Positions 1-64,000 of a stretch of 64,000 nt of DNA are shown here, piece by piece. Numbering within the stretch: the first letter of the stretch is position 1; every line of letters begins with the position of its first letter. The DNA is from Sipunculus nudus (Eukaryota; Annelida; Sipuncula; Golfingiida; Sipunculidae), in the NCBI GenBank assembly GCA_026874595.1, contig CM049322.1, forward strand, positions 30,939,340 to 31,003,339, in the 5' to 3' direction. Made by a program: the position numbers and the translations under genes. Below the pieces are notes generated by a model, which saw nothing but the letters and a program-made list of their open reading frames with translations, searched no databases and was not told the DNA's origin.

Positions 1-297
1 AGCTTACGGGCCGAGGAGTTTAGGTTATAGATGTGCATGTACACCTGAAACATGATATTTTGATGTGGTTTCTGTGCATTGTTCATTTTAAACATGATTT
101 TCTCCATTCAAATATTTGAAAGCAAGATGCCGATGATCATTATGAATCTAATCCAAGTTTACTTGAACATTTTTCCAGTTATACCAGTTTTCACATAAAA
201 ATAAGATTGTTATTGTTACCTTCTGTTTTTTTCGCATCACTTTGCATATGTTTTATTGATTTCTATATACCATGAATTTTATTTACAAATATAAAAG
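1..297. other. Intron sequence upstream of first visible exon, with a repeat fragment at 1-40
   Basis: Bases 5-40 (ACGGGCCGAG then a TTTAG run) match the end of the GC-rich repeat at 3528-3745. The rest is AT-rich with no splice-compatible exon that I can support. Confidence 0.4.
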
Positions 298-588
298 ATC
301 CGCCTGACAGCGTATCTATCACCGGATACACGAACGGCACCACCCTGTACTCTGATGATGACGTAACACTCACCTGTACAGCTGTTGGAGGGAGGCCTCA
401 CGCTGTATCTGTTGGGTGGAACTGTTTAAATAAAGGTAGTGGTAATGGTACAGCGATCCCTGGGGGCAGGCATAACAGCTTCACTACCAAAGTCAAGAAG
501 ACTTGGCATGGACAACTGTGTACCTGTACAGCCTGGCAGAGGAGGAACCAGGGGCCTTTCACAGCAAGTGTCTTCTTCACAGTCTCAT
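298..588 (+). CDS. Exon 1 in window: Ig-like domain
   Basis: 97 codons, phase 1 at both ends, acceptor AAAAG at 293-297 and donor GTGAGT at 589. The pyrimidine tract is poor, but the phase and the domain start (PPDSVSITG) support this boundary. The B-strand reads VTLTCTA, the tryptophan core VSVGWNC, and the F-strand region LCTCTAW. It therefore has four cysteines rather than two, one directly after the core tryptophan, which could form a second disulfide. Two NGT sequons are present. An earlier acceptor within the domain would break the phase rule. Confidence 0.82.
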
Positions 589-3500
589 GTGAGTTAAAAC
601 AGATATCTCAAATCATGAGGGAAGTAAGGCAGTTTTGTAGAAAGACGTTCTTGTGATATTTGGTATGAACGCACGAACATTTCCTGGTTGTAAAGGCCAG
701 ACAGTTTGAATGTCCCGGGTGCATAGGAGACCACATCGAGGTAAGGAGAATATGACCTTATCTGACTCAAGCGTACGCTGTATAAGCAGCGGCAACGCTA
801 CGCTCAACTATTCGCTGCACTACCCGCTGCATTAAACCACGGTTGCCGGTCAGGTTTGGCCACCAGACGGTGCTATCTCTATGGAATTCCCCCAGCGTTA
901 TATTTAACCAAACACATTGCAGATATCACCAGCACAAACGGAAGTTTTCCACTGGTGTGGAAAGCGCTTGGTATCACAGACTTTTTTACACCCCCATTGT
1001 AATACACACGGTGCAGTCGTCAGCTTTCAAGTTTGTCATAAAGTTTAGTAGTGTTCACTTATTTATCATTTAATTTTGCCCATGTTTAGAGCGTACACCC
1101 CACAGAAAATCTCTGTGCATGTGCTTAAATTTCGTTCTGCAGTACGAGAATTGAACCCTGGAAATGTCAAACTTATAATAAATATCAATTTGTTTAATTT
1201 GACAGACAAGTCGTCAATTTCTCTACTATATATAGCGATACCATATGTTACATTTTGGCGGGAGGAGTTATCCTCTTGTAAACGCCCACGTGATATCGTT
1301 TCTGCGGTAGATTTCGACAAAACCGAACTTCTAAAACTATGAAAATGAACGGTGGGACAGAGATTTAACGACGATAATTATATAAGCTGTAAAGTTTCGC
1401 CTTTGGTAAGATTTTACATGCGAATAAGACGACAAAATATTCATAATCCATACTCGATCTCATCATATTTGCAGAAAACTCGTCTAAAGCTATGTGTAAG
1501 GGGATGTCTGTTCAAATGAAACTCCCCGAAAATTCTCCGACTCCATGTCAATTTTCCGATTCTTAGGAAATCACTGACCTCGCTTCATGCCCGTGCAACA
1601 GGCATTTGTAGGGCCAGAAAACGATCTTAATTTATTTTAAAGAATGATCAATTATATCACATCAGCAGACAGAAGTGAAAGTATTTATTGATGTTAAATG
1701 TTGCACGAATTCCTATGTTATTAACCATCTGAAAACGATCAAAAACCGCACAAATATGAGATTGTTGAACGAAATTGACGGTTGTCTGCTTTTGCCAGTA
1801 TTAGTAGGTGAATTTTTCAACAAAATTGCATGCGTCGCTGTGTTTTTCTTTAGGGTCGGTCGCGTAACTGGAAACAAAGAACTATTTTTTTTTGCCGTGC
1901 CCTCCGGCATTTCTTGGACGAATATTCATTTTGAAATAATATGAAGAAACCATCCTTCATGATTTTGAGATTTGAAGTGCACTCCCCCGGTAGTGCGAGT
2001 AGTCTCCGAAAATCGCTCGACCTTACTCAATTTGCACTCGAGAATGCTAGCGGGCGAGTGGAATTTTCAAGCCCTGTTCAGGCCAACAACACTGAGGGCC
2101 CGACATTGTACATAGGGCGATTCGGTAAAGGGCAAGATCAGTAAGTTTTTTGTTGGTGAAAGAAGGCTTCTTGACAGGGTGTATCAGTAAATAAGCTCTT
2201 GCAGGTAAAGAGGGGCCTAATTATTAATTACCACAAGAATTACTATTGGGCAACCAATGCAGATAATACAAAATTGTAAAATGATCTGATTTTGAAGCAC
2301 CTGTTACAATTCTTGTCGCAGCATTCTGTATACACTGCAGTTTATTTATAAATTATGAGAGAATTTTACACAGGAGTGTATTGCAATAATCTAATTTTGA
2401 TTTATAAAAGAATGAACTATTTGCTCCAAAGACTCTCTGTCCACAAACTGTCTTATGTTACGTGTAACTAAATTTTCATCCGGGTTCTACACGCAACCAG
2501 CGCAACTGAAGAAAGACTCGTAAAGTAACTGATAATATTTATAATAAACAAATCATTATTTACAATATAAACACGAAAACTAAAAGTTTGTTTAGGCTTA
2601 CATAAAAGTCTGTCCAAGCGAGACAGCCATATTTATACAGAGACAATACTTAGCTTGATGTGAATTAGGTGTGTTTCCAAATCATAAAATAAATCACATA
2701 GTTCCAGAGTATGAGTGCGAGTACGTCCCCTTCATGTGGCTTTGTAGGAGCCGTTCACAGTAATAAAAGTCCATCTTTAAAGAATGACGAAGTAATGTCC
2801 AAAACCAGGCCTGGTGAGCACCATGACAGTTAAATAATAATTGCAGCCCATACGAGATCGTGCATGTGATATTTTTTTGCCATACGCGACGTGACGTCGC
2901 ACCGTTCAAAAAAGGACAAGTTCCAGTTAATGAGAATATTCCAATATTCCACTGAATAATTACAATTCGGGTTCTTCTGTGTTTCCACTGTTTGTCTGCT
3001 GTCTTTTGTGGTGTTACGCTTCGTTCGATTGTCCCCCTGTGTTCTTCTGGTATCCTCAGGACCGGTAATCTGTAAGGTCCCCGCCGTCACCTACGTAGCA
3101 ACGGTACCACATAACACTTATTTTACTAATATTACGAATGGTATGTAAGCATAAAGCTTTTTAGAGTGCCATCATATGGGCTTCCATGAATGCATGTGGA
3201 AAAAATAACACCCAATATTTCTCATTTTCGATGATGGTGAAATTTGATGAGAGCCAATGTGAAGTACGGATAAATCAATGGCTTCCGTTTTGTCATAATT
3301 AATTTTCATTTGATGCTGGCTCATCTACTTTTGTACAGCCAAAACACATTTCCATCTGGTGAATGGTAATGTCAAATTCACTAGATTTGAAAGCTTTACC
3401 CAGAAATTCAAGAACGGGGGGGGGGGGGGAGGCGCTGATATTGGGTTGGCGGTTGTTGGATATTATGAAAACTAAGTTGTGCAATTATATAGAAATATAT

Positions 3501-6500
3501 ATATATAATCTTTAACATGTACATTAGAGCCCTGCGCGGATCCAAAATCCGCTTCGCGGGCTAAGGGGCCCGCAACCCGCCCCGCACCGCGGGTTGACTT
3601 TTCATGATTTCGTGTGGCGGGGTGGGCCAAAAAAATTACCTGCGGGTGCGAGGCCGATCGCTTGGATATGCGGGGTAGGGCGGGCTACATGATATTTTAG
3701 TGCGGTTTCCACGGGCCGAGAAAAGTTTAGATTAAGGATATAATCTCTTACATGGATAATATACATTGTATATAAATTGTTACATGTTGATGTCAGTGGT
3801 TGGAATGCGCATCTACATGTATAACTTGCAAAATGTCATATTTTAAATGTAATACTCGGGATAAAATGATTGATATGGCTTGTGTTGAACATTTTACCGG
3901 CCTCGGTAGCGCACAGGATACAGCTGAGCAAAAACCGTGAATTCAAATATCAGCCGAAGAACCCTGAGACTCTCTGGTCTTTTTTTAAATAGATTTACCC
4001 GGCCTAGAATGGCATCTCAATGGAGCAGCTCAGAAAGATGTTCAGACTGATCCAAAATATGAAATAAAATCTAATAAACTGTGGATAACCTATTAACCGT
4101 ATTGGTAGGGAATAAACAGACATCTGAAAATGAAAATGAATCACGAATAAATTTGAAAAGAATTAATCAAATAAGAGATGTTACAGGTCAGTGGGGGGAT
4201 CTGCCACTGCATATAAATGTGTATTATCTGCATTGAGATGATGATTGATGAAATTGTGATGAGGATGGGAAAGAAGGATGATGTATATATTGTAAATACA
4301 GTTTGATACACAAATGTTTTCAACCAAGTTTTGTGTCACTATCGGGAACTGCGAACATGATCTTAAAGGTCAACATAACCTTAGAGTAATAATGAAGCAC
4401 ATAACTTTGATGTACTGTTTATTTTTTCTAACATTAGGCAAACAAAATATTTCCACAAACATCTTCGAAATGTTCGATAAATTGGGACCTTGACCATTGT
4501 TTTCAAAGTTAAATCTGCAGCTTCATTAAAGTTTTGAAGGGTATTTGCTTGAGAAATAATCTTGTGGGTGCTTCTGAATGAAATTAAACATCCAATCATC
4601 TAAACTATTATTCAGTAGTTAACATTAACTGTATTATCAAGAACGTTACTGAATATTACTGGGGTAATATTTTCTGGTGTTCTTGAACTGGTTTGCTTAG
4701 CTCCATGGTACAAAGCATACCAACAAGAGGTCCGCAAATGGTGCATAATACGCCCTTGCATATTTTGTGACCTCTAACCGCATTAAGTATGCGTGAATGT
4801 GCAGAGAATGTAATTTAGGTGAGAAACTGTATTGGTTGAAATCTATCAGGCTATTGGTAAGTTAAGGTGGTGCCGCCAGTGAACTCTGACCTCATTAAGT
4901 ATGCATGGATTTAGTGGAACTCGAACTTAGGTAAGATATTTTATTGATTAACATTTCTCTCGAGTTTGAATAATTTCCATCATATTCCTCGTAAGTTATC
5001 GCGGCGACAACACAAAGTAGCCTAGTGACCTCTGACCTTTTTAAATATGCTTGGATTTTTTCCCATAATCGAACTCAGGCAACATATTCTATTGGTAAGT
5101 AGATATGGTAAGTTTCGTAAAAATCCATCAAATCCCCGGTAAGTTGTCGCGGCGACACTTAAAGTTAACGGGCGGGCAGACGGACGGACGGTGTATATAC
5201 CATAATACGTCCATTCATAGACGGGAGAATAAAAATGAAAGAGTGAGTGTCATTTCATACCGTAACATCACTGGTTGATACACTTTGACGATTCGCATCT
5301 ATGAGTTTTCAAGAAATTTAGCTGACAGTCTTAAATACTTCTAAAACGTTATTTTTCACTCTCAAAAACGAAATTAAACCAAACATGATTTTTCATATAT
5401 ACTTTGAGTAAAAAAAAATCAGTTAAACTTTGAATTGAGCACTCTTCAAGTATGGATAATTGTTAAGGAGTTTCAAATTTCTTTATCATCTGTTTTACGC
5501 GCAAAAAGTAACTGTCAGTGTGATGGGGAAATGTAACAGTCAATCATGTGTTTTTCATATATTACGGGCATCGCTTGTGTTACAGGTGTCTGTTTTATTG
5601 TGCGCAGGAGTGTTACATGTGTCTGTTGACATTCTGATTCGTGTTAGGCAGGCCTTGGTTTATTGTGCGCAGGAGTGTAACATATGTCTGTTAGGCAGCA
5701 TAGTTCGTTGCTATGGGAGACATGTGAGCTGGGCTGGCTCACGTGTGGGGTCTGAAGTGAAGAAACACAGCGTTCTATGTTCTAGATGTTTCAGGTCTGT
5801 TCATGTGCGTGTGTATTGTTCTTTGGGAAATTTCCATATCTAGTATTTTAGGATGAAGCCATAAATTAGGGGCAGTGTTTAGAGCCGGCAGGAAGGAAAA
5901 AAACAGCGAGCACCAACAGTGTTACCTTCTCGTCAGTTTGTGGACCTTACCGATAATTGCAGTGGTCTCAGATATTTAACGGACTTAATACTGATTTAAT
6001 ACGGACTGTCTCCAGTTGCCTTTTGATTATTTCATTTAACATGGATCATTGGATTTAAACTACTCTTGTTTAGCTATGACAGTGGTGGTATCCAGATATC
6101 AAAGCCTAGGATTCGGACACTCTGGTACTGTACAATTTATTTGTTATACTTTGTAAGTGTATTGATTTAGTGTATTGTAATGTTAGGATTGTTTTAAGAA
6201 TAAATTAAAATGATTGTTAACAAAAATACCCACTGATTTCTTTAATCATTCCCCTGGACTTTTTTTTTATATCCGTAACAAAATTTGTGCTCGTCGCGAC
6301 TACGTGATCTGTTGTTATTAGGTTCCGTAACACTTGTCCCATGCATCTTAAATTAAGCTTGTGACAGAGAACTAGATAAACTACTGGGTCATTGTTTGAT
6401 TGGCAGGGCCACCCACTGGACCATCTTTAGTCTTTGATCCTACATTACCCTGGCTAGAAGGTAACACCTACCGCACTACCTGTCAGCTGAGTGATGTAGG

Positions 6501-9500
6501 TAATCAAGCGTCTACGTATTCCTGGTTTAAGGACAATCAGAATCTACAGCAGCCACCAGGTGCCGCTACCATCAGTATCCCAGTTACAAAGAATGGTCAC
6601 AACAAAGAAATAAGGTGCGAGGTCCAGAATCAACACACCCAGAACAGACCACCACAAGAACCTGTCCAAGCCAAACAGAGTCTTGATGTTCAGTGTAAGT
6701 AAAGCATGGGATGATAAAATTGATGGTTATACCACTGGTGGGCAAACTTGCTGCAAAAACTGAAACTTAAAGTAATAAAAGTACGATATGTACAAAGAAT
6801 GATAAGATCAACCGAGTAACAGTAATATCGTGAAACACCACTAAAGCAGACAGTCACAGGACTGGACGACTTGTCCATTAAGGTGGGGGTCTGCCCCAGA
6901 GGGAGGCGGTCCTGAGGTCCAGATGTGAGACATAAACCATTATGACATGCATTTACCCAATATTATTAGCCTAGGCCTATGTTAGCCTATGTAAGCTTAA
7001 TGTGAAAGGTACAACAGTTGTACATTGTATGATTTTTAATTACATATATGGTACATGTATATGTACATATGGGAGAATTAAATATTACTATTTTTCTTTT
7101 GTTGTTTGATCAAAACTGTCAGCAATCTTAGGTCGTTGTTTAGTCATTAAAAAAATAACAGATATTCTGATAGTTTAAAGGCCTACCCACTAGTATATAT
7201 ATCTCTCGCCACACACTTAAGTTAAGGTGTGAGAGAAAATCATATCTATGCACACCATTGATATAAAAGTTGAATAATGGGCGAATAATCATGGTCAACA
7301 AATGGTGTTGTGTCTTACATGGCCGGCGGATGTTGATCTCAAACACAAGGAAAGGCATCATTGCACACACCACAGCCATCCTCTTGATCTAACTGCATAC
7401 CACCAATGATGGTAAAATTGAAAATGATGAAATTGCCGTTCAAAACAGGGACATATCTGAACAAAGCAGCTAAGCAGATTGTCACACCTTGTTCCATATT
7501 AACGGGTAAAGTGGTGACACAATCATTTTTGTGTCGTGTGTACCCATGCCAGTAGTGACGTTAGTGTGATTGATGCATGTACTCTAGTTTAAAAAGTTCA
7601 GTGCTTGCATTGTACATATAAATGTCATATTGGTACGTGAAAAATAACGGTCCAGAATGGAAGCATTACATTAATTGTAAAGTTATTTCCAGTCCAATGT
7701 ACATAACCTTTTTTGAAATAGTAATTCAAGGAGTGTTGGGGTAATTTAGCTTTTTTAAAGAAATTAATTTCCTTTAAAATAGATATAAAAAAATTAATTG
7801 AAAAAAAATATATAATTAAACCCATCAGTACGCATACTTTGATAATATATGAGTCAAATTATTGATATATAAAGATGCAACTTAGAATTGTGAATTCTAA
7901 ATAAAGTGTTCTTTTCAGATATTTATTGTTTGCAACTTTATAAAATATATAGTTGTTAAAAATAAATGCATCTGTCTGTATAATGTGAGATATCTGATCA
8001 AATTAAATGGTAATGCAATTTAGAATTGTGAATCAATTTATATTTTCAGATAAATATGTTACACTGCAAATGTATAAGGTTTATAAACTTACAAATAATT
8101 TGACGTAAAAAAATGAGGATGAAATTCAAACATTTGTCCATTATTTTCCTGCCTTAGCAGGCTAGAATGGGAAATAAAGTGATTGGCTTTGATTTTCGAT
8201 CTGTCTGCCTATTTTAGCGAACCTGTGAGCTTATGCGATGGTGTGGCATCGTCCGTCGTCTGTACGTTAACCCATACTATCTCGAAAACTGCAGGAGCTA
8301 GCATCACAAAATTTTTGCCAAAAAATAGTCATAAAAAAAATCTAACGAATTTTGCTATTTTTTTTGCTAACTGCATTTTCTTAGATTTTATAGGGAAAAA
8401 GCTAAAAAAAATCTTCTCCATAACTGTTCAGCCTATTTGTCCAATATTTCACAGAAATGATTACTGGAACAATCTCACTAAAGTTTGTTCGAATGGTTCA
8501 AGTTCGGTGATTTTTGGCCGAGATACAGGAAGTTGAACTTAGTCATCTGTCAAAAAAAGCATACTAAAATTTCAGTCTCAGAAACGGCTGGAGCTATCAT
8601 CACCAAATTTCATGAAAATGTTGGTCACACGAGTCATATTTAAAATTGAGGTATTGGTAGTGCCACCTGCATCGACCTTTTCTGTACAGGGGTCATCAGT
8701 CATAAGTACATTAATCCATAATTTCTCAGGAATAGCAGGAGCTAGCATCCCCAAATTTTATGCAAAAATCTGTCACATATAAAATATTGTGGGAATTGAG
8801 AGTTTTTTTGGCGCCACCTGCAATAACTTACATTTTATGGTGGAAAAAGCTAAAAAAACTTAGAAAATCTTCTCTGAAATCATTCAACCAAATGGTTCAA
8901 TATTTCACAAAAATGATCCCAGAGACCAGCTCTATAGTTTGTTCAAATGGTTTTGGTTTGATGAATTTTGGCCGAGTTACAAGAATTTGAAATTAGTCAT
9001 TCGGCAAGTAAGCATACTAACATAACAATCTTAAAAACAATAGAAGCTAGGATCACTAAATTTTTGCAAATGTTGGTCATGGGAATCATAACTTTAACTT
9101 TAGGTTTTATGTCATAGATACCAATGTATTATACAACTGTTATACTAAACTACCACAATAAAGTAAAAGTTCATCTGACTATACAATCCGTTGATTACTG
9201 ATGATTTGCAAAAGGTCAATTGGGGCATTATTTCAGCTATAATTAGTTTCAGGGCACGTACATTGACAGACGCGGCATAGAGTTTGAAAGACGTCTTCAT
9301 TGTTTGATTACTATTATTTAAGAGAAATAATAAAGAACAATATATTTTATTGAATGATACATCCACATACATACCTGAATTTTACAAGGATTATCATCTT
9401 CAGAGGACAGACCTTGCTTATTACGTCGAATACAGTAATATAAATGACATCGATCCTCTTCTCTATATCCAAGGTTTTTTAGCTTAGATGACTTATAGTC

Positions 9501-12500
9501 GTGGTCCATTGTCCGTCTGTCCGTCCGTCCGTTAGACTGGCATCTTTTGAAACCGTTGGACTTATGAATCGGTATACAGTTAGATGTCCCCGAAATCTCC
9601 TACCATACCAGAATTGGGTCAATATGGCTTCGTTCCATAGAGATATTAAGGGAAAAAACTCAAATTTCTATTAAAAACATATTATCACACTTCAGGAGTG
9701 CCTAATATCGAAACCACTGATCTGTTTTTCATAATATTTACCAGAAGTTATCTCCCATATATTTCCTATATACATGCCAGAAATTAAGTCCGTTTAGTAT
9801 AATTTCTTTAAGTAACGGGCCCAAACATAATGGACTTTGTAAAAAATCAAAAAATTTGAAAATAAAAGCTTAACAAATTAGGCTAGTTATTGATTTTTTT
9901 TTCTCGAGGCTCTGTTGTAGACATTTGTCCAGATGCAGGCAGTCCACTCCTGGTCACTGGAAGTCAGCTATGCCAGGGTTTCTGATTTGTTCTAGCCACT
10001 GGGGGAGATCGCCTGCTGTGACATGTGTACAGTTATTCTCACATCACCATCCTAATCCCCTTCTTCCCCCCGGCAAACCAAACCCACCAAGTGTTGTGCA
10101 GTAATTCTTATTGTTTCACTGTATCTCCTTAATTGTAATGCTGTTTCCACTCCAATATAAAAAAAAACTTTCCTTGAAAAAGTAATTTAAAATGTAATCC
10201 AGAAAATGACATGTTGTGTTAATAAAGCATTGTTAAAGAAATAATTTTTCTTTTAAATGATTTTAACAAATATTTAAACCCATCAGTATGCATTAATTTA
10301 TAAAATATGGAGCAAATTATGGATAAATAAAGGCACAATTTAAATTTGTGAAATCTGAATCAAGTATTATTTTTAGATATTTATTGTTTTGCAAACTTAA
10401 AAGATATATTTTTTTGGGTAAAAAATAAATAAACATTTGTATGCATGATGTGGTGTTATCTGACAAGATTGAGATTTATGATAATGCAATTTAGAAAGAT
10501 GAATCAACTTTTATATTCAGATATATATGTTATATTGGAGATGTATAGCAATATAAACTTATAATAAAATAAATTGATGTGATGAAAAATGAGGATCTAA
10601 TACAAACATTTGTACATGATTTTCCTGCCTCAGCAGATTTTGTTGGAGTTCAGGCTTTGTTTGCCCTGTATGTTAAGTATGTAAATGCAGAAATGTTGTT
10701 AATCCCACCATCACTCTCCCCCCCCCCCCCCCCCCCCCCCCCCCCACCCTCTGCTGCCATTGATTCCTGTGCACTGGGACATAGGTTTTTATTGCAAATG
10801 TGTAAAATTTATTTAATTAAAAATAATTGGATTAATTATTGAAATATATTCTTGCCTTAGGAGAATGGAACATTAAGTTATTAGCTCTGTCTGTCCATCA
10901 TCTCTCCATTATCATTAAATATATAATAATTATGAAATTTTTCCTATATGCACTGTTGAAATAACTTTCACATGCTGTTTTTGTATGGAATGAAACTATT
11001 TAAGTCTGAAATTTGAAAGCACCTTTTATATTCAGTTGTGTATTGTTGCAGATGTTAACCTTAAAAAAATTGATATAATAAATAAATTAAGAAATAATTG
11101 AAACCTCATATATTATCAGCTTGGTTTGCCTACCAGACTGTCTGTCCTTTTTTTAAAAATTAAGTAATTGTGAATGAACTTTTTATCCTGTAAGCATAGT
11201 TGAATTAAGTAAAAATCCTATGTATGGACACTATAATAATACATATATTTTATAATTCCCATCATTCCACCAACCCCCCCCCCCCCACCACCACCATAAC
11301 CACTAAGAAGACCTTTCATCAGTGGACTGTAGACATTAGTTTTATTTCAACTGTATACATTTCATAAAATAAAAAAATACATAAATTTAATAATATATAT
11401 TAAAAAATTGATTCAATTGAACATATGTGTAAACTACTGCAGATTCAACAGTTAATTAAAAAGCCAACTAATGATCATGGTAATAGTACAGATCATTTGT
11501 TCACAAACTGCTCACACGCTTCAGTTTCAACATTAGCAAACACATGGTCAGATCACAAAATATTATTTGCAACAATTTCTTGCTCATCAATACAAACCAA
11601 TCATATCAAACAACCATGGCCTATATTACCTCTTCCTCTCACACTATCTCCATTTGATATTATTTTAGATTTTAATCTTCAAGGTCAACTTAAGCTGAGC
11701 ACAGTGACCCATGGGTCCCTTTTTTATCCAAACATAACATAACTTGAGTTAAACACGTTCATCTTATAATACAGCTTATATTACCACACAAAACTAGCAT
11801 TTGTCTATCCTCCTTCCAAATCATATTTTGTGATCATATTATACAGCTGAGCACCGTGACCCATGGGTCCCTTGTTTTTTTGTATCCTGGTGTTACCCAG
11901 GCCTGGTGTCTACTGCACCCGCAGGTTCTGGATGTGTAATCATCTCCATTGCTGAGTCATAACACGAGGAACCTCCCTGAAAGGCACTCGTTTGTGAGTA
12001 ATACACGGCTGTGGGGCAGAGCCTTCCCATTAAGCGTGCAGAGCACTCATCCTGAGAGGGGACCAACTGTGAAAATCTTACCGCCTCGGCGGAGATTTCA
12101 ACACAAGACCTCCTGGCTTTGAGTCCTGTGCTCTACCCAGATCCACAGCAGTCGGTCCACATCAGCTTTGCAATTGAAAATCAGTCCAATCAAAGGGCAC
12201 TACAGTTCAAATTTCTCACATGCCAAAGTTTTGTACGTTATTGTGAGCAAGGCGGTCTTCTTGCAGCGGGATGTCTGAGGGGCAGACCTCAATATTAATA
12301 GCCACTATGTTAGTATTATATGCCATTTTGAATAATGTTTATTATAAATTGTTGATTATATTTTTTTTTTCATTTACATCTGGCTTTTATTATAAATTTG
12401 GTCATTCATATCATTATTTTTGGAGGTATGTTTTCTTACTTGCAGTTAGACCTTGCGCAGTTCACTTATATCTGAAATTCTTAATTAGTCATTCTTTTAG

Positions 12501-15500
12501 TTATCTTAAAACAATCGTAGATTGAATAAAATGATTTCTGACATATCGTCTCAGGTTTGTTAACATCTTTCCGTGTCGCAAATTGATTAAGAGGAATGCA
12601 TTTGTGATATTCTATGTCGCTTGTGATTGACCAGTGCGACTCATATCCGTGCATGATAAATATCTGTGATAACAGGTGCATAATTAAGATCTGTGGTATC
12701 TTGGTCTAAAATCAAAGACCACCCCCCCCCCCACACACACACAACACAACGGTCCTGCGAGAGGTCATGATAAAGGTTCTTTCGTGTGAAACAACGTCCG
12801 GTCCAGGGCTTAAGTTAGAAAAATATGCCCCGAATTCCTCTATCATAGCTTGGCATAATGAAAACACCTCAAATGAGTCTTGTGAGCTTGAAATGGTTAG
12901 GATACCTGACGTATCAAAGTTACAGATTACAATATTAAGGTAATTGCAGTGAAAATGACTCGTGTTTCACATTCTTGACTACTGTCATATGTTGTACCTG
13001 AAGCAAGAGCTACTCGCAGTTACAAGTTGTTGTTCTCTTCTCAGGCCAGAGCGGTTGCTTTGGGGTCCATTAGCGGGGGTGATTTTAACAGATCGACAGT
13101 CTGTTTTCTCTGAACAGCAGGTCCGCATGTAGTTGTGCATGTAGGTTGCCCCCCATACCACAAAATCCAGAAAGCCGTCCAAGTTGTATACATATGCAAA
13201 ATTTAAGGCAGATAAGTCAAACCACTACATGTATATGAGTGATTTTAGCCCGTGGCAGACAAACAGATTGACGCTGAGCAAAAATGGTTGCAGGTGACGC
13301 CACCAGTTTTGCGTATGATAAAGAGCTATGTGAGAACTATACACATGCAAAACTTTGGCCCAATCGGTCAAACGGTTCCCAAGATATGAGCTTGGATGTC
13401 TGCTGCATAAACTAGAATGCAGGTGGCGCCACCTGTCATAAAATCAAGAGAGCTGTCGGGGATGTATAAACCTGCAAAATTTTAGGCAGATATGTCAAAC
13501 CACTGCCGAGATATGAGTGATTTTATCCCATGGCAGACAAATAGACAGGAGCTGTGCATAAATCGTTGCAGGTGGCCCCGCCAGTTTTGCGTATGATGAA
13601 GAGCTATGTGAGATCTATACACATGCAAAATTTTGGCCCAATCGGTCAAACGGTTCCCGAGATATGAGCTTGGATGTCTGCAGCGTAAACATGAATGTAG
13701 GTGGCGCCACCTGTCATAAAATCAGAAAAGCTATCCAGGATGTGTACGCATGCCGAATTTCAGGTGAATTAGTCAAGTCACTGCAGAGATATGAGTGATT
13801 TTAACCCAAGGCAGACGAACAGATGGACACTGTGCAAACATGGTCCAGGTGGTGCCACCATTTTTTGTGTATGTTATAAAGCTCTCCAAGGGCTACATTT
13901 GTGCAAAAAAATTTTCCTGATCGGTCAAAAGGTTACCGAGATATGAGCTTGGATGTCTGCAGCGTAAACGTGAATGTAGGTGGCGCCACCTGTCATAAAA
14001 TCAGGAAAGCTATCCAGGATGTGTACGCATGCTGAATTTCAGGTGAATTAGTCAAGTCACTGCAGAGATATGAGTGATTTTAACCCAAGGCAGACGAACA
14101 GATGGACACTGTGCAAACATGGTTGCAGGTGGTGCCACCATTTTTTGTGTATGTTATAAAGCTCTCCAAGGGCTACATTTGTGCAAAAAAAATTTTCCTG
14201 ATCGGTCAAACGGTTACCGAGATATGAGCTTGGATGTCTGCAGCGTAAACGTGAATGTAGGTGGCGCCACCTGTCATAAAATCAGAAAAGCTATCCAGGA
14301 TGTTTACGCATGCCGAATTTCAGGTGAATTAGTCTAGTCACTGCAGAGATATGAGTGATTTTAACCCAAGGCAGACGAACAGATGGACACTGTGCAAACA
14401 TGGTTGCAGGTGGCGCCACCAAGGGCTACATTTGTGTAAAAAAATTTTCCTGATCGGTCAAACCGTTCCCGAGATATGTGGGTTTATGTGTGGAAACAGA
14501 CGCACAAACGGACGCAGAGCGCAGAGGAAAGGTCAGAGGTCAAAACAAAATCGGGGCGCAGCAGTTCACATGTGACCCGAACATAATCCCGGGTTTCGTA
14601 AAATTCCGCCCAGCGGTTACGGAGGAGTTTTCCGGACACCTACGCGGCGGCGGCGGCGGCGGCGGCGTGCAGCTGAAAACATAGTATCCGCAAAACTCTG
14701 TTTTGGCGGATACAATTAAGCTCTATGTAACGGACTCTGTTCAGTAGATGTGGCGTCTCCACGTTTATCCATGCAGACCAAATTAATTTTTATTGCAAAC
14801 GATGCAATTGATATGAACATTAAATGAATCATATATTCACACGTAACTTAATTTGTAGTTAACAAAATGCTCTTTTGTAGATTCAGGGTAAACCTGCCTT
14901 ACTGAAAACAAATGCAGACTGGTTTAATGCAGAGGTATTTAAGAAATTGTATCATGAGTTTGTTATCACTTTCATTAAATGCATTCATTGTTTGTTCCCT
15001 TTGTTATTTACAGTTGCCCCCAGTGTAAGCTTGACGCCTGATCAGGATGAAATTACAAAGAAAGAAAATGAGAATCTAACACTGGCATGTTCATCAGATT
15101 CAAACCCAACAGCACAGGACCAGCATTATAAATGGATACATCAAAGGGGAGGATCATCAGTCAGGGAGCATCCAGGCCAAAAGACCTGGGTACTGGGACC
15201 AGTCAAGAAGGAAACCGCCGGTACCTACACATGTGAGGTGGCTGTACCAATTACCCATCCAGAGTCAACAACATTGTCAGGAAACAAACAGACTACTCTG
15301 GTTGTGCAGTGTAAGAATGTGGTATACCATTATTTATTAGAGTGATGCATTCCTTTTCATAAAGATTACACCGGTTTCCTTGTGCTACCATGATCCCATT
15401 TATATATTGATCGAACTTAGACATACTTGAATGAAAGTCATGACATACAGAAAAACGTTTATTGATTAGAATTATAAAGAATTAGTAGTATCTGAAATGA

Positions 15501-18500
15501 GATTAAGCTGTTTTACAACACTTATTTTATTTCTGATTTACATGATTGTGGTTAATATTGTCTTCATAATCCAACACTTTTAAAACCGTAAAAATAGATG
15601 TTTTTGTCTTGTGTGCTTCTGTATGCATTTCTGTTAAAAGAGCGAGAATGGGCCCAATACATTTTTCAAGGACACAAGACTTTTGAATGACTTTTGTTAA
15701 TGATTTTATTTGTAAAATCAGTTCATCCAGATTCATTCAAAGTTACTTGTGTACTTTTAATGGTTGTAGACCTTCACTTGAACACCCCGAGTCCCACGCA
15801 GGAGGTGGCAGAGTATGAGTCCGTGAAAGTGACCTGTACAGCAGATGCTGTGCCAGCTGAGAGTGTACAGTTCCTCCCATGGTTACACAGCAACAGAGGA
15901 ATAGTTACACCCCTCCTCAGTAACTTCTCCAACCAAAGTATAGCGGTGCTTGCGTTTACATCAATACAGTACTACAACACCGGGAACTACACCTGTAAAG
16001 CTCATATTGACCAAGATCCTGAGAAAATGGCAGCTCAGCAAGTCAGAGTTAGATGTGAGTACCATTTCAGAATTATTTAGATGATTATCAGTTAACCTAA
16101 TGCTGACGATGACAAATCTGGAACACCCAATCCATCAAAAAAAATTTCATTCCCGAATTTTGCAGGTTTGTAGATATGGGTGATAGGACATATGCTATTT
16201 ACTTTCCTTTTTATCCAGTAGTCTTCTGAGCTTGTACCTTTTGAGAACAGCTAGGCCTTTACTGATGTCTGGATGTGCAGGCAATAGAGTACAATTGTAT
16301 TTCACAATTCATCAACTCATGGTTACCTCACAGGCCGGCACTCATGCATAACCAGAATAAAGCGACACTAATACGGTGACACCTGGCACATTCCTGAACC
16401 CTTCACATTTATGGAAAATTTATAGTTTTTGTTTCCCTAGTACCAAAATCGATGATGGTCTCAGTTGCTTTAAAAAATTAATCGATTATTCATAAGGTAG
16501 AACCTGGCCCCTCACAAAATTTTATTCAAATACATTTATAACTTTTAAGGCATCTAAGACAGGACATATTAAGGTATATCTATGGTTTGTCCATCCTTTT
16601 AACTTTTATCGTTGCAATGATGACTTGCCAGGCCTTTGAAGTATTTTCAGGAAACTACTTAAAATACATTTCTTGCCCGACCAAACATTTGATCATTTTT
16701 CAAAAACCAGCAGGAACCACAGAGGCTCCTCGCGCCACCCATTCCTTCAACACACAGGACTAATAAGATTATCTTATAATTGTATCCTCCAAAACAGAGT
16801 TTTGAGAATACTATGTTTTCAGGCGCCGCCGCCGCAAAGGTTTCCGGAGAACTTCTCCGTAACCACTAAGCAGAATTTTATGAAACTCAGAACTATGATC
16901 AGGTCACATTTGAACTGCTGCGACCTAATTTTGGGTTGACCTCTGACCTTTCTTCTCTGCACAGCGTCCATCTATGTGTCTGTTTTCACACACAAACTCA
17001 CATATCTTGGGACTAGTTTGATCAGTAAGGCTGAAAACTTGCACGAGTGCAGCTCTTTGGTAGCTCTCTGTCATTATGGCGCCACATACAACCACTTTTG
17101 CACAAGGTCCATCTGTTTGTCTGCCTTGGGCTAAAATTACTCGTATCTCGGCAGTGGTCTGACTTATCCGCCTGAAATTTTGTATGTGTGTACATCTCGG
17201 ATAGTGTTCTAGTTTATATGACAGGTGGCGCCTACAACAATCATGTTTATGCTACAGACATCCATGCTTATATCTCAGGACTGGTTTGACGTATTGGCCT
17301 GAAATTTTGCATGTGTAGATCTTACATAGCTCGTTATCATACACAAAACTGGTGGCGCCACCTACAATTGTTTTTGCAAGTTGTCCATCTTTTTGTCTGC
17401 CTTAGGTTAAAATCACTCACATATCAGCAGTGGTTTGACTGATCTGCCTGAAATCTTGCATCTATATACATCTTGGATAGATTTCTCGTTTATTTGACAG
17501 GTGGCTCCACCTATTATCATGTTTAACTGATGATTATTAGAAGAATTCAGGACCGGTTTGACATATCGGCCTGAAAATTTGCGTGCGTTTAGAACTTACA
17601 TAGCTATTATCATACACAAAAATGGTTGCGCCATCTACAACTATTTTTTTAAAGGGGACATCTGATTTTCCTATTGGGGTGAAAAAATCACTCGCATCTC
17701 GGCAGTGGTATTACTGATCCACCTGAAATTTAGCATGTGTATACATCTTAGATGGCTTTCTTGTTTAAATGACAGGCGGTGTCACCTATAATCATGTTAA
17801 CATGGCAGACATCCATGCTCATATGCAACACATCTCACTGTTTACCACTCAATCCATGAATCGTTTCACACCACTCTGATTTCGGCAAATACACGTAGTC
17901 GCTTGTCGACTTTCCGTATTCTAGTTTCAATGTCAAATTCAATTTTTGTTAAGACTTGAACAATTTTGAACTTTTTTTAAACAAAAATTTTTTGGGACGT
18001 GAATCACACTATTCAAATGTAATAAAATATAAGTATCTGATGTGAGTGCTAATTGACATGTTTTAAGACTTAAAGGATATAAATAATTAGTAGCATTTCT
18101 TTCATATCGCATAAAGATAGAAGGGCCCTTATATGAATGACACTTTAGTCAATCAGGAATATTCGGCAAACTTTCGTGGTAGTATATATTTAGCTATTGA
18201 AAACTCAATAACTTTCACGTACATTCACAATGTATCCTTTCATATAACACTTGGTCCTATTTTTTCCTCATTGCATCATTCAGTGGTTTCAGGCGACACA
18301 GTGAAAATGCAATTTATACCTAATTGGCTTGTTTTAACATGTTTGTTAAATTTTGTTTATGCACATTTGAATTTGTTTACAGCATTTTATTTCAGTTAAT
18401 AGATTAATGTTCATTATGATACTTTGTAGTGCTATATCAATATACTGATACATACCGATACGCAACATTGTATCGATGAAACGCAAGATCTGTAAAACCA

Positions 18501-19681
18501 CAACCTAAACTAAAATATGAACTATTTTAAAGCTGTTTCTAATGCTGGCCTTTTAAGGTTAAACAAGATAACATGTATTGTCATATGATCGTCTAAAGAT
18601 GAGGGATGTATGAACACTTGTCGGTGCTTTCATGACAAGCCGGCGTGTGAGCTATGATAGACGGATATTGCGAACGGTCCTCCTTAATGGTGAAATCGAT
18701 GCTCATTTTATCTATTTCTACCATTAAAACATGTATTGCATGTTTTTACATTTTGTGTAGTAGGACATGTATTTAATTTTAAAATTGATTATTAAGCGCC
18801 CCATAGGAGATCCTATTGTTTTACCGGCACTGTGTCCGCGTCCGTGTCCACGTCCGCTTTGTCTAGAGGCTTTTATCTCAGAAGTGCTGCCACCTATCAA
18901 AATTTTATCGTAATCCTGCACTTGAAAGCAAACTTTTTTTCTTGGTTGTGTGACCTTGATCTTAACGTTCAAGGTTAGCTCATACTGGAATATCACCTTA
19001 CTTGACCGTAAGCGCGATAGCAGCCAGAGTTTTCATTTGATTTGCTTATCGCTACATGCATTGCCTTGACCATTTTCTGTGATGTGTTCGAAAAATAGTG
19101 ACCTTGATTTTGATCTTCAAGGTCATTTCGCACATTTAATATTTAGAGCCATTATTGCACTTGGCCATTGTGTGCAGCTGGACAGGCATTGTCACTTGCT
19201 CCATTACATTGTGAGGTCTGGTGCATTGTGTTGCGAGGTAAGCCATTCTGAATAGGCTTTTATATCAGGACTATTCTTGAGTCTTGGATCTGTCAGAATG
19301 TGCTTTTGTCCAAGTCAAGTTTCTATATTTTTTCAGAGGTGAGTTTTCATTTTGATGGAAAGAAAATAAATCAATAATAATTGCTTCTTTTTATTTTTCT
19401 ATATACAATAATAATTGTTGGTTTTGAAAAAGAACGAAATTCCTTTTAGATCATAAGAAGAGCCATTATATATGTATGTGTGTGCTGAATATACAAAACT
19501 ATACAATTCCAATTCTAATTCGTATACAATATGGGCATTGTTATTTCTTTGCATCTCACTAAATCTGTTGGCTTTTCTGCAGTTCCTGGGTAAATTTATG
19601 TGATAAATAAGCTCGTCAAATTGTTGATTTCTCTTAGTAACTTTTTTTATTAGAGATGACTCTACATATATATAGATAGAA

Positions 19682-19716
<35 letters not shown>

Positions 19717-20109
19717 TACATATATATTACGGATGACATAAAAGCGGACCGAACTGTCTCGCTAGTGAAGCATGCTTTTCTAGCAAAAACGGTTGGTACG
19801 CCGGACTTGTGCGCCACCGACATGGGTTCGAATCGGGGATCGGCCAATTGTTTTCCCCTGAGCAATTTGTTTTCGTATCAAATGGGGCTCGTCCAATGTG
19901 ACGGTAAACTTTGTGGCCCAGTGAATAAGCTCACCAAAGTGTGACTCTTGGGATAATTAGTCTTGTACTGATAGCAGAAAGCTATTAAGAGGGGGTGTGT
20001 TATGGGATGACATAAAAGCGGACCGAACGGTCTCGCTAGTGAAACTTGCTTATCTAGCGAAGTGGTTGGTACGCCGGAATAATTTGTCCCCTGAATAATT
20101 TGTCTTTGT

Positions 20110-20148
<39 letters not shown>

Positions 20149-23100
20149 TGTATATATATATATATACAAAGTGTATATATATATATCTATATATATGTGT
20201 GTGTGTGTATATATACACATATGTATGTATATATATGTGTATATATGTATGTGTATATATATAAATGTGTGAATATATATTTATATGCATGTATATGTGT
20301 TTATATACAGTGAAACCTGTCTAAAGCGGACATTCAAGGGACTCAGTCATTTTGTCCTTAATAGTGAGGTGTCCTTATTCGGCAGGTTAACCTTGGTTGA
20401 TAACTTAGGAATTATAAATAAAGACAACAAACAGCTGCAAGAACGTGTTTATTGTATTATATTAGATTTCATGTATATGTACAACATATTCATGCACACA
20501 TCATACCTTCAATATTCATATACAAACTGTGATTATCTTTACTTATCTCAAGAAGTGATCAATAAAAGGAGAAAAGTCTATGAAGACATCCGTAATAAAC
20601 AATGTCCTTATACTTGCGTACGCTCTTTTTCGCTCATTCACTCAGTCGAATAAGCTTGACTTTTCAGATAGCATAAGCTCCCGCCCAGGAGTACGTGTGG
20701 TGACACCTGGCGGCATTGCCTAAAACCCTCCTTGTTCAGCTGTCCAAATGCATTCATCTCAAAGATGACGACGTTGGTAATGCGAAGATTGTAATGGCTA
20801 CGAACCTGGGAACATTCGTTTTTATAGCTTTAGCCTAATTTTAACTTTCTTTGATTATAGTTTGTTGGATTTATTAAATTTGCTTTAATGTTGAAGGCAT
20901 CCGAGATTAAACGAACCCTGAGGAATTTGCGCACGGCGGCACGGTACAAACAGCTACGGAGCGAGCAGAGATGTTTGACACTGAGAAGATCAGTTTGAGA
21001 TATACTGAGCAAAACCGATAAATTAATATCAAACAGCTTGCTATAACAAAGTAGCTAATTTTACAAGCAGATATTGCGTGGTGAGATCAGGGACGCATGG
21101 GTAATCGCTAGCCCTTTATTCAATTCAATGACTCCACGGTCGAGCGAAAAATATGCAGCTTCGCAACGCGTGAATGATCAACCGTGAAATAAAGTGACAC
21201 GATGTCTACCGCTTCATATTTGCTGTGTTTAACTAAGGAGCACATCACACCGTGAAATGAGCATGGACACGCATTAAGGTAACAACTGGGGATTGCATAA
21301 TCCTTTGTGTTCCAGTCCCCGGAACAGCAACAGTACCGGTGGCCTTTGATGTTGCCCGGGGCGAGTGATCAGTGTCCCCTGGAGGTGGCGTATCCTGTGC
21401 ACATTTGTCAGGTTCATTTACTCTTAGAATGTTTGTTTGAGTTGAAATCTTCTATCCGCTGTCCGCACTAGTGAGGTGTCCGCCTTACAGAGGCTCCGCT
21501 TATACATAACATTTAGAGAATTTTGAAGGGACTTAAATTTCTTGTCCGTTATAGCCAGTTGTCCGCCTAAGTGAGGTGTCCGTTAGATCAGTTTTCACTG
21601 TATATATTATATATTTACGGTGGCTGATTTAGGACACAGAAAAAAAAATTATTTCGAGATCTCATAGACATAGAATTTCGCAAAAAAAAAAATAAGGAAG
21701 CAAAAAAAAAAAAATTTTAGGAAGCAAAAAAACAATTTAGGAAGCCAAAAAAAAATTTTTAGGAAGCAAAAAAAAAAAATTTAGGAAGCAAAAATAAAAT
21801 TTTGGGAAACAAAAAAAATTTAGGAAGCAAAAAAAAAAAATTTTAGGAAGCGAAAAAAAAATTTTGGAAGCAAAAAAAAAATAAAGGTAACCCTAGCTGG
21901 GAATGGGTCTTATAACGCCACTTTGACGTATAAACATTTTATCTACAGGTAACTTGTACACAAGGCACTTGAGCAAGTGTTAACATACAGATAAAAACAT
22001 GTAACCGAGTTATTGAAAGATCACTAGTTGATATTAGTTAGAGCATGTGAAGCATTGCAGTATTTGTCATTTACAGAACTCTGTACTCTCTGAATTGAAG
22101 CCAGATGTTTCTGCCGGACGTCTTTCTATTACGATCGGTGGCAAGTTTTGCAACCCCCCCCCCCCCCCGACCCATGATAAAAAACACGTGGATATAGACA
22201 AAGACACCGCCTTTACCCATGGGATTGGCTCATTTTTATAAAAGGTTTATCAGATAATGTTTTCCTAGATTATGTTTATGATTACCTTCATTTCTTTAAT
22301 ATGTATATGCATAGTTAGCCTGTATTACAAAGATTCTATAAATAAGGCAGATGACTAGCGACTTGAAGACCAAAGCAGAGAACTTTGCTGAAGAAAAATC
22401 ATGATGAGAGATGATCGAAATATTTAAACCGTTTATTTATGAATATAAAACATTTATGAAGGAAGGTTGACTAAAGGTAATCTGAGCTATAGTTATTGTT
22501 AAAGTGGATCAAGACTTGGGCTTTAGGGGCTGAAGAACCCCCCCCCCCCCAGCGTACCTACCCGAAAACACAGTAATCATTTTTAGCATATTTTAATTTA
22601 TGATGGTCTAATACATGTTCCATAAAACAACACACTATTTAAATAAAAACAAAAGCTGAAAGAAATTGTACAAAAAGCGTGTTTCTATATGAAGCTCATA
22701 TTTGATTGTATTCTTAAATTAATAAGGTACCCACAATGCATGCATGCAGACCTAAACATTTCTATTTGAGTGATTTAACAGCCATGGCTCCGAATCCGCC
22801 GTTCAGGTAGAATGTCTCAGTTTCTTTAGGGTTTGACATCTTCCTTACGGATATGAATAATTAAATATTGAATTTATATTGGACTTTTCTTCAACTCGCC
22901 TTATCTTAGGGGATATACAAACTTGATTGATTTTAAATGAATAATATTGTATTATCGTTCACTTAAACACAGTATACATGGTCTTTGTTTTATAATTGCA
23001 ATAGTTAGCACTCTAAATGTATACTGTGCCCATAACGTTGCTTTGCTTTATGTCAATTCAGCTTCGAATGGTTCGTACAAGTGTGACATTTTATCTGGAG

Positions 23101-23862
23101 ATCTCGAAAGATAAATTTTTTTCTGCTTCCTAACTTTTTTGTTTTTAAAATTTTTTTTTTGCTTCGTAAATTTTTTTTATGCTTCGTAAAATTTTTTTTT
23201 GCTTCCTAAAATTTTTTTTTTGCTTCCTAAATTTTTTTTCTTTGCTTCCTAAAAATTTTTTTTGCTTCCTTAAATTCTTTTTTTGCTTCCAAAAATTTTT
23301 TGTTGTTGCAAAATTCTATGTCGAGATCTCGAGATGTTATCTCGAGATCTCGAGATAAATATTTTTTTTTCTGTGTCCTAAATCAGCCAACGTACATATT
23401 TACGGAGCCCTGTAAGGGACATAAGTGAAACAATATTTATCTCGTGCGCACGACTTACTAACTTGTGCGCACAACTTATTATTTCGTGCGCACGACTTAT
23501 TATTTCGTGCGCACGACTTATTATTTCGTGCGCACGAATTATTATTTTGTGCGCACGACTTATTATTTCGTGCGCACGACTTATTATTTTGTGCGCACGA
23601 CTTATTATTTCGTGCGCACGATTTATTATTTTGAGCGTACGACTTATTATTTTGTGCGCACGACTTATTATTTCGTGCGCACGATTTATTATTTTGAGCG
23701 TACGACTTATTTTTTATATTATATATATGTCAATTTTTCGTCAAGGCACAGGCGCATATGGGTCAATCTCACCTTTAAGTTGTAAACATAGGTCTGGAAC
23801 AATACTATATACTATATCCAGTGTGGGAATTCCTGTCATTATTTAATATATATATATATATT

Positions 23863-23927
<65 letters not shown>

Positions 23928-26900
23928 CAAAGTCAAAATACACCGCAAAATTATCTTGATGTACCTCACAGGTTTGTTAAAATATATATGGCTAAGATAA
24001 TAATTATTGTCCTGGAGTTCTATAGTAGATAGCTGACACGTCAACATGTTTCATGTTTCAAGGCCAGCCACACTTACAGTAGCTGGCCATTCAGTTACCA
24101 GCATTAAGATCAAGGTCCAAGACCGACCGTCTGTTATCAGCATAACGGTATGCTGTTAAAGAATTGGTCAGACAGACAGACAGACATCTTTTATATATGA
24201 CCATGCATGTGAGGTCATGGAAACATAAATACCACAGTGGAGGTAGCTCAGGAAAAGTGTATATAATTTAATCAGATCATGAGATGTGGTTAAGGAAAGT
24301 GACCTTGACCTTGAATAGGTCCATTTTGGTGGAAATTCACACAAAATCATAAATATCTAAAAAATCTTGCATGGTTTGATCCAGATATCAACTTGATCGA
24401 AGATCTTTGATATGGTTCACATCCCTGAACCTGGTGGCGCCACCTGTTATCCTTTTCTTGTTTTCGTGCCGTTTAATACCCCTATCATTGCCACTTAACA
24501 GTACTGTGAGCATTATAAGTAAAAAAACTAATGGACAGAATTCTTTCATATTATGCATATACATAGACATGGGTCATGGAATGATGGATATTAAAATTGG
24601 GGTCATGACCTTTCCTAAGAGAGTGGCCTTGACCTTGAATATTGCCATATTTGGTAAAATCACATAAAATCATAAATCTCAATAAGGGATGCATGAATTG
24701 GTCAAAAAATCAACTTGACCGAAGATCTTGGATAATGTTGTCAGGTACCGGACACTGGTGGCGCCACCTGTTATCCTTTTCTTGTTTCCGTGTCGTTTAA
24801 TACCCCTATCATTGTCACTTAACAGTACTGTGAGCATCATAAGTCATAAACTAATAGAAAAAATTCTTTTATATTATGCATATACATAGACATGGGTTAT
24901 GGGATAATGTATATTTAAATTGGGGTCATGGCCTTTCCTATGAGAGTAGATTTGACCTTGAATATTGCCATATTTGGTAAAAATCATTTAAAATCATAAA
25001 TATCTCAATAAGGGAAGCATGAATTGGTCTAAAAATCAACTTGACGGAAGATCTTGGATAGTATTGTCACGCACCGGAAACTGGTGGCGCCACCTGTTAT
25101 CCTTTTCTTGTTTCCGTGTCGTTTAATACCCCTATCATTGCAACTTAACAGTACTGTGAGCATCATAAGTCATAAACTAATGGACAGAATTCTTTCATAT
25201 TATGCATATACATAGACATGGGTTATGGGATAATGTATATTAAAATTGGGGTCATGACCTTTCCTATGAGAGTAGCTGAGAGTAGCTTTGACCTTGAATA
25301 TTGCCATATTTGGTAAAAATCATATAAAATCATAAATATCTCAATAAGGGAAGCCTGAATTGGTCTAAACATCAACTTGACAGAAGATCTTGGATAGTGT
25401 TGTCACGTACCGGAAACTGGTGGCGCCACCTGTTATCCTTTTCTTGTTTTCGTGCCGTTTAATACCCCTATCATTGTCACTTAACAGCACTGTGAGTATT
25501 ATAAGTAAAAAAACTAATGGACAGAATTCTTTCATATTATGCATATACATAGACATGGATTATGGGAATGATTTATATTTAAATTGGGGTCATGGCCTTT
25601 CCTATCAGAGTGGCCTTGACCTTGAATATTGACATATATGGTGAAAATCACACAAAATCATAAATATCTCAATAAGGGATGCATGGATCGGTCCAAAAAC
25701 AAATTGATCGAAGATCTTTGATAGCTTTGATAGCGGAAGACAGGTGGCCCCATCTTTTATCCTTTCCTTGTTTTCGGGACTATTAATTCTCATCCTTGCC
25801 ACTTGACAGTACTGTGAGCATTATAAGTCTAAAACTAATGGATAGACTGGGCTGAATTTGAGCATGTCCATTGATCTTGGATACCTCCATCTTGTATTCA
25901 AAGTACATGTACTTTGGGTGAAAATTGCTCAAATATCCGGAGTGGTTCAAGGTATATGTCTGACATTTGGCATATCCATCCATCTTGAAAGATTTTCTCA
26001 TAACCAGACAGGTGGCACCACGTACCATCCCATTTTTGTAGAATAAATTAATGCCCTTTTCTGAGGGGTGAGTTATCCTATTGGCCTGAAAATGTGTATA
26101 TCCATAGATCTTGGACTACTCCATCTTGTGCGTAAGACGGTGGCGCCATCCGCAATCGTTTTGGTGTGGCGTCCATCTGTACATGTGCTTTGGGTGAAAT
26201 TACTCATATCTCCGGAATGGTTCATGGTATAGGTTTGAGATTTGGCATGCCTATCCATCTTGGAATATTTTCTCATAAACCAGTAGTCGGCGCCTACTTT
26301 CCATAAAATAAATTATACTCTTTTCTCAAGAGAGATTCAACATATTGGCCCTCATATTTGGTGAAAAATATTGTTTCTCAAGTTGATGGATTTAAGAAAC
26401 CATAGTCGCTTGCCAAGTGTCAGTATATGCTGCTGAAGATGGGGGGGGGGGGGGGGGCTATTAATTCTTAAGGGGCGGGGGGGGGGGGGGAGTCAGGTCC
26501 TATTTTAACTGTATGCACCGTATTTCAACCTATAAATTCAACAAACGATTTCATCTTATAACCACTACATATATAGGTGGCTCACCGGCGGAGGTATACA
26601 TATTCATTGGGTAAATTCAGTACTATTGGTTATGACACAGTTTTATGGAGACTTCTAATAGGGACTTTAAAGGAGGAACGAGATTTCTGTCCAGTGGCTA
26701 GCAAGGTCGTGGTGACCTTGTTCCTTGTTGTTTAGATATTTTGCAAAGGTACTTGACAAGGTCGTAACCATAACGGTTACGCTATGTGCCCTGCTTACGG
26801 AAAACCGGACGAAAGGACAACGGAAAAAACGAACACTGGATCTCATCTTAAATGAAAGTTATAGCAAGCAAAATAATCCCAGATGGCTTTTCGTTAAAAC

Positions 26901-29900
26901 ACATTAATTACCACCTGCAGTATGTTTCTGGACCAAGATTTTATATATGACTATATCGACATACGGCTACTAGGTATTCCCTAATAAATTACACAAGTCA
27001 ACATTAAAACATTAAAACTTATAGTCCTACAAACAGCGCCATTGTCCCCTGCCCCAGGGGATGAGTTATGCATGCACTTAATGATTTTCAGATTTTTTAA
27101 TGATTTTTTAAAATCTAAGTTTAACATCTCATATTCGAAGTCAGATCTCAAATTTTTTCTCATATCCACCTGTATTAAGCCTTGCCTTTTTACCTTACGC
27201 GTCTCCCAGCTTGATAAGGTTTTAGCCATACGTGGATGATTTTTGGATTTTTTATCAGTTTTTTTTTAAATATGAGTTGCTATGTCTTAAACAAGTATTG
27301 CTTATCCCCAATTCGTATTAAAATAGGAAGGGTATCATAAGCCTCTCCCATAACCTGATAAGTTATTTGGGATCTAACTCTATTCTCCAAGACGTGTGTC
27401 TTAAGAGTTTCCTTACATGAGCGGGTTTATATGCATTTTTTTGTCAACTTCACACTTATACATTTGGCAGTTATGTCAATTTTCTCATACAATTATATCA
27501 GCCAAAACACATATATCTCACATAACCATATGGCGGGGGATTTTGTTCTCTAGCTTAACTGCTCATTGTAGAATAATTTCAGCAGAGAAACACTGTTCAC
27601 TGGTTAACAATTTTGAAAACAAGTGGCTCATGGATTTGGACACTGAAGTGCATGATGTTAGCTGAAATCAAAACGAAATACAGTATTTGTTGACTCGGAT
27701 AACGAAATAAACAATTATGTGGGAATAACACAGCATTAAAGTTAACAAGGTATTAAAAACAATATTATAAATGATAATTTGTATAGAACATACCAAAAAG
27801 TCTTAATAAAATACCCTACAATAACTCGGTGGGTCAATATCCTCAAGTTCCCTAACTGTCTCCTTTTGGACAAGCATTTTTAGCTCAGCTGACTGAAAGT
27901 CATCTGAGCTATAGCGATCACTCTTTGTCCGTCGTCCGTCTGTCCGTCTGTCCGTCTGTCCGTCCGTTAACCAGGCACAAATCGTAACCGCTGAACCTAG
28001 AACCTTTTAACTTGGGATTCTGAGAGGTCCATGAAAAATCTCCTTGGAAACCAGAAATTATGTCTCTGTTACCCATATCCTTTGAGCTATGGGGCCCCAA
28101 AGTACCCCCCAGAAAAGTCAAAAATTTCATACAAAAACTTCAATATCTCAATAACTACTTGACTGATGGTCATGATTTTTTACATACATATTGATCATGA
28201 GATGTTCCATCACTTCCTGCAGACTGGTGGCGCCACCTGTATTTTTCGATTTTTTACAAATTTTTTTTCTCTATTTTTGAGACCTTTAAAAATGTGAACA
28301 TCTGTTAACAGGGCACAAATCTTAAAGACTGGACCTAGAATCTTAATTCTTGAAACACTGAGAGGTCCATGAAAAATCTCCTTGGAAACCAGAAATAAGG
28401 TCTCTGTTACCCATATCCTTCGAGCTATGGGGCCCCAAAGTACCCCCCAGAATAGTAAAAAATTTCATACAAAATCTTCAATATCTCAATAACTACAACA
28501 CTGATGGTCATGATTTTTGGCATACATCTTGATCATGAGATGTTCCAAAAGTTCCTGCAGACTGGTGGCGCCACCTGTATTTTTCGATTTTTTTACAATT
28601 TTTCCTCTATTTTTGAGACGTTTAAAGATGCTGTCATCTGTTAACGTGGAACAAATCGTAACCGCTGGACCTAGAATCTTCATTCTCGACACATTGAGAA
28701 ACCTATTAAAAGTCTCCATGGAAACCAAACCATAAATTAGATCTCTGTTACCCATATCCTTCGAGCTATGGGGCCCCAAAGTACCCCCCAGAAAAGTAAA
28801 AAATTTCATACAAAAACTTCAATATCTCATTAACTACTTGACTGATGGTCATGATTTTTGGCATACGTATTGATCTTGAGATGTTCCATCACTTCCTGCA
28901 GACTGGTGGCGCCAGCTGAATTTTTCGATTTTTTACGAATTTAAAAATGTGAACAGCTGTTAACAGGGCACAAATCATAAAGACTGGACCTAGAATCTTC
29001 ATTCTTGACACACTGAGAGGTCCATAAAAAGTCTCCATGGAAACCTGAAATAAGGTCTCTGTTACCCATATCCTTTGAGCTATGGGGGGCTCCCAATAAC
29101 CCCCCAGAATAATCGAAAATTTGATAAAAACAAACTGCAACATCTCAATAACTACAACACTGATGGTCATGATTTTTGGCATACATATTGATCAAGAGGT
29201 GTTTCATCAGTACCTGCAGACTGGTGGTGCCACCTGTATTTTTTCAAATTTTCACAATTTTTTATTCTCTATTTTTGAGACCTTTCAGGATGTAGTTATC
29301 TGTCAACAGGGTACAAATCGTAAGGACTGGACCTAGAATCTTCATTGTTGACACACAGGGAGACCCATGATAAGTCTCCATGGACACCTGAAATTAGGTC
29401 TCTGTTATCCATATCCTTTGAGCTATGGCACTCCAAAATACAGCTCAGAATAATGGAAAATTTGATACAAAAGCTGAAGTATCTGAACAACTAATGCAGA
29501 GATAACCATAATTTTTTTCATGGATATTAATCATGGAGTGTTTCATCAGTTTCTGCAGACTGGTGGCAACACCTGTATTTGTTTGGGTTTTTTTACGAAT
29601 TTTTTCTCTATTTTTGAGACCTTTAAAGTTATGAACATCTGTTAACAGGGCACAAATCATTAAAACTGGACCTAGAATCTTCATTCTTGACACACAGGGA
29701 GACCCATGAAAAGTCTCCATGGAAACCTGAAATTAGGTCTCTGTTACCCATATTCTTTAAGCTGTATGGCTCCAAATTACCCCCCAGAATAATGGAAAAT
29801 TTGATACAAAAACTGCAGTATCTCAATAACTACAACACTGATGGTCATGATTTTCGGCATACATATTGATCATGACCTGTTCCATCAGTTTCTGCAGACT

Positions 29901-32900
29901 GGGTGCGCCACCTCTATTTTTTTAAAATGTTCACGATTTTTTTTCCCTTTTTTTTATACCTTTAAAGATGTGGTTATCTGTCAACAGGGTACAAATCGCA
30001 ACAACTGGACCTGGAATCTTCATTCTTGTCATGCAAGGAGGCCCATGAAAAGTGCCTGTGGAAACTTAAAATTAGGCCTCTGTTACCCATATCCTTTAAG
30101 CTATAGGACTCCGAAGTATCCCTCAGAATAATGGACAATTTGATACAAAAGCTGAAGTATCTGAACAACTAATGGGGAGATCACCATGATTCTTTGCATG
30201 GATATTGATGTTTGTAAGTGTTTTTATTAGTTTCTGCAGACTGGTGGAGCCACCTGTATTTTTGTACCCGCCAAAACAAAGTTTTGTGGATACTATGTTT
30301 TTGACCGGGTTCCTCCGCCGTTGCCGCGTTTGTTTCCAGAGAGCTCCTCTGGGACTTGATTTTATGAGCTTTCCAAGCTCATATCTCGGGAACCGTTTGA
30401 CTGATCAGGAAATAAATTTATACTAATGTAGCCCTTGGATAGCTCTATAACATACACAAAAAATGGTGGCGCCACCTGTAACCATGTTTGCACAGTGTCC
30501 ATCTGTTCATCTGGCTTTGGTTAAAATCACTCATATCTCTGCAGTGAATTGACTAATTCACCTGAAATTCGGCATGCGTATACATCCTGGATAGCTTTCT
30601 TGATTTTATGACAGGTGGCGCCACCTACATTCTCATTCACGCTGATGACATCCAAGCTCATATTTCGGGAACCTTATTACCGATCGGGCCAAAATTTTGC
30701 ATGTGTATAGATCTAACATAGCTCTTTATCATATGCTAAACTGGTGGCGCCACCTGCAACCATTTTTGCACAGCGTCTGTCTGTTTGTCTGCCGTGCGAT
30801 AATGTCACTCATATCACGGCAGTGGTTTGACATATCTGCCTAAAATTTTGCAGTTTTATACATCCTGGATAGCTTTCTTGATTTTATGACAGGTGGGGCC
30901 ACCTTTATTCTAGTTTATGCTGCAGACATCCAAGCTCATATCTCGGGAACCGTTTGAACGCTTGGGCCAACATTTTGCATGTGTATAGATCTCACATAGG
31001 TCTTTATCATACACAAAACTGGAGGGGCCACCTGCAACCATTTTTGCACATTTTGCACTGCGTCTGTCTGTTTGTCTGCCGAGGCCTAAAATCACTCATT
31101 TCTCTGTAGTGGTTTGACATAACTGCCTAAAATTTTGCAGGTTTATACATCCTGGATAGCTTTCTTGATTTTATGACAGGAAGCGCCACCTACATTCTAG
31201 TTAACGCTGCACACTTCCAAGCTAATATCTCAGGAACCATTTGACCGATTGGGCCAAAATTGTGCTTGTGTTTAGATCTCAAATAGGTCTTTATCATACA
31301 CAAAACTGCAACCATTTTTGCACAGCGTCTGTCTGTTTGTCTGCCGTGGGCTAAAATCACTCATATCCATGTAGTGGTTTGACTTTTCTGCCTAAAATTT
31401 TGCATATGTATTCAACTTGGACAGCTTTCTGGATTTGTGGTAGGTTGCACAACCTACATACACATTTAGGCTGCAGACATCCATGCTAATATGCAACATA
31501 CCTCACTCTGTTTCCCCTTGCCACTCAATCCATGCCTCACTTCACCCGTTCCACTCTGATTTTGGCAGATTCACGTAGTCACTTGTCGGCTACCCGTATT
31601 CTAGTTTTTAAAGTTTACACATTTTTTTCTCTATTTTTCAGATATATAAATACAGACTTAATCTTGGCCTGTTGGTTACTCTGTTTGATGCTTCAGTTGA
31701 ATGAGTATGTACTACCATTCTGATGATAAAATTTCCTTTTGTGAATCTCTTCCCAGTCAGCTGAGCATCATGACCCATGGGTCACCTGTTTACGGTTAAA
31801 AGACCTTGTAATTTTGCCCTTTTCAGCTTAAAAATGTTTTATGATGAAACTCTCAAGCTTAATGGTTTAATTTTTCACAATAATATTCTAGGATAGAGTT
31901 TTTTAATTGCATAAGAATAGGTTTGGTTCATTAACTTTTGGTAGAGTCATTCAAGGCTTTAGTTGGTCTGGAGGCCATAAGTAAGCCTATTTCAAATTGA
32001 GGGCTGCAATAGACTCCTTCTGCAAAACTGTTGTTCAGTTTATGTAACACTTCATTCTTAGGTGGCCTTCGTTCAAGTACTAAATGATTTTTGGCACATT
32101 TGTTGGACCCTCAACTTTTATTATTATAATCATTTTATAAAAATAGCATTTTAGCCAAAGTCTTTCAGTATGTGTAAACAGATTAACCAACAGGCCAAGA
32201 TTGTGCCTGCATCTATAAATAGCTTGGCAGACTGCCAGCTATTTTAGATTTGGCAACAGGCCAAGGGTCAGCCTGGGTTTACTTATAGCTTTAGCAGACT
32301 GCCAACTTTATCAGATTAGGCAAAATATCAAGAGTTCACTTAGTACAGCCAGGTTTAGGTCAGGAGTTCACTCAATGCAGTAGCTGCATTCTATTTATAG
32401 CTTTGGCAGACTGCCCACTGCATCAGAGTTGGTGCCAAAGGTCAGTTTGGATCTATTTATAGCTTTTGCAGACTGCCAACTGTGTCAGTTTATCCAACAG
32501 GCCATCGTCATTCAGTGCAGCCAATTACAGGTCAAAAGTTCACACAGTCTAGCCAGGTGCAGGTCAAGAGTTTACTCAGTGCAGTAGCTTCACCAGGCAA
32601 TTTGTCACAGTTCACTCGGGGCAACTGCCTTTCTCATTTAAGCCTGGTCAGCCTAGTGCATCACACTCAAAATAAGTTTGATGTATTGGCCTGATATTTT
32701 GACCTGTCTATGTGTCTTTGATGGCTTTCCCGTTTACAAGACAGGTGTCGCCACCTACAATGACTTTTGAACAGTGTATGTGCCTGCTTATTTCTCCGGA
32801 GGAATCTGATATATCAGCCTGAAATTGGGCATATTTATACATATTGGAAAGCTTTGTCGTATACAAGACTGATGGCACCATGTACAATATTTTTTTGGCA

Positions 32901-35900
32901 CAGTGTATGTCCCTGCTTATTTCCCAGGAGGGGTTTGATATCAGCCTGAAATTGGGCATATGTATACATCTCTGATAGCTTCATCGTATACAAAGCTTTT
33001 TGTGTTGTGTGCACCAATGCAAGCAGTGATGTTTGTGTACTTAGTTCTTGTTCAAAATGTTTAATACTTGCATTGTTCATATACATGATACACATGTACT
33101 TGAAAAGTAATATCTAGCATTGAAGCATTATACCTGTATATCCCATTGCACAGGTTCGCAATAGGTCTGTAGGCCTTGTTTCTTTTTTACGAATATTTTT
33201 CTATTTTTTACTGTTAAATGACAACAATCATGCCAGTTTCTCAGCTGTGATTCAATCTAGTGTTCCAAAACCTGGTGTGTTTATTGATTACAAGTGGATG
33301 CCCTGTAGAAATCACCCTGTCTGTCTGTCTGTTCGTCTGTCTGTCCATCCGTCTATCCACACAAATTTGTTTCTAGATGATAACTCCAGGTTGGATTGAC
33401 ATATGGATTTCAAACATGATTTACACATGTATGGTTTTTTGGTCATCAGGTCAAAGGTCAAGGTCACAAGACTTATTTAAAAAGATAATGCCTGCATTTT
33501 AAGCCAAGCTTTTCATCCCAAACTTTCAATCTTGCACATTTAGCTGACTTGCCAGTATGGGGAGAGTATAAATGAATTCGGGGTCACAACGTCAAAGGTC
33601 AAGGTCACAGGGGCCATCTGTTCACAAATTAGTTTCCAGATGATAAGTTTAGTTTGACATATTGGTTTCAACCTTAACTTATATATGGCACTACACTGTG
33701 GAAGAAATCTGTAGATTTTGAGATTACCTGGTCAGCGGTCAAGGTCACTGGATCCACTTTTATTTAAAAGATTGTTACAATAAACTAAATGCTTAACGTT
33801 CAAGGATAATAAGTTCCTAGATTTTTTGGTCACCAGCTCATTGGTTAAGGCCACAAGACCGTCATTCTGAAAAATTTCGTATAAATTTCCTTATAGTCAA
33901 ATTCAGGTGAGTGTCGAGACCCCTGGGTCCCTAGTTTTATTTCTCATAGTTCATTTGTACTTTTCCAGAAATAGGTCTTCATGCTGAAAATAATCATTTC
34001 TATCGAAGAAATAAATGATTACAATGTTCTGATAAAAAAATGTACAAATGTTCCTTTTTTGCTCAGCTGACTATAGTCGTGGTCCTTTGTACGTCGGCTG
34101 TCTGTCCGTCCGTCTGTCCGTCGTTCGTCCGTTAAACTGGCACGTTTTGAAACCATTGGACCGATGAATCTGAAATTCGGCTAACAGTTATATGTCCCCA
34201 AAATCTCCTACCATACTGAAATTTGTAAGTCATCTGAGCTATAGCGATCACTCTTTGTCCGTTGTCCGTCCTGACGGCCGGCCGTCTGTCCGTTAACAGG
34301 GCACAAATCGTAACCACTCTACTTGGAATCTTCTTCTAACTTTACATCTAGAGAGGACCATGAAAAATCTCCTGAGAAACCTGGAACTAGGTCTCTGTTA
34401 CCCATATTCTTCAAGCTATGGGGCTCCAAAGTACCCCCCAGAATAATGAAATATTTGATACAAAAGCTCAAGTATCTGAACAGCTCATGCATTGATCACC
34501 ATGACTCTTTGCATGGATAAAGATCATGAAGTGTTTCATCAGTTTCTGCAGACTGATGGTACCACCTGTATTTTTTCGATTTTTTACATTTTTTTCTCTA
34601 TTTTTGAGACCTTAAAAGATGCTGTCATCTGTTAACAGGGCACAAATCATAACGACTGGACCTAGAATTTTTTTTCTTAACATGCAGGGAGGCCCATAAA
34701 AGAGCTTCTTAAAAACATGAATTTAGGTCTCTGTTATCCATAACCTCTGAGCTATGGGGCTCAGAAGTATACCCCCAGAATAACTAAAAGTTTTATACAA
34801 AAGCTTCAGTATCTGAACAACTAATGCATTGATAACCATGGTTCTTTGCATGCATATTCATCATAGAGGGTGTCATCATTTCCTGCAGACTGTTGGCGCC
34901 ACCTGGATTTTTTTTAGAATTTTAAGCATTTTTTTTTCTCAAATTTTTGAGACCTTTAAAGATACAGTCATCCATTAACGGGGTACAAATCATATAACTG
35001 CTGGACCCAGAATCTTTGAACTTGACATCCAGGTAGGTCCGTGAAAAATATCCTTGGAAACCTGAATTTAGGTCTCTGTTACCCATATTCCTTAGCTATG
35101 GGGCTTATAAACACCCCCAGCATAATTGAAAATTTGATACAAAAGCATGGTACAAATCATAACCATTTGATCATGAATCTTCTTACTTGACATCCTGAGA
35201 GTTCTTCAAAAGTTCTCCCCAGACACCTAAAATTGGGTCACTGTGACCTGTCTATTTTCAGAGTTTTGGGGTATGTTTGAGCACCAGAGAAATAATGCAA
35301 AATACACACTCATTGCCAGATTCCTCAGGAAAGGCTGGTTGGATTGTCATCAAATTTGGTGTGCTTATGGGTCTTGATGGACTTAAGCTGATATGCGTGA
35401 ACGATGATGCCACCTACATTTTCTTAATTAGTTGCCTGTGCAAGGACATATTGTCAACATGTCAGTCGGCTGAGCGTCATGACCCATGGGTCACTTGTTT
35501 TTTTTGTGGAGGTAACTGCCTCCATTTTGTTATGCTCTCCAATATAGTTCCTTTTTTAATTATGTACATCTGCAGAGTTCCATTTTGGTTTGGGACTACG
35601 TGACAGGGTGGTAGCACCTATCATATTATTTATGTATCTTGGTGTCACCCAGACCTGGTGTCTACCACAGTTGCAGGTCCTTGGTGTGTAAACATCCCCA
35701 TTGCCTTGGCTTAACACAGAGGAACCCCCAAAGACGCACGTGTTTGTGAGTGATACACAGCTGTGGGGTACAGCCTTCCAATTAAGCCTGCAGAGTGCTC
35801 ACCCTGGGTAGGGGCCGACCTTGAAAATCTTTATATTTTATAGTTAAATATTTGAACACACAGCCTCCTGGCTTTGAGTCCTGTGCTCAACGCCTGAGCC

Positions 35901-38900
35901 ACAGAAGCCGGTGAGTTTTTGGATACTATGTTTTCACGTGGGTTATGATGCAGGACAGATAAGGGCATCAATGTGTTCTATGAAAACGGGAATGTAGGTG
36001 ACATGGCATCACCTGTCTAATCTATGAGAAAACTCTCCAAGATGGATGGACATGCCAAATTTCAGACGAATACATCGAACTGCTGCTGAGATATGAGCAA
36101 TTTTCACCCATCGCAAACACACGGATGGATGCCACATGAAAATGATTGCAAATGGCACCACGAGTCTTGAGTATGAGATAAAGGTATCCGACATCTCTGG
36201 ACATGCATAATGTCAGACCAATATGACAAACCCCTCCTGATAAAGAGAATCAGAGTATTTTAGGAAAACAGGAAGGTAGGTGGTGCCACCTGTTTGGTTT
36301 ACAAGAAAACTCTCCATGATTGATGGTCTTGTCAAATTTCAGACTAATACATTGAACCATTCCTTAGTTTTGAGTTTTTTTCACCCAAAGCAAATGCACA
36401 GATAGATGCCATGTGAAAATGCTACCATTCTAGAGTATGAGATGGAGGTACCCAAGATCTATGGACATCCACGGTTTCTGCCAAATACATTGAAGCAATC
36501 ACTGTGACAAACAGATGACAAATGCATGTATCGATGCGATGTCAAAGTGGTTGTAGGTTGCTACACCAGTCTGGAGTATGAGATCTTTGAACACATTACG
36601 TTTCAGCCCAAAACATTGAACCTCTCCTGATATATTGGCTGGTATGCCCGAGACATTCAGATTTATACTGCATGAACAGGATTGCAGGTGGCGCCACTTG
36701 TCATTGTTTGGCACAAGTTCAGGTATGCCAGGTTCACAGAGATCAGTCCAAGGGTCTAAAAGGAGTTCTCTGGAAATGAATGCAATGGCTGTGACAGCTG
36801 AACCTGAGTAAAAACATAGTTAGGGCAAACATCTGTTTTGGGGATGAAATGAAAGTGTATCACTTCTGTTCTGATTACTGGTCACAGAGGACCAAGACAT
36901 ACACAAGTGTTTATTTGCCTGTGTTCTCTCTTCAGACACTGCCAAGCAGCCTGACCATCCGACCTGGGGGAAGAGAGTGTTCACAGGTTTGGGTCAAGAT
37001 GTCTCGTTATCAATCAAAGTAGATGCCTATCCAACCAGTGTCAATTTTATCTGGTACTATGTACGAGGAGAAAACATCACTAGAGTCCAGGAGGACGAGC
37101 GCACCACAATAACCTCTCACCCTCCACAGAGTACGCTGAACATCACCAATATCACGATGACTGATCTGGGCAACTATACAGTCCATGTAGAGAACGGAGT
37201 CCGGTCTGGCAGCAGTTTTTCATATTTGGTAATACCTAAAGGTATGTAAGCGTGCTCGGTAATTTTCAGTGTTTAACTGGGTTGAAAGAAACTTTGATCA
37301 AATAGGATCTTTTCAAAGTGCAAGTTGCAGCTAAATTTATGCAGTTTTATTGGGAAATACATACATTTTAGATAACATTTTTGAAGAATATTGGAGATGT
37401 TGCTAATTTGCATATTTTTGCTTTTTCTTTTGTTATAAAATTTCTATGTCAGTGAGAGCATTATATATTTGAAGTCATACTTTGAAATTATTCTAACTGA
37501 ACATCCAGGAAGGTCAATAAAATTCTCTTTGGAACCCTGAAATAAGGTCACAGTGACCTATATCCTCCGAGCTATGGGGCATGTTTGTGTCCCTAGAATG
37601 ATTAAAATTTGATACAAAACCTCCAGTATCTTTATAATTAGTCCGTTGATTGCCAAGAATCTTGCCTTGAATATTGACCATGACTAGTTTTGACAGTTCC
37701 CCAAACTAGTACCCTGAGCTCAGGTAATGGTCCTTTATCCGTAGTCTGTCCGCTTGTCCATCCAGCTGGAGGTCTGTTAACAAGGCACGTTTTGAAACCA
37801 TTGGACCTACAATTCAAAATCCAGCATAAAGGTAGATGTCCCTAAGTTCTCCTACCACACCCAAAACTGGGTTACTGACTTCGTTCCTTTAAGTAATTAA
37901 GGAAAACCTCCATTTTCCACGATTCTTTATATGCAAATCGATCATTTAGTGTTCCATCAATTCCTGAAGACATGTGAAGCACCTGCATTTTTTTCTAATT
38001 TAAGCATTGTTTTCTCTATTTTTAGACTTTCAAATGAAGCAGCCTGTCTGTTAGCAGGGCACAAATCCTAACTGCTGGAAACTTCTAACTAATTACCCAG
38101 GGAGGTCAATAAATATCTCCAGTCACAGCTGATTAACTCCCTTCTTAGGCTCGGGTTGAGTACAAAGTCAAGGACAAAAGGTCAAGGGTCAAGGTCAGAG
38201 GACCCAAATTTTGAAAAAGTTAATAAAAAATATCATTGTAGACAAATTCAGCTCAGGGTTAAGACCCATGGGTTCCTGAGTTGTAAGTGAACCAATTGGA
38301 TAAACAAGTGGGAGAAAGTGAGAAGAATGTGGGCTTAGGGAAAGACACAGGGAGTAGTTTTACATGATTACAGCCCTGCCTGGGTAAACTTTTTATAATG
38401 CACTAACACTGGTTGAGCACCCCTGCAGTCACAGGTGTCCAGTAATTTTCATATCCCCCCTCTTTCTTTACCCCCCCCCCCCCGCCACCCCACACACAGC
38501 AATAATTACTTAGTGTAATGCAATAATTGTTTTGGCTTGAACTGTATTTTCTTAACTATACAGCTGTTTCCAGTCCAATGTACAAATATTTACTTGATAT
38601 AATAATTTCAAGGAGTAATCCAGAGTTACGTATCATGTTTAAAGAATTTATTTCCTTTTAAATAATTTTAATGAATTATTATAAAATTAAACCCATCATT
38701 GTGCTTAATGTGATAATATATGAGGCAAATTATAGATAAATAATGGTGCAATTTAGAATTGTGAATTCTGTATCAGGTTTAATTTCAGATATTTTTAATT
38801 TTGCAAATTACTAAAATTTATATTTTTGTGATTAAAAAATAAAACATCTATATGCATAATGCAATGCTGTATTAGCAACATAAGGGATAAATGATGATGC

Positions 38901-41900
38901 AATTTAATATTGTGAAACAAATAATTTATTCAGATAAAATGTTATATTACAAATTTATACAAATTTAAAAACTTGATAAATTAAAAAAAAGGATCTAATG
39001 CAAAGATTTGTTCATTTTTTTCTGCCTCACAGAATGGGAAATAAAGTGGTTTGTTTGTCCATCTGTCTGTTTAGTATTAAATGTTTATTAAGCATGAATC
39101 ACCTGTTACCACATTTCAGTATGTTAAATTTACATTAGAATATTCTCATAATCATCATCAGCTGAGTGCCATGACCCACAGGTTCCTTGTTTTACAACTG
39201 CCAGAAATATGATATAGAAATATGACCAGGTAAAAGCTTCCTATTTCATGAACAGATGGCCCAGGGCCCCCAGAAATAGATGTCACCAGGAGTTTTTCAA
39301 CCGCTGTCTCGGTGGAAATATGGTGGCGATCAAGTTTTGACGGAGACTACCCACAAACCTTCAGTGTCCACTACAGACACGTTGGACAGAGTTTTATGTT
39401 GTTCAGATCAGGAATCAAAGATCAGGGTCTTGGTGTCAGTCACCATATCAGAGTTACACCACTAACACCTGGAACAGCATACGAGTTCAAGGTGGAAGCT
39501 CAAAATGCTCATAATGGAGGATCCACAGCTACATCCAACATTGTACAGATCACCACATTAGGTAAGGTGGTCATATTATGTATAGCCATAAATGTCATTT
39601 TTGTCATCTTGTTCACAACTGTATAAAATGATATAACAGACTATAACCAGTTTTATTTGTTTAAAGGTTTGGATCATGGTGTGAGAAGATGAAATGTATG
39701 ATCTGTGTTGGTCAGTTCAGTTTCTGTCACAGTTGGTAACAACATATGTGATTTTATTTCTGTTGCATGATGCATTTGTTTATGATTTGCGTGTTTATTT
39801 ATTTGCATGTTATTAACAATAATTATAAAAAAAAAACATTTTGTGGGTGGTTTTTATCCATCTTTTTATGTCTTTGTTCCATCAATAAGGTCGAAGTCCT
39901 TATACAATTGATTAAAACAAAATAATTAATTCCCCATTTCCTCTAAAGAGAGATTATAGCTACATTTTGAACAACCTGTAAGCACAACAGCAAATCTTAG
40001 GTAGCACTTTATCTGGAAACTGGAAACCAAAAATTGTGAGACAAATCTATTAAAAAATAAGGAATAGGTTAGAATTTTCTTCTCTTTTATACTTGACCTT
40101 ACAAATTCAGTCATCTAAAAAACTCTATCAGATTGAACTTATTAGGTCGCCGGAATGATGTTCCAGAGAGCTTATACCGTTACCCCAGCGTTGGCGTTAG
40201 CACCGGCTAAATAAGTAGACACCTAAGGTTTAAGTTTTTGGTTAATTCTTTATGATTCATCAAACTTAACCGATTGCTTTCATATTTACATTTATATTGT
40301 ATAAGTAGTTAGGATTCCCCCTTTGATTTTTCGGATTAAAAGGTCAAAATTCATGGTCACAGGTCCTTGTTATCTCAGCTGACTGTAAGTCAACTGAAGT
40401 ATAGGAACGGCGATTTGTCTGTCGTCCGTTTGGCCGTCGGGCCGTCCGGTCGTCCGTTAGCAGGGCACAAATCGTAACTGCTGGTCCTAGAAACTTCTTA
40501 GAGAAATCCTAGGAGGTCAATAAATTATCTCCTTGGAAACCTGCAATTGGGTCAATGCAACCTATATCCTCTGAGCTATGGGGCTTGTAAGTACCCCGAA
40601 AAATAATTTAAAAAAATTGATACAAACCCTCCAATATCTTTATAATTATTGCATGAATTGTCATGAATCTTGCCTTGAATATTGACCATGATTAGTTTTC
40701 CCTGCTCCCGAAAAGTGGTGGTGCAACCTATATTTTTTTCATATTTCTATGAATATTTTTCTATTTTTTACTATAAAATGACAACACTCATGTCAGTTTC
40801 TCAGCTGTGATACTATCTAGTGTCCCAAAGCCTGGTGTGTTTATTGATCACAAGATGATGCCCTATAGTACTCACCCGGTCTCTTCCTCTAGCTGTCTGG
40901 CTTTCCATCCGTCCATCCAAACAAATTTGTTTCCAGATGATAACATCAGCTTGGATTGACATATGGATTTCAAACATGACTTAAACATGGCCCACCACTA
41001 AAGAAAGAACCTGTTTGATTTTTGGGTGAAGAGGTCATAGGTCAAAGTCACAGGACTGACTTATTTTAAAAGATCAAGGCTGCATTTTAAGCCAAGCTTT
41101 TCATCCAAAACTTTCGATATCTCAAATTTATCTGACTTGCCAGTTTGGGGAGAACAAAAATGAATTTGGGGTCACAAGGTCAAAGTCACAGGGGTCAAAT
41201 TAGTTTCCAGATGATAACTCCAGTTTAATTTGACATATTGGTTTCAAATTTGATTTATATATAGCTCACCACTTAAGTAAAAACCTGTTTGATATAGGGT
41301 CCAAAGGTCAAAGGTCAAGGTCACAGGACATATTTCTTTCAAGAAATGTGTATGCATTTCAAGCCAAACTTTTCATCACAAACCTTCGATCTTTAAGATA
41401 TTACTCATCTGCCAATAGGGGAACATTCTTTTTGATTTGGGGTCATATGGTCAAAGGTCAAGGTCACAGGGCCCATTTATTTTACAAATTAGTTTATCGA
41501 TGATAATTCTGCTTTGGCTAGACAGATTGGCTTCAAACTTGATTTATGAATGACCCACCACTTAAGTAAGAAAAAATTTGATATTCAGGGTCCAGAGGTC
41601 AAATGTGAAGGTCACAAGAGCCACATCTTTAAAACGATCGTGGATGCACTGTTAATCAAACTTTTCATCCCAAACTTTCCTTCTTTCATTATTGGCTTAC
41701 TTGCCCAAAGTGGAAGAAATCTGTAGATTTTGAGGTAACCTGGTCAGAAGTCAAGATCATTGGACCCACTTTCTTTTAAAAGATCATACCATAAACTCAA
41801 TCCTGCAAGTTCAAGAATAATAAGTTCTTAGATATTTTGGTCACAAGGTCATTGGTTAAGGTCACAGGACCGTCATTCTGAAAATGTCTTTCAAAATATC

Positions 41901-44900
41901 CTTATAGATGAAAACAGCTGAGTGCGAGACCCCTGTGTCCCTAGTTTTTCATGAACATGTCCGGTTAAAGTGTGTTTTTTCTTGTTTGGCTCATTACTTA
42001 ATTGCTAATGAAGATATTTTAATTAAATTTACTGGACTGTTGAACAGTTACAACCAGCACAGCTATGAAAACTTATTTTCAGTTTTTTTTCAACATGTTT
42101 TAATTTCAGGGGCAGTAATTAGCATTTAACGAAAACAATTTGCACAAATCTCTACCCAGCTCAGTTTAAAGTTTTAAATTAATTCTTTATAACTCAGCAA
42201 CCACTTTCCATATTACTTTCATATTTCATTTTTCATTGTACAGGGGTTCGGCCCCCCCCCGTGATAGAGGATCCGAAGGTGAAGGTCCCTGTTGTTCACG
42301 TTAAAGTTTTTAGATCAGCTTCTGTTGATTAGGGTTAAAGCTCAGGGCTCAAACCAGGAGGTCGTGAGTTCAAATCAAGACGGTGAGATATTGACAGTCT
42401 GCCCCGCCACAGGGTGAAGGCTCTGCAGGCTTAATGGGAAGGCTGTGCCCCACAGGCGGTTTCACTCACAAACGAGCTTGTCTTTGGGGGTTCCTCGGTG
42501 TTATTATCCAGCAGTGATGATGGTTACATACACAGGACCCACAGGTGCGGTAGACACCAGGCCTGGGTGACACCAGGATAAAAAAATAATATGATAGTAA
42601 GCGACAGCTTCCACCCTGTCATTAGTCCCAAACCAAAAAAGAACTCTGCAAGTATACTTACTTAGATAAAGAATTAGATAAGAGAGCATAACAAATGGAG
42701 GCGGTTATCTCCACAAAAAAAAGACTTTGCTTTCTTTTCCCTAAAGAAAGACCAACAATGAAGAATTCAACAACAAGTGTACAGCGTCATGGCAGCAGGG
42801 CCTATCTGACCTGGGACAGACCAGGTGGGGTGTATGACACACAGGGTATTGAGCAGCATGATACTACAGGTCAGAGACAGGAGAGAAGTACAGGGGTCTG
42901 TACACCACCGACATGTCAGGTGTCAAAGAATCTGACAGTGGATACCTCAAGCTACAACGTGACTGGTCTGGTCCAAGGTCGTACTTATCGGTTTGTTCTG
43001 GTGCTGTTCTATAAAGGAGACGAGGTGAAGCGACAGGGGTTTACACAACCTGTGGAAAAAAGTGAGCATTTATCTCTTCAGGAACTTCTTTGTCTTATAT
43101 CTGGCTGAGAAGGTCTAAATAACTATATCTCTCAGTACAGAAGCACAATGTTATATAATCGTATATGAATACATGTACATGTAAAACAGATATTCCTTTC
43201 TGTCATAAAAAGGTGTGAAAAAACATAATAACTAATCCACTTTGAATTAGTTGATTATCATTAAAATTTATTTGTCTTTTTCTTAATTTGTCATCCTCGA
43301 AAAAATATTAAATAGTGTTTGATAAGGTGTTCCACAGTGAAGTAGCCTTAGACGAAATTGATTCGATTCCAAATAATACAACATTTATGCATTATTTGAA
43401 AATTATTATTTAAAAGGATAACAGTTAACAATAAAATGATCCCACGGCTTAATATTCCGTGGACCTATGTGATGTTTTATGGGTTTTCCCTTCTTCAATT
43501 TTTAATATTTTTGTTAAATTTGAAATTTGGTGTTTGTTGAATATTCATCATCTGAACCTGCTAACCCTTGAATATATTAAAACTTGATAAAGAACCTGCA
43601 GGAAACACTGATTAACTGATCTCACCCTTAACTGTTTAGATCCAAATTCAGCTGGTGGGCTAAATGCCGGAGCTGTGGCTGGTGGTATCATTGGATCTCT
43701 GCTGGCCATCATTACTATTTCTGCTCTTGTTTGGATTTTCTGTCGCAGAAACACACAGGAGCATAAAGGTATGTGTTAACTTTTTTATAAATTGCTGACT
43801 GACGTAGAACATTTTTCGTAATTCTACTTTTCATTAAAATCTAAAAAATATATATATGAAATTTATCGTACTTTTCAATTAAAATTGCGGAACATAAAGG
43901 TATACATTTTCATGCTTAATGCATGTGTCCATGGATGTGTAACATATTTAATATTCATAATAATATGCTAATATTATGATGTTATATAATGATGACTAAT
44001 GAGAAGATGCTAATATGGCATGTTTATGACCTATTCTGTCAGAAAATTATTCTTTTGTTTATAAGTAGATTTGTTTTTGATAATAAATCATTTTCAAAGA
44101 AACTGGACAATGCCATCAATCCAAAAGAGAAAAGGATAGAGAAGACAGTCTTCCAGGTATCGCTATTTAATTACCAGATACTTTATAATATCTGAGGCAT
44201 TTTTATTGTATGTAAGTCAATTTTAACTTGTTTTAGAACCCAATTTATTTGAACAGCCTCTCTCAGTTTTATTTCAACCTTGTGTATCATACTCTTGTCA
44301 TGTGGCAAAAATATTGGGTTCAAACTTCATTTGTTAATCATACTCAACGTTGTCTTAAATATACCTACTTCTTGTCCCTTAGTCTAAGGTATAGATTACT
44401 TATATTTATGTTTAAATCTGATTACCTATATTCAATATTTGTTTTAATGTGTATTTTATGGCAACCGCAAGATTAAAACTTTCTTCTAGAGCAAACCTAT
44501 GAATTTCTGAATAAACCCGTGGAGTATGAAAACCTGAAGATGAACAGATGTGAAGGTACGGTATGGAGTTTATTGTTAATACGGATGTGTTGGTTTACCT
44601 TCTGTGGTTTTGGTACTTATTTTATTATACATTAAAACATTAGCCACCCTGATTAACTATGAAACCTCTGCAGTTACTTACAAAATAGATCTGTTACTGA
44701 AAAATTGAAATGTTATATTTTTATCGAAATATTGAATGTCATTAACGGAATGGGCATTTAATTAAAAATTACGCAAGGTATGTGGCTTACAACAAAATGA
44801 TTGAAATTTGGGGGGGGGGGGGGTGTTACATATAACGCCTAGATATTGTTTGATTTTACCATTGTTACTGAACACTACAAATTATTGAAAGTACCTACAA

Positions 44901-45210
44901 CTCTTTGTTATGACATTTACTAAATGTAAGATTTGCATTAAACATTATATCTTTTTCTTAGAAAAAACTTACCAGGATCTTCAGAAGATAACAGACTATG
45001 AGAATGTTACAAGAAATGATAAGATTAAAGGTACGTAAATCTCAATAGTTTCTTCTTGTGCATTTTTAGTGATTCTGATGTACATAACTTTCTTAATATT
45101 ACATGCTTTTTGATTCCTGATACATTTCTTTGGTTCACTATCTTTGAAATACCAAAAGTTGCTTTTCCAAATGAGTAGATGAAACATACCTCTGGGTCTA
45201 CATGAAAATT

Positions 45211-45289
<79 letters not shown>

Positions 45290-47544
45290 CCTTTCAGGTT
45301 GCGAGATCATTTATTTTTATACGGCACCACATATGCATTTGATTGCTCATGCGTATCTGCTAAGCTTACAAACATATACTGAAGGTGAATAGCCAGGGGA
45401 AGCTGATTGGATGTCAATGTATCACGCTTGATGTGCCGAGTCGTCGTCGGGGTTCATCGTGTGATAATCAGTCTTTATGCTCGTGCCATGCTATATATAT
45501 ATATAAGACATGGGGTAAGCGTAATTAGTAATCGTAATCGATTTTATTTATTTTTAAAGCAAAGTAATTGTAATTGTAATCAATTACTCTTCCAATGTAA
45601 TCGTAATCTTGATTACATTTGTATTTTCTGATTTTAAACAGCTACAGTTAATGTTTCCTAATAAACTGATCTTTCATGCTTACCATTGATTAAAAACATT
45701 AAGAGTATTCACTTGTTGTTGGATTGTGTTGATAGCTGGATTGTGTGTGTAAGCATTCTGAGATTAAATAAGAGAGGAAAAAATAAAATCATTGTTTTAA
45801 ATTTAATATATGCAATGTTTAGTATGGTCTTCATATTTAAATTTAAGACCATGGTGAAGTGCTCACTATAACAGCTCTTAGCTGTACGTAGCTTAGCTTA
45901 GCTCAGGACTCAATTTCTGTTATGTTTGCCCAGAGCCACTAGCTGCACTAGCTTGAGGACAGTATTTGCTTAATTCTCTCTACATCTTGTGTTTCACAAA
46001 CACACGGTCAGTTAAATCCTATTTAGTAATGTTCAGCTAATTAGCTGAAAAGGATAAGGGTATGGTACTCTGTACAGATGGAGTCCAGCATCGGTCCAGG
46101 AAGTGTACACAGAGAAAGATATCAAAAGAGAAAGGCTTCTATGCAGCATACTGTTTGCCAAAGCAGTGCTCTTAACCAATTATTGGTCTTTGGCATCATG
46201 CAGTGGCTATTATTAGGTCAAATGTAATTATGCTGGTGCTCTACTCTGGGCCATGTTATGTAAAATGTGAGACTGGCCACAAGTTTAGACTAAGGGTGCT
46301 GAACAGTATAAAAATACAACTCTATGGACAGGTACATTTGTACAACATCTTGTCCAGTGGTAACTGCAAATAGGATTCTGTCTAAAAATCAGAGAATTTA
46401 GATTTCACCTATTAAGTACTTTTATTTACAGTAAGCTCTCTCCTTAAAATGGAAAAATTAAAGCGATTGAGCAGACCTGGGCATTATATTTTGGTAAATG
46501 TAACAATTTCCCCTTAATGTTACAACAACCATACTTTTGGCCCACAGAAACCGCATTAAAAATAATATATTTTTTTTACCCAGCCTGCCCTGCAAAATCT
46601 TAAAAAGTCAACCTTTAAGGGCCTGGAGGGCGGGATATGGTTTCAGGCCCACTCAGAGCTCTAGAGCTTTAAAACACTCAGCTAAGCAACCCCCTCTTTG
46701 TATATTTGAGCAAATCAACAAGAAAGTGCATTTGAAGTGATGTAAATAATTCCTTCGGACAATTTCATCTGTTTCATAACTTGATAAGACTTACTACTCT
46801 GTCAATGCTTTGCACAAGTTTTCTTTCTTTTGATGCATTTGAATAAAGGTATAGTATGCAATTGTTGTGTTGGAATTAGGCAAAATTAAGGTTTGTAATC
46901 TTGGCTGTAATTATGATTACTTTTGAAGTAATCATAATATAATCGTAAGAGCAATCGATTACATGAAATTATCTTGGTAATCGTAATCGTAATCATTTAC
47001 TTTTAAAGTAATCGTAATCGTAATCGATTACATATATCAAGTATTCACCCCATATATATATATATGTGTGTGTGTATGTGTGTGTGTACGTTTAAACTCC
47101 TGTATCCCTCCAACTTCTATTTAACTAACCACACAATTGTTTTAATACCCTCAGTCCATTTTTTAAGTATGTGGTAAAGTGTTATATTAAATATTTAATA
47201 TTAACATTGTTTTTTCCTTTAACAGAGCAGACGTATGAAGAATTGTCGAGATCACCAAATCCAGCAACAGATTCCCCAGGAAACATCGGTAAGGTCATCA
47301 TTTATCCATTATTTAACAGCGTGTACAAAAAAATGTAAGGCTCCTGTGAGTTTGTATATCGGCTCTGGCATAAAGCCTTTCATATGAAAAAAAAATTGTT
47401 TTGCGAAATTAATATAAATGTATATCAATATTTGATACTTTCATATGATAATCTGTTGTAAACCAATGTCAGCTTTTACGGATGTAATATATCCTTCCAG
47501 ATGAACCAGTGACCACCTACGAGAAACTTCAGTACAAGAAGTGA
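298..47544 (+). CDS. Ig/FN3 transmembrane receptor with ITIM/ITSM-type tail (3' part, 12 exons, spliced)
   Basis: This is the 3' part of a type I membrane receptor gene of the immunoglobulin superfamily. The signal peptide and any earlier domains lie upstream of the window. Joining the twelve exons listed separately gives about 819 residues: Ig x5, FN3-like x2, one transmembrane helix, then a tail of about 80 residues ending in TGA at 47542-47544. Boundaries rest on AG acceptors, GT donors, domain ends and one rule without exception: every junction is phase 1. Introns run from 212 bp to 20.9 kb and are full of mobile elements. The tail has seven tyrosines, six in YxxL/V motifs, so SH2-domain phosphatases or adaptors are the likely partners (family knowledge). 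ITIM-bearing IgSF receptors have been reported in oysters as far as I recall; orthology is untested. No symbol is assigned. Adhesion molecules of the nephrin/CD22 type have a similar layout and are the main alternative. Confidence 0.85.
589..3527. other. Intron 1, first part: no recognisable feature
   Basis: Only short unrelated frames occur, including both strands of 1066-1342. None has an Ig-like pattern with splice sites. A poly-G run lies at 3417-3429. Confidence 0.5.
3528..3745. repeat. GC-rich dispersed repeat with three consecutive hairpins
   Basis: A sharp GC-rich island in AT-rich intron. Positions 3536-3552, 3556-3573 and 3574-3595 each form a stem-loop (arms GCGGAT/ATCCGC, GCGGGC/GCCCGC, AACCCGC/GCGGGTT). 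Its far end (ACGGGCCGAG then TTTAG) recurs at 5-40, so this is a dispersed family. hAT-type non-autonomous elements are one possibility; I see no terminal repeats that prove it. Confidence 0.55.
3746..4699. other. Intron 1, middle: nothing recognised
   Basis: AT-rich, no supported exon, RNA gene or clear repeat boundaries. Confidence 0.5.
4700..5240 (+). repeat. Mobile-element remnant with about three ~150-bp tandem units
   Basis: Units carry the phrases TGACCTCTRACC, TTAAGTATGC and GTAAGTTRTCGCGGCGACA and repeat three times with divergence. The end has the run GCAGACGGACGGACGG and then ATACGTCC...GACGGG, a small hairpin. This resembles the tails of satellite-core elements common in mollusc genomes (inference). 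Confidence 0.5.
5578..6332 (+). mobile_element. Solo LTR of an LTR retrotransposon (755 bp)
   Basis: The element starts TGTTACAGGTGTC and ends CCGTAACA, giving the TG...CA ends with a short inverted TGTTAC/GTAACA. It is flanked by CTTG at 5574-5577 and CTTG at 6333-6336, a possible 4-bp target duplication. A second copy at 63279 has the same start and the same blocks in the same order (TTAGGGGCWGTGTTTAGAGCC; CAGTTTGTGGACCT; AAGAATRAATTA; ACTACGTGATCTGTTGTTAT). An AATAAA on the + strand near 6199 suggests + orientation. No internal region follows, so it is solo. Superfamily is unknown. Confidence 0.78.
6407..6694 (+). CDS. Exon 2 in window: Ig-like domain
   Basis: 96 codons, phase 1-1, acceptor TTGGCAG at 6400-6406 and donor GTAAGT at 6695. 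It starts PPTGPSLVF. The B-strand is YRTTCQLS, the core tryptophan is in YSWFKDN, and the F-strand is KEIRCEVQN. This is a C2/I-type Ig domain of the usual length. It follows a 5.8-kb intron that carries a solo LTR ending about 75 bp before the exon. Confidence 0.85.
6695..7680. other. Intron 2, start: nothing recognised
   Basis: AT-rich intron with short shadow frames only. Confidence 0.5.
7682..8211 (+). repeat. AT-rich dispersed repeat, copy 1
   Basis: From TCCAGTCCAATGTACA through ATTAAACCCATCAGTA and TTTAGAATTGTGAAT-like blocks to CCTGCCTTAGCAGG. The same blocks in the same order occur at 10142-10860 and 38570-39060. Those two copies lie inside Helentron-like elements, so this one is probably the internal part of a truncated element. 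Confidence 0.6.
8212..9115 (+). repeat. Tandem-unit element starting TAGCGAACCTGTGAGCTTA
   Basis: Four diverged units carry AGGAGCTAGCATCAC followed by AAATTT (near 8296, 8592, 8739, 9044), spaced about 147 bp or twice that. The head GCGAACCTGTGAGCTTATGC followed by CGTCCGTCGTCTG is a type seen widely in mollusc repeats (recollection). The 3' boundary is not clear. Confidence 0.5.
9480..11874 (+). mobile_element. Helentron-like element with fossil endonuclease segment
   Basis: The head (TAGCTTAGATGACT then TAGTCGTGGTCC) is a decayed version of the hairpin head at 27881 and 48417. Next comes CTTTTGAAACCGTTGGAC, shared with 34141 and 37791. The middle is AT-rich repeat plus a poly-C run at 10719-10745. 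Two successive tails, AGCTGAGCACAGTGACCC at 11694 and AGCTGAGCACCGTGACCC at 11845-11862, each carry the palindrome GACCCATGGGTC; the second ends CTTG at 11871-11874 before a T run. A coding fossil lies just before the tails. Boundaries are inferred by comparison and insertions may be nested. Confidence 0.55.
11434..11640 (+). pseudogene. Fossil exonuclease-endonuclease-phosphatase (EN) fragment
   Basis: The frame opened at 11425 reads [16 protein letters not shown], then NSTDHLFTN and [14 protein letters not shown]. The order PT...(I/T)DH(I/L)(F/Y)TN...SDHK is the C-terminal half of the EEP endonuclease found in non-LTR retrotransposons and, as a fused domain, in Helentron RepHel proteins (family knowledge). 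SDH is the catalytic motif. No upstream EN, helicase or RT can be read; a stop lies at 11401. Its place directly before the GACCCATGGGTC tail favours the Helentron origin. Confidence 0.6.
11875..12155 (-). mobile_element. tRNA-derived SINE, copy 1 (short form)
   Basis: Read on the minus strand it starts with a tRNA-like part whose B box is GTGTTGAAATC. The conserved body follows (CTTAATGGGAAGGC, CTCACAAACGAG) and the end is CACCAGGATAC with an A7 tail. It lacks the last ~130 bp present in the three other copies. It sits directly after the CTTG end of the Helentron-like element. Confidence 0.72.
12156..12990. other. Intron 2: nothing recognised
   Basis: AT-rich with a C run and CA tract near 12721-12748. 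No exon or element boundaries seen. Confidence 0.5.
13000..14713 (-). mobile_element. Family A Helitron-like element with ~280-bp tandem core (minus strand)
   Basis: The head, read on the minus strand from 14713, is a hairpin (14684-14713: arms GTATCCG/CGGATAC and CAAAAC/GTTTTG). It is followed by ACTATGTTTTCAG and a (GCC)n run at 14645-14667. The core is a tandem array with GGTGGCGCCACC-type sites near 13291, 13421, 13571, 13700, 13848, 13978, 14128, 14260 and 14409, a composite unit of about 277-282 bp. The 13.70-14.41 kb units are nearly identical, so amplification looks recent. The distal end is not identified. Confidence 0.65.
14714..15013. other. End of intron 2
   Basis: AT-rich, ending in the pyrimidine tract of exon 3. 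Nothing else recognised. Confidence 0.5.
15014..15310 (+). CDS. Exon 3 in window: Ig-like domain
   Basis: 99 codons, phase 1-1, strong acceptor TTATTTACAG ending at 15013 and donor GTAAGA at 15311. It starts [12 protein letters not shown]. The B-strand is [11 protein letters not shown], the core tryptophan is in YKWIHQ, and the F-strand is the textbook AGTYTCEV. One N-linked sequon (NLT) is present. The next exon is only 459 bp away, the closest pair of Ig exons here. Confidence 0.9.
15311..15769. other. Intron 3
   Basis: A short AT-rich intron with no repeat recognised. Confidence 0.6.
15770..16054 (+). CDS. Exon 4 in window: Ig-like domain
   Basis: 95 codons, phase 1-1, acceptor GGTTGTAG ending at 15769 and donor GTGAGT at 16055. 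The B-strand is [11 protein letters not shown], the core tryptophan is in LPWLHSN, and the F-strand is TGNYTCKAH. Sequons NFS/NQS and NYT are visible. It is followed by a 20.9-kb intron, the largest in the window, in which I found no further Ig exon. Confidence 0.9.
16055..16781. other. Intron 4, start
   Basis: No recognisable feature before the family A element. Confidence 0.5.
16782..17924 (+). mobile_element. Family A Helitron-like element, complete (1143 bp)
   Basis: The start hairpin is at 16782-16811 (GTATCCT/AGAATAC outer arm, CAAAAC/GTTTTG inner arm). Then come ACTATGTTTTCAGGCGCC and GCC triplets, diverged ~280-bp core units with GGTGGCGCCACC near 17225 and 17350, and the 3' end. The 3' end is a hairpin at 17897-17911 (AGTCG/CGACT), exactly 9 nt, then CTAG at 17921-17924. 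Flanking bases are T on both sides and there is no target duplication. This is the rolling-circle end signature. No transposase or Rep coding is present. Confidence 0.7.
17925..18780. other. Intron 4: nothing recognised
   Basis: AT-rich, with no exon and no clear repeat ends. Confidence 0.5.
18815..19370 (+). repeat. Tandem-unit repeat remnant
   Basis: It opens with CCGCGTCCGTGTCCACGTCC and AGGCTTTTATCTCAGAA. A second partial unit ends AGGCTTTTATATCAGGA near 19254, and TGACCTTGATCTTAACGTTC recurs as TGACCTTGATTTTGATCTTC. This resembles the other satellite-core elements, but the ends are unclear. Confidence 0.4.
19683..19728. repeat. TA microsatellite
   Basis: TA/CA dinucleotide run immediately before the SINE-like repeat. 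Confidence 0.9.
19731..20112 (+). mobile_element. Two head-to-tail copies of a second tRNA-derived SINE-like repeat
   Basis: Both copies start GATGACATAAAAGCGGACCG (19732 and 20005). The first contains GGTTGGTACGCCGGACTTG and GGGTTCGAATCGGGG, which fit A-box and B-box promoter elements of a tRNA-like head. The second lacks the B-box part. A TA-rich tail follows. The tRNA-like part is too imperfect to call a tRNA gene. Confidence 0.55.
20114..20306. repeat. Compound TA/TG microsatellite
   Basis: About 190 bp of TA with TG and CA interruptions; the target of the TA-flanked transposon that follows. Confidence 0.9.
20308..21600. mobile_element. Non-autonomous pogo/Tigger-like DNA transposon (1293 bp)
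   Basis: Terminal inverted repeats CAGTGAAACCTGTCTAAAGC (left) and CAGTGAAAACTGATCTAACG (right, reverse strand) are flanked by TA at 20306-20307 and 21601-21602. The CAGTGAAA start, GGACA-rich subterminal repeats and TA duplication suit the pogo/Tigger branch of Tc1/mariner (family knowledge). No transposase frame is visible, so it is non-autonomous or decayed. It sits in a TA microsatellite. Confidence 0.72.
21616..23394. mobile_element. Fold-back element with long arrays as inverted ends (~1.78 kb)
   Basis: Both ends carry TGGCTGATTTAGGACACAG (right one reversed), then a TCTCGAGATCTCGAGA-type segment. Then comes an array of TTTTAGGAAGC-A(n) units on the left (21690-21890) and its reverse complement on the right (23120-23300). 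The middle (21890-23110) has no transposase. A 10-bp direct repeat ATATTTACGG at 21611-21620 and 23396-23405 may be the target duplication, which would suit a MULE or fold-back type. Confidence 0.65.
23442..23714. repeat. 21-bp palindromic minisatellite, about 13 units
   Basis: Units are CGTGCGCACGA plus CTTATTATTT with few changes. Each includes the palindrome TCGTGCGCACGA. Because 21 is a multiple of three and no unit contains a stop in three frames, it gives three long overlapping frames that are not genes. It abuts the right end of the fold-back element. Confidence 0.92.
23845..23926. repeat. TA microsatellite
   Basis: About 80 bp of almost pure TA. Confidence 0.95.
24160..26480 (+). mobile_element. 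Family A-like element with ~325-bp tandem core, ends decayed
   Basis: Five core units carry CTGGTGGCGCCACCTGTTAT followed by CCTTTTCTTG, with GGTGG at 24433, 24757, 25083, 25419 and (diverged) 25743, a period of 324-336 bp. From 25780 shorter diverged units follow. The segment TAGTCGCTTGCCAAGTGT followed by CTGCTGAAGATGGGGG near 26403-26445 matches the 3' part of the 51502-53754 element. Neither a start hairpin nor a final CTAG was found. Poly-G runs are near 26441-26491. Confidence 0.6.
26492..27880. other. Intron 4: nothing recognised
   Basis: AT-rich, with short frames only and no repeat ends that I can place. Confidence 0.5.
27881..31788 (+). mobile_element. Family B Helentron-like element with ~340-bp tandem core, interrupted
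   Basis: The start hairpin at 27881-27911 has arms TAGCTCAG/CTGAGCTA and TGACT/AGTCA around a GAA loop. A GTCCGTCTGTCC run follows. The core units have GGTGG at 28226, 28564, 28905, 29223, 29562, about 29901 and 30243, spaced 318-342 bp. A family A element (30264-31604) is inserted in the seventh unit; core sequence resumes at 31605 (ACATTTTTTTCTCTATTTTT). The tail is AGCTGAGCATCATGACCC with palindrome TGACCCATGGGTCA at 31771-31784, then CCTG and T. Confidence 0.65.
30264..31604 (+). mobile_element. Family A Helitron-like element, complete (1341 bp), nested in family B
   Basis: The start hairpin is at 30264-30293 (inner arm CAAAAC/GTTTTG, loop AAA), then ACTATGTTTTTGACC and GCC-rich sequence. 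Core units with GGTGGCGCCACC lie near 30464, 30616 and 30743. The 3' hairpin 31577-31591 (AGTC/GGCT with a wobble), 9 nt and CTAG at 31601-31604 close the element. Both flanks are T within a T-rich stretch of the host repeat, so host and insert can be told apart and no target duplication is needed. Confidence 0.7.
31789..32690 (+). repeat. Short tandem units with GGCAGACTGCC
   Basis: Four units around 32210, 32280, 32390 and 32455 share TATAGCTTTGGCAGACTGCC. The stretch before 32160 has no recognised feature. Confidence 0.5.
32691..33010 (+). repeat. Diverged ~130-bp units related to the family A core
   Basis: Repeats of GAAATTGGGCATAT, then TATACATMT, then CGTATACAAGAC with sites such as GGTGTCGCCACC. 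These match the 25.8-26.3 kb and 36 kb units. Confidence 0.5.
33180..33934 (+). mobile_element. Helentron-like element fragment with AGGTCA-rich core
   Basis: A 5'-truncated copy of the 40371-41944 element; the opening TTTTTCTATTTTTTACTGTT matches 40744. The core repeats TCAAAGGTCAAGGTCAC. The tail GACCCCTGGGTC then CTAG at 33931-33934 before a T run is readable. Confidence 0.6.
34061..35497 (+). mobile_element. Family B Helentron-like element(s), composite
   Basis: A decayed head GCTCAGCTGACTATAGTCG at 34061 is followed at 34225 by the right half of another start hairpin (AAGTCATCTGAGCTATAGCG). Core units match those of 28-30 kb (GTTAACAGGGCACAAATC; GCAGACTGATGGTACCACC). The tail palindrome TGACCCATGGGTCA at 35480-35493 ends CTTG at 35494-35497 before T8. 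Confidence 0.6.
35498..35911 (-). mobile_element. tRNA-derived SINE, copy 2 (long form)
   Basis: On the minus strand: tRNA-like head (TGTGGCTCAGGCGTTGAGCA), body with CTGGGTGACACC, then a 3' part ending in GGAGGCAGTTACCTCC, a small hairpin, and an A8 tail. It directly follows the CTTG end of the Helentron-like element. Confidence 0.75.
35912..36780 (-). repeat. Family A-related core units on the minus strand, with half a head hairpin
   Basis: 35919-35933 (TTTTGGATACTATGTTTT region) matches the right half of the family A start. The units GTAGGTGGTGCCACCTGT and GATGGATGGACATGCC are reverse complements of those at 25.8-26.3 kb. A GGTGGCGCCACTT site lies near 36688. Confidence 0.5.
36936..37241 (+). 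CDS. Exon 5 in window: Ig-like domain without the canonical cysteines
   Basis: 102 codons, phase 1-1, acceptor TCTCTTCAG ending at 36935 and donor GTATGT at 37242. The Ig pattern is clear from the core tryptophan (NFIWYYV), the late strand [12 protein letters not shown] and the closing strand FSYLVIP. Yet the B-strand reads VSLSIKV and the F-strand YTVHVEN, so both disulfide cysteines are replaced by hydrophobic residues. Several N-glycosylation sequons occur (NIT, NIT, NYT). This is the last, membrane-proximal Ig domain before the FN3 pair. Confidence 0.87.
37480..38290 (+). mobile_element. Diverged Helentron-like fragments in intron 5
   Basis: At 37719 GAGCTCAGGTAATGGTCC resembles a decayed head. 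TTGAAACCATTGGACCTAC at 37793 is shared with 9551 and 34147. A tail-like GACCCATGGGTTC then CTGAG lies near 38265. Confidence 0.5.
38400..39189 (+). mobile_element. Helentron-like 3' part with AT-rich repeat (copy 3), ends before exon 6
   Basis: 38570-39060 repeats the AT-rich blocks of 7682-8211 and 10142-10860. The tail AGCTGAGTGCCATGACCCAC then AGGTTC and CTTG ends at 39189, 66 bp before exon 6. A poly-C run lies at 38471-38483. Confidence 0.6.
39256..39561 (+). CDS. Exon 6 in window: fibronectin type III domain
   Basis: 102 codons, phase 1-1, acceptor ATGAACAG ending at 39255 and donor GTAAGG at 39562. It starts [12 protein letters not shown], a typical FN3 entry. The core tryptophan is in VEIWWRSS, and the highly characteristic [17 protein letters not shown] gives the E-F loop and F-strand tyrosine. 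The close is NIVQITT. A Helentron-like element ends 66 bp before the acceptor. Confidence 0.88.
39562..40370. other. Intron 6, start: nothing recognised
   Basis: AT-rich, with no exon or element ends. Confidence 0.5.
40371..41944 (+). mobile_element. Helentron-like element with AGGTCA-rich core (1574 bp)
   Basis: The head TATCTCAGCTGACTGTAAGT then CAACTGAAGTATA is a mutated hairpin of the 27881 type. Then come CTGTCGTCCGTTTGGCCGTC and GGGCACAAATCGTAAC. The core has TCAAAGGTCAAGGTCACAGG at about 41309 and 41450 and variants. The tail AGCTGAGTGCGAGACCCC then CTAG at 41941-41944 is followed by TTTTT. Confidence 0.62.
41945..42315. other. Intron 6: nothing recognised
   Basis: AT-rich, with a short poly-C near 42252. 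Confidence 0.5.
42316..42727 (+). mobile_element. tRNA-derived SINE, copy 3 (long form, sense), abutting exon 7
   Basis: B box GTGAGTTCAAATC at 42363-42375. The body includes CTTAATGGGAAGGCTGTGCC and TAGACACCAGGCCTGGGTGA. The 3' hairpin GGAGGCGGTTATCTCC is at 42696-42711, then an A8 tail. About 20 pyrimidine-rich bases separate it from the exon 7 acceptor. Confidence 0.75.
42747..43061 (+). CDS. Exon 7 in window: second FN3-like domain
   Basis: 105 codons, phase 1-1, acceptor CTTTTCCCTAAAG ending at 42746 and donor GTGAGC at 43062. The core tryptophan sits in [10 protein letters not shown]. The strand pair [19 protein letters not shown] matches the FN3 tyrosine corner in place of LTPGTxY. 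Two cysteines six residues apart (CTPPTC) probably form a small extra disulfide. The sequence is more divergent than exon 6. A SINE ends about 25 bp upstream, so the branch point may lie in the SINE. Confidence 0.82.
43062..43639. other. Intron 7
   Basis: AT-rich, no feature recognised. Confidence 0.6.
43640..43768 (+). CDS. Exon 8 in window: transmembrane segment
   Basis: 43 codons, phase 1-1, acceptor ACTGTTTAG ending at 43639 and donor GTATGT at 43769. A short extracellular stalk (DPNSAGGLN) leads into a helix of about 24 residues from [10 protein letters not shown] to ALVWIFC, then CRRNTQEHK as the positively charged stop-transfer signal. The helix contains glycine/small-residue spacings (GAVAG, GGIIG) that favour helix packing. 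It has no charged residue, so there is no sign of pairing with an ITAM adaptor. Confidence 0.9.
43769..44489. other. Intron 8
   Basis: AT-rich, no feature recognised. Confidence 0.6.
44490..44555 (+). CDS. Exon 9 in window: cytoplasmic exon, YEFL plus ITIM VEYENL
   Basis: 22 codons, phase 1-1, acceptor TTCTTCTAG ending at 44489 and donor GTACGG at 44556. With the split glutamate codon it reads [16 protein letters not shown] and then KMNRCE. VEYENL fits the ITIM consensus [ILVS]xYxx[ILV]; TYEFL is YxxL but lacks the -2 residue. YEN also fits the GRB2 SH2 preference pYxN. The two motifs are five residues apart, shorter than a classical ITAM spacer. Confidence 0.87.
44556..44961. other. Intron 9
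   Basis: AT-rich, with a poly-G run near 44810-44823 and nothing else. Confidence 0.6.
44962..45030 (+). CDS. Exon 10 in window: cytoplasmic exon, YQDL plus ITSM-type TDYENV
   Basis: 23 codons, phase 1-1, acceptor TTTTTCTTAG ending at 44961 and donor GTACGT at 45031. It reads [16 protein letters not shown] and then TRNDKIK. TDYENV fits the switch-motif pattern TxYxx[VI], and YEN again fits pYxN. Layout and wording (E-x-T-Y-x-x-L, five residues, Y-E-N-L/V) match exon 9, so the two exons look like a duplication. Confidence 0.87.
45213..45286. repeat. TA microsatellite in intron 10
   Basis: About 74 bp of pure TA. Confidence 0.97.
45511..47052. mobile_element. Possible hAT-like element with TAATCG-rich ends (~1.54 kb)
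   Basis: Both ends read TGGGGT inward and then carry many TAATCG / GTAATCGTAATCG motifs in opposite orientation (45515-45615 and 46905-47035). Short ends with clustered subterminal motifs suit hAT elements (family knowledge). It splits a TA microsatellite and no 8-bp target duplication is evident, so the exact ends are uncertain. No transposase. Confidence 0.5.
47226..47288 (+). CDS. Exon 11 in window: cytoplasmic exon, YEEL
   Basis: 21 codons, phase 1-1, acceptor TTCCTTTAACAG ending at 47225 and donor GTAAGG at 47289. It opens [10 protein letters not shown], matching the start of exons 9 and 10, and continues [11 protein letters not shown] with no second tyrosine. It may be a third copy of the same module with the second half lost. 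The preceding intron holds a long TA microsatellite and a possible hAT-like element. Confidence 0.85.
47501..47544 (+). CDS. Exon 12 in window: terminal coding exon, TTYEKL and stop
   Basis: Acceptor TATCCTTCCAG ends at 47500. The exon reads [14 protein letters not shown] and then TGA at 47542-47544. TTYEKL is YxxL with threonine at -2, close to the ITSM pattern. A seventh tyrosine (QYKK) is not in a YxxL motif. Short terminal exons of this sort are typical of tyrosine-motif receptors. Confidence 0.87.
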
Positions 47545-48121
47545 AAGATCTGATTTATAAAAGAACTAGTCATACAATGCATGGATACACTTCTAATTAA
47601 TGTAATGACATTAGATACCGTATGTTTATTTACTTCTGATTTATAACCCCAAAAGGCTCTTAGAATTACTCCTGTTGCTGACATGGAAGAAAGCTTATGT
47701 CGTAAGTAAAAATATATTTGAGAATGTGAAAGCATCTTGATGAAAGACATCAGTGTTCGTCTCTTGACTCAATGACTCCCTGTATCTCCATAATGATGCC
47801 TTCCCCGAGGGAGGATTATGTCATTTAACGAGTATATTAATATTTCATGGAATCCTTCAATAATAGTTGATATTTAATGGAAGGATTGTGTAGAAAACGA
47901 ATATGTATTTGTTCATATCTTAACTTTAAATCAATCGGTTAGTTCCAGGCTAAGTAGAAATGACCTAGAGTTTGTTTGAAACTTACTCAGCATTAAAGGA
48001 TATCTCTGAATTTATATCGGCAGATGAAATAAGGTTATGTTTATTTTTCGGATTATTCATGTGACATATTTATATTTATTTGCATTATTGCTGATAAATC
48101 AATCAATCAAGACGTGAAGGG

Positions 48122-48177
<56 letters not shown>

Positions 48178-48208
48178 TTATATATATATATATATTTAAA
48201 GGAATAAA
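47545..48208 (+). other. 3' untranslated region and candidate poly(A) signals
   Basis: No open frame of note follows the stop. A common variant signal ATTAAA lies at 47992-47997 and a canonical AATAAA at 48203-48208, the latter just after a TA microsatellite. I cannot tell which is used, and the 3' end could be elsewhere. Confidence 0.4.
48126..48202. repeat. TA microsatellite
   Basis: Interrupted TA run about 580 bp after the stop codon. Confidence 0.95.
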
Positions 48209-48416
48209 CAAATTAATTCACACACACATACACACACATATATATATATTAAAGTTTTCATTTCGCATGATGGATATATGACAGGTTGTTTGACATTTTA
48301 CCTCTTATAAGCAGCCGAATGTCTACATCGTCCATAGACACAGGTACACGCGCAATTGCCTCAAGAAGGGAAGATCGATAGTTAAAGCTTACACCTATGG
48401 AATATGTATACATTTT

Positions 48417-50300
48417 TAGCTCAGTTGACTGTAAGTCATCTTAGCTATAGCGATCGCCCTTTGTTTGGCGTCCGTCCGGCCGTCCGGCTGTCTGGCCGCC
48501 TGTCCGTTAACAAGGCACAAATCGTAACCGTTAGACCTAAAAGCTTCTAACACAAAATCCTGAGAGTTTCTAGTCAAATCTCCATGGAAACCTGAAATTA
48601 GGACATGGTGGTCTATATTTTATGACCTTAGGGCCGAAAACAAGGTTTTTTAGCATCAGACACTCAGACGGGGCACAAATTGAATCGATAAAGCCTAGAA
48701 TTCTCTAACTTGACATTTAGGGAGGTCCTGGGCAAATATCCATGGAAACCTGAAAGTAGGTCATGGTGACCTATATTTTATGACCTGAGGGCCGAAAGAA
48801 GGTTTTTTTTTAGCATCAGACACTCAGACGGGCACAAATTGAATCGATAAAGCCAAGAATTCTCCAACTTGACATTTAGGGAGGTCCTAGGCAAATATCC
48901 ATGGAAACCTGAAAGTAGGTCATGGTGACCTATATTTTGTGACCTAGAGGCCAAAACATGATTTCAAGCACCATGCATGTCAGATTGGGACAAATCGTAT
49001 ATGTGAGGCCTAGAATCTTTTAACTCAATATCCAGGGGGTTTCTAGGCAAATCTCCTTGGAAACCTGAAATTAGGTCATGGTAACCTATGTTTTTTTACC
49101 TATGGGCCGAAAACATGATTGTGAGCACCCAGACAGTCAGATAGGGCACAAATTGTATCCATTAGGCCTAGAATCCTCCAACATGACATTAAGGGAGGTT
49201 CTAGGCAAATGTCCTTAGAAACCTGAATTAAGGTAACTGTGACCTATATTCTGTGACCTATAGAAAAAAGATGTCATTGGAACACTCTGAATATCAGATG
49301 GTAACAAAACGTATCTGTTAGGCCTAAAGTCATCTTACACAATTTCCTGGGAGGCTCTGGGCAAATCTCCTTGGAAAATCTTAGATAAGGTCATGGTGAC
49401 CTACATTTTGTGACTTAAAAGGCAAAAACCTTTTTAGCCTCCTGAATATCATATGGGCACAAATCATATCTGTTAGGCCTAGAAACTTCTAATGCAACAT
49501 ACCTGGAGGTCCTTGGCAAATCTTGGAAACCTTAAATTAGGTCATGATGACCTACATTTTGTGACCTACAGGCCGAAAATAGGATTTTGAGCACCCAGAA
49601 AGTCAGGCAGGGCACACATTGTATTTGTTAGGTCTAGAATCGTCTAGTATAAAATTCTGAGACGTCCGTGGCAAATGTCTGTACATAACTGAAATTAGGT
49701 TTCCATGACCCATATTTTGCGATCTTAAGGAAATGAAGTCATATAAGCACCCAGACAGTCAGTCAGGGCACACATTGTATCCATTAGGACTAGAATCTTT
49801 AAACATAAAATTCAGTGAGGTCCTAGTCACGTTTCCTTGGAAACCTGAAATTAGATCATGGTGACTTATATTGTGTGACCTATGGGGTGAAAAATGGTTT
49901 TGCGCACCCAGACAGACAAAGCACAAATTTTATCCATTAATCCTTGACTCTTCTAACATGACATTCAGGGAAATCTTTGGCATTTCTCCTTGGAAACCTG
50001 AAATTGGATCATGGTGACCTATATTCTGCTAGCTAAAGACCAGAAACATGATTTTGAGCACCCAGACAGACAGGGTACAAATTGTATCTATTTTCCTTGG
50101 AACCCTCTGTTGTGAAATCCAGGGGGGTCCTGGGCAGGTTTCCTATGAATCCTGAAATATTTATATTATGTCAATTTTTTCAACACTGTAACTTGAGCCA
50201 TAGGCTATTCTCACAGACAATATATAACATAAAAAAAAAAAAAAAAAAACATGAGCGCCCAGTCAAAATTAGGTGAGCGTCATGGCAGATGGGCCACTTG
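48417..50300 (+). mobile_element. Family D Helentron-like element with tandem ~145-bp core (1884 bp)
   Basis: The start hairpin at 48417-48447 (TAGCTCAG/CTTAGCTA and TGACT/AGTCA, loop GTA) closely matches 27881. GTCCGTCCGGCCGTCCGG follows. About a dozen diverged units share TCCTTGGAAACCTGAAATTA, GGTCATGGTGACCTATATTT and GGGCACAAATTGTATC. The tail GGTGAGCGTCATGGCAGA then GGGCCACTTG ends at 50300 before T5. It lies outside the receptor gene, on the 3' side. Confidence 0.65.
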
Positions 50301-51501
50301 TTTTTCTTCCACTGGTGTCAATGTTAGTTTATTTACCCGGCACTTTATATTGATTACCTTTGCTGCTTTTCCCAAAAGACGTTAAACACAGGCTTTTACC
50401 AACGTATATACATTCGGTACTTGAGAAATGCCTCCCATAACCTTTTCTTTCCCCTATCACACGCGTGTATATACACATTTTATAAGCAATAGACTTTGGT
50501 GAGGAACATTTAGGTACCGGTCGCCTGTAATTCGTTGGCTTGGTTCGGTTTTTCATCATAGAGGGATATATTAACATAGTGTTACAAAACTAGGTTTTTT
50601 ATATAGAGTGTTGTTACATTCTCCGTTGTATTGATATAATAAAATAATGCTATATCACATAACAAATGTTAAATATCTGTATAAAGGTGAAAGTCACCTA
50701 ATTTTACGCAATGTTGCTTGGGGATCCCCAATATGTACAGCGTTTCTTCACCAAACATAAGTCGACAAAACATTTTTCATGCAACTTTTCCTTATAATAA
50801 TCATTTAACACAATCACTGATTGGCTCGATGAATCGTCATCTATATATGTATTCCTTGCACGTGGCCTTCAAAATGAAACCGATTCAATGAATTCTGCGT
50901 TTCTTGTTCAGTAAATATAAGAAATTATTTGGCGTTTAGAATAAGTCATAATCGCAAACAGATATTCACATAAATTTATGAATATTAATTTTTTGTGTGC
51001 ACTTGGTACAATGAGCCACGGAAACGGTTATATACACAACATATGTCTATACAACAGATACTCGTTCTGTAATTGATTGTCACACAATAATAGTCATTGT
51101 TTGGAACCAAGATTAAACAGATTTTCCCACCTCTAAAATATTTAGTTGTTTGTGTCATATTTGTTACTACTTATCAACTACATATGTGGAAAACAACTGG
51201 GTGTTCACCTTTCCAACCGATTGGTACAAAATGGAAAATGCCTTTCCGTGCACATTTTTTGCCTGTCAAAGACAGGCGAAAAGCATTATAACGTTCCCTG
51301 TATATGGATAAATAAGATCCCTAGCATATTGGGGCCAGATAGAGAGGGAAGGGGGAGAGGGAAGGGGGAGGCAGACACAGACAATGTAAGAGAGTGAAAA
51401 CAGACACCTTGGATATGAGAGACCGAGACCCTGAACATGGCAGGGGGCGCTGAACTTAAGATTCCCTTTTTACCACCAAACGCTTAACTTTTCTCATTAT
51501 T
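50301..51501. other. Intergenic: nothing recognised
   Basis: AT-rich, with a purine-rich GGGAGAGGGA stretch near 51340-51370. Confidence 0.5.
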
Positions 51502-53754
51502 GTATCCCAAGACAAAGTCTGGATACTATGGTTTAAGCACGGTCGCGCCACAACCACCGCTGCCGCCGCAACCGCCGCCGCCGCCGCCGCCGAGATTTCT
51601 TTTGAACGCGATAACTCAAAAATATTTCACGGATCTTTACCAAACTTGACATGTGCATAGATATGGGGGAGAGGACGAAGCCTATTTAAAATGGGATCGT
51701 GACCTTTACAAGGGAGTGACCTTGCCTTGAATAGATCAATTTTGTGGGAAATCATACACATTCTAAAAATCTCAAGAAATCTTGCATGGATTGATCCGAA
51801 AATCAAGTTGATCGAAGATCTTGGATAGTGTTGTCATGTACCGGAAACTGGTTGCGCCACCTAATATCTTTTTCTTGTTTTTGTGCCGTTTAATACCCCC
51901 ATCATTGCCACTTGACAGTACTATTTACAGAGACATGGGATATGGGATGATGTATATTTAAATTGGGGTCATGGCTTTTCCTATGAGAGTTACCTTGATC
52001 TTTGATAGCTTGTCTTCTGCGAAAGAAGAAGGTGGTTGTGCCACCTTCTGCCCTTTTCTTGTTTTCGCGCCTGTTAATACCTTATCATTGCCACTTGACA
52101 GTACTGTGAGCATTATACGTAAAAAATTAATGGCCAAATTGGGCTGAAATTGTGCATGTGCATTGATCTTGGATACCTCCATCTTATATTTAGGACTGGT
52201 GGCGCCATCTGATATCATTTTTGTGTCGCGTCCATCTGTACGTTTACTCATATCTCCGAAATGGTTCAAGGTATTGGTCTGAAATTTGGCATGTCCATCT
52301 ACCTTCTTGTTTTTGTAGAATAAATTGATGTCCTTTTCTCAGGAGTGATTTACCCTAAAAACATTTGCCTGAAAGTGTGCATATCCATATATTTTGTACA
52401 CAAGACTGGTGGCGCCATCTGCAATCGTTTTCCCGCGGCGTCCATCTTTACATGTGCTTAAGGTGAAAATTGCTCATATCTTCGGAGTGGTCCTAGGTAG
52501 TGGTCTTACATTTTGCATGTTCATCGATCTTGGAAAATTTTCTCGTAAACCAGACTGGTAGCGCAACCTACCTTCCTGTTTCCCTTGAATAAATTAATGC
52601 TATTTTCTAAGGAGTAATTTGCCTTATTGGCAAGAAATTGTGCATATTTATAGATCTTTGACTTGTCTATCTTGTATTCAAGACTGATTGCGCAATCTGC
52701 AATGGTTTTTCTGTAGCGTCCATCTGTACATGTGGTTAGGGTGAAAATGCTTATATCTCCGGAGTGGTTTAAGGTAGTGGTCTTAAATTTGGCATGTCCA
52801 TCGATCTTGGAAAATTTTCTCGTAAACCAGACTGGTGGCGCCACCTACCTTGCCTTTTTGTAGAATAATTAATGTTTTTTTCTTAGCAGTGGTGCGCTTT
52901 ACTGGTCTGAAACTGTGTATGTACATAGACCTTGGACTCCTCCATCTTGTAGTCAAGACTGCTGGCGCCATCTGCAATGTTTTTTTTTTGTGTGGCGTCC
53001 GTCCGTACATTTTTTAAAGTGAAAATTGCTCATATCTGAGGGTTTTTTTTATTGTTTTATTTTTTTAAATGTTTTTTGTTGAGGTAACCGTCTCCATTTT
53101 TTAATGCTTACTTAACTACATATAACCGGTTTCGGACTACGTGAAAGGGCAGTATCACACGCTTCCTCTCATCTTATATCCTGGCGTTAACCAGGCCCGG
53201 TGACTACTGCACCTGCGGGCCGTGGTGTGAAATCGTCCCCATTGCTAGGTCATACCACCGAGGAGCCCCTGAAAGGCGCAGTCGTTTGTGAGTGAAACAC
53301 GGCCGTTGGGCACGGCCTTCCCATTAAGCCTCAGAGCGCTCACCCTGGGTTTGGCCGAACGTGAAAAATCTCACCGCCTTGGCTGAGATTCGAACTCACG
53401 AGACCCCGGCTTTGAGTCATGCTCTCTACCCCTGAGACACAGAAGCCGATCTAGTTGTTCAATGTGTTGGTCTGCAAGTTGACATGTACATCCAGCTTTG
53501 AGAGTTTTCTCGTCGACCAGACAGGTGGCGCCACCTAACTACCATTTTTATAGTATAGATTAATCCCCTTTCCTCAAGAGTGATTCACCGTATTGGCCCC
53601 CATACTAGCAGTAAAATATTGTTTCTCATATTAATAGATGGTCGCTTGCCAAGTGTTAGTATAAACTGCTGAAGATGGGGGCCTATTCCTAAGGGGGGGG
53701 GGGGGGTAATTGTATGGGGATAATATGGCGCCAGCGGTGCCAAGAAATATCTAG
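51502..53754 (+). mobile_element. Family A Helitron-like element, complete (2253 bp), with nested SINE
   Basis: The start hairpin is at 51502-51526 (GTATCC/GGATAC and AGAC/GTCT, loop AAA), then ACTATGGTTTAAGC and a (GCC)n run at 51560-51592. Core units match those of the 24.4 kb array (CTGGTTGCGCCACCTAATAT; CTGGTGGCGCCATCTG; CTGGTGGCGCCACCTACC). A SINE is inserted at 53041-53449. The 3' hairpin 53727-53741 (GGCGCC/GGTGCC), 9 nt and CTAG at 53751-53754 close it; flanks are T and T. Confidence 0.7.
53041..53449 (-). mobile_element. tRNA-derived SINE, copy 4 (long form)
   Basis: The minus strand begins with the tRNA-like head: TGTCTCAGGGGTAGAGAGC (A-box region) and GTGAGTTCGAATCTCAGC, the best-preserved B box of the four copies. 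The body has CTTAATGGGAAGGCCGTGCC. The 3' hairpin GGAGACGGTTACCTC precedes an A-rich tail (53041-53078 as T on the plus strand). Confidence 0.8.
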
Positions 53755-54470
53755 TTTTAGCTGGCATCAGCTCAAGAGTTCACTCAGTAACTTTTACTAT
53801 TTTCAGGGGCAGTTTATAACCGTCGGTTGTCATGTATACCTGCAGCGAATGGAATGCAAATTTGTAAGCCCAACATCGTGTTGCTATTCATATAAACACG
53901 AGAGAGAGACATAGACAGACAGACACGTATACACACGTGAAAACAGAAACCTTATATATAAGAGAGAAACAAATCAGACAATCAGATGGACACCTTGCAC
54001 ATGACAGGGAAACAATAAGACATCCAGATGAGAGAAATGAGCAGACAGGCAGGCAACATGCTGAAGTGTGAAGACACCTAGAATCCTTTTTTAAATGAAT
54101 ACTAGAAAGAATATTAGTTCATCTCAGCCAGAGTGATGTAATGGGAAATATTTCATGTCCGAGTGTTATTGATATGGGACTACCAGTAGTTTCTGATTAC
54201 ATTTTTATCTTTAGACTTCGTGCTTTTGTAACAAATGATCCCTGTTCCATATCTTTCTCGTTCACATTCACGTACAGTACTTTGTTGTTTTTGTGCCATA
54301 AAACACAGATTATACGCATATGCGTACTTTCTACACATAGTAACTTTCTTATCAGATGATGAGGCTGAAAGTGCGAGGGTCAGTCTGTCCAAGGAGCCTT
54401 TGTTGAACAGAGCAATTTTTCTAGCAGCACAAATAAAACTAATCTGACCTGATGTACTAAATTTGTTAAC
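53755..54470. other. Intergenic, includes diverged segment 54341-54450
   Basis: 54341-54450 shares phrases with 55788-55890 (GAGGCTGAAARTG, AGTCTGTCCAAGGAG against AGTCTAAACAAAGAG, AATCTGACCT against CATCTGACCT). Whether this was ever coding is unknown. Confidence 0.4.

Positions 54471-54473
<3 letters not shown>

Positions 54474-54550
<77 letters not shown>
54474..54550. repeat. TA microsatellite
   Basis: About 77 bp of TA. Confidence 0.95.
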
Positions 54551-54819
54551 TTCTCTCCCTTTTTTCTTTTAAGATAAATTGATGTCCGCTTATACTGCGA
54601 TAACAATTCAATGTCAAAAAGTCAAACAGGAAAAAAATAATAGTATTTAGAAAACCAATTTTTACGCTTATGCCTTAAAAATGCTTTAATATCAGTTTCC
54701 AAACGAACCTTTGAATCAGAGGTTAGATTTTAGATGTTGTTTACCTGAAGATCTATGTGATAGTCAGCAACACGGATGCCTTCACCAAGTCAATTAATGG
54801 ATTGTTACTGTGATTATTA

Positions 54820-54903
54820 TCATTATTACTATTATTATTGATTTTATTATAATTACTATTATTATTATTTTTATTATTATTATTATTATAATTATTATTA
54901 TGG
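54820..54903. repeat. ATT trinucleotide microsatellite
   Basis: Interrupted (ATT)n run. Confidence 0.9.
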
Positions 54904-55027
54904 TATTGAGAAAGGGATAGTGTGACTTGAAAAAAAAAATCAAGAAATATCCTCTAGAGCCCTTTGTAATTCATCATTTGTGAGCTCGAGCCATTATGCT
55001 TTACAGATGGTTCTTTAAAAAAAAGTA

Positions 55028-55030
<3 letters not shown>

Positions 55031-55065
<35 letters not shown>
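55031..55065. repeat. TA microsatellite
   Basis: About 35 bp of pure TA. Confidence 0.95.
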
Positions 55066-55069
<4 letters not shown>

Positions 55070-55246
55070 TACAGTGAACAGAAAGGGTGGGTGTTAGTGT
55101 GCACCAGGCTTTTCAAAATCGAATTCAGCGCAACACAACCGAACACAACAAAGAACCTTTCCATTGTGAATTATTTAACAAGAAATATTAAAGCCTGTTA
55201 TATTAATCTGTGCACCCTTTAATAAACACAGGGAGGGAATGTTTAG

Positions 55247-55261
55247 CCACCAGAGGGCTGT
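55247..55261 (+). promoter_or_regulatory. CTCF-like motif in a repeated segment
   Basis: CCACCAGAGGGCTGT fits the bilaterian CTCF core CCASYAGRKGGC. It is followed by AGGTGACAG, as in the related site at 58089. Binding is inference; it may simply be part of a duplicated segment. Confidence 0.3.
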
Positions 55262-57683
55262 AGGTGACAGTACCGCTGCGGCTGTTTTTTATCACAGTTG
55301 AAGATATATAAATAACGTTACAAAAAATCCTGGTCGATTAAGAGTGCCTGGTGTCAACGTCTCCACAATATTGTAATCATGATATAATGTGTATATCAAA
55401 ATGTGTCTTACATTTATGAGCGGAGAGCCTTTACTACGTCAAAACTAGGAAAATAAGCCAACCTGGCGTACCTGGTATTGATATATGTACCTTAAGAATA
55501 TTCAAAATCACTACAAATCACTATTCTTTTTAATAAGTCACATGCAAGATTTATTCACTGCCCAGCTCACCCCTTCATGTTTAAGTACATATATCAGCAA
55601 AACATTTTTTAGTAAAGAACTATTCGTAAAGTATAATGTTTTTGGCTATATATACTAGGTATATATATATATGTGTGTGTGTGTATTTATTGAACAAGTG
55701 AGCGGTAAACAATACTCTTTTTTCATAGCGCTTTGGCTTCAGCCTAAATAAAACAAATATTACATTAGACGATCGTAGCCATGGTTACACATTGTGTTAA
55801 CTGATCCCGAGGCTGAAAATGTAAGTATGAGTCTAAACAAAGAGAGAGCACTTTCACTTTGGGGCGAAAGTAAAACGTATCAGCAGAAATCATCTGACCT
55901 CACATATATACCTGGTCGATATACGATGACGATGATATCTAAAATGTATCCTGTTTCCTGTAATAAAATACCTATATGCTCTCTCGGGCGTTGATTATGT
56001 TTTGACATAAAAAATGCATCAAAATAAAATACTAAAATGAACTGGTGTTACACAATCTGTAATGAACTCTTCATTGCAGTGATAAATTCAAATGTAAACA
56101 AGATTCCTCCATTAAAATACCAATATTCCTTTATATGACAAAAGTGCAAACGGACAATAAATCCATACCATGCATACCATTCGCACTTAAACCTAGCTGT
56201 ACGCTGCCATTCAGTCAACCCTTTCCCCATTTCCCGTCTCTTCTTTAATTCTACATATAAACATCTATATTATTTTGATAATTCGTGCACGAACTGACAC
56301 CGAACGTGACCGGAGAGATACTAGTTTATGTACTTGATATCCTTGAACATACTTGAATTTTACTAAAAGAGATTAAAAAAATGTAACAATACAAATGTAA
56401 GAGTGCGGACACCAAGGCAAACTAATCCCTCAGCCCCCCCCCCTCCCCAGTAATAATGGACCTTACAAGTCCCAAAGGCCACATATTATTTTTTTCGTAA
56501 ATGTATTAAATTTTCCTGCAAGGTGACAAACTAACTAGCAAACTAACAATCAAGGCTGAAAACTTTACCTTCTTGGCCGGGGGAGTTGGTATCTTTACAA
56601 CACTGAGGGAGCATATATCTACTTAACTGACGGCCTTGTGTGCGTGGTACTCTTTGTCATTATATACTTGAGTCATGACATTCTACATGGACAGATCATA
56701 TTAACCTGTACTGGCATAAGCTCAACAAACTTCCTTAAGTTGTCGCAGAACTGATCTGACCTCAGTGACGCGGATCGGGCGTACCGCGAGGTGCTGCCAC
56801 CTGGTGTCATATTTCTCTAGCATGTTGGCCCTCTGTTTATAAAAATAAATATTTTTTAATGAGAACATTCAACCCTCTAGACAGTGCATGTTTGAGCAAT
56901 AAATAGTTGCTAATAATGAAAACATAAGGGTCAAGGTCAAAGTCGGGCAAAGACCAGGAAGTTTGACAGATAAATATGTTAAATGTGTTCATTGTGTGTG
57001 ATCGGTCACGCATCAAGTGTCACGACTATTCATATCTATTGATATTTATTGATAAATAGATCTAAAATGAGCTGTTTACTTGCCAACTACTTAGGGTTCC
57101 TGACCTGTACGTCCCTTTGAATTTCATCATTTTTTTTAGCTCCAGCCAAAACAAACCCATATAAATGCTTATCTACGTCAAAAACAAATAAAGGGCGCCG
57201 CAAATGCATTTAAAAATTGACGAACCCACAGTATGTTTGTACTCCTGTGAGCATTCCTTTAATGTTAATGGGTCAATATGTTGTAAGTCTGATAAACATG
57301 AACAGCGGTATTTTTTTCTTTTTCACCTTTCGTGAATGGTGTACATCGTTAACAGATATATATGCAAGTGTACTCAACTGAAGGAGTACTTAACACAAAA
57401 AGAAAGTTTCAAAGATCAATCGTACACTCTGAGATTATGTATATATTTGTATTTATCTTTCTCTCGGTGTTAATGGTTCCGGGAGCTGTTTAACTGACAC
57501 CGCCTGTTTATTCTGGCAGCCTGAACCTGTTGGGTGACATGGTATATATTTTTTATATAGCCGCCATTCTGCTATAGCCAAAACCAAAGGATTGTAATAT
57601 TAAGGATAATATCTGCACATATTTAGTTATACAGGATATTGTTATGTAAGATTCATATAATCCATGATCTGTTTTATATACAT

Positions 57684-57684
<1 letters not shown>
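55262..57684. other. Intergenic with diverged duplicated segments
   Basis: Includes the relative of 54341-54450 at 55788-55890, a poly-C stretch near 56430-56450, and GCAAACTAACAATCAAGG near 56539, related to 59600. No gene supported. Confidence 0.4.

Positions 57685-57686
<2 letters not shown>

Positions 57687-57719
<33 letters not shown>
57687..57719. repeat. CA microsatellite
   Basis: (CA)16 followed by a short TA run. Confidence 0.97.
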
Positions 57720-57728
<9 letters not shown>

Positions 57729-58088
57729 ATACACACACACTGTAACTCTTCAGTAATGAATTGTTCCCTGGGTGTTACACCAACCGTGGCTAAATTTCAT
57801 CAAAACCTCAACACACAAAAAAAAAAACAGACAAATGAACCAACGAACCAAGGAGAATACATATTCCTTACCTCCTAAAATAACTTTCCTTTCACAAGGA
57901 ATCAGTCCATTTAGTGTATGGATACCATAAGCCAGAGCAGACAATGACCTGTGTACTCATTATCTTACTTAAATTTATACATACATTCGAAAGCATATAT
58001 TTTCGTTAAATGAAAAGGGATGCGTTATATACACTGGCATCGTTAATAGAATCCAGTTGGAGATATTTACAAAATGGGCACATTTTCG
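57720..58088. other. Intergenic: nothing recognised
   Basis: AT-rich, short frames only. Confidence 0.5.
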
Positions 58089-58103
58089 CCACTAGGGGGC
58101 GCT
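58089..58103 (+). promoter_or_regulatory. CTCF-like motif, consensus match
   Basis: CCACTAGGGGGCGCT matches the CTCF core closely on the + strand and is followed by AGCTGACAG. Same orientation as the site at 55247. Binding is inference. Confidence 0.35.
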
Positions 58104-59445
58104 AGCTGACAGCGACGCTTTTCCTCTGCTTATATTTTTTGCTCAGTGGGAGATATTTACAGTACTTCGCAAAACAACCCTGCTGATGTCCTCGTCAACA
58201 TGTCATTGATGGCAAATATATCATAATCAGTGTTCCAAAGTTAGGTCAGAAGACAACGTAGTTATGAAAAATTAAAGGAACGTTGTTTGAGCAGTGCATG
58301 GTAGTTTAAATGCAAGACTGATACACTTTTATTTATCTCTGTGATATCTCAGCATTATTCTTTAATATGACACTAGTTGAAAGATCTATTGACTTTAATG
58401 AGTTATTATTATATATAGCCATATAACTTCTCTGGAAAACCTTACGGGGAACATTTTATACCGTAGGAAAAAAAATAATGATTTAAATACTCCACACCCT
58501 TTCTTCACGTGAAGGCTACATTTATATATTTTATCAAAAGCTGAGTAATGAAATAAGTTATCGTTAACAAACGAATTTAGGAAAGTTGACAAATATAAAA
58601 TGGTGACTCTGGCTAATCCAGATAAATCTGACGTGAGTATCTGAAATAAATGTTGATTTTAATTAAAATGTTTTTCTTTTAGTTTCCGTTATCTATAAAT
58701 CTACATTCCTGCAACGTGGCCTGAGATACATAAGTAATGCGACTACAAGTCTCAGTACATGTATCCTTTTTTATGAAATATCTAAATGCGGCTGCATTAT
58801 ACATATTATCATATGCATGTATAATGATACAATTATCATTTTTTTTATTATATCATTATTTCTGTTTTGTATTTTGTTTATAACAAATCATATTTGTACT
58901 TTGGTCTTATTTTAATACTGGATATGAAATAAACATATTTCCATTTTTCATATATGTAACTTAATGCATAAATAGAAACATACATACAAAAAACAAAGAC
59001 ACATACCTCCAATCTACGCACAAAAAACACAATCATATATCTCAACGTGTATGTGTGTGTACTTATGAGTCATAGAATGCTTGAATGTATTTATGTTGTA
59101 TCAAATATACCAGGATCAATAACTTATTGTCATATACAATATTCCATTGTTTTTGGCCATAAAATCATTATTATAATTCTTTGCATAAACATCCCCGCCC
59201 AGCTCCTGGTCGTGGTGACTAAAATATCTGATCAGTATGAGTAAGAGAAAATGGCTGTGTCTCAGCGACAAAAACTGATCAGCGAAATTGATCTGCCACC
59301 ATCTGCCTTATCATCACACGTAATACATCCTCTTTCTTTTCTTACGATATCTGGATCGCAATGGGAGTCCAATATCAAATATTGAAAATTTAGTGTAAAT
59401 ATGTAACAAGATAATAACAAAAAATGACGACTTAACTCCGAACTA

Positions 59446-59452
<7 letters not shown>
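58104..59452. other. Intergenic: diverged segments, no gene supported
   Basis: 58598-58640 and 59208-59240 share TGGTGACT followed by TCTGA and AGTAT, echoing 55788-55830. A short ATG frame at 58599 meets a GTGAGT but has no second exon I can support. Confidence 0.4.

Positions 59453-59493
<41 letters not shown>
59453..59493. repeat. GA microsatellite
   Basis: About 40 bp of GA. Confidence 0.97.
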
Positions 59494-59494
<1 letters not shown>

Positions 59495-59740
59495 AACTTG
59501 TTGCCAGAGGATCGGAACATGAATCCTTCGCCAAAGGACACCCCCCCCCCCATTAGACTTTTATGAATGTTATTAAAGGTCATTAAAGTTTTTGCATTTT
59601 CCTGCTAACAAACAAACTAACAAACATGCACACTGATATCATAACCAACATGGCGGAGATATCAAGATAATGATACAGTGCAGTTGGGGGGAGAGGCCAT
59701 CTCAAGATAATCTATGTCTGTTCCAAATAGCAGAATACTC

Positions 59741-59742
59741 AC

Positions 59743-59780
<38 letters not shown>
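59741..59780. repeat. AAT microsatellite
   Basis: (AAT)13 or so. Confidence 0.95.
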
Positions 59781-59783
<3 letters not shown>

Positions 59784-60224
59784 CTCATCCTTTTCTTAAT
59801 GGAGATCAACAAAGGGTCAAATGAAAAAGAAGAGTGCAATGCCAACAGAGGACAACACCTTATGGTAAGCTTATTCTCTGGCTTTGAGGTTACCACCGTT
59901 CAACAGCCTTGGAATTTTATGTATTTATGTAAACATGGATCAAGTGTTATTTAAATATTGTCTGTCACGATTCAATAAATTGTCTCAATGACCGGAAGTT
60001 TAAACATGTCAGTAAATGTTAATAAATTATGAGGATTCACAAATGGTCTTTAGAATTATGAATCGGGTATATTTAGAACATTAAACTAAATTTACTGGCC
60101 ATGACACATTCAACGTTTTGAATTTCAAGACAGATATCAAGTTTGAATTAATTAAAAAATATCAGCAACAACATAAGAAATACAGAAGTAATAGTTGATT
60201 CTTAAAAATAAAAAAAAATCAAAT

Positions 60225-60320
60225 ATAATAATAATAATAATTGTGATAATAATAATAAATAATAATAATAATATTAATAATAAAAATAATAAAAAATAAT
60301 AATATTCTTCTACTTCTACT
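60225..60320. repeat. AAT-rich low-complexity tract
   Basis: Interrupted AAT/AAC repeats. Confidence 0.9.
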
Positions 60321-60522
60321 AATAATAAATATACTATATATATAATATATAATAATTATTTTACAATATTTTTCGTAACATAATGTTACAAAACTTCCCC
60401 GTCTGCTGGTGTCATGCAATGGGGTAAATTCGAACAGAAAGGGTTTCGTGGAGCCTGATTCCCGTTAATTTGATTAACGTGTTTCAATACGGGAAGCATT
60501 TATACAAATCGAAGTTAACAAT

Positions 60523-60720
60523 CCACCGACAGGTGTCGCCTGCTGACAGTAATTTTCACTGGGTACATCTGGAAGGTCAAAGACAGTTCACCAGGATGTT
60601 AACGTCCTCAGATGTAAACAACGATCAGCTGTTCTAATCACGTGATCCAAACTCGACTCTGATGTTTATATTTCTGACACCAAAAATGTAAATTATCCTT
60701 ATCTATTACGGTTTTTTTTG
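60523..60720 (+). repeat. Duplicated segment, copy 1
   Basis: CACCGACAGGTGTCGCCTGC, then CAGATGTAAACAACGATCAG, CTGTT and TCACGTGATC occur in the same order in copy 2 at 61065. The blocks include a forkhead-like TGTAAACA and an E-box CACGTG. Confidence 0.75.
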
Positions 60721-61064
60721 TGGAGAATGAAATCTTTGACACTCTTTGTATACTCATGCAGATGTTAAGAGTGTGGGAACAATTTGAAAATTTAGTTTGC
60801 AATCCAATTTTAGCTGCAAGGGCGTTTGTGTTCTAAGTACATTGTACTTTTTTTTGAGAGTTTAAGTAAGAAAAAAGAGAATCCCCTGCACCCCTCCCGC
60901 CTAAATCTATCACTCCTTCCCCTGTTCTTCAAAATTGAACTATAAAAAACTGTAAAATACAATGAAACTGAAAATACATATATAATATAAAAATTCTTCT
61001 TTGGGCATCACTTTGACATAGGAGGTGTTTTTTAGGGATTTATGCTTTCGGCTTGTTTATCTAT

Positions 61065-61265
61065 TCACCGACAGGTGTCGCCTGCTGTCGGTAATCTTTA
61101 CTGTGTGTCCCCAGAGATCAAGGTCGGAGACTGGGAAGTTTACGTGCTCAGATGTAAACACTGATCAGCTGTTTTGCTCACGTGATCTTACGCGCGACTC
61201 TGCAGGATGTCAATACACGAAACATGTAAACAGAAATTATCAACGTCGCATACCTAACGATTTTA
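61065..61265 (+). repeat. Duplicated segment, copy 2
   Basis: Direct-orientation copy of 60523-60720, 542 bp downstream. CACCGACAGGTGTCGCCTGC is identical; CAGATGTAAACACTGATCAG and TCACGTGATC are retained. Confidence 0.75.
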
Positions 61266-61627
61266 ATCTCTCTGATACTGTTTGTCCGCTATGCTTTTGC
61301 CTTCTTTCGTCCCTGCTTCGAAACCGTATGGACTGCCAACTATATATATCGTTGTGAATAACGGGGAAAATAGAGCAAGCATGAATACTATTCGAATCAG
61401 ATGATCTTCAAATGATCGCACGATGTCCTAATTCAGATTGGCTATACTGATTATACACCTATATATGTTAGGGCTTCTGTTCAAATAGCTTCATAGCTTC
61501 ACTGTTTTCAGTTTGAACTCGGTACTCTAAGGTGCTCACATCATTTTTTACTGTTAAACAGGGCCTTCTGCCTTCATAGGCCTTCTGCGTCCAAGGTCCA
61601 TCTTTCCCTCCCTCTCTTTCTATTCCC

Positions 61628-61630
<3 letters not shown>

Positions 61631-61693
<63 letters not shown>
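61631..61693. repeat. CT then TA microsatellite
   Basis: About 43 bp of CT followed by TA. Confidence 0.95.
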
Positions 61694-61729
61694 GTGTGTA
61701 TATATATACATAGAGAGAGAGAGAGATGG

Positions 61730-61999
61730 TGGGAGCGGTTGTTAAAGTTGCTTAATTTTGATGAATATAACGCCACCTTGGCCACAGGAAGGAGACTAAG
61801 TCAGATAATAACGAAAACCAGACGGCCGCAACGGAGTGGGAGAGAGCAAGAGGTACGGGATCGGGTGGTTACATACAGTTCATTCATCACAAAGATCGAC
61901 ACAAAGTACCCCCAGGTCCACAAAGAGGAACCGCCATTCTCGAAACTCATTATCAGCATTTACCACGAGACTCGGTTTGTTCTCATCATCAGGGAATAA
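61730..61999 (+). CDS. Unrecognised open frame, possible exon or fossil
   Basis: The frame continues from the microsatellite to TAA at 61997-61999 and gives about 90 residues of mixed, protein-like composition (for example GRRLSQIITKTRRPQRSGRE and FSKLIISIYHETRFVLII). I do not recognise the sequence. The start is unclear because the frame runs back into GAGA repeat. There is no clear acceptor or signal peptide. It could be a last exon, a transposon fossil or chance. Confidence 0.25.
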   Translation, partial: WERLLKLLNFDEYNATLATGRRLSQIITKTRRPQRSGREQEVRDRVVTYSSFITKIDTKYPQVHKEEPPFSKLIISIYHETRFVLIIRE

Positions 62000-63278
62000 A
62001 CATTGTAGCCCTGAGGGTTAGTGAACTTCATTGACCTTCCTATATATTCATATATCCAGTTAGTACGCAGTTTAACTAGTCCGGGTTTAAACGGACGTGC
62101 CGAAGTCTCTGGTAATAATGAAGAGTTCAGTTTGTTCATCACTAATTAAGAGAATACAACCCTATTGATGGTTTATTTACCAATTTTAATCCTTTACCCG
62201 AAACACCCAAATGGAAAATAGTATTTTTTGTGATAAATTCTAAGTCACTTGAGGTCAATATCCGTTTCTCCTAATGGGCAGGTAATCACGTTTGATGTTG
62301 ATACACCACTTGATAATTTGTCGGCAGATTAAACATTCAACACTTTGAAACCTTTGATGTCACGAGTGACATGATTCCGTGGCTGGCAGGCACAGTTAAC
62401 AGGGATACTTTATGTAAAATGTGTAAATATGTTTAACTATGATTAAATGTGAAAGTATATGGTAGTATAATATAAATGAATTGATGATGTTGCACACAGG
62501 GTACCTATGATGGATTTTATCGTTGGTAAGACGATATTATAATTCACTAACATGTTAAGCATATTACACTTTGCATCAATATATTTTGCTAAACATAATC
62601 TTCAAAATATTGTTAAACATGTTTATTTATGCGCAAATATTCAGGTGCATATAGAAAGACAAAAATGATACTAAACGACAATTGCACACTTAAAACATTG
62701 ATTGTAAAACTGTAAAGTTCATAACTGTGAGTAAATGTGATAAATTAAAACTGATCCAGTGGGAATTTTTTTTTTGTTTATATTCAATTAATTTCAGAAT
62801 ATCTCTAGAGTACGTGTACAGCAGCTGGAGTAAAAAAAAGTGACATTAGAGGATATGTGTTAACAGCTAGGCATGAATAATTACTTTAAAATATGTATAC
62901 GATTTTTATTATTATAGCAAGTGTATTTTATATTTAAAACAATAATCATTTAGTTAATACTACAAATAATTCTTCTGGGCCGTATTTTATCCGTTCACCA
63001 AGAAAGTGTATTGAATACCATTGTAAAAACCATTTCATTATAAGAGTGATGAACACCCCTGAAATATGTATGACTTTTATACCATTTCAGCATTGATTTT
63101 GGACTGACAATTGACGGTCATTTGAGATGGGCATGATTTAGATAAAGAAAATAATATAGAGTAAACCTGAAAGTTATATATCCTGGTATTGATGGCTATT
63201 TTGAACTATACTAGGAGAACCAGTTCTAAAAAAAAATAATAAAGAAATTAAACTAAATTACACGAAACTGCTGCTCAT
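62000..63278. other. Intergenic: nothing recognised
   Basis: AT-rich sequence without exon-like frames or clear repeats. Confidence 0.5.
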
Positions 63279-64000
63279 TGTTACAGGTGTCTCTTTTATT
63301 TGCGCTGTTGACATTCTGTTTCGTGTTAGGCACAAGCCCTGGGCGTCAATTGCTATGGCGTGACAGTGCTCGGTGTAATCCGTTCTGAGTGAACCTTGGC
63401 GTGTAAAGACACAGCACTTGTGCTAATATGGAATTTTCTGGCCTGTTCGCGCTCTATGAGCGCGTCTTTTATTGTTCTTAGGGCGTGTGAGTATTATGTA
63501 TTGTTGTGTTCTTTGGATTGTTCGTGAAATAGAAGTTTCTAGGCTTTTTGGATGAGAAGCTATGAATTAGGGGCTGTGTTTAGAGCCCAGAGAGGAGACA
63601 GAGAGAGAAATATTCCAGCGGACACGGAAGTATTAGTCAGTTTGTGGACCTTTCCGATAATTGCAGCAGTTATAAATCTTCTTCGAAATTCGTTACCAAA
63701 ACTTCACTTTTGGATTACAACAGATTGTTTTCGCGATTAAATTGGACTATTATTCTCTGAGAAGATTTAAGTGAACTGTTCATCTGGATTATATGTTTTA
63801 AAGGACTAATTGTATTGATTTGGTTATTGTAATGTTAGGTTTGTTTTAAGAATGAATTATAATTATTTGTTAACAAAATACCACTGACTTCTTTATTTAT
63901 ATCCCTAGACATTTCACGCTTCCTAGTGTTACAGAATTTGATTTTTATTTATTTCCGTAACATAATTTATGCTCGTCACAACTACGTGATCTGTTGTTAT
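63279..64000 (+). mobile_element. Second copy of the LTR, running off the window
   Basis: It begins TGTTACAGGTGTCTCTTTTA and follows the 5578-6332 LTR block by block to ACTACGTGATCTGTTGTTAT, about 14 bp short of the expected end. Divergence from copy 1 is substantial. It may be a solo LTR or the first LTR of an element continuing beyond the window. Confidence 0.75.

Follow-up and report, generated by a model that had tools for sequence, protein, structure and literature searches.

Introduction

Receptors of the kind treated here are already known from several described systems. The oyster Crassostrea gigas has CgIgIT2, with five Ig domains and a transmembrane segment; the cited portion of a review assigns it an ITAM, and the title quoted there calls it an immune inhibitory receptor (PMC11999971). 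In Botryllus, the cited sections describe the FcoR family as clustered Ig receptors whose tails may bear ITIM or hemITAM sequences as well as the core Y-x-x-I/L/V motif; in two loci, alternative splicing exchanges motifs (PMC12065747). The Dscam tail of Daphnia may contain or omit an ITIM or an ITAM by exon choice, according to the cited extract (PMC6851185), and in Drosophila the ITIM isoform Draper-II is reported in the extract used here to be bound by the phosphatase Corkscrew (PMC9008705). Taken as the cited portions present them, CgIgIT2, FcoR, Dscam, and Draper-II establish this kind of receptor. A further point of reference is the T-cell adaptor LAT, for which the cited text gives three C-terminal pYxN sites for Grb2-family adaptors, pYxN being the motif of Grb2-family SH2 domains (PMC6669380).

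Here we analyze a receptor gene of the sipunculan Sipunculus nudus. The stretch of DNA that was studied, called the window below, comprises 64,000 nucleotides of contig CM049322.1 (C17:30939340-31003339), and searches covered the 1.43-Gb assembly. We propose that the receptor tail is a string of putative phosphotyrosine docking cassettes that was enlarged by exon duplication.

Results and Discussion

Gene Model and Tail Exons

The model contains five Ig exons, two FN3 exons, one transmembrane (TM) exon, and five tail exons (Table 1), and a single reading frame runs from the Ig exons to the stop at 47544. The 5' end of the gene lies beyond the window, so the Ig count is at least five. An earlier note on this DNA had called the product an Ig-superfamily receptor, and with at least five Ig domains, two FN3 domains, and one membrane span the model agrees. 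The NCAM/Fasciclin II plan consists of five Ig domains, two FN3 domains, and a TM segment; of the receptor gene, whose 5' end lies outside, the window shows five Ig and two FN3 exons. Sequence matches of the receptor in the PDB include titin and contactin-3 (the two best), CEACAM1, NCAM1 (weaker than these two), and nectin-1. A genome search with the TM exon gave five other close copies and three distant matches (E < 0.001). The model supports placing the exons at 44490-47544 in the predicted intracellular tail of a type I receptor with Ig and FN3 domains.

Table 1. Exons of the receptor gene, with positions counted from the first letter of the window
Feature	Position	Strand	Evidence and remarks
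Ig domain exon 1	298..588	+	Pfam Ig_2 E 1.7e-4, under curated cut-off; phase 1-1, weak acceptor
Ig domain exon 2	6407..6694	+	Pfam Ig_3 E 1.1e-4, under curated cut-off; splice model
Ig domain exon 3	15014..15310	+	Pfam Ig_3 E 5.7e-8; splice model
Ig domain exon 4	15770..16054	+	Pfam Ig_3 E 3.5e-7; splice model
Ig domain exon 5 (Ig5), without cysteine	36936..37241	+	Pfam Ig_3 E 5e-9; splice model; present in paralogues B-E
FN3 exon a (FN3a)	39256..39561	+	Pfam fn3 E 7.1e-9; at least 33 genome matches
FN3 exon b (FN3b)	42747..43061	+	Pfam fn3 E 5.8e-4, under curated cut-off; at least 31 genome matches
Transmembrane exon (TM)	43640..43768	+	Hydrophobic run, then CRRNTQEHK; Pfam ErbB1 TM match just below cut-off
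Tail exon T0, without tyrosine	44100..44156	+	Splice model; open, AG/GT borders in paralogues B-F
Tail cassette T1, 22 residues: YEFL and VEYENL (ITIM consensus, YxN), tyrosines nine apart	44490..44555	+	AG/GT, phase 1; paralogues
Tail cassette T2, 23 residues: YQDL and TDYENV (ITSM consensus, YxN), tyrosines nine apart	44962..45030	+	AG/GT, phase 1; paralogues
Tail cassette T3, 21 residues: QTYEEL	47226..47288	+	AG/GT, phase 1; duplicated in paralogues C and F
Terminal cassette T4, 14 residues: TTYEKL and stop codon	47501..47544	+	AG acceptor, phase 1; paralogues

The last Ig domain lacks cysteine, and hence a canonical disulphide, in the window copy and in paralogues B-E. Related open frames starting with FYDRW and sharing a 10-residue stretch lie on both strands of the window (13228-14281 and 30882-31106); these are a putative dispersed repeat. 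The window gave neither Rfam families at gathering scores nor tRNAs.

The four tail exons that the earlier note placed at 44490-47544 are found there, with AG/GT borders and open phase-1 frames; T0, between the TM exon and T1, was absent from its list. Six of the seven tail tyrosines read Yxx[LVI], in keeping with the six YxxL/V tyrosines reported for T1-T4, and VEYENL and TDYENV, the proposed ITIM and ITSM consensus sequences, are literally present. The exon ends are in phase 1, as had been stated, but this is uninformative: all of the internal exons (12/12) are 1-1, and we therefore reject phase symmetry as an argument that exon skipping tunes the tail. A modular multi-tyrosine tail is supported, and the number and type of its motifs differ between paralogues; splicing may tune it as well.

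By approximate splice-site matrices, the acceptor of T0 scores poorly and that of T1 middling; both exons recur with AG/GT borders in paralogues B-E. Shuffling the 107-residue tail, with its seven tyrosines, produced six or more Yxx[LVI] motifs once in 200,000 shuffles. Measured against the six-frame background of the window, in which 31% of tyrosines have L, V, or I at +3, six of seven corresponds to P = 0.005. Both strands of the 64 kb were scanned for open segments of 36-100 nt that are bordered by AG and GT, 1-1 in phase, and contain Yxx[LVI], using splice thresholds chosen after the T1 scores were known. Nine were found, T1-T3 among them; the paired form YxxL-x5-YxxV/L appeared only in T1 and T2. 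The strongest proof that the tail exons are real is their retention in paralogues. The tail has no known family in NCBIfam (where the models cover bacteria and archaea), only three weak Pfam matches, all in the TM region, and a single meaningless match in the PDB (E 0.16).

Paralogues on Contig C17

The genome searches score the best candidates only, so all match counts are lower bounds. A DNA query spanning TM to T2 matched at least six sites, each on C17: the window copy (A) and five further TM-tail blocks (B-F), whose identities to A are 97, 94, 93, 85, and 72%. FN3b gave at least 31 matches, all on this contig, with 28 inside 3.0 Mb (29.46-32.45 Mb) and three at 15.0-15.2 Mb; FN3a gave at least 33, some of them fragments. 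A T2 peptide query of the whole genome with E up to 10 listed nine matches, all at known members of the C17 cluster. The tail exons of B-E, and of F, have AG/GT borders and open frames, the exception being GC donors at TM and T1 of F. These results support membership of the predicted receptor in a tandem family with recent copies.

Tails were inspected for 19 of these 31 FN3b-bearing genes. Homologous cassettes were present in 13: A-F, H (L044/L063), I (L045), J (L046/L065), K (L049/L064), L054, L055, and L056, among them distant members with FN3b identities of 55-78%. The clustered paralogues differ in their tyrosine motifs. Cassettes were not found in the other six, G and L057-L061. For G (FN3b at C17:30067914), neither TM nor tail was seen within 5 kb, and for L057-L061 no T1/T2-type exon was seen within 4 kb; the cassettes of the latter could sit further along, or their tails may be of another type. 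Candidate exons with other tyrosine motifs are present in four of these five, L058-L061 (C17:29453713, 15161242, 30694808, and 31794933), which carry ENYEYAAVDL (L058), LNYATVEL, HEYEDL, and QQYEVI. The cluster may accordingly hold several tail classes.

Two further observations concern the cluster and its surroundings. A single one of 306 Ig5 bases distinguishes A from D, against ~41 of 306 in FN3a, and the corresponding numbers for A and B are 8 and 9; tandem copies seem to exchange exons via gene conversion or unequal crossing-over. Other dense runs of Ig-domain matches lie at C16:26.41-26.71 Mb and C5:62.24-62.28 Mb and are perhaps further Ig receptor clusters of this genome.

Cassette Number

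A full T0-T4 set is present in A, B, D, and E. In C, T3 is doubled as part of a tandem repeat (804 bp, 99.9% identity), and this doubling could still be an assembly error. F has a separate T3 duplication (238 bp, 83%) and a T1 with a single motif. Given these features of its GC donors at TM and T1, together with a frameshift in Ig5, F is probably a pseudogene. J has all four cassettes, and for I the DNA examined covered T1 and T2 only. T4 was not found in K, nor in the stretch of L056 that was examined. L054 and L056 are without the T1-type pair and have other tyrosine exons; the altered set of L054 includes RAKNDQGMPVYQNV, ASSYEMLG, and TTNYQEL...YENT exons. In one L054 exon (2572-2637, TTNYQELDRKKDSKEYENTIS), the tyrosines stand twelve apart, an ITAM-like gap, but the final +3 residue is T.

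T1 and T2 resemble each other more closely than did any of 20,000 shuffles, and we therefore regard them as products of exon duplication. Their paired tyrosines are nine residues apart in every copy, 10/10 for T1 and 13/13 for T2 (23/23).

Signaling Motifs and Alternative Readings

On balance, we think it somewhat more likely than not that the tail is a multivalent SH2-docking scaffold in which YxxL would serve partners of the SHP, Src, or Syk type and YEN those of the Grb2 type. A ligand would cluster the receptor, upon which a Src-type kinase would phosphorylate the tail tyrosines. In each pair, the leading YxxL would then be bound by SH2 domains of the SHP, Src, or Syk type, and the second site, for the most part YEN, by Grb2-type SH2 adaptors. 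The gain of the multivalent scaffold would scale with cassette number. As to the sign of the signal, we lean toward a mixed receptor able to draw in a Grb2-type adaptor as well as an SHP-type phosphatase. The docking reading shares ground with the ITIM/ITSM and ITAM-like readings below, and the likelihoods that we attach to them are therefore not shares of one whole.

It is plausible that SH2 partners for such a tail exist in the genome, which contains 49 SH2 matches. On the minus strand of C15, two SH2 matches are followed by two phosphatase matches, the order of an SHP protein as judged from match positions alone; one of the SH2 matches at this locus contains two TAA.

The paralogues allow the competing motif labels to be compared, with tallies over the T1 and T2 copies counted by hand. 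As the ITIM criterion, we used (I/V/L/S)xYxx(I/V/L) in a cytoplasmic tail, which VEYENL of the window fits; the ITSM consensus is TxYxx(V/I), which TDYENV fits. The window also has two sites of the Grb2-type YxN form, a sequence motif whose phosphorylation we infer. Among T1 copies with two tyrosines, YEN is present in 10/10 and the ITIM consensus in 6/10 (L055 fails at +3, where it has M); when each distinct branch is counted only once (A, H, J, K, and L055), the ITIM scores 2/5 vs 5/5 for YEN. The residue at -2 of the second T1 tyrosine is V in A, C, D, and E, M in B, S in H, I, and L055, G in J, and A in K. With an identity of 0.10, this column is among the least conserved, and M is already found in B, 97% identical to the window copy. 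The second T2 tyrosine conforms to the ITSM consensus in 8/13 copies (failing in F, K, L054, L055, and L056). T stands at -2 in 10/13, and YxN is found in the same 10/13, being missing from L054, L055, and L056; the identity of each column is 0.48. T1 thus favors YxN over the ITIM, and T2 favors neither YxN nor the ITSM. Because the -2 threonine and +2 asparagine of T2 are equally conserved, the contrast between YxN and ITIM is a property of T1 alone, and because T2 does not prefer YxN over the ITSM, the docking reading and the leukocyte-cluster interpretation below are slightly less favored and the ITIM/ITSM reading slightly more.

These counts bear directly on the suggestion, made in the earlier note, of an inhibitory or switchable immune receptor, in which VEYENL would be a true ITIM recruiting an SHP-type phosphatase and TDYENV a true ITSM recruiting a SAP-like adaptor. 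Both consensus motifs are indeed in the window, and the SHP-like order of matches on C15 is consistent with this reading. Oyster CgIgIT2 is, moreover, titled an immune inhibitory receptor in the cited portion of the review (PMC11999971). The inhibitory interpretation based on the ITIM label is weakened, however, by drift of the -2 residue at T1 (V, M, S, G, A) next to an unchanging YEN. The ITSM label is on firmer ground, owing to the T at -2 in T2, though the full consensus is found in fewer copies (8/13 vs 10/13). The receptor resembles known immune receptors and may have an immune role. Overall, we hold this reading to be unlikely, though deserving of serious consideration.

A somewhat less likely account is an ITAM-like activating receptor, whose paired YxxL/V sites would bind a Syk- or Shark-type kinase through its tandem SH2 domains. 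The fixed spacing of the pairs in T1 and T2 speaks for it, and the T1-T2 splice junction of A-E reads YENL-x9-YQDL, a loose ITAM by an x6-12 rule. That junction form is missing from H, J, and L055, however, and the gap inside the cassettes is x5, one below the x6-8 of the strict consensus, YxxL/I-x6-8-YxxL/I. Since none of the eight assembled tails matches the strict rule, ITAM identity in that sense is rejected.

The YxxL/V motif is short and fits AP-2 endocytic signals as well, which counts against the docking reading. In an adhesion receptor with a sorting tail, the cassettes would be endocytic signals whose number sets surface turnover, not signaling. All six motifs (6/6) match YxxPhi, and the domain plan resembles that of NCAM-type adhesion proteins, with the PDB matches listed above pointing the same way. 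Sorting signals alone, however, do not account for the fixed nine-residue spacing or for the YEN core of T1, and we consider this explanation quite improbable.

Selection on the Cassettes

Introns of A and E differ at 149 of 997 sites and their TM-T2 exons at 20 of 321. For gap-free cassette cores, dN/dS is 0.17 (A-E), 0.20 (A-H), 0.25 (A-K), and 0.14 (A-L055, with silent sites near saturation); the 28 pairs yielded 17 finite values, from 0.14 to 0.44, the other 11 being saturated or uninformative. On T0-T3, comparison of A with B-E gave 0.37-0.54 from few changes. Tyrosine codons alternate between TAT and TAC, and the codons for the +3 leucine of the first site vary silently, with the residues unchanged; Y4, L7, and Y13 are invariant across 11 aligned T1/T2 rows. 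Compared with random columns, the four motif columns gave P 0.013 (T1) and 0.006 (T2), and the two tyrosine columns alone, on a smaller row set, 0.053 (T1) and 0.035 (T2), which we regard as modest support. Conservation among A-D is weak evidence because their introns differ by just 0.3-5.6% and the copies look mosaic. Judged by these ratios, the tail exons are under purifying selection.

The very improbable alternative that the exons resemble one another solely through recent duplication or gene conversion, and have no function, draws on the recency and mosaicism of A-D but is largely refuted by cassettes that persist in members with 55-61% FN3b identity, by the finite dN/dS values, and by the silent changes in tyrosine codons.

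Diversifying selection on the membrane-proximal ectodomain was also considered and rejected; in Ig5 and the FN3 exons, every comparison whose ratio reached 1 (A-B for FN3b, C-D for FN3a and for FN3b) involved no more than five changes. The TM exon values of 5.6 (A-E) and 4.1 (C-E) rest on about one silent change or fewer.

Comparison with Known Receptors

A broader and tentative interpretation, which we would ourselves call doubtful, is that the cluster is a counterpart of a leukocyte receptor cluster: the receptors would come from gene duplication, and the signal gain would be set by duplication of exons. Its unit, YxxL-x5-YEN(V/L/M), would be neither an ITAM nor an ITIM and would combine, in one exon, a site for a kinase or phosphatase with a Grb2-type (LAT-like) site. 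If true, tyrosine signaling modules would be gained and lost exon by exon inside one receptor cluster, and the evolution of activating vs inhibitory tails could be traced among paralogues that coexist in one genome. Consensus-based ITIM/ITSM labels also have a concrete, testable alternative in the fixed spacing and in the YEN core that T1 retains.

In the literature searched, with queries broader than this combination and sources seen as excerpts, we found no precedent for a duplicated bi-tyrosine cassette of fixed spacing in a receptor cluster. Oyster CgIgIT and CgIgIT2 resemble the window receptor, by description, as Ig-superfamily receptors with tyrosine-motif tails, but the cited portion of the review describes them without an FN3 domain or a cassette array (PMC11999971). 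Botryllus FcoR likewise forms a clustered Ig family with differing tail tyrosine motifs, an organizational analogy rather than a homology; the FcoR ectodomain consists of Ig, sushi, and two Ig domains, its host is a tunicate, and the cited sections describe neither a paired nine-residue cassette nor exon duplication (PMC12065747). Arthropod Dscam (Daphnia, Penaeus) shares the placement of tyrosine motifs on tail exons, which in Dscam can be included or skipped. Unlike the receptor described here, Dscam has a larger ectodomain of ten Ig and six FN3 domains, the Penaeus protein has an ITAM-like exon without an ITIM, and the cited extract describes no duplicated tyrosine cassettes (PMC6851185). 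Draper-II differs in that Draper relies on an isoform switch, whereas the window receptor has a cassette array. The Draper ectodomain, in addition, is not of the Ig type. With LAT, which is without a large ectodomain and for which no homology is claimed, the receptor shares a mechanistic likeness in the YEN sequences of T1 and T2.
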